Part shown: positions 1 through 64,000 of the stretch, piece after piece | Layout of the letters: each line of letters begins with the position of its first letter | Numbering within the stretch: the stretch's first letter is position 1 | Origin: Fistulifera solaris | Lineage: Eukaryota; Bacillariophyta; Bacillariophyceae; Naviculales; Stauroneidaceae | Direction of reading: 5' to 3' | Length of the DNA: 64,000 bases | Assembly (NCBI GenBank): GCA_030295235.1 | Contig: AP026150.1 | Span: 1 to 64,000 of the forward strand | The notes under the pieces: generated by a model | Told to the model about the DNA's origin: nothing | What the model saw: only the letters and a program-made list of their open reading frames with translations | Database searches by the model: none | Position numbers and translations under genes: made by a program

Positions 1-801
1 TCCTAACCCTAACTCCTAACTCCTAACTCCTAACCCTAACCCTAACCCTCAACCCCAACCCTAACCCTAACCCTAACCCCTAACCCTAACCCTAACCCTA
101 ACCCTAACCCTAACCCTAACCCTAACCCTAACCCTAACCCCAACCCTAACCCTAACCCTAACCCTAACCCTAACCCTAACCCTAACCCTAACCCTAACCC
201 TAACCCTAACCCCAACCCTCAACCCTAACCCTAACCCTAACCCTAACCCTAACCCTAACCTCTAACCCTAACCCTAACCCTAACCCTAACCCTAACCCCT
301 AACCCTAACCCTAACCCTAACCCTAACCCTAACCCCTAACCCTAACCCTAACCCTAACCCTAACCCTAACCCCTAACCCTAACCCTAACCCTAACCCCAA
401 CCCCAACCCCTAACCCTAACCCTAACCCTAACCCTCAACCCTAACCCTAACCCTAACCCTAACCCTAACCCCAACCCTCAACCCTAACCCTAACCCTAAC
501 CCTAACCCTAACCCTAACCCTAACCCTAACCCTAACCCTAACCCTAACCCTAACCCTAACCCTAACCCTAACCCTAACCCTCAACCCCAACCCCTAAACC
601 CCAACCCTAACCCTAACCCTAACCCTAACCCTAACCCCAACCCTAACCCTAACCCTAACCCCAACCCTAACCCTAACCCTAACCCTAACCCTAACCCTAA
701 CCCTAACCCTAACCCTAACCCTAACCCTAACCCTAACCCTAACCCTAACCCTAACCCTAACCCTAACCCTAACCCTAACCCTAACCCTAACCCTAACCCT
801 A
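1..801. repeat. Telomeric repeat array (CCCTAA)n, left chromosome end
   Basis: About 130 units of CCCTAA, the C-rich strand of a TTAGGG telomere reading inward from the chromosome end. Variant units (CCCCTAA, CCCCAA, CCCTCAA, CTCTAA, TCCTAA) are scattered through it, with a cluster of TCCTAA in the first 40 bases. The array stops abruptly at about position 801 and passes directly into unique sequence, with no subtelomeric satellite. This orientation places the physical end of the chromosome at base 1. Confidence 0.97.
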
Positions 802-841
802 ATTTATTTCTGCTTTGACAGGCAAGTTCTTCTTCTAAGTC

Positions 842-985
842 TCACGCAACAACACGCACTAAGGCATCGGTGTCGGCGTTCATCAAGTGTGCAATGCCCA
901 AAATGGTAGCTTCGTATTCCGTCAGCATGCCTGCCACAAGAAAAAAGGCTAATCCATAAATCTTTTTCCAAAGCCTGCAAGCCAT
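842..985 (-). CDS. Small unidentified ORF beside the telomere
   Basis: A 47-codon ATG-to-TGA frame on the minus strand. It begins MACRLWKK and contains a TEYEATILGI stretch that faintly resembles the xEYEAxxxGL motif of retroelement RNase H domains. Beyond its TGA the same frame stays open and runs through a DLEEELAC segment straight into the TTAGGG repeats. It could therefore be the remnant of a longer gene cut off when the telomere formed. A CAG acceptor-like site about 55 bases after the ATG means the upstream part might be intronic. Coding status is uncertain and no function is assigned. Confidence 0.25.
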   Translation of the reverse strand: MACRLWKKIYGLAFFLVAGMLTEYEATILGIAHLMNADTDALVRVVA

Positions 986-1295
986 GATTTATAGCAAAAA
1001 TTCGGATTGATGGTTGAGTTATCGGTTACCGATGGATTGTCCTGTTGTCCTCATCCTTGATGTCGATGTTTCGGCTCTTTTACAGTAGCGTTCCAGCGCA
1101 AAGTATTGGTAGTCTGTATCGATCCGCGTGGGGTACTCGTTCCTTTGAAGTGAGCATGCTCCGGTGATTCGCCAAAGCAAGAAAGGGCTATCAGGTATGT
1201 TCTCTAGATTACAAGCCTCCCACCAAGGCATCAATACAAGGGTATGGTTCATAATGTAGGACCTCGTTTACTTGTTTCTATTTCATTAGTGGAAG
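986..1295. other. Short intergenic spacer
   Basis: The 3' flank of the broken FPPS gene. Only shadow-like short frames are present; nothing recognisable was seen. Confidence 0.5.
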
Positions 1296-2646
1296 TTACT
1301 TTGATCTCTTGTAAATCTTGTTCAGCAAGATTTCAAAAACATCCCGTGGCAGATCAATCTCATCGAGTGCTTTTTGAATGCGCTGATACGAGTCTTCTTC
1401 ATATTGGGCAAAGACATTCGGCAAGTCGAGCGTACGGTACAATTCCTTGATAGTTTCTACCTTTTGGTCGTCCCACGCCCGTAGTTTTGACGCAATACAT
1501 TCTTTTCCTCTTCATTGCAACGTTCCAGAGCTTGTACGACCAACCAGGAGCATTTGTTGTCTTGAATATCCGTACCGACTTTTCCAATCACGGACGGATC
1601 ACCGAAACAATCCAAATAGTCATCTTGTACTTGAAAGTATTCTCCCATATTCAATAAAATCTCTTTCGCCGCCTGATACGACGCTTCATCGGTATTCCCC
1701 GCCAATATCATACCCAAGGCGACGGGCAAGTAGAACGAATAGAAGGCCGTCTTGTATTTGACAATGAGTTTATACCGCTGCATCGTAAAACGATTCAAAT
1801 CGACTTCATTTCCTTTGCGGTTGACTCGTCAAATCCAACAGTTGTCCTAGAAAGGTTAGATGAATGCAAGAGCGTGAGATTGCACCTACTATCAGACGCC
1901 TCATGCATCACTCTACACCAGACTTACCCAACTCGGTTTGCTGGGTCGTTTGAAGCAACAATTCGAGCAATTCCGTGTAATACGGTTCATTCCCAAAGTG
2001 ACGCTTGAGAATACAAAAGACCGCCGACTCTAAAAGAAACGAGTCATTGATGGCGACTAGATTGACGTGTTGGTTTTTATACCAACACGGTTGTCCCCGA
2101 CGCGTTTGCGAATCATCCATGATATCATCCGCCACCAAAAAAGAAGGCCTGCAAGAATTAATCGTCCAGCCCAAGACGGCCGCTTGGGCGTATTCGTGTT
2201 CGGAAATGGGTGCCCCTTTTTGAGAGCCCGGTACACGGCCAAGACGGTCGTGCCCCGATTGAGTTTGCCTCCGGGCACATTGTAATCGAGCATTTCACGG
2301 ATCCACTGGACGGCTTCCGGAGTCATTTCATTTTCAGTAGCGAACCATTCACAGAGTTCCTCCTTGCAGTTGCGGATACAGACAAAGGAATTTATCCTTA
2401 TCGGACGAAGCGGCCGCCAATTGCGCGAGCGGATACGTGCGGCGGCGGTGATTTCGTGACGGCAAAGCGACGCGAAGAAGGTGTCGCCGTCGAAGCCAAA
2501 GCCGTTTGCACCATAGCAAGAAGAATTAATACAAGACCCGCCATCGGAAACGAATAGTCGGAAGAACGAGGATTCAGTTGAGCGATAAAGATTGCGGCGA
2601 CTCCGATGAAAACGAATGAAAAAGTCGGAATACTCGATAAAGACAT
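1296..2646 (-). CDS. FPPS: Farnesyl diphosphate synthase, reading frame broken by indels
   Basis: Trans-isoprenyl diphosphate synthase, which condenses IPP with DMAPP and then GPP to make farnesyl diphosphate for sterols and prenylation. Both Asp-rich motifs are visible: VADDIMDD (FARM, near 2110-2130) and VQDDYLD (SARM, near 1605-1625). Other landmarks are YKTAFYSFYLPVA, GKVGTDIQDNKC and a basic C-terminus IYKRSK. A GT-AG intron occupies 1847-1927 (81 bp). The N-terminus (start ATG at 2646) carries two hydrophobic stretches before the catalytic domain, suggesting a targeting or membrane region. Family homology continues across the whole length but changes frame near 2360, 2213-2216, 2137-2160, 1805-1820 and 1471-1480, mostly in homopolymers, with no in-frame nonsense codon. 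It is therefore either a young pseudogene or an intact gene in poorly polished consensus. Confidence 0.88.
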
Positions 2647-3356
2647 GACTGCGTGAATCAAGAAAGAAAGGAATAGATGATTGAAATAAATGCAGTAGAG
2701 AGAAGAATATTAAGAAGATATTTAATGAGTAAAAAATGACGAAATCATGATAAACGAGAGATTGGCACTTTTTAGAACAACGCGAAAAGAAAGCCACGAA
2801 CAAGAAAATATATCTTCATTCATTCAGCATGATTGGTTATGATAGAAAAAAGATCATTTGAAAATCACATTGACTTTCTTTTCAAGCACTCTTTAAAGTT
2901 TTTGCAATTAAATGACTTACCGTCTTGTGGAGAAAAACAAGTGTTGGAAAGGATCGAATCAAACAATCGAAGCGGGCAAATGGTGAAAGGAACAACGACG
3001 TCCGTGTTGACAGTTGCCGAAACGTCACATGGTCAGATTTGTGCGGTGCTCTTGAGCTTGAGATCTCGTCCAATGATCCCTTTCAACGGAAGGGGAACTC
3101 TAAGTGAGCTGAACTACTTAATAATTGTATTGTTGTTAATCGTTGAGCTAGCTATGAGCTAGCTATAACCAACCTAAGTATGAAACGAGTGAAAGGCGCC
3201 ATTTTTCGTTCGATGATCACTGGTGAGTCACGAGTCGCACCCTATGCCACATCCATCTTTTTACAAGTATTTTGCTGTTTTGTTTTGATTATCTCTCTCT
3301 ATTTATTTATTTTTGTACATACATCAATTTCAACACATTTCAGGGTCCGCCGCTAT
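2647..3356. other. Intergenic, FPPS 5' flank and copy 1 3' flank
   Basis: About 700 bp that should hold the FPPS promoter and the 3' end of copy 1. The only structure noticed is a doubled TAGCTA-containing stretch at 3145-3167. No convincing gene. Confidence 0.5.
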
Positions 3357-6300
3357 TCAAACAGTCGATGTCTCGTAGAGATCATTCACAGAGAAAGCAT
3401 CGGTAAAGCCGTCTACGCCGGATGTCGCTTTACGATTCGGCAAACAATAATCAAGTTCTTCTTCGGTGGTGACTCCCATCCACTGCGCAACTGCGTTCCA
3501 AACACTTTCCCAACTGGTTGTCGGGATGAAACGCCCACGTCCGACGTTCAAGGGTCCTTCCTCGGTCAAATCGGAAGGATATTGGCCAATAATCCTTCCT
3601 CCTTTCACATCACCTCCCATGATCGCATAATGTCCTCCCCAACCATGATCTGATCCTCCACCCGAGTTCGGTGTGAGCGTTCGTCCAAATTCCGAAGCAA
3701 CCACAATCGTCACGTCGTTCCAGACACCTTGGTGCTTCAACTCCGTCACTAAGAGTTCCAGGGCGGCGTTCAATTCGGTAAATTTCGTTTCCAGTTCATA
3801 CGTCAGACCATCATGATGATCCCAGTCATTCAACTCGGTATAGAACACATCGCGATCGACTCCTCGCACCGACCTCGTTTTGATCATGGACGAAAGGGTG
3901 CGAAACTGGTAACCAAGATGACTCATTTCCCAAAGTCCAATGATCCGCTAGTGGGGCCAGTTCAATGTTCTCTTTAAAGAATTCGGCTTCGTGCATGCCA
4001 TCCAGGAATCGGGCCGACCAAGTTTGACCAAGAAATGAATCGGTGGTGACCGGTTTCGCATTGAACTGCTTGGCATACGAAGTCAAGTCGAATGTCTCAG
4101 ATTCGGGTTTCGTATCAAAACGACTGGCACCGTAAGGGCTCATCACGATGGGTCGAGGAGATCTGTTACGCTCTGGTACGACTGTAATTGATTCTATATC
4201 GAAGGTAATCGAGGCGGGAATGTGACCCCTATCTTTCAAAACTGAATTAATCCGACCGAGAATCCCGCTACCGAACTTGGCCGCTTTCGGGTCTATTGTT
4301 TTCGTTTCCTGTTGCATCCAGTTGTGTGCGAATAGTTGAAGACGAGTCTTGGCCAGATAATTCACTTTGTCCATCCCATCGACGTCGTATAGCACGCCCG
4401 TATTCGCAACGAACGCCAAGTCACCTTCATCGTAAAGAGATTTGTATATTGGTAGTGCCTTGTGGAGAGTGAATGTTGAACAGGGTTGATCGGTGGCGGA
4501 AATTTGCAAAGAGCGTTCGTCTGGAGGAATTGCCAGCTCTCCTCGCGCTTCATTGTACTGCTGGTCCAGAAAGACGCCAGCGCTACTCATGGCAGTGCAT
4601 ACCTGCGGAACCAGCATGTTGAAGGAGTCGCAACCGCCGTTGAGCATAACGTAAATGACCGCCTTGTAAGACTTGTTGTTTTGTGTCGAAGGAGGAGGCG
4701 CAACGGCGCTCTCCGCTATTCTGCGACAACGTAGTTGTATGAAACTCCGGTGTCGTGAGCATCATCTGGCCAACAGTCATGATGCCATCGGACCTTGAGA
4801 CAAGCGAATCGAAGACATCTACCATAGTCTTTTTTCTTTTGAGCATCCAGTCTACCCGCAGTCAGTAAAAGAGCAAGCGTGTCAACAACTTGGGTCGCGG
4901 TTAACGAGTCACTCAACTTAAAGGCTAGGTGACCAAAAGAGTTCGAGTAGTCGCCTTTGCTCGGCTCGATGCTTCTCGAGTAGCCAAATCCTCCGTAGTA
5001 GGAATTCAATCCATACTTGAAAAGACTCAGCAACGCGTTCGTCAATGTAATGGACTTGGGCCCGTCAGCTATTTGGCACTCCGGACAATATAGGCCAGCA
5101 TCGCCAACTGGTCCAGGGGGGTGGTATTCAGGTTTAAAGTACGAAAAAACGCTGAGCTGCGCATGAGGTTGTTGTGCCAAAACAGATGGAAAGTATGTCA
5201 GGAAGCGAATGTAGGGAGAATCAGAAGATGGTTTGAACTCCAACGATCTCATTGCGCGAACGTAACGGAGGAAAGGCTCGTGGAGAGAGCCATGTAGAGG
5301 ATCCGCATCCAAAACAGTTTCTCGAGACTCCCGGTCCATTAGAATGGCAGCAATTAGCGCGAACATGTCGCCGTACTTATTGCTGCCGAGTGATGTTTCA
5401 CCTGCTTTATATATCCCTGTGCGGAACGCTTTTGCAACGGTCGATATCATACGAGGAGAAGGATTTGACTGTCCGAAACGCTGCAGCATTCTAGAGGCTA
5501 GGAAGGGCGCAACGTTGGGATGATACTGAAAGGATACAAGAGGACTTGCGTTAGCCATGTTGACGGCAAAGAGTCGAACTGAACCACATGGTATTTACAT
5601 TTTGTCGTACTTACAAAATAATGATCCAAACCAGCATCTGTCTCATATAAAGCATCGCGAAGCTCAGGGAAAGCAAGCGCAATGAAGTGAGGCGGGTTTC
5701 GAAATGAAAGCTCACCCGAACCGACTTTCACGATGGACTTGACATTCTTTCGAAAATGAATAACGCCGTTCTCGTCTGTCACCTCAAAGATCGACTTGGA
5801 AGAAAAAAGGCCATCCGTCGAATGCATTAAAACCCCACCGCCAAGATCTTTTACACTATAACTTTCAGATAAAATGTCCGGCGAGAAGGAACCGATCGGC
5901 AATTGACGAAGAACTTGGATCACCGATGGAGCGCTGGCGAAAACTGGAGTGTCCGCAACTATAGAGACCGGACAGAAACAGATGCTTTCCATCGAATCAA
6001 GTTTGCATCCCATCGAGAGACATTCGCTATCGTATGAGCTCAAAAATGAATCCAAAGGCTCGTTCCAGTCGACACGAAAAAATGTTTTTGTGTCCTTTCT
6101 GACATTGTAGTACACATCTTTTCCCACGTTGCGTCTGCCATCGATGATTTCGTGAACGAGACCAATTTTGCCGTCACGGTGAATCTTTGCGACCAAATCA
6201 CAAGAGTGCGTAGTCCAATATCCAAGTTGCTCATTGCAATTATTGCAGTTCCACCACGGGACTTCGCACAGAGACAAACCATTGCCCTCACACCTCTCGA

Positions 6301-9300
6301 CAGCACTGTTGAACAACAGTTTTTCTCCGTCAAACTTAACAAGGTCGATATCTGCCGCAAGAGACCCTCCTCCAACACGTACATCCAAACAGCTCGTAAT
6401 CCACCGTCTATCAGGTACATCGGGACAGCAAGCAAGCGATCCTGCCGCCGTGCGTCGATCAGCACAATACCCCCATCCCCATTGATTAGTCATCATTACT
6501 GGATTGTTGTAGAACGCCTGCTCAACACAGGGTAGCCGTGTGTACTCGTAATACACACCATTAACTTCGACGATACGTGGCTCGTCAATCTCGCATTCGA
6601 TTCCTGTGCATGCGAAGTTTCCTTCCAGCACTACCTTTGCGGGATAAGAGCATTCCCCGTCAGTAACTTTACAGAGAGCTTTGTATAAGTCGGAGCTTTT
6701 GTTCAATGACAAGCGCTTTTTCGTTTCCGAGTCAGTCCAACCCTCAGGTTCGTACAGAAGACGGGGCTTGGGTTCCGTTCCCAGCAAGCGGTAGGTAGCT
6801 CCTCGTTTCAAAAAGTGCTGCTTCGGCAAATCCGCGCACAAGGGGTATCCGTCGCCTACATATACTCGATTCAATCCCATCTGTACATTCAATGTTGAGC
6901 ATCATGTTTAAGAATTACCGTAAATAGAATGCGTAGAGAACGATCGACTCACCTTTGGTAAACTGTCCCGGGCTTCAATTCTAATCAGCATAGGATCGAC
7001 AAGACTGCCTGTCCAAGGCGACGGGAAGTCCTCAATGTTGTTTCGACGAGGCCGTCGATCAAACCCGGTCCACAATCTGGCATATTCCATGATATCGTCG
7101 TTTGTGTAAGTCAACGCAGGGCGATTATTGTCATCCATTATGTATGTTCCGTCCTGATTAAGTTGATACACTCCGATGGAGAAGAGCTGCATTATTTCCC
7201 GAGAAAAATTCTCATCCGCGAACTCATATTTACGTGCCCATTCCCATACTATCGCAGTGCTTTCACTTCCGAGATAACTCAACATTTCTGCCATTGCTGG
7301 TGAAAAGGACACTTCCTTGAGAATGTCACGGTAGTTTCCGAAGGCTTGTCTTACAAAGATGTCGTAAAACGTAAGGAACACTTCATTGGTGTACCACGAC
7401 TCGACGGAGAACGGAGACACAACCAAAATTTGACTCAAGGCCCAAGCAACTCGCTGCCTTAGCTGATCTTTACCCCACAACGCAATGTTCATCCATATCA
7501 TCAAATTCTGCTCCAAAAGTTTCGACTCGGATGTCGTTTGCTTTTCGTACGTGACGATGTCAAAAGCGCCTTCCAGTAGAGAGCCAGCCAAAATGGGATC
7601 ATTGGCGACTTCAAAGGGACTCCCACAAAGCAACGCCATCCCTCCTTCTATGGATACGGATTGCGGTACCTCAAACGCCGGATGATCTGTGACGGTGTCA
7701 CCGAGCCTTCCAACACTCATCAGTTGCGTCGAATACGTGTCCCAACGATCCATTGTGTGTCCTTCCGGAAAAGACAACATAGAGCTGCCGCTCAAAGCGA
7801 ATTGCTGAATCGCTGAAGATCCCCGGGATGCTCCTCGGCCCAGTTGGAAAAATCATAGACTTGCCAATGATCCGGATGTACATTCCGATAACATACGTCA
7901 TTCACCAGAATTTTGTAATTCAGTTTGTCCACGTCGCTCGCATCACACGCCGCAAATGGCATGAACACATCCAACAAAAAGGATTGCTTTGCTTTTCCTT
8001 GGCTTGTCCCAGCAAAGTTTGAAGAAACGAACGCGTCGTGTCCATAATAGTAGTTTCGGTGCAATCTTCCTCGACGACGAACCATCGAGAAAACGTATCC
8101 GGTTGACAAGGCGGCTTCCAAGGACCCCGCAATCCGTCCACGGCATACATGATTTTACCCGTCTCTTCGTAAATTAGTTGCAATGTAGTCCAGTTCAAGT
8201 GCACCGTGGAAGGCAGCTCCGAAACGCCAATTGTCGTATTGCAAGGAATCGTTTTCCCCAAAACACAAAAAATCTTCATTAAGAAAGGTCGGTGGAGCCG
8301 AAGAGCAGACTTCGTTGGTCGGACGTGCGAGAGTATTTTCTCGTAACACAAAACGCGGATCGTGCAGCCAATAGTTTCCATCGAACACACCAAAAACGTG
8401 ACTGTCCGTCGAAATCTCCGTACACTGCGTCAACGGCACTGTCACGAGAAGTGATTCTGTCCCATTGTGATACTGCGTATCGACGGCTTTCGCTTGCGTA
8501 TGCAGATTCACAATGGTGACGGAGGAAGCACTCGAGGCATCGAGTGAGATGGCCGGATTGCCCAAATATTGATCATCGGCATACAAATCCCAACAGTTTC
8601 CGTTCAACTCCAATCGCAACTTTCCTCTCGTCCACGTCTCTACTTCATCACAAATAAGAAACCTGTGAAATGAAGTATATGGGATTAGAAGTGATTTCTT
8701 AACAAACGAAATTACAACTCGCGTTGTACCGTATTTGAACTTACATTCCGTCCCATAGCTGCTCCTGTGGACTTCCAGTATCCTCGACATTTTTGACGTA
8801 CAGCGTCGTCGCATTCACGACGGTGCGTAATTTGCCGTTTACCAAGAGAACTTTTTGGGACGACGACAACGTTTGTATTTCGAGCTTCTCCCCTTGATCT
8901 TTGTCGGAAAAAGCGGCACGACGATACCGCGTTCCGGCGTGACACGGATGCGTGACACGTCCGACCAAAGTATTTCCATCGGCCGGATAACGATGATTGA
9001 CACGTTTGCGGAATTCTGCCCGATGCGATGTCAGAGGCAATGTCGCTTGTTGTTGAATCCACTGCGCGAAGGCTTCGATGGAAACATTCTTTCCAAAGGC
9101 TTGGATTTCCTCCATCCGCGGTCCGAAGGAAGTTTGTTCTAAAAAGCGCGCGGCGATTTCTTCATGGTTGTAAGATTTCGGTGAATAAGCCATCAATTCA
9201 TATCGTACTGTATCGTTGGTTTCCGGTAAAGTCGTTTGACAGTGTTGTTCATTGCATCGAAATGAAAGACGCGCATGTTGACCACTGTACGCTTCCCAAT

Positions 9301-9543
9301 GTTTTCCTAGATAAGAACGAGCTACTGGTACTCGCGCTCCGTTCGAAGTAATGCGCCAGAGCAAACAAACTTCTGTCGTAGGAGGGAGAAAGAGTTCTTT
9401 GTTGTGTTTCGTATAAAAACTGATTCTTCTGTGGAACAAGTAAAGGAGACTTCGGCAGCGCGAGCAAAGGGAGTTTCTGTTATTCGAAAGAGATGAAGAA
9501 CGAGAAAAGGAAAGAAATGACAAAACATCATCGAAGGAAACAT
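3357..9543 (-). CDS. Copy 1: secreted DUF1800 / cytochrome b5 / DUF1501 fusion, frame-disrupted
   Basis: Exons 9543-8745, 8662-6953, 6880-5615 and 5525-3357; about 1,980 aa once seven one-base indels are allowed for. The start at 9543 gives a hydrophobic signal peptide (MMFCHFFPFLVLHLF). DUF1800 part 1 (ARFLEQTSFGPR) is followed by a cytochrome b5-like domain with HPG near 7826 and a second His in GHTMDRW. DUF1800 part 2 contains LRQRVAWALSQILV and DENFSREIMQLFSIG. The Cys-rich exon starts MGLNRVYVGDG, DUF1800 part 3 contains HPNVAPFLASRMLQRF, and DUF1501 contains ASEFGRTLTPN and SDHGWGGHYAIMGGDVKGG. Frame changes fall near 9398, 8267-8272, 7976-7980, 7821-7824, 4830-4835, 4708-4716 and 3925-3933, both insertions and deletions, mostly in homopolymers. 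The Cys-rich exon carries about 17 extra residues after CCPD compared with the other copies. The role is probably extracellular or cell-surface; the substrate is unknown. Confidence 0.85.
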
Positions 9544-10189
9544 TCGTTTCGATAACAATTGCTGCGACTATTCTGGTTGCATTTATCCGACGAGAAGTAT
9601 GGTGTGTTTCGCGTCGCCTTGCGTAGAATGAGTGTTTCTTCTTAGTTAAAAATCAAGCAAAATCGAAGATATTGAACTTAAAATGAATGCTGTGTGGGTT
9701 GAAAGATTGCAATGCGGTTGTTGTGGAAGGCGAAAAGAGGTGCACCTTATTTTTGTTTCCTCTTCTTTTTGATTGGATGCCGCATTTACCCACATCCATT
9801 CCTCAAGTTTTCGGGTCGTCCAATGAGGGGGAGATGCGGCATTGGGCGCGGAGTTGAGAAAGGAGACAGTACTCTTGAGTGGACAAACAGTGCCGGCACA
9901 TAGGACATTCAGTACCGGTCTACAATTTACTCTTTACACTACAGCCAACGTGAACTCAAACCCTTGCGCGCACTATTTTGCGCTGCATTTCGGCGGCGGC
10001 TTTTTTCATTTGCATCGCTTTGCTAGGGTCATTTTGAAGAAATTCTAAGATTATATTCTATTCCTTTATTTGAGATGCCGCATTGCTATGATTTACATGC
10101 TTCTGCCTTCTCATCCTCCGATAGCCGTCAATTCCCCTTCATACAAGTGTTCTTCCATATGGCGATGACGACGACCACGACGACGCGCA
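9544..10189. other. Intergenic, upstream of copy 1
   Basis: Presumed promoter region of copy 1 (minus strand) followed by the decayed 3' end of the neighbouring Cys-rich pseudogene. No other gene recognised. Confidence 0.45.
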
Positions 10190-11065
10190 TCATTACCGTC
10201 AAACGACAATCTTCCAAACAATGCCCTTCCCCGCAACACGTGGAAACGTATTTCTGATTGCTATTATGGCAATCTGCATTCAACGTAAATTCCGCTAAAT
10301 TTTCACAAACGGCGTCACGCTAACACAAGGAATCGCCTGCTGCATCAACGTCGCAAATGCAACGAAAGCTGTCGAGGGGGAGGAAAGTCCGTGCACAGAG
10401 GCACCGGGACGGAGCACGTCCAGTCTTTTTTGTTCGCTGCACATGTCACTTGAATCGTATTACTACAATGCACACCGGGATTTCCAGGACCCGGATTGGA
10501 TCCGTCTGATAATCGTTAGGGCACTATCAGAAAAGCATTATCACGTTAATCTCGAAAGCAAATTTGCAAACATATCAAAACGACCGAGAAAACAACAACT
10601 TACGCCTTCATCCGCGTCGTCACGACTCGTATTTAAACAATTCGCCACACAAGCTGTACCAGGAGTCCACAATGCCGGACTCTCGCCGGTGTCATTTGTG
10701 ATATGATTACAGACCTCTGCACACAAAGGGGTACCTGGAGAGGGCATCCGCCATTTATTTCGTTCGGGTCGCTAAAAGACCTAAGCGGATTGAGGCAAAC
10801 AGCACACGGTATTCCTTCCACCTTAGCTGCTAAACGACGATTGCCGACAGAGACACAGGACTCATCGCAGCCTTCGTCGGTAGCGGTTTGACTGGTGCTC
10901 AGCTGGGAAAATTGAGAGTGGATGCAATGAGCGCGGTGATATCCTTTGGCGTTGTCAGCCGTGCTACCATTGCCGTGCACGCAAATGGGCTGCTCCTACC
11001 TAGGTACAGCAATCATCCAATCACACCTTTGCCTAAATCAGTACACAGCTGAGCCACACCGCCTT
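10190..11065 (-). pseudogene. Decayed Cys-rich CTDC-family gene
   Basis: On the minus strand, the sequence near 11065-11000 reads like the mature N-terminus of the intact relative at 15.7-16.5 kb (AQ-C-TD-GKGVI-DDCCT) but with an in-frame stop and an extra base. From about 10980 the family repeats are recognisable (DEGCDESCVSVGNRRLAAK, GIPCAVC, NGGCP), then a frameshift leads into ESPALWTPGTACVANC. A second-exon part at about 10510-10190 retains DGSNPGPGNPGVHC, DWTC and STCCGEGHC, but the CTDC repeat is deleted and further stops occur. No signal peptide is seen. This is a clear pseudogene of the neighbouring family. Confidence 0.8.
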
Positions 11066-12052
11066 AATCATCCTAGATTGATCGATAAATGCTATCTGAT
11101 ACAGCTAATTGCTTACTTAGCATCATTTCGACTGAATTGTAATCTTCTACTATGTTTCATCTTCTTTTCGCGACAGTTTCAGCACCCCCTTCACCACGCT
11201 GCTCGCTCTCTTCCCTAATAACCACCTGCAACATTATATCATTTACAAATAACCTTTGTTGGAGTTTATTTTAAGTCTTGAAGAATACCTTACACGCACA
11301 TTTCTCAGTAGAGAAAATATTTCTTGGGCGACAGGTAAACGGCTTTAACCTCGCTTGTTTTCATCAGGGCTGTACTATCTATCGTTTCTATATATGAATT
11401 CCGATAATCTTTAAAGATTGAAGTTGTGTCACTAAGCTGTAGCGTTGTAAGGTCGCCGTCGAATGGTTTTCATCTCTGTCGAAGAATCTTGGTTGCATAG
11501 AGGGACTTCTATTATCCGTCGAGACCTGGAAGTCCTTTTCCTATCAGTCGATCCAAAATTAAAAGATTTATCAAATAAGTTGTAATGTCTTCGGGATGAC
11601 AAGGTTGGCAAGAGAAATTAAGAATACGATAGTATAATTGGCGTTGTTGAAACAACATGAGCTATGTTGCGATAATCGATGATCCGTTTTCAGACCGCGA
11701 CTCAAACTATCTTTCTCCGTTCTCCGTAAAACCTTGGATTGGATACAGGATACAGGTACGAAACTTCTGGTGATATATAAGCCACTCTGATTGACGTCCA
11801 GACCCTAAATCTGGCAGGCACCGGTGTACCGGTTCTATCAAACAGCATGTTGCATTTGACAAAACATGCAATAATTAACCAAGTATTTCTTTATTCGACG
11901 CTCTTTAACTAATCATTTACTTTCACTGCTTGTCAATTCTCTGTAATGGCTTGTTGTCTTTTCCACTGAATGCATTTTTTTGTTTTCTCTGGCGCCGTGA
12001 CACAATCAATAATCCAAGAAGATAAAGTAAGACGATGAATTCACTCATCGAC
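11066..12052. other. Intergenic, about 1 kb
   Basis: AT-rich spacer between the pseudogene and the next Cys-rich gene. No coding potential or recognisable repeat was seen. Confidence 0.5.
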
Positions 12053-13094
12053 TTACAATCCAGCGCCATTGGGGCCCGAATATTCTGCCTCGGTTAGCTC
12101 TCTATTATTAGGAGCTTCAGTCAACGCGCAATCGTCCCAGCAATTGCCTGTTCCGCAGCATGACGACGTGCATCGTTGGTTTGGGCCGCAATCAGCACTT
12201 GAAGTGCACGGGGAAACATTACTGCAAAAATCATTGCGCCAACAAAATGGGTTTCCTTCTGTGTCAAGGTCGCAAACGCAAACCGAGAATCCGTCCGGAG
12301 CAGGGTATTGCGTGCATAACGTAAGTTGATCGAAGCACGTCCAATCAAAAGCATTTGGACAGGAGCAAGAACCATTGTCTTCGTGAGAGCAGGCCCCTGT
12401 CTCATCACAAAAGTCATCGGTACACGGATCATTGTCATCGCACAAGGCTGGAGAGCAAACAGAGCACTCTGTTCCGGCGTTTCCTCGACCTGGATCCGAT
12501 CCGTCTGCCAAAACGCAATGAGGGAAACTTGGGGGACACTTTGTAATCAAAGCAAGAATCAATCAACCATTTAGAGCCCAAATACAGAAAACACACATCA
12601 AGCAACAATCTACTTACGCCTCTGTCCTTACTAGCAAGACTCGTATCGACACATTTTGCAACACAGTTGGTGCCGGGGGTCCAAATGGCAGGGCTTGCGC
12701 CGCTGTCGTTGACGCAGACGGGTGCTTCGGGCGGGCAGCCGTCGTCAATGTCTCTGGGGTCGCTCGTGGCCGAAATAGAGTTGAAGCAGACAGCACAAGC
12801 GGTACCTTCTGCGTTTGCAGCCAACTGGCGACCTCCGACACAGACGCGGAACTCTTCGTCGCAACCTTCGTCCGGGGCAGTTTGACCGGCATTACTTGGG
12901 AAGCGAGAATTGATGCACAACGCGCAGTGATGTCCGGCGTTTCCACCGACCACCTGACCTCCATTGGCGTACACGCAAGTAGGAAAGTCTTCGTTACATC
13001 CTTGATCAATCACCCCTTTTCCGAGATCGCGGCAAGTCTGAGCCGAAGTCGGTGCTGCAAGCAAGAGAAGTGAAGCAATAGCAGAGATACGCAT
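12053..13094 (-). CDS. Secreted Cys-rich protein with four internal repeats and a CTDC repeat (gene 1)
   Basis: Exons 13094-12618 and 12538-12053, 320 aa. Signal peptide about residues 1-19 (MRISAIASLLLLAAPTSAQ). Four tandem modules follow the pattern GC-x5-6-C-V, then C-x2/3-C: IDQGC, PDEGC and DDGC in exon 1 and CPPSFPHC in exon 2. Next is a Dictyostelium-type CTDC repeat (CDDNDPCTDDFCDETGAC), then a Cys-rich tail with SSCCGTGNC. The start is set by homology with the two relatives and by an intron at 13095-13178 in the 5' leader whose AG touches the ATG. The stop TAA lies within a GTAAGT string at 12051-12056, so one more 3' exon cannot be excluded. Secretion and disulphide richness suggest a wall, matrix or surface role; no enzymatic motif is seen. 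Confidence 0.88.
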
Positions 13095-13178
13095 CTTTAT
13101 TGAGTTTTTAGCTGAATAGCAGAGTAAGTCACACAAGCGCAGGTGATGGTTTGCATTTATTGAGCGTTGTTGACTTAC
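13095..13178 (-). other. 5'-leader intron ending at the ATG of Cys-rich gene 1
   Basis: On the minus strand, AAG|GTAAGT (donor at 13178) and AAAG|ATG (acceptor at 13095) bound an 84-bp intron. The two intact relatives have an intron at the same place, which supports both the intron and the start codon. Confidence 0.7.
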
Positions 13179-14540
13179 CTTGAAAGTTTAATACAAGCGA
13201 CGATGTATGCGAAATATTGCGAGCGGAGCGATTTATGCAATGAAAAAATCTTTTGAGAATTTGCCTTGCAATCGCAAGCTCCATGTGTCAAGTACGGTAT
13301 GGTACGTTAGGTTACGATAGACGGTAGGTGTTGGCAGGTCGCACTCGCATGCTCTATGACATTTTTGCGATTTAAGATAGCAGCTACTATTTGTTATTCT
13401 GAGCATGATTCTACAATTCTTCAGGTTTCAAAGGATAAGAAATCAGAGTTCAGATTGGCTTTTTGGAACTGGAACGTCTTTAAAGCTGTTTTTAGTCTTT
13501 ATATCACGGGATCACGGGTGTCACGGAAGATTTAAGACGCAAGTAATGGAACAAAGGCTGTTCCAATCACGAATGTCACATTTGCAATGTGCAATGCGCG
13601 AGTTGGGCGCGAATAGAAGCGAATTACTTGTTCTGTAAAGTTGGCTTGTGGCTGGCTGATTGCCAGTCCCAAGGTGTAAGAGCTAGTTTGAATACGCGAA
13701 TTGCGATATCCGATACCACATACGAGTTCACGTACTAGTAGGATATCCTCGCGAATATTGAAGAAAGCATCCAGCATTTAGTTTCTGAAGCCGAACTCTG
13801 AACTCCGAGAATGGATCGTCTTTCGTCCTACGTTTTTGCAAGCTGCATACTGTCAAGGGTCATGTGTCATGTGTCGATTTTGTCCAAAACCCAAAAGGTA
13901 TTTTGACGGAACACGGAACTGCTTAGTAGAGTAGCCAGTAAGTTGTAAGTTTAACGTTTAACTAAACTCCAGTAACCGGATTACCTTGATCATTGCCGAC
14001 TGCCGACTGCCGACTCTGCCGACTGCCGAGGAACGAGGAGGACGCAGAACGCAGAACGTTTCAGTCAAAATAATCGCCACATAGCACATAGTCACACCCG
14101 TTTACACAGAACACAACGCGAGGAATCCGCGTTAATGTCTGTACAAGCATTTTCTCATAAACTAAAGTTCGGCTTTTGACTTGACACGTCTCAAGTTCCA
14201 GTGAAAACGACAGTGAGCGTCAGAGTCTAGACAGCCCGGAGCCAATGACATTCCTCCACAATCCATTCCTATTCGTGACTCGTGTTTTTAAGCCCCTCGC
14301 GGAACTCAAGTTACAAATTTACATGGCTCATCCTTGGTACAAAAGCGGAAAAAATTCTACATACGCATTTTTGTACTATGTAGTATAACTATAACAAAGA
14401 CTGTAGACCGTGTGTCAAACGACAATTACTGCATGCGATGCATTCAGGAATGTGAGGACGTCCAAAGAAAGAGTTGGTTGCAATTTTGGAATGATCAACT
14501 GGGCTCCAAATTGACATTCTCAAAACAAATTACCATCAGG
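13179..14540. other. Intergenic, rich in short direct duplications
   Basis: No gene seen. The stretch is crowded with back-to-back 6-9-bp duplications, such as the TGCCGAC series at 13993-14029, CGCAGAA twice at 14043-14056, and GTCATGT twice near 13860. At 14155-14310 it holds one arm of an inverted dispersed repeat listed separately. The end of the stretch is the presumed promoter/leader of the inverted Cys-rich pseudogene. Confidence 0.55.
14155..14310 (+). repeat. Dispersed repeat, arm 1
   Basis: About 150 bp that recurs in inverted orientation at 19665-19799. Shared landmarks include TTCGGCTTTTGAC, GACAGTGAGCGTCAGAGTC and TTTTTAAGCCCCTCGC. Here it lies about 230 bp upstream of the signal-peptide ATG of the plus-strand Cys-rich pseudogene. 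Confidence 0.75.
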
Positions 14541-15523
14541 ATGCTTTCATTTGGTGTTATCATCTTCCCTGGAGTATTCCTAAATACTGTTTGGGCTTAG
14601 AGGCGGGGATCTCATTGTGAGGTAAAAAAACGTGTCGAAATTTGGCAAGCTTGGGTGCTTTTGATGAAGGATGCAGTGCCACGGCCCCTTCTGTGTCGAT
14701 GCGAAAGGTTTCGGAGTGACTGACGGCAATACTGGAGACCATTGTGCGTATTGCATCCATTTATCTCAACCAAATGGTGTAAACCGCGTGTGCACGAGTG
14801 ACCGAACGCTCAAGAAGATCAATCAGGGTGGCACCATGTACGCCGTGTGTTTCAACACGGTTCTGTCCGACCAGAATCCCAATAAGTTCGATGGTGGCTG
14901 TCTTCCCTTCGCTCCCATATGTGTAGACGATCGAAATAGAAGGCCCAAGCCAGGGAAGCTAGGGACAGCTTGTGTCGCCCAGTGCGTCGACACGAGTCTC
15001 GCTGGGAAAGATCAGGGGTTACGTTTGTTGCTGTTTTGTTCTTTACATACGGGGTAACTGCTACTTTCAATCATTCAACAACAGTGTCTTGATCACTACC
15101 CAACTTGCACGATGCCAGACGGATCGGATCCAGGTCTCGGGAATCCTGGAGTTAAATATGCATGTACTTCAACTTCCTGTGACGATGAAGATTTGTGCAC
15201 GCGCGAGACGTGTCATCCCAAACGTGGTTGTTTGTATAGTTCGGTCTTTCCTGGTTTGGATCCTTTCGAGGAAACCTGTAAAGTAGCTACCGAATGGACG
15301 TGCGAAGAACCTGTTTCGATTTGCACACAATCTTTCATTGACGGTGGTTTTCGTTGCCGATGTCAGTTGGATGTTGAAGGAAAAATCAGTGTGTACGCGA
15401 CACGATCGCTGTCAAATTTTACCTGAATGTACGACGAATGGTGATTGTGGCCCCCAAGGCAAATACGCTTCGACATGTTGCCCTGGCTACACTAGTCACT
15501 ATGTGTGGAAGATTGTGCTTTGA
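14541..15523 (+). pseudogene. Inverted decayed Cys-rich CTDC-family gene
   Basis: The only family member on the plus strand. A hydrophobic signal peptide starts at 14541 (MLSFGVIIFPGVFLNTVWA) and ends in a TAG at 14598-14600. The mature N-terminus (TCRNLASLG) resumes near 14629, and a frameshift precedes FCVDAKGFG. The repeats continue (GDHCAYC, FDGGCLPFAPICVDD, GTACVAQCVDTSLAGKDQG). The intron donor is degraded (GGGGTTACG instead of GGG|GTAAGT). The second exon holds MPDGSDPGLGNPGV, a CTDC-like CDDEDLCTRETC and, after another frameshift, STCC. At least one nonsense and two frameshift changes make this a pseudogene. Confidence 0.8.
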
Positions 15524-15736
15524 CTTAGGCGTCGTTCCTGTTTCAAGAACACTTAAGTAACCTATTTGTGTCAATCTATAAAGAATGACTTTTCAAATGA
15601 GCCATATAACCATTAAATGTAACTGATAAATGTTCCGTAACGACCTGCACATGGATGGCGACGCTGATTTTTTTACTGTAAAGTTCCAGTAAGCTTTGAG
15701 TACCGGCCCTTCACAACAAACTACCCTTTTCTGATT

Positions 15737-16533
15737 TTACTCATCCTTCTGTTGATCCGGACGCGCCTCCGGTGCACGAAGGTGGCGCGTGGGAGGAATG
15801 GGGACGTGGTAGCAACCGGTGTCAGGATCACAAAAGTCGTCCGTGCAAGGATCGCCGTCATTACAAGTCGCAGGAGAGCACTTGGCGCACTTGACTCCAG
15901 GAACTCCGATGCAGGGATCGGATCCATCTGCCAAGACACAGATGGGGAATTTTCGGGAGCACTATTTTTTTAAAAACAGAGATGCAATAATCAGCCGTCA
16001 GAACGAATGCAAATTCATGAAAGTCCATAAGATCACCTATTCAGCAACAAACTTACCCCCTGATCGGAACCAGTGAGGCTCGTATCGACACACTTGGCAA
16101 CGCACTGAGTACCTCGCGTACGTATCGGCGGATCCGCTCCGCTATCGTTGACGCAAACTGGTGCCTCGGGAGGACATCCGTCATCCATGTCGTTGGGGTC
16201 GCTGAACGACTGGAGCGAATTGACGCAGACGGCACAATCTTTTCCTTCCACGTTCGCTGCCAACGGACGATCGCCGACACAGACGCGGAACTCTTCATCG
16301 CAGCCTTCGTCGGGGGCGGTTTGACGGGTGCTCAATGGGAATTGAGAGTTGATGCAAAGAGCGCAGTGATGTCCAGTGACTCCATGGGCCGCAGCACCAT
16401 TCTGATGCACGCAAATGGGAAGATCCTCGGTACAGCAATCATCAATCACGCCTTTACCTTTATCTGTACACGGAGGTTGAGCCACGGTAGACGTCGCAAA
16501 GAAGAGCAAAGCAACAATAGAAGAGAAATGCAT
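15737..16533 (-). CDS. Secreted Cys-rich CTDC protein, short form (gene 2)
   Basis: Exons 16533-16057 and 15961-15737, 233 aa. Signal peptide MHFSSIVALLFFATSTVAQ. It has the same four-module array as its neighbours (DDCC, PDEGC, DDGC, then CSRKFPIC in exon 2) and a CTDC repeat (CNDGDPCTDDFCDPDTGC). The chain then ends in a short Pro/Arg-rich tail (HLRAPEARPDQQ) and lacks the roughly 85-residue Cys-rich C-terminus of genes 1 and 3. The last CTDC cysteine is also missing. Either the gene was truncated by a 3' deletion or the short form is functional. A 5'-leader intron at 16534-16612 ends directly at the ATG, as in genes 1 and 3. Confidence 0.85.
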
Positions 16534-16612
16534 CTGAAAAGGAACTCAAGTGAGAGGGGATCTTTTCGGAATTTTGTAGAAGAGAGAGGGAAAGCAAGCG
16601 ACGATAGCTTAC
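16534..16612 (-). other. 5'-leader intron ending at the ATG of Cys-rich gene 2
   Basis: Minus strand AAG|GTAAGC (donor at 16612) to TTTTCAG|ATG (acceptor at 16534), 79 bp, in the same position as in genes 1 and 3. Confidence 0.72.
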
Positions 16613-17906
16613 CTTAAATGCTCGATGAAATCAACGCAGTGCGAATTTTGAGTTGATCGAATTTGTGAGATAATTTATTTTTCACGAGATCTGCTCTGAT
16701 CCATCAAGTTCAAAGCATCCAAATGCAGCAGGTTGGTAGACAATCTACGCAATCAATCTCCCACGCGCGAGATGAATGCTGTGTGCTGTGCACACTTCCG
16801 ACCTTTCCGAGTCTTTGACGTTCGAACGGGCAACATTCATTCGAACAGCAAGTTGTGATATGATTACGTAGGGGCAATGACGCAGCGTTTCTTTGGAAAC
16901 AATTGCCGATGATGACACTGGAACTTCTGCGGTCACGAATGAAACAGAGACAATATGAACAAAAACACAGCGCGCGGGTTTTGGTTTGAGGACGTCTCGT
17001 GATTAAGCCCAGCGTTACAGATTACACATACGGTTTGTCATATGCGTTTGACGTTTGGCCAGCATTCAAAACTCAAAACAATGAAAATCGTAAATATCGC
17101 TCAGCTGCCCTCTATAAATAGTTCTCGGTGTCGGACAAATTGAGAGGAGGTCGTTAACCGTTAACCGTTAACGTTAAACCGCAACCCCGAACCCCGAGTG
17201 CTTGAAAGGGCTTAAAAACGGACAAAGCTAGTGAATCACGAATCGCAAATGCAACCTGCCCTCTGCCCTCTACGCAAAAAGCCCGACGTAAGACATACGG
17301 AGTAACACATAATCGCGTTTGCTCGTCAATAAGTTTCTGATCAAAACAACCTAAAGTTGCCGAGAGGCCATAGGGGCTGGCTGTATTGTAAACTACAATG
17401 GACACTAAAAGATTCTTAAATACTGTACTCCGTATTACTTTCTATGTACAAGTTCCTCCATGTTCCAGCGAAAGAAGACATAGAGTTTGAGGGGAATTTG
17501 AACTCACTATAGACACAAAATGTAAATTATTTTTTGCCACGACCGGATTTTTAGTCGTGAGCCATGAGTCGTTTGTTCGTGCACCGTGCACCAAGCGTGC
17601 TGCCATCTTTCTGTTCAACAAAATGTTGTCATTATAGTTATAAAGCCTGTTCCATCGCACAATTAAGCGATTGAAAAGTATAGGAGAAGAAGAAGCATTA
17701 CCATCATCTACAGTAAAAAACTAGAAAAGTCCACGATGGTGACAAACGCTTTTACTTGTACCATTATGTCATTATGTTTTTGTTTGATTTGCCATCGTGA
17801 GCAGTCCTTTCCTGGAACTAATGCATGCAATTGACTGTTTCTCTGTTTTTGGTGTCCTTGTTGATTGAATATATGTAATATAGAAGGCAAGAATGAGTCT
17901 TCGTTC
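16613..17906. other. Intergenic, about 1.3 kb
   Basis: Upstream region of Cys-rich gene 2 and 3' flank of gene 3. It contains a TATAAATAG string near 17113 (plus strand, no gene follows it), a GTTAACC mini-array near 17153-17177 and short duplications (CTGCCCTC twice near 17260). No gene recognised. Confidence 0.5.
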
Positions 17907-18946
17907 TTAGTTTCCGGTCGTGGTCGGACCCGATGGCTGACCGTCAACGCGTGCTTCATCAAATGGGTTATCACCGCATTCGGGCAAACAATGGCCTTCT
18001 CCGCAGCATGTCGAAGCACATCTCGTGCTTTCGGGGCAGTCCGCATTCGAAGTACATTCCACAAGTCCCTCGCAGCTTATGTCTGGCCAGCAGAATGGGG
18101 CACCTTCAGTGTCGACGTCGCACAGACAAAAGTCCACCCCCGAGCAAAGGGGGAAGGGATCGCCACACTGCCAATCCACCGCACCTGCATCACACACGCA
18201 AGAGCCGTTGTCGACGGAGTAGCAACCGAAGTAGGGATCGCAATAGTCGTCCGTGCACGGATTGCCGTCATCGCAGATGGCGGGTGTGCAGAACGAACAT
18301 TTCACTCCAGCGTTCTGATAACCGGGGTCTGTTCCGTCTTCTAAAACGCAATATGGGTAGTTACGGGGACACTTTTCATTGAAACAATAAAATAACCGTG
18401 AGTCAGGACCCGGGCGAAAATTGGACGTTTTTCACAGTAAAGGCACACTACTGGAATACTACTTACCCCAACGTCCAAGCCATAATAATCCGTATCGACG
18501 CAATCTGCAATACATTTGGTCCCTGGCTTTCGCAAAGCCGGTTCCGTGCCGTCATCATTGACACAAATGGGTGCTTCAGGTGGGCATCCATCGTCAATGT
18601 CGTTGGGGTCAATGCTGCTTGGAATCGAATTCACACAAACGGCACAGGCGGTCCCTTCAACATTGGCGGCCAACGGGCGTGCGCCGACGCAAACTCGGAA
18701 GTCGCCGTCGCAACCTTCATCGGGTTCCACTTGCCAGAAGCGATTAGGCTGCTGCGAGTTGATGCACAGAGCGCAATGATGTCCACGGTTGCCACCGACC
18801 ACTTGGCCACCATTGCGGTACACGCAAATGGGTGTTTCTTCATTGCATCGTTGGTCGATTACCCACTGGCCGAGATCACGACAATTAGTTTGAGCCCCGG
18901 CAAGCCCTGCAAACAATAGAGAAAGAAGAATGAAAGGTAGACGCAT
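17907..18946 (-). CDS. Secreted Cys-rich protein with four internal repeats and a CTDC repeat (gene 3)
   Basis: Exons 18946-18467 and 18371-17907, 314 aa. Signal peptide MRLPFILLSLLFAGLAGAQ. The four modules (DQRC, PDEGC, DDGC, CPRNYPYC) are followed by a complete CTDC repeat (CDDGNPCTDDYCDPYFGC) and a Cys-rich tail with DWQC, FCLCDVDTEG and STCCGEGHC. An in-frame upstream ATG at 18958 would add MPLQ, but the start at 18946 matches the relatives and follows directly on a leader intron (18947-19016, GTACGT...TTTGCAG|ATG). Closest in architecture to gene 1. Extracellular role inferred; no catalytic motif seen. Confidence 0.88.
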
Positions 18947-19016
18947 CTGCAAAGGCATACCCAGTGAGATGGTTTTGGGGAAATGTATTACCTCAACGTG
19001 AGCGATTATTACGTAC
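18947..19016 (-). other. 5'-leader intron ending at the ATG of Cys-rich gene 3
   Basis: Minus strand AAAG|GTACGT (donor at 19016) to TTTGCAG|ATG (acceptor at 18947), 70 bp, equivalent to the leader introns of genes 1 and 2. Confidence 0.68.
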
Positions 19017-20393
19017 CTTTAGTATTTGATGATAAAATGTTGAGCAAATATTTGCGAACGGATTGATTTTATGAGATGATCTTGCGTGTGAGATCTGAAT
19101 TGCGAACCGAAAGATCCAAGCTGTCACTCGTAAGCTGCCAGCACGACTTGGCATTTTTGTTCTTCATTGCACCGAGATTCATCAGTGTTCATAGATCTGA
19201 AGATTCAAAAAGAACCATCTTTTGAAAGCGTGATAGCTTTTAGGAATAAGATATCACAAATCAAACAATGGGGCTGAGGTGCAAAGAATGTAAGCACAGG
19301 AATCACGACTCAAGAGGCAATCCGCCAAGCCGAGATAAGTACTTCAAAATGAGATGCGAATCCTTCACACTGCAAAAGAATGCTATCCATGACAAACGGA
19401 AACACCCCGATGTTCATGCTATGCAAATTGCGAAACGAAGCGAACTTGTTCCACGCTCCCTAGGACATAAAAGGGTTTCGAAAACCTTGGATATATTTGC
19501 AGTCGCTGGAACATTTAGGAGCTTGTACGGTGACAACTCGATTTTGTCTAGCTTCTAACTAATCGTGAGATTAGTCGTTTTTTCATCCTTCATGCTAATA
19601 GAGATGGAACGAAATGATTATGTTATGCATCTTAATTTGTAATATTTCCTTTTGGTTTTGTTCCGAGTTCTGCGAGGGGCTTAAAAACGACTAGTCACGT
19701 GTAGGAATGGGTCCGGCCTGTCTCGACTCTGACGCTCACTGTCATTCTCACTGGATCTTGAGAGGTGTCAAAAGCCGAAATTTAGTTTGTTAGAATATGC
19801 TTATACGGAAGCAATAGTTTGAACGGAGTAATTTCAAAGACAATCCACGATTCAAGAAACTCGTGAGTGAACGGCGAGAAACTAGGGGGTTGTACAGTAC
19901 AAGAAACGAAAACAAACACAAGGGGAAAAACACAAGGTCTTGGCGTGTACGGTACAAGGAAGACCAAGCGTTCTCCTTAGTTTCTTTTGATGGTGTGGTC
20001 CGAGAATCTGTAGGCGGCCGCGATCTCACCGCGTTTTGTATGCAAGCTCAACGTCAAGTTAGAAACAATCCTACTGAGAAAGAAAAGCAAGCGATGTCGC
20101 TAGCAGACTTTTGTTTGTTGGAGGTTGGAGGGCATCGTTTGAGAAGCTTGTGTCATGATTACTTGTCGTCTGTCCGGTACTTGTCATTTAGGTCTGATCT
20201 GTTTCTGAGTACCGATTTCGGAGCATCCTATATCGCTCGTCATCGTCGCTTTTCACAGCAACAAATGCATCCACTTCTCTAACAGCAAGAAGGGCTTTTC
20301 TTATGATTCACTTATTCTTTATGAAATGTTATTCTTTCTGATTGTTCTTATGAAAACATGTTGTGACTTTTCTGCGCTTGATTGTGCGCAAAA
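19017..20393. other. Intergenic, about 1.4 kb
   Basis: Promoter side of Cys-rich gene 3 and 3' flank of copy 2. It contains arm 2 of the dispersed repeat (19665-19799). Two modest open frames (19268-19558 and 19863-20282, plus) have no recognisable motifs and are not called as genes. Confidence 0.5.
19665..19799 (-). repeat. Dispersed repeat, arm 2 (inverted relative to arm 1)
   Basis: The reverse complement of this stretch aligns with 14155-14310, including TTCGGCTTTTGACA, GACAGTGAGCGTCAGAGTC and TTTTTAAGCCCCTCGC, with a ~20-bp length difference in the middle. The arms flank the 15.7-18.9 kb part of the Cys-rich cluster. Confidence 0.75.
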
Positions 20394-23300
20394 TTACGCA
20401 AGCGACTGAAATAAATCGCTTGCAGAAAAGAGATCCGTGAAGCCGTCTCCGCTTGCGATGTGTCGATTGGGAAGGCAGTAATCTAAATCGGCTTCCGAGC
20501 TCACTCCCATCCACTCAACAACCCCATTCCACACAGAATCCCAACTGGTGGTAGGAATAATGCGTCCGCGACCGATATTCAGAGGACTGCTTGCCGTAAT
20601 ATCCGAAGGATATTCACCCAATATATTTCCTCCTTTCACATCACCGCCAATAATCCAGTAATGACCTCCCCAAGCGTGGTCGGATCCGGCTCCACTGTTA
20701 CTCGTTATCGTTCTAGCGAAATCAGACGTGACTACAAGAGTTACCTTGTCCCAGACGTTCTTGGCTTTTAATTCTTGTACGAGACAACGCAACGCATCAT
20801 TGAGTTCGAGCAACTTGGTGCGCAAGTTCAGTTTCATTTGATCGTGATGATCCCAACCGGCAATGTCCGTGAAGAAAACTTCACGATTCTTTTGACGTGC
20901 CTGGCGACTGAGAATGAATTTCGAGATCATGGCCATCTTTTCGGAAGTACTGCCCGGAAGCGCGGGCCAGTGGCTTTCCAAAACCGCCGCATCGATTTGC
21001 GCTTTCATCTTGCTGGCTTCCCGGGCACCTTTGACTATTTGTTCGGACCAGGTTTGACCAAACAAGGAACTATGCAAGTGGCTGACAGAATTGAACTCTT
21101 CAACGTGAGATTGAAGGTTGAATGTCTCGACGCTGGGTCGGCGATCGAAAACTGTGGGGCCTTTACGACTGGCTATAACCGGACGCGGCTGTTCGCCCCG
21201 GATCGATTCTGTTACGACGGAGGCTTTGTCGATTGAAATGGAACTCGCTGCAAAGCCTCGATCGGTCAATCGCGACACAAGGCGGCCCAATACACCGGAA
21301 CCGGCGGCCTTATTATGGGGATCTACCGCTTGTGTCGCCCTGGTCATGGCATTGTGAGCAAAGAGACCTATTTTGGTGCGAAAAATGTAATCCTTGCGGT
21401 CAACACCGGCTTGGTCGATCATTCCGGTGTTTGCGAAAAACGTCAGATCGCCATCGTCGTACAGTTCTTTTAACAGGGTCAATTCATCGTGCAAGGCGAA
21501 TTGACTGCACGGCTGTCCCCACTGGGCGTCGACGTCAATGAGCAGCGTCCTTTCGGCTTCCGTAAAAGCCAAATCGCCTCGTTCGGTGGTATACTGGTCG
21601 CGCAACGATGTCCCGGCGGCATTGGCTCCGGTACAGGTGTGAGGAACCAAGACGTTGAACGAATCGTACCCTCCTTCAAGAAGCAAAAAGATAACGGCTT
21701 TGTAGTCGTCTCCGCTGACGGAGGATGACGGTGGAGCTTCCGGTGGAAAAATTCGATTGGTATTTCGCGAAACGGCATTCGTATGGAATTCCGGTGTCGA
21801 AAGAATGACCTCCTGAATTTGAATCATTGCTTGCTGTGGGTTCGATTGTGCAAGAATATCGTCGTAAATTTCAATTAACCTATTTCGCTTGGTTGTTTCC
21901 GACAACAAGCGGCCGGAGGTCAACAAAATAGCGATCTCATCAATGATTTCGGAGGATGAGTCCAGTGCTAGTGAAGGTGAATACGTTAGGTGACCTCGTC
22001 CGTACGTGGAATCGCCGAGCACGCGCAGACGCTCGTTTGTGCTACGACCAATTCCGAAGCCTTCATAAGCATTGTCGAGTCCGTATTTTAGCAGACTGTT
22101 CATTCCGTTGGAAAGAGCCACAGCATTGGGACCGTTAACGACCATGCACTCGGGACAAACGAGTCCGGCGTTGCCAACAGGACCTACATTTCAGATAATG
22201 CGAGAAGGAGATGAGACAAAAACAAACCAGATGATCTTTTTTTCCTCCGTAAAGCTTACCAGAAGGTATGTACTCGGGTAAGAAGAAGGAGAATACATTG
22301 GGAACCTTGTGCGGTTGTTGACCAATCTTGTCCTGCAGATCCACTCCCAAGCGAATAAGGGGGTCAGTCAGGTCAGCTTCAAATTCAAGCGAGCGCAAAA
22401 GTCGGACGAACTTGCCGATTGGCTCTAAGATCGAACCGTGCGCTGGGTCTTTGTCTAGCACAAATGAACGACTTTCCCGGTCCAGTAACAGAGCAGCAAC
22501 CATGGCACCCAAGTCTCCATAACGTCCCGTTCCGAACGAGACGATCTTGTTGGTTGCGCCAAAGGTCTCGTATTTGCCTTGGCGGAATGCCGTTGCAATA
22601 ACGGAAATTAGGCGTGGCGAAGGATTGGAGTTGCCAAATCGCTGGCAAAAACGAATTGCAAGGAATGGGGCAACATTTTGGTGGTACTATAGAGGTAACG
22701 CAATTGAGTTCGACTCATGATCGTCACATTGTGGCAAACAATGGTACGCGCTCGCTAAACTTACGAAATAGTGATCGAGCCCTGCATCAGTCTCGTATGT
22801 GGCATCACGAACCTCTGGATAGCTGAGAGAAATGAAATGCGGTGGGTTGCGAAATGAAAGAGGCATGCTACCGTTTCCTAAAGTGACTATCGAGCGAACG
22901 TTTTTTCGGTACTGACGGATTCCGTTGTCATCCACAACTTCGAATATTGTTGCTTCCGTGTATTGGCCGTCTTTGCTGTGCATGATAACTCCACCGCCTA
23001 AGTTCGTTTTGGTTAGTTGGCCGTTTTCAGGGACGAAGGCCCCGATGAATAGTTGCTCAAGCACCTGTCCGCGTGTTGGCTTTGTTCGGAAAACAACTTC
23101 TTCGGATACATTTGTCGGACAAACACAGAGATTATCCGAAAAGTCTCTTGTACAGCCCAGATTGGCGCATGAATTTTCGTACGACTGTAAAAAGTTTTCG
23201 ACACCGTTGAACCATTCCACGCGGAAATATGTTTTGCTGTCCTCGCGTACGGTGTTTAAGATGCGATTCGGGTCGGTAACGCCAGCGGCTTTGTGCACAA

Positions 23301-26300
23301 TAGCTACTTTCCCCTCGATGTTTATCTTTGCCATCGGATCGCAGGTTCGCTTTGTCCAGAATCCGAGATTGATATCACACGTACTGCAACTCCACCAGGG
23401 ATCGTCACAGAGACCCAGATTCATGGCGGAGCATCTTTGGCTTGCTGTTGAAGATTTTACGATTTCCCCGGCGAATTTTACGGAACTGACGTCTGCACGG
23501 TTAGATCCGCTTCGGCAGCAGCCGACCGTTCCCGCTTCAAGTCTTGGATTGCTGCAAAAGTACCTTCCTGATATTGTTTTGAGCGTTACGCCGTTCTCGT
23601 AAAAGCTCTGCTCGACACACGCTGGTCTCGTGTATTCATAGTACAACCCAGCCTCAACTTCAACGATGCGAGGGGAATCAACCTCGCATTCTCTTCCGCT
23701 GCATGTCAAGGTCTCATCAAGCTCGACAACTCCTTGGTACGTGCATGTTCCGGTACTATCGGCATTACATATTGCAGCAAATAGAGGCGACGAGCTGGAT
23801 AGACGCAATCGTTGAACAGAATGATCCGTGATCCATGCTGAGTTTTGTCCCAGCAACCTTGGTCTAGGCACGGTTCCCAGGAGACGATACTGTGCTCCTT
23901 TGCGCAAAAAGTGCCTTGGTGGTAGATCGGAGCATAGCGGGTAATGATCTCCAACATATTGTCCATTCAGACCCATCTGGAACGAACAAGAATTAGTTTC
24001 GAAAAGGTTAGGGATCCGATGCGGCAGTAAAGCGTTCGGACGTACCTTCGGCGAGAAATCTCGCTTCTGTATTTCAATGCGCATGGGATCAATATCATTT
24101 CTCCCCACAGTCTCAATATTTCCTCTTCTTGGTTGTCGAGTGAAACCCGTGTACAGTCGGGCGTATTCTGTGATGTCGTCGTTCGTGTAAGTTGCAATAG
24201 TATTGCCGCTTGCATCCCTTCGGACGGTCCCATCTTGATTCAATTGATGTAAACCGATCGAGAACAATTGAAGGATCTCGCGAGAAAAATTCTCATCGGC
24301 GAAGACCATGCGGCGGTTTCGCGAATATTCATAGTGGGTTGAAGATTTATCGCGAAAGGAGAGCATCTCACCCATCATAGGTGAGAAAGTGACCTCCTTT
24401 AGAATATCTCGGTAATTTCCAAAAGCATTGCGGACGAATATGTCGTAGTAATGCTACACAATGCAAGAGAAGCGAATAAGGGGAAATTTTGTTGCCGAGG
24501 AAGGGAGTTAAAGGTGAATAACTTACCAGAAAATGCTCTGTTCGACTGGGTGACTCAATTGAACCTGGAGCGACGACAAGAATTTGCGACAAAACCCATG
24601 CCACTTTCTGTCTTAACTGATCATCAGCTTTCACTGCCATTTCCAACCAGATACTCGTTCGCTGCCTCTCTAAGTCGGCTGCACTTGTCGTTCGGTGCCA
24701 CACTGTTTGGGCGTCGAACCCCCCACGAAAGATTGTGTTTCCTTTGACCGGATTAGTGGCTACCTCAAATGGGCTGCCGCAAACCAATTGTGATCCTTCC
24801 AAAGCTTCGCTTAACAATATGTCTTCAAATGATTCGGCAACGGCGGGATTAGCAAGAACTAAAACTGTGTCACCAAGTCGGCCTAGCTCCGTAAGCTTTG
24901 TTTCATAATTGCTGTACCATCGTGACATTTCATGCCATGAAGGGAAGCTCAGCGTATAATTCCCAATGAGAGCAAATTGCTTGATTGGAGCCGGTCCACC
25001 TGGATGTCCATCAACTTTCGTCCATGCGGTGAAGTCGAATACTTGATAATTGGAAGGATGAGTATTCTTCCAGCATTGATTAGTCTTGTCCCGCACTGCA
25101 AAGTCAAACAAGGACACGTCCGAGCTTTTGCAAGTAACACCTAAAGATGGAAAGATGATGTCTCGTAAGAACGGATGCGTGTCGCTCGACCTCGACAAAA
25201 TGTCTTGAAAGGCGTTGAGCGTTTCACTGCCGACTTTGGGTGCATCGCATTCAGTTCCAGCCACAAGAACCCACCGCGACGTTGAACCCGGGGGAGCAAG
25301 GTGGCGTGTAAGGAGCATTTTCTTGTCTCAAACCGGTCACTGCGTAAATATACCGCTCACTGGCCATGAGGACTTTTTCGAAGTTGGTAGTGCTTAGCTC
25401 CACTGTTTCACTGGTGAGAGTGTCTCCTACGCTGCATGCTGATGAAGCATTCGAAGCTGAGAGTCGACAAAATTGTTCGTTGTCGAAGCTCGGTTGGACT
25501 AAAGCGCAAGCAACTCTATAATTCTCGCGATATTGTGCGGTTGCCTGTACTAGATCACCAGCTCCGTTTTCAAGTGGTTGTGTCGGTGTATTTTCTCTTA
25601 ATACAAAGCGGCTATCGTGGATCCAGTATTCACCTTTGTAGGAACCTATAATCGTGATTGTGTTTTCCGTATTCATAGGAATCTCATTGCACGAAGCATC
25701 TGTCAACGGTTCGACAATCATCAGCTCCTGCGGAAAGGCGAAATTGAAGTTGTCCCATTCCACCGTGTAGTCATCCAACGTAAGAACTGGTCGATCTGGT
25801 AGTGTGGTTCCGTTGAAGAAAACAGCCGGTACGCCTATGCGTTTGACCGTGTCGAAAACATTTTCGCATCTGCTTGCAATCCTTAGCTGCAAAGAGGCGT
25901 CGATCGAATTAGTAGGGTGAGTGCACAGCTGATATTCGCCATCGACGAACTCTCGGCCACTGACACTTGCAGCTGCCAGCTTGGTCGTTTTCACAAGAGT
26001 TCGTTTCTGGCCATTGACGAGAAGGAGCTTGCCCTCTGGAACTGTACGAATCTCTACCATTGTATCTCGATCTTTATCACTAAATGCATACTTGCGATAG
26101 CGACTGCCAACTTGACACGGGTGTGTAGTACCCCCTTGGCCGGACGAGTAATCAAAGCGGTGATTCAATCGTTCTCGATAATACTGACGATGCGAAGAGA
26201 CTGGTTGCTCGAATGCCGATGATAGCCACTGAACCGGGTCTTTAAATTGCCACATCGACTCACGTGTAGGCCCAAAAGTCGCTTGTTCCAAGAATCGAGC

Positions 26301-26876
26301 CGCTTTCACTAACGGTGCTGGAGCTGCGCGTTCAAAAGCTACTACCTCGTAGCGATACGATCCATACTGAGCCTGGGCTTCGGCAGTGACGGAAGGAAGT
26401 TTGGTCGTACATTGATCGTTTTGGCAGTCGATTTTCAAGGAAGCGTAAGGACCTGGGTACGTTTCCCACGGATTGCCATCATAGGATCGTGCCATGGGAA
26501 TCCGTACGCCCGTTTCGGCGACGATCCATAGAGAGCAGAGAGTCGAATATGTGGCGCGGGGTTGAATGATCGGAAGAACGAGTGTCATCGTCTCGTTGAA
26601 ATCGGTGAGTGCGACTGCTTGGTCCGGTACGCATTGTACTTGTGAACGCTGATTTGGGGCAGTAGCACATGGGCCGCACAAATGATTGCTCCTCTCACGT
26701 CTCGCTACCAAAGGAGATAAAACACAAACATCTGTGTTGGTATTCAAATCGCACATGGCGATTCGATTCATTCGCGAAAACCTTCGAGGCTTGCCACAAA
26801 GTTGCGAACATCCTTGTGCTGTGCTGCCCAGAAACCTTGTTGCAAGAGCGAAAAGGAATAATATTCTCATTATCAT
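20394..26876 (-). CDS. Copy 2: secreted DUF1800 / cytochrome b5 / DUF1501 fusion (subfamily II)
   Basis: Exons 26876-24527, 24453-24046, 23976-22765, 22686-22260 and 22183-20394; 2,061 aa after one frame correction. Signal peptide MIMRILFLFALATRFLGSTAQ. In order: N-terminal Cys-bearing region; DUF1800 part 1 (AARFLEQATFGP); cytochrome b5-like domain (YQVFDFTAW, GHPGG, then FPSWH 24 residues after the first His); DUF1800 part 2 (LRQKVAWVLSQILV, DENFSREILQLFSIG); Cys-rich exon from MGLNGQYVGD; DUF1800 part 3 (HQNVAPFLAIRFCQRFG); DUF1501 (LLLEGGYDSFNVLVP, SDHAWGGHYWIIGGDVKGG). The conserved FGRT reads FART here. A single frame change lies in a run of five C (minus strand, 25290-25294), most simply one extra base. 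Intron positions differ from copies 1, 3, 4 and 5 and match copy 6. Confidence 0.9.
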
Positions 26877-29018
26877 TGTGACTAATTCGCCTCGACTTCT
26901 TCAAGGCGAATGATAGCTGTTTGGAAATCAGTTTTCTATTCCACTTTGCGGATTGTGTGTTGGCATTTTGATTTTTGGAGAAGGTTTCGCTGACTTCAAG
27001 CCGAAGTTTATGCTTTTTTGTTGGGACGCACCTATCCAGAAGTTATATGTAACGCTTAAAGTTAGGGCCTTTTTAGAAGTGTCATTTCGGGTTTGTCCGA
27101 GAGCAATGGATACGTGATGGAACACAGGTCACAGGTCACACTGGTCACAGTCCCCAGGCAAAGTGTACATTTTGCACTTGCGAAGGTGCACTATCACTTC
27201 CATTATCATACGATTGACGTACAGAGTACAGAGTAGAGAGTAGAGAGGGCTTTTTGGGAAATGGGGAGTTTTCCGCCTCCTCTATAACAGTATCTCTCTA
27301 GTTCCACAGGTCACAGGTTGCGGGTTGCGGGCCCATGTCTTGGGTTCGGCAACTGATCCATTAATCGATTCTAGTCGTAAGTCGTATTCTCTCTCTCGTT
27401 GATATTGTGTATTGTGACTAGAGGTCAAAGCCCAGAGCCTCTAGCGCTCCGACTCCGAGAGGCAACTGTGCACTGTACAAGTACCAGGTAATTGAGTTAG
27501 GTGTTGAGTGTTGAGTTACTCAACGTTGAGTTCCGGTGGTTGGTGATTGGGATCATTGGTCATTGTCGTTTATGTCAGTACGATCACTCTTGAAGTGAAT
27601 AATTCTACGGGGTAAAGAGACTTTTTTGATTCGTGAAAGAACACTGTGCCTGAAAAGTCTCTCAAAAAGATAATTTTACGCAAGTCTTATCTGTGTTCCG
27701 TCAACAGTCAATACTACCGTAATATCGCTTCGAAAGTAGACATGCCTCCCTAAAAGTGGTATAATAGATAATAGAGCGGAGTTTGTTCATGATCGACCTA
27801 TCAAGATCATTCCTTTCCCAGTGACGGAACCGACCACAACCCATCACGAAATCTCGAACATCGTGTTCGAGCCACACTGCTACCTCGCCGCTGTTTGATC
27901 TACTATACTGGAACCAAAATAGCTATGATCACTATGTTGTCCCCCAAACCTGGTGCCTTGTTGCCAGGGCGAAAAGAAATAATACTCTCATTGTCATTTT
28001 GATAATAAAGTCTTGTCTTTAAGGAATCCATTCACTATTGCGAAAGCGCAAGTCGGCTTATTCATTTGGCTGGAAATGAATTAGGCCAAAGGTTGTGTTT
28101 TGTGTTTGGCGCAAACACATCGGCTGCGCTATAAACTGCCTGTGTATAAAGTATTGATGGGATACAACGCTGTCTTTTTGCATGAAAAATGGCTAATTTC
28201 TGATCGCAAACTTTAATTTGGTAAAGTTATCCCTTGCGCAGACTGATTCTCACTAGATTGCAGCCAAAAAAACTAAAGGAGGATAAAGATTATAATGATC
28301 AGCAGTCTGTCGTTAATATGTGCGGGCGGCGAACAAAGTGAGGCGAAACTAAAATCGGTATTCGGTCTTTAAGTCAAATTCACTGAAAAATTAACGTTTT
28401 ACTATTTATTCCTAATTTCCGAAACCAAGGAAGATTCTTTAAGTACAAAGTACAGGTTTTCGTTGTCTTTGGTCAGACCCAAAGTCATTGGGAAACTGAA
28501 AAGTCATTGTGACTTTGTCATCATACTATGCGCTCTTGGGTCGTGGGGCACCTGTACGTTTGTAAGCACAAAAATTTTGCTGGGAGTGTTTACTACTATG
28601 CCCCCCTTCATTGGATGACTTTTTGACCTTTGTGACTTGAAGGATGAGGTCGGAGTACGATACATTTCCCCGCTACGTTTTTGCTTTCCGCATCGTTTCC
28701 TCAATCAACAACTTACGTGAGGATTATTATCGCCTCGAAAAGTCTCTTGAGAAGTTTCCAGCAAGATCAAAGACGAACTCCCTTTCATTCTCAACTCGAA
28801 GGCTACTCTATTGGTCCGCAAGAAAAGGTCCCTGGGCTCAGTCGCGGCAAGCATACTTTTCTCTTTTTGATTTTCGCGAATGCCCCTTCGTAAAAACTGA
28901 CTTTCACCACAATTATTATCTCGTGCAACAATTTCATAGCGCCTTGCTTTCGTAATATCTACTTCACAAGATGCCTATTCATAAACTCAATTATCATAAA
29001 GCGCCCGTCAACTCTGTC
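26877..29018. other. Divergent intergenic region between copies 2 and 3
   Basis: Two kilobases between head-to-head copies, presumably holding both promoters. It contains a relic of a copy-2-like gene start (27932-27997, listed separately) and many short direct duplications at 27.1-27.6 kb (for example GGTCACA twice near 27126, GAGTACA/GAGTAGA near 27223-27245, GGTTGCG twice near 27312). No other gene recognised. Confidence 0.5.
27932..27997 (-). pseudogene. Relic of a copy-2-type signal-peptide exon
   Basis: Minus strand from an ATG at 27997: MTMRVLFLFALATR, almost identical to the copy 2 start (MIMRILFLFALATR), followed by six unrelated residues and a TAG at 27932-27934. The flanking DNA upstream is also similar to the copy 2 leader. 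This is a truncated duplicate lying about 1.1 kb upstream of copy 2 in the same orientation. Confidence 0.75.
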
Positions 29019-32000
29019 ATGATGCTGAAACAAGGTATGTTTATGAATTCATTGTGTCGAGAAGGGAGCTGCTCTTACCTTTTGTTTGCAAAGTCTTCGT
29101 GCTACTTTGGCTCATCTTCTCCCAAAGTGCCGACGCTCGTCGGACACCCATCAGAGATTTTATGAGAAGAATCAGTGGGGAGATTTTTCCTGTCGGTTGG
29201 GCAGTACAGTTTCATTGACCACTTATCGAGAAACAACCGATATGCGACTTGTCAACACGAAGACATCACCATCCGAAGTGTGTGTGCTTTGGAGAATCAC
29301 TTCGACAGGTGCTCGTATCCCTGTGGGGCGTTCATACGATGGAAACGATTGGGAAGCACATAGTGGACCGTATGCGACGCAAAAATTCACCTGCAGTGGC
29401 ACCACTTGCACGACCAATCTCCCGGCCAAATCAGACACGGAGCGATACGAGTTGGTTTCTTACCAGCGAAGAGCACTCAGTAAAGACGAGACGGCGGCGC
29501 GATTTTTGGAGCAAACCACGTTTGGTCCTCGCCGTGACGAGATTCGCGCATTTCCGGATGCTACAACGCAAACTTTTATCCAGTGGATTTTGAACCAATC
29601 GAATCTGCCAATTACTTCCCACCGCGCTGAATATCGAAAGCGCCTCAATCATCGCTTCCCTGCTAGTGGGAAAACGCGAGTTGGTCGTGTGACTCATCCG
29701 TGCGAGGCAGGCACCCGTTATCGTCGGGCGGCGTTCACCGACAAAGATCGTGATGCTATGGTGGAAATCAAAACTTTGTCCTCAACACAGAAAGCCCTTT
29801 CGATCGACGGCAACCTACGCACAGTAATCAATGCAAATCAGCTTTACGCGAATGCCGTACAAACAAGTCAGCAACTAGCAGACGGGAAGTAAGTATGAAT
29901 CGATGTCTAGTCTATTCCAATTTATCACCATTCGAGCTCATCATGACATCTTTCATTCAACAGATATCTCATTTGCGATATAGTTGAACCACGGATCGGT
30001 GGACAACTTCCTCTACAGCACAATGGAGTTTGCGGAAATCTATTTGCCGATAGTACCGAAGTCGGAAATCCAGCCATTGCTTTGGATTCTTCAAGTGCAC
30101 TGACAGTTACCATTGTTGATCTCAGCAATAAAGTGAAGGTAGTGGACACTCAATATCACGATGCTGAGCAATCGCTTCTTGTAACAATTCCATTGAGTCA
30201 ATGTACCCAAGTCTCTCAAGAAAGTCATGTCTTCGGTTTTTACAACGGCAAATACTGGCTTCATGATCCCCGCTTAGTAGTCCAAGACAATACGGTGGAG
30301 AACCCGAACGCCGAAGTGTGTACTTCTGCTCCGCCAACCTTCCTGAACGAGGCATCGTGTGTCCTTGCTGAAACTACCCCTTGCGTTACCACAATTGATC
30401 TGTCGGACTTACCTTCGACGGTTGACTTGACGGTGTCTACATTGCAACAAGTTTACGAGGAAACCGGTAAACTGATGTATGCCGTCTCTGGGCTTCGAGG
30501 ACCGTGGGAGCCTCCCTGTAAAGCGGAAACATTTTCTCGATGGGTTGTTGTCGCAGACGATTGTACGGACGCAACAATCAAAGACGCCACTCGCTCTTTT
30601 CTCCAAAACTTGATGACACGTGCGAAAGATAAGCAAAGCAACCCTAACATCCTAGATATCTTTGCGCCCTTTGCCGGATGCGATGCCACTGACGTGAGCA
30701 AATCTGGCTATAAGATTTCTGCCAACGGAAAATGTTACAAGAACGTCCATCCAAATCACTGGCAGGTGTTTGATTTCACCAAGTGGGCCGATGAGCATCC
30801 AGGCGGGGCACCCGCAATCAAACAATTCGCTTTGAGTGGAACATTCATGTTAAACTTCCCGGACTGGCACACCATGGAGCGTTGGACCACTAACATGAAG
30901 CAATTTACAAACATTGGACGTTTTGGCGACACCGTAACGAACCATCCTGCTTTTAAAGTACCGCAATCTGCACCGATTGAAGGTGGGCTTGCGTTGGTAT
31001 GTGGCAGCCCTTTCGAAGTTGCCAACAATGCATCGCTAGCCGGTTCTTTGCTCGAGGGCGCATTCGATGTTATCACGACCGACAACCACACGACTTCAGA
31101 ATCGTCTCTGATGGAGCAGAACTTGATGATTTGGATGGATGTTGCGTTGTCGAGCAAGGATCAGTTGAGACAGCGTATTGCGTGGGCATTGAGTCAAATC
31201 CTGGTTATATCCCCATCTAGCATTGAAGCTTGGTACACAAATGAACTTTTCCTTACGTACTACGACATCTTTGTAAGACACGCCTTCGGGAACTACCGCG
31301 ATATCCTCAAAGAAGTTTCCTATTCTCCGGCAATGGCAGAAATGTTAAGCTATTTGTGGTCAGCCAGGTACGTTAGGGTTCGTGTTTGTCTCATGTGGGT
31401 TCCGGTTCATCTCGTCAAAAAAAACAGTGGCATCATTTCTAACCAATTCTTGCAATCCACAGTACCAATATAATTTTTGAATGGTCTCAGCTGTTGCAGT
31501 TTCCGGATGAGAACTTCGCTAGAGAAGTGATGCAGTTGTTCTCGATAGGGTTAACTCAACTCAACCAAGACGGAACCCCTCTGTTAGATGAAAACAAACT
31601 CCCCGTGCTGACCTATTCGAACGATGACATTATGGAGTACGCCAGAATGTGGACCGGATTCAAGCAACAGCCTCGTCGAAACAACGTTGAGGAGTTTCCC
31701 TCGCCCTGGACTGGAAGTCTTGTGGATCCTTTGATGATTGACATCCAACTCCGCGACAGCCTTCCTAAAGTAAGTTGATTGTCGTTTCAAATGTGTCAGC
31801 CGATATTCCATGAAGCCTGACAAAGCTCGCAGATGGGTTTGAATCGTGTTTATGTAGGTGACGGATACCCGTTGTGCGTAGACTTGCCAAGCCAGCACTT
31901 TCTCAAACGTGGGGCAACCTACAAATTGTTGGGCCCCAAACCAAATCCCCGACTTTTATCCGACCCCGAAAGCTGGACAGACTCCGAGACGACGAAGGGC

Positions 32001-35000
32001 ATCGCTCTGGACCAAAACTCCAATTTATACAAGGCACTATGCAACCTTTCGAGTGGGGTGTGTTCATATCCCGCGATGGTTGTCTTGCAGTCAAACATGG
32101 TTTGCACGGGAGTAGAGTGCGACATTGACGAACCCCGCATTGTGAAAGTAAGCGACATGTATTACGAGTATTCACGTTTCCCTTGTGTTGAACAATCGTT
32201 TTTCAGCAACCCGACAATGATGACCAACCAATGGGGATGGTCCTACTGTGCCGATCGACGTGCCGCAGCAGGTTCTCTTGTATGTTGCCCCAACGACTAT
32301 GGTGACGCCGACATCAGCTTCGTAAAATTCGATGGAGAAAAGTTAAAATTCGATCGAGCTGCAGCACGCTGCACGGCGAATGGCATGAAGCTGTGTGACA
32401 GTCCATGGTGGGATTGCAACGACTGCAACGAACAGCTTGGTTATTGGACAAGTCATTCCTGTAGCTTGGCTGTTAAAATACATCGCGACGGAAAAGTCGG
32501 GATTGTGCACGACGTCGTTGACATTGAGAAAATTTACAGAAGCGTGCATTACAATGTTGACAAACAAACAAAGACGTCATTTCGGGTGGACTGGCAAGGA
32601 CCACTAGATTCATTCCTAAGTTCGTACAACACTCAATGTGCTTCGTCAGGCTGCAAGTTAGATCCTCTGGAAAATCTATGCATATGTCCTGTCGCCGCAG
32701 TAACGAATAGTGCAGTGTTTAACAGCGCTCCAACGGTGAACCAAGTCCTTCGTCAATTGCCTATTGGATCGTTCGCGCCAGACATCTTGGCAGGAAGTTA
32801 TAGTGCGAGAGATGTTGGCAATGGCGTTCTGATGCATTCCACGGACGGTTTATTTTCGGCCAAATCCGTTTTCCAGGTAAAAGATTCCAATGGAGTTACA
32901 CATTTTCGAAAGAACGTCAAGTCGACCGTCACAGTGGGTTCAGGAGGGTTATCTTTCCGTAACCCACCCCACTTCATTTCGCTTGCGTTTCCCGAGGTCC
33001 GCGACGCCGTATACGAAACAGATGCCGGTCTTGATCACTATTTCGTAAGTATGAAAACGCCAATGCACATGGATCGTTCCTAACCACATTACTGACACAT
33101 CACCTCCCTTTTTTCCTTTAGTATCATCCTAACGTCGCTCCATTCCTAGCCTCACGAATGCTGCAACGATTCGGTCAATCTAATCCATCTCCCCGAATGA
33201 TTGCTACGGTTGCAAATGCGTTTCGAACCGGCGTTTACTCTGTGGGAGGTGTTAATCTTGGAAGCAAAAAGTACGGCGACATGTTTGCTATGATGGCTGC
33301 CATCCTACTTGATCGCGAATCTCGAGCTCCTATTCTTGATGCTGATCCTGTTTTTGGGTCACTCCAGGAACCGTTTCTCCGCTATGTTCGCACAATGAGG
33401 TCGCTCGAATTTACATCATCTCCCGATTCTCCCTTCGTTCGCTTCCAAGCGTATCTTCCTAATGATCTCGGCCAGCAACCGCACTCGCAACCAAATGTAT
33501 TCTCCTATTTCAAACCAGAATTCACTCCGGCCGGACCTGTTGGAAACGCCGGTCTTTATTGCCCGGAGTGTCAGCTTACCGACGGACCGAAGGCGATCAC
33601 ATTGATGAATGCGTTGAACAGTCTTCTCAAATACGGATTGAGCCCAGACTACGGCGGGTTCGGATACGGACGAGACCTTGAGCCAGTGAAGGGCGATTAC
33701 TCGAACTCGTTTGGACACTTGGCCTTGAAGCTGAGCGATTCAATGACTACAAGTCAGGTGGTAGACGAGCTCGCCTTGCTACTAACAGCTGGTAGATTGA
33801 GTGCTCAAAAGCGGACCATGATGGTGAATGTGTTCAACTCGCTCGTCTCAAGGGCACAAGGCATTATCACAGTCGAGCAAATGATGCTGACGACGCCCGA
33901 GTTTCACACTAATAGCTTATCTCAGAATGGCGGCGGTGCCGTCTCCCCACCTCCTACACCTTCGCTGAATACAAGGCCTTACAAAGCAGTGATTTACGTG
34001 ATGCTTTCGGGTGGATTAGACTCTTTCAACATGTTTGTTCCCCAAACTTGTACTGGGAAAAATAGTGATGGTGTCACTGTCAACCAACAATACATGACAG
34101 AGCGTGGGGAGTTAGCAATTCCACTTGGTGAGCGTTCCTTGCAAATCACTGCTACCGGTCAGCCGTGTTCGACTTTCGCTATTCACAAAGACCTGCCGCT
34201 CTTCCGAACTCTTTACAATGCGGGCGATTTGACGTTCTTTGCAAACACGGGAGTACTGAACGAAGTGAGCGGGATCGACAAAATTAATTACATGGCCAAG
34301 ACACGCGTTCAGCTCTTCGCTCACAACTGGATGCAACAGGAATCAAAAACGATGGACCCAAAGGCAGCCAAATATGGCACAGGCGTCCTTGGTCGACTGA
34401 GCTCAGCGTTGAACGACAAAGGATACACACCAGGATCTGTTTCGTTTGATCGAGAATCGATTTCCAACGCGCCAGAACGTACCAAAACACCCCGTCCGAT
34501 TGTTGTGAGTCCCTACGGTGTTAGCGAATTCGACATCAAACCTTGGGAAGAAAAGTTTGACTTGACGTCATATGCCAAGCAGCTGAACGCCAAGCCGAGC
34601 CCGGGTGACTCCTTGTTTGGTCAGACATGGTCGTCCAGATTCATAGATGGCATGAACGAGGCACAATTTTTCCAGGATAAGATTGAGCAAGCTCCTTTAG
34701 GTGGTCATTGGGGCTGGGATATGGGGCACATTGGATATCAGTTCCGCATGCTCTCCAAGCTCGTGAAAAGTCGCGGCGTGAGAGGTGTGGATCGCGATGT
34801 ATTCTACACCGAGTTCGGTGGCTGGGATCATCATGACAATCAAGTCTGGGGCTTGCAAAGCGGTTTCCAGGAATTGAATAAATCTCTGAACTTGCTCATT
34901 ACAGAACTCAAGCTCCAAAATGTCTGGAACGACGTGACGATTGTTCTTGCCTCTGAATTCGGGCGCACCCTTACGCCCAACTCGGGCGGTGGTTCCGATC

Positions 35001-35352
35001 ACGGTTGGGGAGGGCATTATGCGATTATGGGAGGTGATGTGAAAGGAGGAAAGGTTCTCGGTCTTTATCCTACCGACTTGACCGAGAAAGGACCGCTGAA
35101 TGTCGGACGTGGGCGTTTCATTCCTACGACAAGTTGGGATGCTGTATGGAACGGTATTGCGCAGTGGATGGGAATTACCACAGAAACTGAGCTTGATTAT
35201 TGCTTGCCGAATCGAAAGGCGACTTCCGGTGTAAATGGATTTACAAATCTCTTTTCGCGAAGCGATCTTTTCAATCCATTGCTCGACAAAGACATTTGCG
35301 TGAACGAAAAGCTGCTTCTGAGGAATCGGAAGAAATACAAACCGAGACTTAA
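29019..35352 (+). CDS. Copy 3: secreted DUF1800 / cytochrome b5 / DUF1501 fusion
   Basis: Exons 29019-29034, 29094-29888, 29964-31367, 31463-31769, 31833-33044 and 33122-35352; 1,988 aa. The signal peptide is split by a phase-1 intron (MMLKQ | VFVLLWLIFSQSADA). Approximate residues: DUF1800 part 1 138-200; cytochrome b5-like domain 525-575 (HWQVFDFTKW, HPGG, DWH 24 residues on); DUF1800 part 2 668-815; Cys-rich module 842-1245; DUF1800 part 3 1215-1310; DUF1501 1530-1960 (MLSGGLDSFNMFVP, ASEFGRTLTPN, SDHGWGGHYAIMGGDVKGG). Two one-base T-run deletions interrupt the frame: near 29172-29176 (between signal peptide and body) and near 35267-35270. The second makes the open frame run on to 35398, whereas the frame shared with copy 4 ends in TAA at 35350-35352. 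An extra intron at 31368-31462 is shared only with copy 5. Confidence 0.9.
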
Positions 35353-37068
35353 GGTAAATAGAAAGTTTGTAACAATAGTAAAGAATAGATATTGTTAAAA
35401 TGGATTGTCTTTTTCATTTGTGTGTTGTGCTTTTTGCAGAAATCGTCTCTGCGGACGACGAGGAATGAAGAACGAGGCGTCCTAGCTTGACGCGAAGCAC
35501 TACTCACCCAGATTTTCTGTGAGTGTGAAGACACCTCACCTCCAGATTCTCTGTCCGAATGAGAACACGGTGACAACAACTCTCTCCCAGATTTTCTGTG
35601 GATGTGAAAACAACACTCCCCCAGAGCTTCTACTGATGTGAAAACAACAATCACCCAGATTTTCTGTGTACTCATTTGTAAACTACAAATTATTTGTTCA
35701 CAGCTTATTGCGATTCGATCCTGTTTATTATGCGCATCCGCATCACAAAAGCATTCATTCAATTGTAATTCATCGTTTCGTCTTTGTTTCCATTTATCGC
35801 TTATTCACTTCCATCGCTTTACTTCCCTGCAAAGCGTACATTAGGAATCTGAGCCTCTTTTTGGAACTCATTCCGTCGTCCCTTCTCAAGTTCGAGCACG
35901 CAGTACGCTGGGAGCAAGCGGGCGTAAAACCTACGTACAAATTGTTTCGAACGCTCACCAATCTGCAGGAACTCGAAAGTTATAAGGAATATGTGATTAT
36001 GTTACATGATAAGGGCACTCTCATCCGTCTTTTGCCGGAATGAATAATTGATTTGCCTGTTTTTGACTGATCGCGAGGTGTGCGCGTCATTCGATGAGGA
36101 TGACCTTTCGTTGCACATTGCTGGTGAAAATGACGAGTCTCTTGCTGAAACAGAAGCCTATCTGATAGACTTGGACGTGAAGTGTCCAGAGGAAAGGTGG
36201 TTTGAAGTTTGCGTATCTGGTGAGGAGTCCTCGATTTCCGTGCCGCTGGATCCCAGTGTTTCATCCGTCTGTTTGAGATCACTCCGTCACGAAGAGTGAT
36301 TTTGAGCAGCTTGTTACTAATTTTTGAGCAATATATCACTTTAGTAACAAGAGATCATTTTGTGGCGCTAGAATTCGTCCTCAGTATGTTTGAGGATGGG
36401 GGTACCGCTTTTTTGGATGCGCTCGAGAACCAGCAAGAATCCATTGGTTTACTATCGTTGGCATGAAAAAGCCAGCCAATGAAAGCAACATGCAACAACT
36501 CTCCGCAATCTTTTCTAGCAACCGGAATGTAGTAGTAACAAATGAGGGTGGTACTTGTAATGTTTATGCTATCTCTACGACATCCTGCAACGTCCTGATC
36601 ACTTTCCCGTTGTTCAATGTAAACCGGCATCTTGTCCGTTGAGAAAGGAGCAACTTTCGGTTAACATTCACGTAAACTTGCACATATATGGTGTTGTACA
36701 TTATTGTCCGATGCTCTCACGACAAACCTGACTCGGATGCTTTTTATCTGATACTTCCTGTGCCGGGAAGAAAATTTGAAAAATTTTTGGCAACCTTTTG
36801 TCCGTTGTTGCTCACCTGTGACAAGCACTATTTGGCCCGATGTACCACCTTCGTCTAAATATTCATACATTTAGACGAAAAACAGCTTCGGTGCTCCTTT
36901 TGTCGCTCTTCCCTCGAAATTCTCCACCTATTTTTGAGAGAGGCGGAGTTCCACTCGCGCTTACATCCATAACCAAGCCACAAACAACCAAAGGATCGTG
37001 ACAAATTATCACCAACGTTCATCTCTATTCATTATTTTTATTCGTCACTCTTCAAAAATCGCTAAGAA
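35353..37068. other. Intergenic, about 1.7 kb, with a minisatellite
   Basis: Begins with the 3' flank of copy 3 and a degenerate minisatellite (35504-35669). Short open frames at 35838-36043 and 36048-36299 (plus) and a minus-strand frame at 36355-36870 broken by one TAA at 36661-36663 look mildly protein-like but match nothing I recognise. The last 150 bp are the probable promoter of the Pro-rich gene. Confidence 0.4.
35504..35669. repeat. Degenerate minisatellite, about five units of 33-45 bp
   Basis: The core CCCAGATTTTCTGTG recurs at about 35508, 35541, 35586, 35620 and 35654, with GTGAAAACAAC between units. The units are imperfect and unequal in length. It lies about 150 bp downstream of the copy 3 stop. 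Confidence 0.75.
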
Positions 37069-38168
37069 ATGAAATTCACAGCAGCATACTTGGGGCTTTG
37101 TCTTTTCGCTTCGGCGGAGGCTGCGCAATTCACGCAATCGTTTCTCGAATATCAAGCGAGTGGAGAGAACCGCGGAGGCGCTTTTGAAGAGATGAAAACC
37201 ACCATGACTGCTTCTTACGGCTCACGCCGATTGACCCATACTCTCCCTCCCTTCATCGTCCCTCGCGAGTGCAATTATAGCGCCATCAATCACACTCCCA
37301 CGTCGACAAATCCCATTGATCAGTTTGTCTGCCCGGATCGATGCGGAACAGGCCGAACCTTTACACTTCGCATAGCCTCGACATGCGACGGACCTTACGA
37401 CGACGCAGGAACTACGTGCAGTGCAGTTATTCAGTGTGGAATCACAGGATGCACGAACGGTCTGTCCCAATGTCCGCCTATAGAAATCGTGGACTTTAAC
37501 AGCGCCATCGATGAAGCTTGCGATGTTTTGTGTGATGCCGCCCCTGCTCCGACACCGGTAGCTGCTCCTGTCCCCGTCCCGGTGGCAGTGCCCGTTCCCC
37601 AGCCCGTGGTTTCACCGGTAGGACCTCCGGTAGCCATTCCGACGCCCGTAAGCGTACCGACGCCCCTCAGTTCTCCGGTAGCGATCCCCACACCCGTGTC
37701 TCCCACACTTCCAACCCCCATTTCGACCCCAGTGAGTGTACCTACCCTTCCCACTCCCATTGGAACCCCTGTGTTTGTCCCTTCGCCAGTGAGTCCTCCG
37801 GTTTTGGGTCCTATTAGCGGCAAGCGTACCGGAAATGTCGCGGCGGTGAATGCTCCCATCTCCGTGCCTCTTTCGACTCTTTCGTCTCCGGTGGCTCCTG
37901 TCGCCGAAGCCCCGGTGGAAGCGCCCGTTGAGACTGTGGAGGCTGCAACTACCGAAAGTGGCACCGTGCGAGGCAGCAGCAGCACCACCAAGTCGACGAA
38001 ATCGAAGAAATCCAAATCGGTAAGTGAAGGACGTTTATGTTGCTTTATCGGAACCGATTGAATATATCTAACCTCTTGATGTTTTTTTTTTGTTTGTGAC
38101 AGTCATCTTATTGCGATGATAGTGCGAATGGCAACAAGAAAAGATGTTTGAAGCGAAAGTCTACTTAA
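37069..38168 (+). CDS. Secreted Pro-rich protein with Ser/Lys-rich tail, possible frustule/wall protein
   Basis: Exons 37069-38019 and 38103-38168 (intron 83 bp, TCG|GTAAGT...GACAG|TCA), 338 aa. Signal peptide MKFTAAYLGLCLFASAEA. An RRL tripeptide at residues 53-55 recalls the RXL processing site of diatom silaffins and silacidins. Residues 65-165 form a domain with about 10 Cys. Residues 165-265 are a Pro/Val/Thr repeat region (PVPVPVAVPVP, PTPVSVPTPL, PTPIGTPVFVP). The C-terminus is basic and Ser/Lys-rich (STTKSTKSKKSKS, then NKKRCLKRKST). Low-complexity composition and the tail suggest a biosilica or wall-matrix role; this is inference, since no catalytic domain exists. A long antisense frame here is only the shadow of the Pro codons. 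Confidence 0.85.
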
Positions 38169-39852
38169 AAGTGGATTGCAATATGACCGAAAGCTCTTAT
38201 CTGCATTCGTTGGCTGTCTATTTCATCAGCAACTGATGCCTTTTCCTTTTCGAATATAAATAATTAAGTTTGCATGAATATTAAAAGAGTATTTATTTGC
38301 TTCGTTGCAGTTTAATTCAATAAGGATGTACATCCGGACGATTTTTATTTGTCAAACGAATTCCTTACCTTTGTGTCGGGTAACCCTCCTTCAATCGAGC
38401 TGAAGTGATACAATTCTTTAACGTTCCTACAGAATAAAGAATTGCTCATCTTCTTCTCAAGTAAATCGTTGCGACAGGTGTGTGTTTGTGTCGACGATTT
38501 GGGAAAAAAATGAAATGTCATTATGTTTCAACGTTTTGTCTTCTGGTGTATTATTTGTTTTACTCCGAGTGAGTTAGTTGTTTGGCGCTTGCGTTTGTTT
38601 GGGGACTGAAAACCTGTTCAGTCGGAAACGGCATGCGACTCTTGAAACGAATTTCAATGAAACACGCTAGTTTGTTGTCGATGGCGACGAAAAAAAATTT
38701 ATTGAGGAATGAAGATTTGTGCGAATGACGAAACGCGAAATGGGTGAGAGTTTTTTGAGAACAAGGCCTTTCAGCTTAGCTCGCGATCCAAAAAATCCAA
38801 ATGGTCCACCAGCACAAGCATGGTTCACACTTGCCAGATAAAAATCTCTTGAAACTGAAACGTCTGGACTCGTGACTCGCACACCAAAGCCAAAAGCCAT
38901 GAGCTGAGGATTAATCAGATCCCGGATGAGGCCATTTCGTAGGCATTAAGATAAATGTCTGTTTCTTCATGGGAAAGTAGAAAATTCTTGGAAAGTTCTC
39001 AGGTCTTGGTTCGTTTCCTTGCATCTTGGCTTTCTCCTTGTATGCCACGAAGTCTTTGATGTTTTACAGCTGGCAGAGTTCTTTCGCAGCAGAAAAAGAG
39101 CGCATTATTAACAAGTGATCCACGAATGATATTTATTTCGCACCCGAAAAACTTTCCTATGTGCTAAAGAATAACGAAGAACATCATTGTTTTTTGTTGG
39201 GACAGGTCATTGTGAAATTGTGAATTGTGAAAGACGAAACTTGTAACTTGTATGGTGTATCGTGCACGTGATTGGTGGGATCTTGATGGCGCGTCAATGG
39301 TCAATGGTCATCGGACATCCGCCAATGACCAACCAGAGTCTGTGCTGGGCGTATTGCGCTACTGCAAACTACGAATACTCCGTTGTCCTTGGCGTACCTT
39401 CGACCTTCGACCCTTCGACCTTCGCACTGCAAAAAAAATTGAAAGTCGGTCCGACTGGTTGTTGGTGTTCCGATACCTTATTCGATCCGCTAAACACACA
39501 TACAATCGCTTCAGAGACCGCCTTTATTTTCTAAATCGAATCAATAAAGACCCAAAGCGCATTGCTTCGCATAAATTGAGCTTTGGTTCGGGTTTCAGCG
39601 AACACCCGAGTGCTGGACATCAATCGAGAGGCATTGTTCAACCGATTCATTGACGCGATTTTACTCCAAAAGTTTTCACAACTGGCGCGAGAATAACAAT
39701 TTCGTAACGCCGATTCATCTCTTTCATAAACGCAGCTTTCAAAACTGCTGCCATTATTTCATAATCACTGAAAGCGAATTCATAATATTAGTCCTCATAC
39801 AAGGCCCTTTCATAAAATCAATCGTCATAACAGAGCAACTCTTATCGTAACA
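38169..39852. other. Intergenic, about 1.7 kb
   Basis: Between the Pro-rich gene and copy 4. Short duplications occur (ACCTTCG-type units at 39397-39424, GTGAAATTGTGAATTGTGAA near 39212-39231, TCAATGG twice near 39296-39309). A 77-codon minus frame at 38667-38900 starts with ATG but has no recognisable motif. No gene called. Confidence 0.45.
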
Positions 39853-42800
39853 ATGATGAAAACAGGTAAGTCAACGAAGCGATTCTCTCTTTTTCAACGA
39901 ATTTTGTTCTCATAATGACATCACTACGCAGTCCTTTTATTATTATGGCTTCTTGCCGACCACACTGCCGAGGCTCAATTCCTTGCCAACTTGTTTCAAC
40001 GAAATCGAACGACGACCACCACCACCACTTCGTTCGCTTGTCAGTTGAGTAAAACCGTGCCATTGACCACGTACAAAGAAACGACCGATTTGCGACTCGC
40101 CAACACCAAAGTATCGGTCAACGAAGTTTGTGTGCTCTGGCGCATTACTTCGACTGGTGTGCGCGTACCGGTGGCTCGTTCTTACAGTGGCAACAATTGG
40201 GAAGCCCAAAGTGGGCCGTATGCACGACAGAAGTTGACATGTAGCAGTGGTATTTGCACGACGCGCTTGCCGGCCCGTGCAGACACGCAACGTTACGAGT
40301 TGGTGTCGTATCAACGTCGAGTCCTCAGCAAAGATGAAACGGCGGCGCGTTTCTTAGAACAGACTACCTTTGGACCTCGACTCAGTGAGATCCGTGCCTT
40401 TCCGGATGTGACCACTCTTACATTTGCACAGTGGTTTCTGAATCAAGCCAATCTATCCATTACTTCGCATCGCGCGGAATTTCGAAAGCGTCTCAACCAT
40501 CGTTTCCCCTCCAGCGGAAACACAAGAGTCGGCCGTGTGACTCAGCCCTGCGAAGTCGGCACACGTTATCGTCGAGCAGCTTTCAGTGACAAAGATCAGG
40601 AAGCGATTGTTGAGATTCGTACGTTGTCGTCGACGCAGAAAGCCCTATCGATTGACGGAAAGTTACGCACGATAGTCAACGCGTCCCAGCTGTACTCCAA
40701 TGCCGTTCAGGCAGGTCAACAACTAGCGGACGGAAAGTAAGTATACGCTGTGTCTTTTGTCTTCGGGCGTTTCGATTATTGATAACTCAGTATTTGAACA
40801 TTACAGGTATCCCGTCTGTGACAAAGTCGAAACATGGATCGGAGGAAAGTTCCATTTGGTGCACAACGGTGTCTGCGGAAATCTATTCGCCGATAGCATC
40901 GCAGTGGGCAATCCAGCCGTGTCGCTGGACTCAGCTAGTGCATCGAAAGCCACAATTCTTGATTTAAGCAACAAGGTTCGGGTGGTGGATACTCAGTATT
41001 ATAATGCTGTGCAGGATCTTCTTGTCACAGCTCCTGTGAGTCCTTGTACGCAAGTGACTCAGGAGAGCCACATGTTTGGATTTTACGACGGAAAATATTG
41101 GCTTCATGATCCGCGCTTCGTGATCGACGAAAACACGTTGGACAAGCCAAACACGGAAGCGTGCACCTCCGCTCCGTCAACCTTCCTCAACGAGGATTCG
41201 TGCATCCTTGCCCAAACAACTCCATGTGGCACCTCAACTTCACCCACAACTGTAGACTTGGTATGTGGGAGTCCATTCGAAGTCGCGAACAACGCATCTT
41301 TGGCAGGTTCCTTAATTGGGGGAGCGTTTGACATTGTTACTTCTGAAAACAAGACCACACCTGAAAACGAACTCATGGATCAGAATCTCATGATTTGGAT
41401 GGATATTTCGCTTTCGAGTAAAGACCAATTGAGGCAGCGAATTGCTTGGGCCTTGAGTCAAATTCTGGTTGTGTCTCCGTATGCAGTCGAAGCCTGGTAT
41501 ACAAATGAAGTTTTCCTCACGTACTACGACATCTTTGTGAGGCACGCTTTTGGAAATTACCGTGACATCCTCAAAGAAGTCTCTTACAGTCCCGCAATGG
41601 CACAGATGCTGAGCTACGACGGCAGCAAAAGCACAGCACTCGTCTACTATCAGAGTCAACGCATGGAGTATCCTGATGAGAACTTTTCTCGCGAAGTAAT
41701 GCAATTGTTTAGCATCAGCACGCATCAGTTGAACCAGGATGGTACCCCTATACTGGATGGAACCAATCACCCTGTATTAAGTTACACGAACGACGACATC
41801 ATGGAATATGCTAGGATGTGGACCGGTTTCAAGCCACAGCCTCGTCGAAACAACGTAGAGGATTTCCCGTCACCTTGGAGAGGCAGTCCTGTCGATCCCA
41901 TGATGATCGAAGCCGAAGCAAGAGACAGTTTGCCAAAGGTATGTTGATTGTGTTTCCAATATTTTCACCCTTATGCTTGATTTGCGAACAACAAACACTT
42001 AAAAAAATTTTGTTTCAATCCCTTGCAGATGGGTCTGAACCGTACATATGTTGGAGACGGATATCCGCTGTGCTCCGACTTGCCTAACCAGCACTTTCTC
42101 AAGCGTGGGGCAACCTACCGGCTGTTGGGGCCAAAGCCCCAGCCCCGTCTGTTGAACGACCCTAAGAGCTGGACCGACTCGACGACGACGAAGCGCTTTT
42201 CACTAGATAAAACCTCCAGCCTCTACCAAGCACTCTGCAAAGCGTCTGGTGGCGTATGTTCTTATCCTGTAAAAGTTGTATTACAGACAAATATTGCCTG
42301 CACTGGAGTCGAGTGTGAGATCGACGAACCCCGTGTCATAGAAGTAAGCGGCATGTACTACGAGTATACGCGTTTGCCGTGTGTCCAACAAGCATTTTTC
42401 AACAATCCGGCAATAATGGTAAACCAGTGGGGATGGACCGTTTGCGCAGATAGACGTACGGCTGCAGCATCACTTGCTTGCTGTCCCACTAGTACTGGCA
42501 AAGCAAACACCACTTTGGTCAAGTTCGCCGGCGAGAAATTGACATTCGATAGGTCTATGGCTCGCTGCAAGGCCAACGGCATGGTCACATGCGACGTGGC
42601 CTGGTGGGATTGCAACGGTTGTAACACGCAGCTGGGACACTGGACAACCCAATCATGCAATTTGGTAGTAAAAGTACATCGTGATGGGAAAATCGGAATC
42701 GTACACGAAGCTCCGGAAAGCTGGCCAGGTGGAAGCAAAAATATGTACTATAATGTCAAAAGAGACACGAAGACATCATTCCGAGTAGACTGGCAAGGGC

Positions 42801-45563
42801 CGCTGAGTACGCTACTTGGTTCGTACAACACTCAATGTGCTACCATGGGATGCAAAATGGACACAACCGAGAATGTTTGTCTTTGTCCTGTTGCCTCTGT
42901 GGCGGATAGTCCCGTTTTCACCAGCGCTCCAACAGTGACTCAAGTCCTTCACCAGTTACCCATAGGATCCTTTTCTCCTGACATTCTAACAGGAACTTAT
43001 AGCGCACGGGATCTTGGCAATGGGGTTCTTATGTACTCAACAGACGGGTTGTTTTCTGCAAGATCCGTTTTCCAGGTCAAAGATGCCAATGGAGTAACAC
43101 ACTTCCGAAAAAACATCAAGTCGACTGTGACAATTGGGTCTGGAACGCTCTCTTTCCGAAACCCGCCTCATTTCGTATCGCTCGCTTTCCCCGAGGCCCG
43201 TGATGCTGCTTATGAGACAGATGCCGGACTGGATCACTATTTTGTAAGTCGAACACATTGTTTCGCATCGTCAAGATCGTAACCGTTCGGAAACTGATCA
43301 TGCACCACTCACGTGTCCTGTTAATTTGCTTGCAGTATCATCCAAACACTGCGCCTTTCCTGGCTTCAAGAATGCTGCAGCGTTTCGGTCTATCCAATCC
43401 TTCCCCTCGCATGATCTCAACTGTTGCGAATGCGTTTCGAACAGGCGTTTACGTCGCAGGTGGAGTGACTCTAGGTAGCAAAAGTATGGCGACATGTTCG
43501 CCATGATGGCTGCCATTGTGCTCGATCGTGAGTCTCGTGCTCCGATTCTAGATGCAGACCCTGTTTCTGGATCACTCCAGGAACCGTTTCTCCGCTATGT
43601 TCGCACCATGAGGTCGCTCGAGTTCAAGCGTTCTCCGGATGCTCCCTACATTCGCTTTAATACGTACTTTCCGAGCACCCTTGCACAGCAACCACATTTA
43701 CAAACAAGTGTATTCTCCTACTTCGCACCTGATTTCTCTCCTGCCGGACCTGTCGGAAATGCCGGTCTCTACTGCCCTGAGTGCGAGATCACCGACGGAC
43801 CGAAAGCAATCAACTTGATGAATGCTTTGAACAGTCTCCTCAAGTACGGATTGACTTCGTCCTACGGTGGATTCGGGCACGGACGGGGGCTCACACCTAG
43901 CAAGGGCAATTACACGAACTCGTTTGGTAACTTAGCTTTGCAGCTGAGTGACTCGTTGACGGCGGTTCAAATAGTGGACGAACTTGCCTTGCTGCTTACA
44001 GCTGGTAGATTGAGCGCTCAAAAACGGACCATGATGGTGAACGTGTTTAACTCGCAGGTTTCGAGGGCGCAAGGTATTATCACGGTCGAGCAATTGATGC
44101 TCACGACGCCCGAATTTCACACAAACACCTTATCCCATAACAATGCCGGTGCAGTCTCTCCGCCTCCTCTGCCGACACCCAATACAAAGCCGTACAAGGC
44201 AGTCATCTATGTGATGCTTTCGGGAGGTGTAGACTCATTCAACATGCTTGTTCCTCAAGTTTGTACTGGAACAAACAGTGCCGGAGTCACCGTCGATCAG
44301 CAATACAATGTGGAGCGTGGGAGTTTGGCTCTTCCCTCAGGCGAACGATCTTTGCAAATCACGACTACAAATCAACCTTGTTCGACATTCGCTATCCACA
44401 AAGAGCTGCCGCTGTTCAAGTCGTTGTATGATGCCGGCGATTTGACCTTTATCGCGAATATGGGAGTGCTGAATGATGTCACGGGAATCGACAAGGCCAA
44501 TTACATGGCCAAGACTCGAGTTCAACTCTTTGCTCACAACTGGATGACGCAGGAAGCAAAAACGATGGATCCCAAGGCCTCCAAGTTCGGCACCGGTGTC
44601 CTTGGTCGACTGAGCTCGGTGTTGAAAGATAAAGGGTACACACCAAGTTCGGTTTCATTCGATAGTGGATCGGTGGCCAATTCTCCGGAACGTAATAAGG
44701 CACCGAAACCAGTCGTCGTAAGTCCCTACGGAGTGAGCAAGTTTGACTCCAAACCGTGGGCCGATAAATTCGACTTGACGTCCTACGCTCGGCAGTTAAA
44801 TGCCAAGCCCAACTCCACCGATTCGTTCATTGGTCAGACCTGGTCCTCCCGCTTCATTGACGGAATCGATGAAGCTGAATTTTTCAAAAGCAAAGTCGAG
44901 CAAGCTCCTTTGGGAGGTCACTGGAACTGGGACATGGGTAATCTTGGCTATCAGTTCCGCATGCTTTCGAAGCTTATGAAAAGTCGCGACGTGAGGGGAG
45001 TCGATCGTGATGTGTTTTACACGGAGTTCGGCGGGTGGGATCACCATAATGGACAAGTCTCTGGTTTGCAAAACAAATTCAGGGAACTGAACAAGTCACT
45101 CGACTTGCTCATCACAGAATTGAAACTGCAAGGCGTCTGGAACGATGTGACGATCGTTATCGCCTCTGAATTCGGGCGCACCCTTACGCCGAATTCCGGT
45201 GGAGGTTCCGATCACGCTTGGGGAGGACATTATGCGATCATGGGAGGTGATGTGAAAGGAGGAAAGGTTCTCGGTCTCTATCCTACCGACTTGACCGAGA
45301 AAGGACCGCTGAATGTCGGCCGAGGCCGTTTTATTCCGACGACCAGTTGGGATGCTGTATGGAACGGTATTGCGCAGTGGATGGGAATCACCACAGAAAC
45401 TGAGCTTGATTATTGCTTGCCGAATCGAAAGGCGACTTCCGGTGTAAATGGATTTACAAATCTCTTTTCGCGAAGCGATCTTTTTCAATCCGTTGCTCGA
45501 AAAAGACATTTGCGTGAACGAAAAGCTGATCCTGATGCAGGAGAGGTCAATGTTCATTCATAA
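39853..45563 (+). CDS. Copy 4: secreted DUF1800 / DUF1501 fusion lacking the cytochrome b5 domain
   Basis: Exons 39853-39865, 39932-40736, 40807-41938, 42029-43243 and 43336-45563; 1,797 aa after restoring one base. The signal peptide is split by an intron (MMKT | VLLLLWLLADHTAEA). DUF1800 part 1 (AARFLEQTTFGPR), part 2 (LRQRIAWALSQILV, DENFSREVMQLFSI), the Cys-rich module (MGLNRTYVGDG), DUF1800 part 3 (HPNTAPFLASRMLQRFG) and DUF1501 (MLSGGVDSFNMLVP, ASEFGRTLTPN) are all present. Compared with copy 3, 189 codons are missing in frame between TVDL and VCGSPFEV (about 41261), exactly removing the haem domain. One A is missing from a run at 43480-43483 (four instead of five), shifting the frame. 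No intron interrupts the LSY-DENF region, unlike copies 3 and 5. Confidence 0.9.
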
Positions 45564-47197
45564 AATCATGTATCATTCATAAATAACAATATATAAGAAG
45601 GTAACCATAACGATTTGTTTGAAAAACAATAACATGATTTGCTTTTGCCTTGCTTTTTTCATTTTGTTGTGTTTCCCTTGATGATTCCTGTTTCCTGTGT
45701 TAATGCAAGCATTCCTTTGAGATCTCTGCAACGGACAAGAGCATCATTTAGCATTTAGCTATCTGCAACCTTTGCGACAACATATCACAATATCGAAAAC
45801 TACAAACATTTTGGACCTTGATCGCGTTAATCAGCGTCCGCTAAGCAAGACCCACTTTGATTGATTGACATGAGAAATCAAAAAGCGCCTAAAAAGCAAA
45901 CAGCAATTAATAAAAGCATCTCTATCTTGAGGAAAATGGCGTCCATGGGTTATGAGGAATGACGATGATAGGTAGGTACGAGCAATGCAACATGCAATAT
46001 CAAAGTGAACGATATTTTTCTCTTGGTTTCGTGACTGAAAGGCAATCATGGTTTCGTTGAACTTCTCCATTCCGGCCGAGTTCCGTTTTGCTCAATGAAG
46101 TGAAGATCCAAATGATTGACAGGTAGAATTAGACCTCTAGGCTTCAACAAGTAGCTGTAGAAATGGTAGTGTAATCCTTTTGCAAGTGATTGTGGTTCAT
46201 GGGATACTGCATTGCGAGCCACACAGTGAACCATGCTTTTAGGAATTCATGACTGGAAATTCAGTCGTGTCACTGGTGAACCTACACATTGGATTATAGT
46301 AGTGACACAGCGCCTGGTGGTATTGACGGATGTGTGTTGCTTGTTTAGTAATTTTGAGCAGCAACCAAGGAAGATTTCATTGTTCATTCTTTGTTCAAAG
46401 ATACATGCGAGTAAACATGACTTTTTTCTCTTGTTACCATTTTGGAAACAGAGAGAATGGACATGTATTTTTTTAGACGACAATGCGCAGGACCGCTGGA
46501 ATGTGTGTGAACGGAAGCCGCGTTCGTCCCTGTTTCACTCGGTCCATGATGAACTACCGGAACAAGACTGCAATATACTTCCAAAAAAAAAATAAGCTGA
46601 AAGGCGAGTGACGCTGCATTCCCAGCTACTTTTGTCATGCAATTCTTGTCGCACAAGAAAAAACAAAAACAAACAAACAAACAGATGAATAGAACGGAAG
46701 ACGAGCACACAACTTTGAATGGCCCCCTGCCCGATGGCCTTGGCAACTACTATCGCCCGTTCGGGAGCGGTCCTGTATTTCGATCCTATTTCAAGAAGTA
46801 AACACAATAAATATATTGATCACAATGTACAATCTACTCAGCCGAAGCGATCGTGTGAACAAAGGACTCCAGTCACCTCTATCGAAGTTCTTTGAGAATT
46901 CTAAATCCAGGAACTCATTTTCGGGCAGACGAAGGGCATATTATAGAACCGCTCTTTTTGGCATTAAACGGAATGCATTACTGATAGAACAAAATTGGGT
47001 GAACGAATTTAGCATCTTGTCCTTACAATGGGGCTTAGCTAGGCCAACACATATCGGGGGCGTTCCCTCGAATGCCACCGAACCTCTTTCACTGGTCCAA
47101 AAATGGCTCGACAAGCGACTCCGATTTGCAAAGATGGATCCCTTCCTCTTCTTTCACAAAAAAGTGTTGGATGATTATCGCGATGATGATCATGAAC
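45564..47197. other. Intergenic, about 1.6 kb
   Basis: Between copies 4 and 5. Includes an A/C low-complexity stretch (AAAC-type repeats at about 46658-46683). The frame leading into copy 5 stays open from 46816, but this upstream part has no family similarity. No gene called. Confidence 0.45.
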
Positions 47198-50100
47198 ATG
47201 ATGAAAAAAGGTGTGTCTTGCGTGTGTTACTGCTGTTTTATTGTCATTCCATCTCACAACATCTACTTGCAGCTCTTTCGTGGTTGCTGGTGCTATTGAT
47301 TGCCAAGGCGGATGCCCAAGTACAGGTGTTTTCTTGCCAGTTGAGTAAAACAGTTCCGTTAACCAACTATCGGGAAACGACGGATGTGAAATTGGTCAAT
47401 ACCAAAACATTGCCGTCGGAAGTCTGCGTGCTCTGGCGGATCACCTCGTCGGGGGCGCGTGTGCCGGTGGCTCGGTCGTACGATGGAAACAACTGGGAGG
47501 CGCACAGTGGAACGTATATGAAACAGAAGTTTACATGCGTGAGTGGCGTGTGCACGACGAAACTTCCGGCCAAGACGGATACGCAACGTTATGAGTTGGT
47601 TTCCTACCAACGCAGGGCGCTTAGCAAAGATTAAATGGCGGCCCGTTTCTTGGAGCAGACCACGTTTGGTCCTCGACTGGATGAGATTCGTGCCTTTCCG
47701 GATGCCACAACGCAAACTTTCGCTCGTTGGATTCAGAATCAAGCAGCATTGCCTATCACTTCGCATCGCGCGGAGTTCCGAAAGCGACTCAATCATCGCT
47801 TTCCTACCGGTGCGAAAACGACAGTTGGCCGAGTGACTCAGCCGTGTGAAGCTGGTACCCGCTATCGTCGTGCGGCTTTTACCGATAAAGATGTGGGAGC
47901 TTTTGTGGAAGTCCGAACGGTGTCTTCAAAGCAGAAAGCTCTTTCGATTGGAGGAAAGCTACGCACGGTGATCAATGCCAGTAAACTCTACGTCAACGCG
48001 GTTCAAACGAATCAGCAATTGGCGGATGGAAAGTGAGTAATGATTCTGTGCTTCTTTCGTTCTCAACTTTACTGGGTTTTCTAACTACTTTTTGGCATAG
48101 ATATCTCATTTGTGATCAAGTTGAAGCACGGCTTGGTGGGCAGTTTCGCTTGAAACACAATAACGTTTGCGGGAATTTCTTCGCTGACAGTCAAGTCGTG
48201 GGCAATCCTGCCATCAACCTGGACGCTTCCAGTGCAGCTACGGTCAAAATTCTTGATCTGAGTAACAAGGCCAAGGTGGTGGATATTCAGTACAATAAGG
48301 TGGCTCAGGATCTTCTTCTAACTGTCCCTTTGAGTCAGTGCTCTCAAGTTCCTCAAGATGGACACGTTTTCGGCATCTTCGATGGCAAGTACTGGCTCCA
48401 CGACCCGCGTTTCGTTGTCGACGAAAACTCTCTGGAGAAACCAAACAACGAAGTTTGCTCTTCTGCTCCTCCTACTTTTCTCAACGAAGCATCGTGCGTG
48501 ATATCTCAAACGACTCCATGTGTGACAACCTCAGCACCCTTGAGCGTGTCGTCAACAGTTCAGTTGACCATTGCCACGCTGCAACAAGCATATAAGGACA
48601 CGGGCAAGCTAATGTATGCTGTGTCTGGTTTGAGAGGCCCATGGGATCCTCCCTGTAAGGCTGGAAGTACTTCTCGTTGGGTTGTTGTCAATGTGGATTG
48701 TACGGACACCACAATGAAGGACTCGACTCGTACATTCCTCCAGAACTTGTTAGTAGAAGCCAAAGCGACGCAAAGCAATCCGTACATGCTCGATGTCTTC
48801 ATGCCATTTGCTGCTTGTGACGCAACTGACGCAAATGGGCTCTACTATAGGATTGCTGCCAACGGCAAGTGCTACGAGAACGTTCACCCAAATCACTGGC
48901 AGGTGTTTGATTTTACTGCATGGGCCAGTCAGCATCCTGGTGGGGCTCCAGCTATCGAGCAGTTTGCACTGAGTGGCGAATTTGTTCTCAACTTTCCGGA
49001 TTGGCACACAATGGATCGATGGACTACGTATTCGAAACAGTTGACGAGTATCGGACGTTTTGGCGACACAGTTCCTGCTTTTGGGGATCCGCAACCTGGT
49101 CCAATTGAGGGAGGGGTCTCGTTGGTTTGTGGGAGTCCTTTTGAAGTCGCGAACAATGCATCTTTGGCGGGTTCGTTGCTAGCAGGTGCTTTCGACATCG
49201 TCACTTCCGAAAGCAAAACAACACCAGAGTCAAGATTGATGGAGCAGAATTTGATGATATGGATGGATATTGCGTTGAAGAGCAAGGACCAACTGAGGCA
49301 GCGAATTGCTTGGGCATTGAGTCAGATTCTAGTTGTGGCCCCATACGCCCTTGAGTCATGGTATACCAATGAAGTGTTTCTGACGTACTATGACATCTTT
49401 GTGAGGCATGCATTTGGAAACTACCGCGACATTCTCAAGGAAGTGGCCTACTCCCCGGCGATGGCCGAGATGCTGAGCTATCTCAATAGCGAAAGGTAAA
49501 TGCTGATTTCCGTCCCGTTCCTTTTGCGTAAACAAGAACTCACGATCCCTTTTCATTGAACTGAGCATAGCACAGCAATCGTTTTTGAATACAAAAAGCA
49601 GTTTCAGTTTGCTGATGAGAACTTTTCTCGAGAAATAATGCAATTGTTTAGCATCGGCTTGTATCAGCTTAATCAAGACGGTTCTCTGCTGTTGAATGGA
49701 AACAACCTTCCTGTGCTGACTTATACGAACGATGACATCATGGAGTATGCCAGAATGTGGACCGGTTTTAAGCAACAGCCTCGTCGAAACAATATCGAAG
49801 ATTTTCCATCACCCTGGACCGGAAGTCTTGTCGACCCTATGATGATTCGAGTTGAAGCACGAGACAGTTTGCCAAAGGTGGGTAGATGATATCTTCTCTT
49901 TCTTCAATACGAGCCTGTCAAAAACTCAACATTCATTCATCTATTTAATTTCCAGATGGGTTTGAACCGTGCGTATGTCGGAGACGGATACCCCCTGTGC
50001 GCCGACTTGCCAAGCCAGCACTTTTTGAAGCGCGGAGCAACCTACCGATTGTTGGGACCGAAGCCCAAGCCCCGTCTGTTGAACGATCCTGATAGTTGGA

Positions 50101-53100
50101 CTGAATCTACAACGACAAAGCGCTTCTCTTTGGACACGAGCTCCGGTCTCTATCAAGCACTCTGTAAAGCATCTGGTGGCGCATGTTCTTATCCTGCCAA
50201 AGTCGTCTTGCAGTCGAATCTTGCCTGCACTGGTATCGAATGCGAAGTGGACGAGCCCCGCATCGTGAAAGTAAACGGCATGTACTACGAATATTCTCGT
50301 CCGCCATGTGTTCAGCAAGCTTACTACAGCAATCCGGCAATGATGACGAACCAATGGGGATGGGCATACTGCGCCGATCGACGCACGGCAGCTGGATCCG
50401 TTGCATGCTGCCCCGATAGTACTGGAAAAGCAAACACTGGTGTAGTAAAATTCGATGGAGAAAAGCTGACGTTTGACAGATCTGTGGCACGTTGCAAGGC
50501 GAATGGTATGAACGCATGTGAAGTTCCATGGTGGGACTGTAACGGGTGCAACGAGCAACTAGGGCACTGGACCACACATGCTTGCAACTTGGTAGTGAAA
50601 GTTCATCGTGATGGGAAAATTGGAATTGTGCACGAAGTGATTGACAGTAGACCGAATGTGGGCAAAAATATCCACTACAACATTCGAAAAGACACGAAGA
50701 CTTCTTTCCGGGTTGACTGGCAGGGGCCACTGAACACGCTGCTAAGTTCTTACGACACACAATGTGGTGCTATGGACTGCAAATTTGATTCCATGCAGAG
50801 CATTTGTCTTTGTCCTGTATCCAGCGTGGTCGATTCTCCGGTCTTTTCCAGCGCACCGACAAAGACTCAAGTCCTTTCTCAATTGCGCATCGGATCGTTT
50901 TCTCCAGACATTTTGACAGGATACAGCGCTAGAGATCTTGGAAATGGTGTTGTGATGTATTCCACTGACGGGTTGATTTCGGCGAAATCAGTCTTTCAGG
51001 TGATAGATGCAAATGGAGTTACGCATCTCCGAAAGAATGTCAAATCGATTGTGACAGTAGGTTCAGGGGGACTTTCATTCCGTAACCCGCCCCACTTTAA
51101 TTTTCTTGCGTTCCCTGAGCTCCGTGATGCCGTGTACGAGACTGAAGCTGGACTTGACCATTACTTTGTAAGTCGTATGAGTTACCTGTGCGTTGTGTTG
51201 AACTCCAAACTGACACGCCATTTCTTTGATATCCTTTAGCACCACCCGAACACGGCGCCTTTCCTGGCTTCGAGAATGCTGCAGCGCTTTGGCTTATCCA
51301 ATCCTTCTCCCCGCATGATATCAACGGTTGCGACTGCCTTCCGCACGGGAGTCTATGCAACAGGTGGAGTGACTTTAGGTAGTAAAAAGTATGGCGACAT
51401 GTTCGCAATGATGGCTGCTATTCTTCTTGATCGCGAGTCTCGTGCCCCTGTTCTCGATGCAGATCCTGCTTCCGGGTCGCTTCAAGAGCCATTCCTTCGA
51501 TACGTTCGAGCTATGAGGTCGCTCGAGTTCAAGTCTTCTCTTGATGCTCCCTACGTGCGCTTCAAGACGTACTTCCCGAACGCCCTCGGACAGCAGCCAC
51601 ACCTGCAAACAAGTGTGTTCTCTTTTTTTAAACCTGAATACTCTCCTGCCGGACCCATAGGAAATGCTGGTCTTTATTGTCCAGAGTGTCAGCTTACTGA
51701 TGGCCCGAAGGCAATCACTTTGATGAACGCATTGAACAGTCTTGTAAAATATGGATTGAGCTCTGATTACGGTGGATTCGGGCACGGAAGAGGACTCGCA
51801 CCAAGCAAGGGTGACTACTCGAACTCATTTGGTAGTTTGACTTTGAAACTCAGTGATTCGTCGACGGCGACTCAAGTAGTGGATGAGCTTGCACTGCTAC
51901 TGACTGCTGGTAGATTGGATGCTCAAAAGCGAATATTGATGGCGAACGTGTTAAGTTCGCAGGTTTCGAGGGCGCAAGGCATCATCACGGTTGAGCAAAT
52001 GATGCTCACGACTCCCGAGTTTCACACAAATACCTTGTCGCAGAACAACGGGGGTGCAGTTTCTTTGCCATCTTTGCCGGCACAGAACACCAATCCGTAC
52101 AAAGCAGTAATTTACGTGATGCTTTCGGGAGGCGTAGACTCCTTCAACATGCTTGTTCCGCAGGTGTGCAGTGGAAGGAATAATGCTGGGATTACAGTTG
52201 ATCAACAGTACAATGCGGAGCGTGGGAGTTTAGCACTCCCATCGGGGGAACGCTCTTTTCAGATTGCTGCAACAGGTCAGCCTTGTTCGACATTCGCAAT
52301 CCACAAAGAACTGCCGCTGTTCAAGTCGTTGTATGATGCCGGCGATTTGACCTTCATCGCAAACATGGGAGTGCTGAATGATATAGCTGGAATCGACAAA
52401 GTGAATTACATAGCCAAGACACGCATTCAATTGTTTGCTCACAACTGGATGCAACAAGAGGCAAAGACGATGGACCCGAAAGTGTCTAAGCTCGGTACTG
52501 GTGTCCTTGGTCGACTGAGCTCGGTGTTGAAGGACAAAGGATACACACCGGGTTCTGTTTCATTTGATAGTGAGTCTATTTCCGTTTCTCCGGAGCGTAA
52601 TAAGACACCCAAACCGGTCGTTGTGAGTCCCTATGGGGTTAGCAAGTTCGACGCCAAGCCAACGTCTGAAACATTTGATTTGATGTCGTACGCCAAGCAG
52701 TTGAATGCGAAGCCAGGCTCGGCCGATTCATTGTTTGGTCAGACTTGGGCTACAAGGCTCCTTGATGGCATGAACGAAGCAGAGTTTTTCAGCAGCAAAA
52801 TTGATCAGGCTCCTTTAGGAAGTCACTGGACGTGGGACATGGGCCACATTGGTTACCAGTTTCGTATGCTTTCCAAACTTGTGAAGAGTCGTGCCGTGAG
52901 GGGAGTCGATCGCGATGTGTTTTATACTGAGTATGGCGGCTGGGATCACCATGCAGGGCAGGTCTCCGGCTTACAGAACAATTTCAGGGAACTGAACAAG
53001 TCTTTGAATATGTTAGTGACGGAACTGAAACTACAGGGCGTGTGGAACGATGTGACTATTGTTATTGCTTCGGAATTTGGACGAACTCTTACGCCGAACT

Positions 53101-53468
53101 CAGGCGGTGGATCGGACCATGCTTGGGGAGGACATTATGCGTTGATGGGAGGCGATGTCAAGGGAGGAAAGATTCTTGGCCAATATCCTACCGATTTGAC
53201 CGAGAAAGGACCATTGAACGTCGGCCGCGGGCGTTTCATTCCTACGACAAGTTGGGATGCTGTTTGGAACGGAATCTTGCAGTGGATGGGAATTAGTACG
53301 GAAGCAGAACTTGACTATTGCTTGCCAAATCGAAAGGCAACTTCCGGTGTAAGCGGCTTCACAAATCTGATGTGGCGAAGCGATCTTTTCCAATCCACTG
53401 GTCGTAACAGGCATTTGCGCGAGCGAGAAAAGGACTCTGTTCAACAGAAAGCAGAAAACATGATCTGA
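47198..53468 (+). CDS. Copy 5: secreted DUF1800 / cytochrome b5 / DUF1501 fusion with an internal TAA
   Basis: Exons 47198-47210, 47273-48032, 48101-49495, 49571-49877, 49956-51167 and 51240-53468 total exactly 1,972 codons with no frameshift. Signal peptide MMKK | ALSWLLVLLIAKADA, split by a 62-bp intron as in copies 3 and 4; in-frame ATGs at 47183, 47186 and 47192 are alternatives. All modules are intact: DUF1800 part 1, cytochrome b5-like domain (HWQVFDFTAW, HPGG, DWH at 24 residues), DUF1800 part 2, Cys-rich module, DUF1800 part 3 and DUF1501 (ASEFGRTLTPN, SDHAWGGHYALMGGDVKGG). The one defect is a TAA at 47632-47634 in place of the Glu codon of SKDETAARF, followed immediately by a new ATG where relatives have ACG. 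As read, translation stops after about 130 residues. Recently inactivated gene, allele, or base-call error. Confidence 0.88.
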
Positions 53469-54251
53469 GTGAACGATGTGTAGTTCTAGAGACTAAGATT
53501 TGTAATCTGTTGAATCTTGTTAAAGATAGATCTCCTAGCTGCTGGCGTCATAGACCGAGTGACGCGAGACGTCACTCACATGATGCAGGCACAGCGACAT
53601 GGCATTGACAACGACCATATTAGTCCCTTTATCGCTCCTTGACAGTAATACACAATGTTCGCTTCGGTGATCGGTGACAATGAGAACCAAAAGTGCCGAC
53701 ATGACAAGCTTGAGCCTTGAGACGCGAACACAGAACATTATCTCCTATAGTAGATAAACACGACTGAATCTAGTTCTGCGCTTCACTCCGCAATATGCCA
53801 TGTTAAATGTGCTCTCACCGTTTCGATTGAATTGATCATGATTTAACCCCAATAGCCTTCTGCGTTGCTTCTCTCTAGAGTCTTTTCATTCACGATGTCT
53901 TACTTTGTTACCGATAGAGTCCACCAGATGTGTGTTCTACGGCCAACGAGCAACCGCGAAGCTCACAAATCCCGAAATCAACTCCTAGAGCCTGATTGCA
54001 CGCTAGAGCGGCGACAAGCGGCCTCACATGCGCGAACAAAAAGGCGGAACATGGCCACAGTTGCACACGGCACGTTCCAGTTTGGGTTTAATCTTGTAGA
54101 ACGTAACACAACGCACATTTGCGGGACACATTCCCGCAACCTTGAAAATAATTCTCAAACGGATCTCATAATTTTCTAAACTGTCAATTAGTGAAGGTAA
54201 GATCCGTCCTTGGTTGCTTTAAAAATTGAAACCAAACCGCTGTCAAGATGA
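53469..54251. other. Intergenic, about 780 bp
   Basis: 3' flank of copy 5. A plus-strand frame at 53865-54179 has no signal peptide or recognisable motif and is not called. Nothing else seen. Confidence 0.45.
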
Positions 54252-54804
54252 TTGGATCCTCTAGAGTTGATTGATATTGACGATTGCGGGGAGGAGTCGA
54301 TTTGTGTCAATGAAGACTGCGATATCGCTAATCCCGAAGATCCCTGCGACCTCGATGATTATTGTCGAGACAATACGTGCTGTGACAATAGATACACGGG
54401 AGGATATGTTTTCAAATGCAGTAAGACGGCGTATTTGTGTGGTCCTCCCGACTTGGCTTCGTTTGAATGCAACGTGGGCAATCGAGGCGTCACCGAAGTG
54501 GTGCACTTGGAGTATCCGGCGTGCATCGGTACGGGGGAATGTGCAACTCGACGAGTTGTGTTTGAACAATCGCGGCTTGAGTAATTTCGTGCGCGGTGAA
54601 TGTACTTTCGATGGAGAAGGAAATCAGTTCTGGACGTGTGATGAAGAGGTTGACAAGGTTGAAATCGATGAGTATTATGAAGGAACATTCCCGATTCCCT
54701 TTGTCGTCACGACAGGAACGGGTCAGTGTCTTGACGAAGAACAGGAAATGATTCTTGAGACGGATTCGACGACTCGTCATCTACGAGGACCTGAATTCTG
54801 GTAA
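54252..54804 (+). pseudogene. Cys-rich gene remnant, N-terminus missing and frame broken
   Basis: Two overlapping frames read as one acidic Cys-rich protein: DDCGEESICVNEDCD, PCDLDDYCRDNTCC and CGPPDLASFECNVG in the first, then, after a frame change near a run of five G (about 54533-54537), LSNFVRGECTFDGEGNQFW to a stop at 54804. No ATG or signal peptide opens the first frame, so either an upstream exon was missed or the 5' end is lost. The C-terminal TTRHLRGPE resembles the tail of Cys-rich gene 2 (TRHLRAPE), a weak hint of relationship. Function unknown. Confidence 0.5.
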
Positions 54805-55313
54805 CAGAGAAACGCGCTGCATTTGTATATGATAACATGATTTCGATGATTTACTCGCACAAGCATTTCAAGAAGGGAAAATAATGGGAAATACGTTGAC
54901 GGCTCTCTTTAACATTGCACGAATAAATAAAAATATTACGTAATGATACAATGAAAAATGAAATTGATGAATGCTTGATTGTATATTATTGAGTGAAATG
55001 AGATTTAATCAAAGATGCAATGAGCAATGCAACGACGAGCACCTCTCTTTAGCTAGACTTCGCTAGACGCTAGCCACTAGACGGAGATGATCTCAGAAGG
55101 AAACAAAGGTTGAGGAACGGTTAATACAAAAAGAAAATTGTCGTAATACCATTCGAATGATATTATTGAGTACCGATCAATAACAACTATACAAACGACG
55201 ATAAAAAAAGCAAGCAACAACCATGGACGCAAACAATTACAATTGCGATGAGAGTCTGTTTTATTTGTCTTCTTATATTCACCACCTTTGATTAAAGAAA
55301 GCTTTACCCGAAC
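54805..55313. other. Intergenic, about 500 bp
   Basis: AT-rich. AATAAATAAAAAT near 54922 could be a polyadenylation region for the upstream remnant. The rest is the presumed promoter of the CLEC16A-like gene. Confidence 0.45.
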
Positions 55314-58300
55314 ATGAGTCAACAACACGAAAATGTCGTTGAGGAATTCAAATATGTATGGAATCGATTGCGAGGGAATTTATCGACCGAGGATTCGAAA
55401 AAAGTCCTCACGACGACACCGCAACGTAAATCACGTTGGTTTGGACGTCATCAAGAAACGACTCCTCCTCCTCCTCCAACGGCTCTGTATGTCACCCTGA
55501 CACAAATGGAAACAATAGTCGAAGATTTACGACGATTAGCCGAGTTGGTGGTGACGGGTGAAAACGCCGTGACCGCCGGAGAAAAACAAAAGCAACAACC
55601 AACAACCGCCGAGACTCCGAAGGACCCGGAAGAAGAATCAGACTTGACAATGTCGTTACAGTCTCATGCACAATTGTTTGATTTGTTCATTGAAGAACAT
55701 GTTTTGTCGTACATGGTGGATCTGGTACTCGGTTCTCTCTTTTCTTCTTCTTCTTCTTCTTCTTCTTCAAATAATGCACCCAGATTACTACCACCATTAC
55801 CAGTCGCCACACAAGCCATTCAATCCATTTCCATTCTTATACAAAATGTTTCACAAGTGACCAGTTTGTATTTATTATTATCGAGCGATACGATCAATCG
55901 TTTGAGTCAAGATTTGCCTCTCGACGATTATCTCGCCGCCGAGCGGCACGGGCAATTGCAACACCCCGATCCCTCCAGCATCTTGACCTTCCATTCACCG
56001 GCCTTGACAGATTTTGCGACGCATTTTGTCACTTTACTGAAATCACTGGCAATGCGAGTGACACCAGAGACGTTGCAATTCTTTGTACAGTATCCGGCGG
56101 AAGATCGACCCGCCTTGCAATTCCCACTCTACGATCGGGCTCTCGAATTTTGTGCCGCGCATCATGATTCGTTTGTGCGAACGACGGCCCTTAATATTTG
56201 TTTGAATGTTTTGCGTCTAACGACAGTCGACGAACCGCAGCACGAGGAAACCACAAGTGATCCACCGGCGCTGCCCATGGGGGTGTTGCATACCTCGTAT
56301 TTGCCCTTCTCGGATCGTTTGTTGATTGCGCAATACGCCTGTCTGCCGCGACGTGTCGAACCACTGATTGCGCCAATATTTACCAAATTAGCGGAAAGAT
56401 GGAATGCTTTGGAGGAGCATTTGCGTGAGATACCCCCGAGTTGAGTGACAGCAATGCCAAAGCCTCCTTGGTGAAACATCAAGTGCGGGTCGATCGGTGG
56501 TTGTCGCAATGGCGCAATCAAGCGGATCAGTTGCACGATGAATTGCTCTTTCTGCAAGATGTCTTTCAGGTGGGTTTGACGTCCTTGAACGAGCAGTTGA
56601 TTGAAATGATGTTGGCGACTTTTGTGTACCCGTTACAGCTCCAACCGCTGCTGTTGTACTGCAAGTGCGTCGAATCCCCCAACAACATTAATGAACGTGA
56701 CATACCTTCTACACTGTGGGCACCCGCACAAGCGGCCTTGTTTACAATTGCGGCGTGTTTTCATTTCTTGGAGCATCCGGCGTTGTTGAAACTGTTGTGG
56801 GTCGCACTCTTTCATCCATTAAGTCCGGATTCGACGAGTGTCCCGACGATTCGTGCTCAATTGCAAGTGGAATCCGTCAATGAAGCAGGTAGACCGTGTT
56901 TGCGAATGGACTCGCGGCATACGCTAAACATGAATTCCCGAGAAACATATCCGTTTGGGAGTCGCGTTGCGAATGCGGAATTACCGGATGTTTCCGCCGA
57001 GGAGGCGTGCGTCTTTGTGTTAGCGCCCGCCTTGCAACAAGTGTTGGCATTCCGAGGGGATGATATGGCTTTGCTCGCTAAAACGAAACCGAATCCTTAT
57101 CGTCAGGCTTGGCTGACTTGTTTACAACCAAGTATATCGCAATTTAGTATGACGCTGAGACACTTGGCCATTGCCACTCTGAATGCTGCTGTGCAAGCCT
57201 TACCAGTGAGCTTAGTATCTCCTATTCTTTTGGGCACTGATCTTAAACAGTTTCATGACGATATGCCGATCGACGAAAGAGATTTAGATTCAACTGCAGC
57301 ACATATCGACGACCGGGGTCTGGGTAGCAGCAATGTTTACCAATCCAGACACGCATTGACCAAAACGAGAGGAGTGGGTGCGGATCATTCAGGTGTGGTA
57401 GTGTCGCGACTGGCGACGAGTGTTGTCTATCAGTCACCAGGACAACAGCAAATCTATGATGCAACCGCAGCTCACGCACTGATATACCTTGTTTATACAA
57501 ATCCGCAAGCGTTAAAACTAGCTGCACAGAGCATCGATTCTGTGTGGCGACATGCGGCACACGCGTCTTGCCGATCAGCTGTGTTACTGAGAGATTGCCC
57601 AACTCTTCGTGGAGCTCCTAGTATACAAGACCCGAGATATGATGACAAGCTGGCGACGGCGCTCATGGACATGGTGTTCTATGGAAGTGGAGACTTTCCC
57701 CAATTCCAGCCTGGTTTGATTGATTTTCTGATGCAAACTACTAGTGATAAGGAATCGATGCCAGCGTGTTCTCTCGCTGTGTGGTCTTGCGGCACTTTTG
57801 CGGACCTGACGGAGCAGATCGGGAAACAGTTCAGAAAGGCAGACATAAAGAATGATGACCAGAAGCTACTGGAAGAAAAGCGTACCAATTTGCACTACAT
57901 TTGGCAACTAGATGCGTTTGCCTCCCTGTTGAGGGATTTATCAGCCACACAAGGCGTTGCCTTGCGTACCGTTTCGAAGTTGACAAGTCTTGTGCGCTTG
58001 GATGATGGCACCTTTGCTAACAAGGATTTTAGTTCGATTCAACGCAAGTTCCAGGCATTCGCTACTTTGTCTCCTAAAGCCTTAGACACCCTATTTTGCG
58101 AAGATGCGGTGACTGTCCTACCAGAAATAGGTTCCACTGTAGACATTGCTGGCAATTCGGCTGTTCCTTGCGTTTGTGAAGCTCCACCGAAGTCGTCGTT
58201 GCCTATTGCTGAAGGCGTTTCCTGGCTGTCTCTCTACCTTGTACCTCAAGACGGTAGTTTGCTTTTTGTACAACAGAATATGAAACTGCTGATGGCATGT

Positions 58301-58609
58301 CCTTTAGAACGTGTTTGGATTGTTGCAGACCCAGAAACGCCCGCAGATGATTCTTCAGCTCGCAAACTGCTACTTCAATACACTTGGATCGATACAAGTC
58401 CTCCGCCGCTTTTCCTATTTGACAATGCCGTACCCAAACCGGAAGTCGTGGAGCAATGCTTTTTAAAAATGCAACTGAATACCAGCACGTGCATTGTGTG
58501 GTTCGAAGATCAGACCATAGCAGATAACGCTATGTCTCTCTTGATCCGAGCAATTTTTATGGCACGGTCGACGCGAGGGGAACGCATACAGCGATTTTTC
58601 TCGCCCTAA
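55314..58609 (+). CDS. CLEC16A / FPL-domain family protein, one frameshift
   Basis: Intronless, 1,098 aa after one-base correction. The N-terminal FPL domain is clear (about residues 110-300): LFDLFIEEHVLSYMVDLVLGS, SISILIQNVSQVTSLYLLLS, FVTLLKSLAMRVTPETLQFF and FPLYDRALEFC, all in the family order. Family members (mammalian CLEC16A, fly Ema, worm GOP-1, plant TT9) act in endosome-lysosome traffic and autophagy/mitophagy, so a cytosolic membrane-associated role is likely. The second part (from SDSNAKASLVKH) carries the long helical region and a PH-like C-terminal part. A run of five C at 56433-56437 splits the frame: the first half ends at 56444 and the second half continues in the next frame. 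One missing C explains it. A (TCT)n tract near 55740 encodes nine Ser. Convergent with copy 6, 71 bp apart. Confidence 0.85.
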
Positions 58610-58680
58610 GACTGCAGCCTATCAAGAGTTCTTCGAAAATTTGCAATTCTGGTTACTAGCTAATATTAGATACATGCGGT

Positions 58681-61600
58681 CTAAAATCCATTCGCCTTGT
58701 AAATTCCGTTGTTTTCAAGGTGAAGAACTCCGTCAGCCTCAAAGGCGTGCATCATTTCTTGCTTGGCGCTTGTGTCGACAACTTCTGGGAGGAAGCCTGA
58801 ACGCCCTTTGGTTTTCGAATGAAACATATCTTCTTGCTTCAACAAACGATGAAAGCCTCCGCCGCTTGCTGAGTGCCGATTGGGAAGAAAGTAATCCAAA
58901 TCAGAGTCCGATGATACCCCCATCCACTCGGCAATGCCATTCCAGATTGAATCCCAGCTCAGAGTCGGGATTAATCTACCTCGACCGACGTTTAAGGGAC
59001 TGTCTGCAGTTAGATCGTTGGGGAATTGACCGAGAATCTTTCCGCCCTGTATATCTCCTCCCATCATTAAATACTGACCACCCCAGCCGTGATCTGATCC
59101 TTTGCCATTGTTCGAAGTTACTGTCCTTCCGAAGTCAGAGCTAATGATTACTGCAACGTCATCCCATATTCCTTGGTGTTTTAATTCAGTTACTAGCAAC
59201 GACAGACCTTTGTTCAAATCTCGAAACATCGGTTGGATCTGTCGTTTCATATCCATATGATGATCCCATCCGGCCCAGGTGGTCACAAAAAATTCACGGC
59301 GTTTTAGACGTTGTGCATGTGTAGAGAGAAGCTTGGCAATCATTGAGAATTTCTGACCATAATCCGGAAGAAATGACGGCCAGTGCTTCCCCAACTTTGC
59401 TTCGTCCAAATGGGACTTGAGGTCTTCGGCCTCTTCTATGCTCTTCAAAAACTGTTGAGACCAAGTCTGGCCGAATAGGGAAATTTGGTACGAGTCAGAG
59501 ATAGCATTGAATTCCGCTGCGTAAGGTCTCACGTCAAAAGGTTCAGAAGCCGGTTTGTGGCCAAATGTCGTGACCCCATTTCGACTAACAATCATCGGAG
59601 CAGGGTTTTCACCAATGTTCGGTTCAACTGCTACAACAGAATCGTCGATTGAGATGGAGCTCGACGACAGGCCTGAACGCTCAAGTATTGCGGCGAGACG
59701 TCCCAGTAGCCCGGTCCCCGGTATGACTTTCTTTGGATCCATGGACTGCGTCTCTTTGATCATTCCATTATGAGCGAACAATTGCATAGTCGTTCGTTCT
59801 TCAAAGTTCATACGAGTCATGTTGACATTTTCTATCATGCCAGCATTTGCGAAAAACACCAAGTCGCTTTCATCGTACAGTTCTTTCAACAAGCTCAGCT
59901 CTGGGTGCAAAACGAATTTGCTGCAGGGTTGCTGCTCCGCGTCGATGATAAGTGTCCTTTCTTCGTCCGTCAAGGCCAGGTCCCCGCGCTCATCGATGTA
60001 CTGCTTATCAACCGAAACGCCAGCACTGTTGGTTCCACTGCAAGTGTGAGGGACCAACATGTTATACGAATCAAATCCACCATCCAAGAAAAGATAAACG
60101 ACCGCTTTGTAGTCTCCAAGCCCTCTTGTTACTTTCGATTTCGCGGCGGGAAGCTTGGAGTGTATTCTCTGTGTGACCGCATTCGTATGAAACTCTGGCG
60201 TGGCCACTATAATCTGCTGAAGGTTTAACAAAGCGGAGTCCGCTGATTTTCGTGTCAATAACATATCATATATTTCGATCAACCGAGCTCGCTTTTCTCT
60301 TGAAAGACGCCCTGCAGTAAGTAATAGGACGAGCTCATCAACAACATCTTCGGACCTGGAATGGGAAAATGGCGCATAAGTTAAGCGTCCTCGTGCCAAA
60401 GTCGTGTTCCCCACTTGGCGCAGGTCTTCATCTTTCGATCGTCCATAACCGAACCCTCCAAAAACAGAGTCAAACCCATTTTTGACAAGGCTTTGAAGGC
60501 CATTGGAAAGCGCGATGGATTTTGGACCTGTCAGAACAAGACATTCAGGACAGACAAGCGATGCCTCTCCAGCTGGGCCTGTGACAAGAAACGTGGTTTT
60601 GTGATGAGATGGTATGATCTGATCGACAAAATAATGAATGCAGTAAATAACTTACCAAAAGGAATATGCTCTGGCAAAAGAAGGAAAAGACACTAGGCAA
60701 CTTGTGACATTGCTGCCCAATCGAGTCTTGCATATTGACGCCCAATCGGATGTATGGATCATTGGAATCGGTTTCAAACTCAAGGGACCTCAGAAGACGA
60801 ACAAACTTCAAGAATGGCTCAAGGATTGATCCATGCGCAGGATCATAATCTAAGACAACAGACCGACTCTCCCGATCGAGTAGAATCGCGGCAATCGTTG
60901 CCATCAAATCACCATACGAACCGGCACCAAACGCAATCAATCTTCCAGATTCATCGAGCGTTTTATAAACACCTTTTCGAAATGCATTGCCAACCTCCAA
61001 AATATACCGGGGAGACGGATTTGAAATTCCGAATCTTTGGATAAATCTGCGCGCTAGAAATGATGCTGTGTTCGGGTGATACTGGATCCGCACCGTTGAG
61101 CAATCATGGAAACGTGTGAGGTTTAAATTAAGAAAAAAGTGCATGAAGGGAAACAAGGATACTCACAAAGTAATGGTCAATCCCTTCATCCATTTCGTAT
61201 ACCCCATCGCGTACTTCTGGATAAGCGATTGACATGAAGTGAGGAGGATTTCGAAAAGAAACGACGATGGCTTCTCTCCCCACAATGACTTCAGACCGAA
61301 TGTTCTTCCGAAACGAGATTCTCCCATTATTATCAACTATTTCGAAAATGGTGGACTCATCTAGCTTTTCCGTCTTTGAAAACATTGTGACACCGTTTCC
61401 CAAATCGTGCTTCGAGAGATCATGTCGACCATAAGGAGAAAATGCGCCAATCTTCAATTCTTCGAGGATTTGATTTCGCGTTGGAGCAATTGAAAACGCG
61501 CGATAGTCCATCACTGTGACGGGACACAGGCAAAGGTTGTCCGTCGAATCCCGCTCGCATCCCATGTTGTCGCACCAATCATCGTAGAACTCCAATACAT

Positions 61601-63999
61601 TCTCGATGGGACCAGACCATTCTACACGAAAGAATGTTTTGCTGTCTTCTCGAACAGGACTATCGAAAAGATTATCAGCAATATCGTCAGATCGATGGAC
61701 AATAGCGACTCTACCACTCGCGTCAAACTTCACCATAGTGCTACATGAAGCACTTGTCCAATAGTCCAGACGCTGATTGCAACCGTTGCAGACCCAATTG
61801 GGATCCTGACAAAGAAAATGCTGCTCGGTTGCACAACGGTTTTTCGCCGTATCTCGTGACACCATCTCTCCGCTAAATTCTTCAAAGCTCAGATCCGCTT
61901 TGCCATCCTCCGAACGACAGCACGCAGTGCCACCTATCGGCAGTCGAGGATCCCCGCAGAAATAACGCGCATTCTTCGTTTTCATTAAAGTACCGTCGTT
62001 ATAAAATGCCTGGTGTACACAAGGTGGGCGGGTGTACTCGTAGTACATGCCGGGCTCAACTTCGACCAGACGGGGAAGTTCAATGCTGCATTCCTGGCCA
62101 TCACATGGCAAGTCCTCGTCCAAGAACACGATCGTTGAGTAGTCACAGGATTCCCCGTCTGTACTATTGCAAAGCTTCGAAAGCAACTGTGACGACCGCG
62201 AAAGTACTAGCCTGTTTATGGCATGGTCTCTGTGCCACTTCGGTGGGTCCTCCAAAAGTCGTGGCTCCGGGTTGTTTCCTAGAAATCGATAGGTGGCTCC
62301 TTTGCGCAAAAAGTGCTTCTCAGGAAGATCCGCGCACAGCGGGACATGGTCACCAATATACGTTTGATTTAATCCCATCTGTTGATACAGTGATGGTTAG
62401 CTCTGACAAAGCTCCATCGATTAATGCAAGGACGGAGCGCCAAACTTACTTTAGGGAACGCATCTTTCATTCTGGCCTTTATTCTCATCGGATCAATTTG
62501 ATTTTTAGCGTCGTTATCTTCGATATTCCCTCGTTTTTCCTGGCGACTCAGTCCTGTCCATAAACGCGCCAGTTCAGAGACATCCTCGTTGTTATAAGTC
62601 TTGATTGAATTTCCAGCAGCATCTAGTGCAAGAGAGCCATCAGGATGCAATTGCTCCAACCCTAAACAAAACAACTGCATTATTTCTCGAGAAAAATTCT
62701 CATTGGCATACTCCACACGACGTAGTCTTCTCCACGAAAATGCCGTGGAATGACCGTTATGGTATGATAACATCTCAGCCATCACAGGACTGAAGGAGAC
62801 TTCCTTCAACACATTTCGATAGTTTCCAAATGCATGACGCACGAATATGTCATAATAGTGCTGAGAAATGGAAGAGAAAAAGGTTGTCAGTGGAGGATCT
62901 TTTAAACACCATGAGCATTCATAAGACAGACGACAAGATTTAGTCTGTCATCACGGTAACTTACAACAAAAACTTCGGTCTCGAACCAAATTTCTATTGC
63001 CGAAGGAGATACAACCAAGATTTGAGAAAGAATCCAGGCCACTTTTTGCCGCAACTGGTCTTGAGCGGTGAGTGCGATGTCTAACCATATGCTGCTCCGC
63101 TGCTGCTCAAGATCAAGGGTGGACGTTGTACGATTTCCTGGTGTTACCGCATCAAAAGCTCCGCGAAATAAAGCGCCTTGTTTATCATTGGAAACTTCAT
63201 TCGGACTACCGCAGATCAAACTCGAACCAACGTTATCAGCACCATCATCGCCAAATAGATCTTCAAATGCATCTTGCAACTCGATGGATTCGTGGACTGC
63301 AACGGTATCTCCCAATCTACCTAGTTCAATTACACCCCTTTCGATGCTTTCGTACCAAAGAGACATTTTATGGGTTTCAGGAAAGGACAAGGTAAAGTTT
63401 CTATCCACCGCAAATTGCCGAATTACAGCATCACCACCTGGATGACGTCCCACATATTCCGTGAAATCGTACACCTGATAATTTGACCGGTGCGTCTGCT
63501 CCCAGCACGCTCCATTTTCCGTGCGAATGTACAATAGGTCTGAAGCGTCCTGCTCACAGTGAAAAGCCATCACGGGGACAACAATATCCCGAAGAAAAGC
63601 ATGCGAATCCGTGGAAGACTCTATTAATTGCCGTAGATAAGCTTTGGTTTTGCTTTCTTTTGAATTAGTTTTGTCACACTCCATCGAATCGGCGAGGACC
63701 CATCGAGAATGAGCACCTGGTGAACACGGCGCCGTCTCAGAATCTTCGAGTCGCAACCCTGTCATGGAAAACAACAACCGTTCCTTTCCACTGGCGCGAT
63801 AAGCTTTACCGAAAATAGATCCATCCAAACGAATGCGCTTGCTCGTGGGACGTTCCGACGCACAATCGGTACTACTCATAGACACGCGACAATTCGCTTC
63901 ATTCAGAAAATTCGGCAGTGCTGCAACACACAATGCCCGGTATTGCAGATCGGTCGCATTTCTAGTCAATTGCACAAGATGACTACCACCGTCTTCCAA
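58681..63999 (-). CDS. Copy 6: secreted DUF1800 / cytochrome b5 / DUF1501 fusion (subfamily II), 5' end outside window
   Basis: Exons 63999(+)-62965, 62860-62450, 62378-61167, 61081-60656 and 60578-58681; about 1,770 codons in the window, with the N-terminus beyond the right edge. Visible in order: cytochrome b5-like domain (YQVYDFTEYVGRHPGG, then PETH with the second His 24 residues after the first), DUF1800 part 2 (LRQKVAWILSQILV, ENFSREIMQLFCLG), Cys-rich module (MGLNQTYIGDH), DUF1800 part 3 (HPNTASFLARRFIQRFG) and DUF1501 (FLDGGFDSYNMLVP, SSDFGRTVTSN, SDHGWGGQYLMMGGDIQGG). A C-terminal extension of about 45 residues is specific to this copy. One T is missing from a run at 60676-60679 (SVFSFF), shifting the frame just before an intron. 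Intron positions match copy 2 and not copies 1, 3, 4 and 5. Confidence 0.9.
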
Positions 64000-64000
64000 T

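Follow-up and report, generated by a model that had tools for sequence, protein, structure and literature searches.

A nested fusion of DUF1800, cytochrome b5-like and DUF1501 domains in the diatom Fistulifera solaris

The diatom Fistulifera solaris encodes a family of large proteins in which DUF1800 and DUF1501, two bacterial families with almost no literature, are joined in a single polypeptide, the DUF1800 domain being split into three pieces by two inserts, one ending in a cytochrome b5-like domain and the other rich in cysteines. At the level of sequence this nested, fused architecture is real; the component families are known, and the arrangement was not found in the literature as far as our searches went. 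It looks like a bacterial operon turned into a single eukaryotic multidomain protein and kept at nine pairs of loci, and the natural fusion strongly suggests that DUF1800 and DUF1501 act together, the nested haem domain and a change shared by the DUF1501 pockets offering hints to the chemistry. The order of the pieces, the haem-ligand positions, the predicted fold class of DUF1501 and the constraint on the family are established. The explanation that we tentatively favour, taking all its steps jointly, is a haem protein that is secreted and acts on polysaccharide outside the cell, which we regard as possible rather than probable.

The gene described in detail (the focal gene, or copy 3) lies in a window that comprises the whole stretch of 64,000 nucleotides analysed (contig AP026150.1). 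Its model was fixed through recurrent intron sites and alignment with paralogues; automatic gene models had been set aside because of doubtful introns in one run and an excess of frame shifts in another. The features of the model are as follows:
29019..35352, plus strand: focal gene (copy 3), with five main exons, a body frame open from 29047 and a probable short upstream exon
29019..29142, plus strand: probable first exon or exons, a signal-peptide-like stretch (29019-29034, then from 29094 on) recognised by eye
29889..29963, plus strand: intron A, phase 2, GTAAGT..CAG, with a like intron in paralogues
31368..31462, plus strand: intron B, GTACGT..CAG, donor 31368 being preferred over 31395 by paralogue alignment
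31770..31832, plus strand: intron C, phase 0
33045..33121, plus strand: intron D, phase 0

The joined exons (29047-29888, 29964-31367, 31463-31769, 31833-33044 and 33122-35395) give a stop-free product whose residue numbers, used throughout, run about 13 above those of the initial annotation. In the focal copy as assembled, the signal-peptide-like stretch is out of frame with the body (frames read by eye). The first exon of the homoeologue is one base longer than the focal one and, since the homoeologue aligns without gaps to the focal copy from 29094 on, the frame offset is common to both. Near 35269 the focal copy is one base short relative to its homoeologue, which shifts the last ~25 residues, so that the end at 35352 given in the initial annotation corresponds to the frame of the relatives. 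Hydrophobic N termini lie in frame in several paralogues; also read by eye, they suggest that the focal protein is exported.

DUF1800 was located with Pfam and with a local HMM built from 53 bacterial proteins. Its three pieces are:
29425..29655, plus strand: DUF1800 piece 1, residues 127-203, local HMM positions 47-120, 29 bits, no Pfam match
31084..31856, plus strand: DUF1800 piece 2, residues 655-859, with introns B and C inside, local HMM positions 125-320, 205 bits, also matched by Pfam
32991..33904, plus strand: DUF1800 piece 3, residues 1238-1516, with intron D inside, local HMM positions 321-584, 172 bits, also matched by Pfam

The initial annotation had proposed precisely such a division, and the three pieces do follow one another in the order that it gave, with DUF1501 behind them. 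The Pfam model scores 49.1 bits on exon 2, 45.5 on exon 3 and 60.6 on exon 5 (cut-off, 26.1); it has no match in exon 1, where the piece beginning ARFLEQTTFGP is matched by the local HMM. The inserts fall between model positions 120 and 125 (~450 residues) and between 320 and 321 (~378 residues). In an AlphaFold model of an intact bacterial DUF1800 protein (locus L055; mean pLDDT 74.3), the first site corresponds to residues 178-278, mostly with pLDDT below 50 and placed between two helices, and the second to 476|477, past a short strand and ahead of the helix 483-498. Judged from this model, both diatom inserts are consistent with insertion leaving the DUF1800 fold unbroken. A core of residues between positions 229 and 278 (DEN, R, E, Q, Y, N and T) is kept in 16-18 of the 18 diatom copies, and N217, H307, Y364, R380 and N456 are mostly changed, His307 being Arg or Lys in the eight diatom copies aligned there.

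The DUF1501 domain follows:
33968..35254, plus strand: DUF1501, bounds approximate, alkaline-phosphatase-type fold predicted, with an Ala-for-Ser codon at 34319-34321

PF07394 matches exon 5 with 95.7 bits (cut-off, 27), and the domain is predicted to adopt an alkaline-phosphatase-type fold; Foldseek TM-scores were low (0.26-0.41, with rmsd of 9.6-18.3) among the 50 matches listed, and identity to the alkaline phosphatase superfamily (PafA, NPP and sulfatases) was 9-15% among the matches listed. Within an S-H-x-D motif, the Ser found in all 71 bacterial rows is replaced by Ala in all 18 diatom copies, where the motif reads A-H-x-(W/A/H/G); the Asp three columns past the Ser is lost in all 18 as well, and a nearby Trp is lost too. 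The diatom domain is thus a DUF1501 by profile but, going by this motif, not of the sampled bacterial type, and the replaced Ser is a further difference from the alkaline phosphatase superfamily. These losses, together with the change of His307 in DUF1800, argue against an ordinary hydrolase, so that the sulfatase- or phosphatase-like DUF1501 of the initial annotation holds as regards the predicted fold, its activity being doubtful. An active extracellular phosphatase, phosphodiesterase or sulfatase would have to be a metallo-hydrolase with another nucleophile (e.g., the Ser/Thr of a GG-x-D-S/T motif), the fusion serving to gather phosphate or remove sulfate with b5 as an accessory. D87 is kept in 16 of 16 copies and H180, D346, H348, D402 and H403 in 18 of 18, the GG-x-D-S motif is kept in the four diatom copies of one alignment, and focal exon 5 has a dN/dS of 0.03, all of which, with the predicted fold, favours such an enzyme. 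However, the altered S-H-x-D motif speaks against it, as does the absence from the focal protein of a formylglycine (FGly) sulfatase motif, C-x-(P/A)-x-R, after the first strand, the only such string being CLPNR near the C terminus; we consider this alternative doubtful.

The two inserts and the b5 domain are placed as follows:
29656..31083, plus strand: insert 1, residues 204-654, with intron A inside, an unknown module of ~350 residues followed by b5
30673..30963, plus strand: cytochrome b5 domain, with axial His codons at 30796-30798 (in HPGG) and 30868-30870
31857..32990, plus strand: insert 2, residues 860-1237 (~378 residues), a cysteine-rich module with 18 Cys

The first gap had been described as holding a haem domain; b5 is indeed there, although ~350 residues of other, cysteine-bearing sequence precede it. 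PF00173 scores 22.7 bits on focal exon 2, just below its cut-off of 23.7, and 25.1 on the segment alone, the focal match spanning profile positions 20-43 of 74. A motif search of the 18 copies found 15 b5 segments, of which 14 were aligned (the L015 segment was omitted, its frame being broken ahead of the second His); all 14 match PF00173 with E of 0.01 or better, and a profile made from them matched solved cytochromes b5 in the PDB at E 1e-4. The Pfam and PDB matches cover mostly the HPGG half, the second His lying outside the profile match and being assigned by position and spacing. Both axial-type His and two Cys are invariant in the 14 aligned copies, one of which has HAGG for HPGG. The spacing between the two His is 24 residues in 13 copies and 23 in L016. 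In bovine cytochrome b5 the axial His are likewise 24 residues apart. A cytochrome b5-like domain is accordingly upheld as to its haem-ligand positions, and haem loading is predicted. A single-protein search found b5 sequence at 16 of the 18 loci; that of copy 1 lies in broken frames, that of the L015 locus extends only up to the HPGG part, and in copy 4 (exon 40808-41938), as in its homoeologue (C36:54799-55263), insert 1 is matched over its first 159 residues only. The second insert bears out its earlier description as Cys-rich: across 12 aligned copies, 17 of its Cys do not vary. Pfam gave no match to this insert. For either insert (the first including b5), all of the at least 24 genome matches fall within the family loci.

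The same features could belong to a structural matrix protein, in which both DUF domains would be catalytically dead scaffolds and b5 a binding fold and not a carrier of electrons. Conserved motifs are changed in both DUF domains, the joined protein contains 44 Cys, b5 is lost in one homoeologous pair, and a b5 encoded beside a chitin synthase in this genome (see below) seemingly lacks the second ligand, in keeping with this idea; but a pure scaffold would not need the invariance and spacing of the axial-type His, and we think this reading rather unlikely.

The rest of the family was searched for in the 51.7-Mb assembly (61 contigs), whose diatom nature shows in 23 silicon transporter matches (best E 3.5e-222) and 87 matches to light-harvesting proteins. 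PF08811 gave 40 exon-level matches, 39 of them above the cut-off, and PF07394 gave 18, one per locus and all above the cut-off; by our grouping of these matches there are 18 loci forming nine homoeologous pairs. Six lie in the window, so that "copy 3 and its five relatives", as the family had been described, is correct for the window and too few for the genome. The other five are:
3360..9652, minus strand: copy 1, bounds approximate, with frame breaks as assembled
20397..26900, minus strand: copy 2, a family copy
39919..45560, plus strand: copy 4, start approximate, without the b5 domain
47635..53465, plus strand: copy 5, start approximate, with a frame break at 47632 as assembled
58684..63999, minus strand: copy 6, running off the window

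The claim that all six share one architecture needs amending for copy 4 and its homoeologue, which are without b5 and keep the rest of the layout. Family copies on contigs C36 and C37 have identical order and orientation, the nine pairs are 89-97% identical over their best-aligned stretches, and dN/dS was 0.03-0.12 in the five homoeologous pairs tested, in which the family is under strong constraint. Frame breaks as assembled, which may be assembly indels or early decay, are seen in copy 1, at 47632, and at L015, L016, L017 and L018. These breaks in several copies, and the frame discrepancies at the focal 5' and 3' ends, would suit a gene-model artefact, in which distinct adjacent genes, or an array of decaying pseudogenes, mimic a fusion, but this is highly improbable, given that the pieces are present at 18 of 18 loci, several paralogues have introns of matching phase, dN/dS is low, the joined exons hold one open reading of 2013 residues and exon 5 alone spans both DUF1800 piece 3 and DUF1501. 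Elsewhere in the window, weak matches below the curated cut-offs were obtained on the minus strand to a Dictyostelium CTDC repeat (17907-18428; 26.9 bits) and to polyprenyl synthetase (2057-2812; 22.2 bits).

A bacterial origin of the pair is likely. In the best 80 of 543 confirmed bacterial genome loci, a separate DUF1501 gene is preceded by a DUF1800 ORF of the same orientation at 75 (53 of these upstream proteins were in the local HMM and 22 were not), with a gap of up to 130 bases at 71 loci and of 223-703 at four, which agrees with the earlier view of the fusion as one of bacterial neighbour genes. The searched stretch upstream held no ORF at L036, L059, L075 and L088, and at L094 an ORF with no match; DUF1800 within the DUF1501 ORF was found at none of 86 loci (80 genome and six viral). 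As an independent test, PF08811 matched all 42 aligned upstream proteins, and PF07394 all 42 aligned DUF1501 proteins, of which four come from the diatom. Trees and residue counts were made without nine loci that were too short, had no upstream ORF or gave no match (L035, L036, L054, L059, L075, L082, L088, L094 and L099); three viral rows are present in the 92-row FastTree and absent from the residue counts and the 89-row IQ-TREE. With both domains, FastTree places the 18 diatom copies in one clade (1.0), whose sisters are L037, L055 and L063 (0.995), followed by four Opitutales-type loci (1.0); the corresponding IQ-TREE supports are 100 and 100. The tree of DUF1800 alone agrees (diatoms with L037, L055 and L063, 0.991), and in that of DUF1501 alone the diatoms join L086 (0.80), with three Verrucomicrobia next (0.98).

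The sister loci, an operon of Opitutia/Kiritimatiellae type, contain the same two families in the diatom order, as two separate genes in contrast to the single fused diatom gene. Their DUF1800 proteins carry an insert of 81-95 residues at the first diatom site, with a similar starting motif, and none of 60 residues or more at the second; in L055 the short insert is modelled with low confidence and has no HPGG by eye. The bacterial DUF1501 proteins have a twin-Arg start (70 of 70 rows) and the S-H-x-D motif intact. The diatom exon-2 profile matched 79 of 286 genomes of the class to which the L055 genome belongs. Among the matches listed, only the two DUF1800 ends of the 722-position model were covered (as far as position 180, and from 613 on), leaving out the insert and b5. 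As a separate observation, DUF1800 is also upstream of DUF1501 on the viral IMG/VR contigs L107, L108, L109 and L111, the DUF1501 of L109 lying in an ORF of 1084 residues. TSP3 repeats were seen in 3 of 42 bacterial DUF1800 proteins and a Calx-beta domain in one of the 42; both are extracellular calcium-type modules.

Four indirect lines (bacterial operons, a third gene beside the bacterial pair, the b5 domains of Thalassiosira, and b5-chitin synthase neighbours) point to polysaccharide. Bacterial DUF1800/DUF1501 genes are described in chitin-synthase operons, where the same pair of families lies beside a polysaccharide synthase as separate genes (PMC5122149). In the sister bacteria, the pair is followed by a third gene for a secreted-looking protein of ~250 residues (L055:7816-8565, L063:4175-4924 and L037:7932-8702). 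By a text test, the next gene bears a PEP tail at 5 of 80 loci (L036, L054, L055, L063 and L082), and the third gene of L037 has a PEP-CTERM-like motif a little further in; a Pfam scan of four such third-gene proteins gave no match above the curated cut-off. Thalassiosira chitin synthases are reported to carry b5 domains, tying a b5-type domain to polysaccharide synthesis as the fusion may do, although they are membrane enzymes of another family, in whose domain list, as given there, DUF1800 and DUF1501 do not figure (PMC10134812). In Fistulifera, one homoeologous pair (L023:1510-3496 and L024) has an ORF for b5 immediately upstream of one for chitin synthase, with both on one strand; by our count this b5 seemingly lacks its second haem His. 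The one ORF scanned in each member of the pair L021/L022 had no b5. Chitin synthase matches are found on other contigs of this diatom, none being on C36 or C37. The planctomycete PSCyt/PSD proteins offer a further parallel: a haem domain is described there as joined to proteins whose function is unknown, carbohydrate-binding modules occurring in some of them, and that haem is of cytochrome c type, the diatom one of b5 type (PMC5615132). Comparing profiles, we found no relation between 14 PSD1-type proteins and DUF1800.

Under the explanation that we favour, a pair of DUF1800 and DUF1501 genes of the Verrucomicrobiota type would have entered the diatom lineage and been fused in operon order, and two insertions, one ending in b5 and one Cys-rich, would have arisen between secondary-structure elements of DUF1800. 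The product would be secreted and work in the extracellular coat or wall, its Cys-rich and insert modules binding matrix, while the alkaline-phosphatase-type pocket of DUF1501 might bind a metal together with a ligand that is ester- or sugar-linked, hydrolysis being changed or abolished. The b5 haem could accept or pass one electron, possibly in concert with a partner oxidoreductase. The likeliest target would be a polysaccharide with beta linkages (e.g., chitin or a sulfated exopolymer). Here the bacterial donor, export, haem loading, redox role, metal binding and substrate are what we infer. Several results count against this explanation: the placement with L086 in the DUF1501-only tree, the low Foldseek scores, the restriction of b5 matches mainly to the HPGG half, the absence of chitin synthase matches from C36 and C37, the seemingly missing second His of the b5 encoded beside a chitin synthase, the homoeologous pair that has lost b5, the third-gene proteins without a Pfam match above the cut-off, and the focal signal peptide, out of frame as assembled. 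The extracellular redox or hydrolase system suggested initially is still a fair lead, its first half being supported by the haem-ligand positions and its hydrolase half weakened by loss of the conserved Ser. A bolder proposal, that the fusion is an extracellular diatom redox enzyme in which electrons from the nested b5 act on polysaccharide held by the remodelled DUF1501, seems to us quite unlikely; if true, the widespread bacterial DUF1800/DUF1501 pairs would be surface glycan-processing machines working with an electron carrier.

Among algae DUF1800 is not confined to diatoms, since ten DUF1800 genes are reported in Emiliania huxleyi, two of them raised in calcium-induced calcification (PMC7563939).
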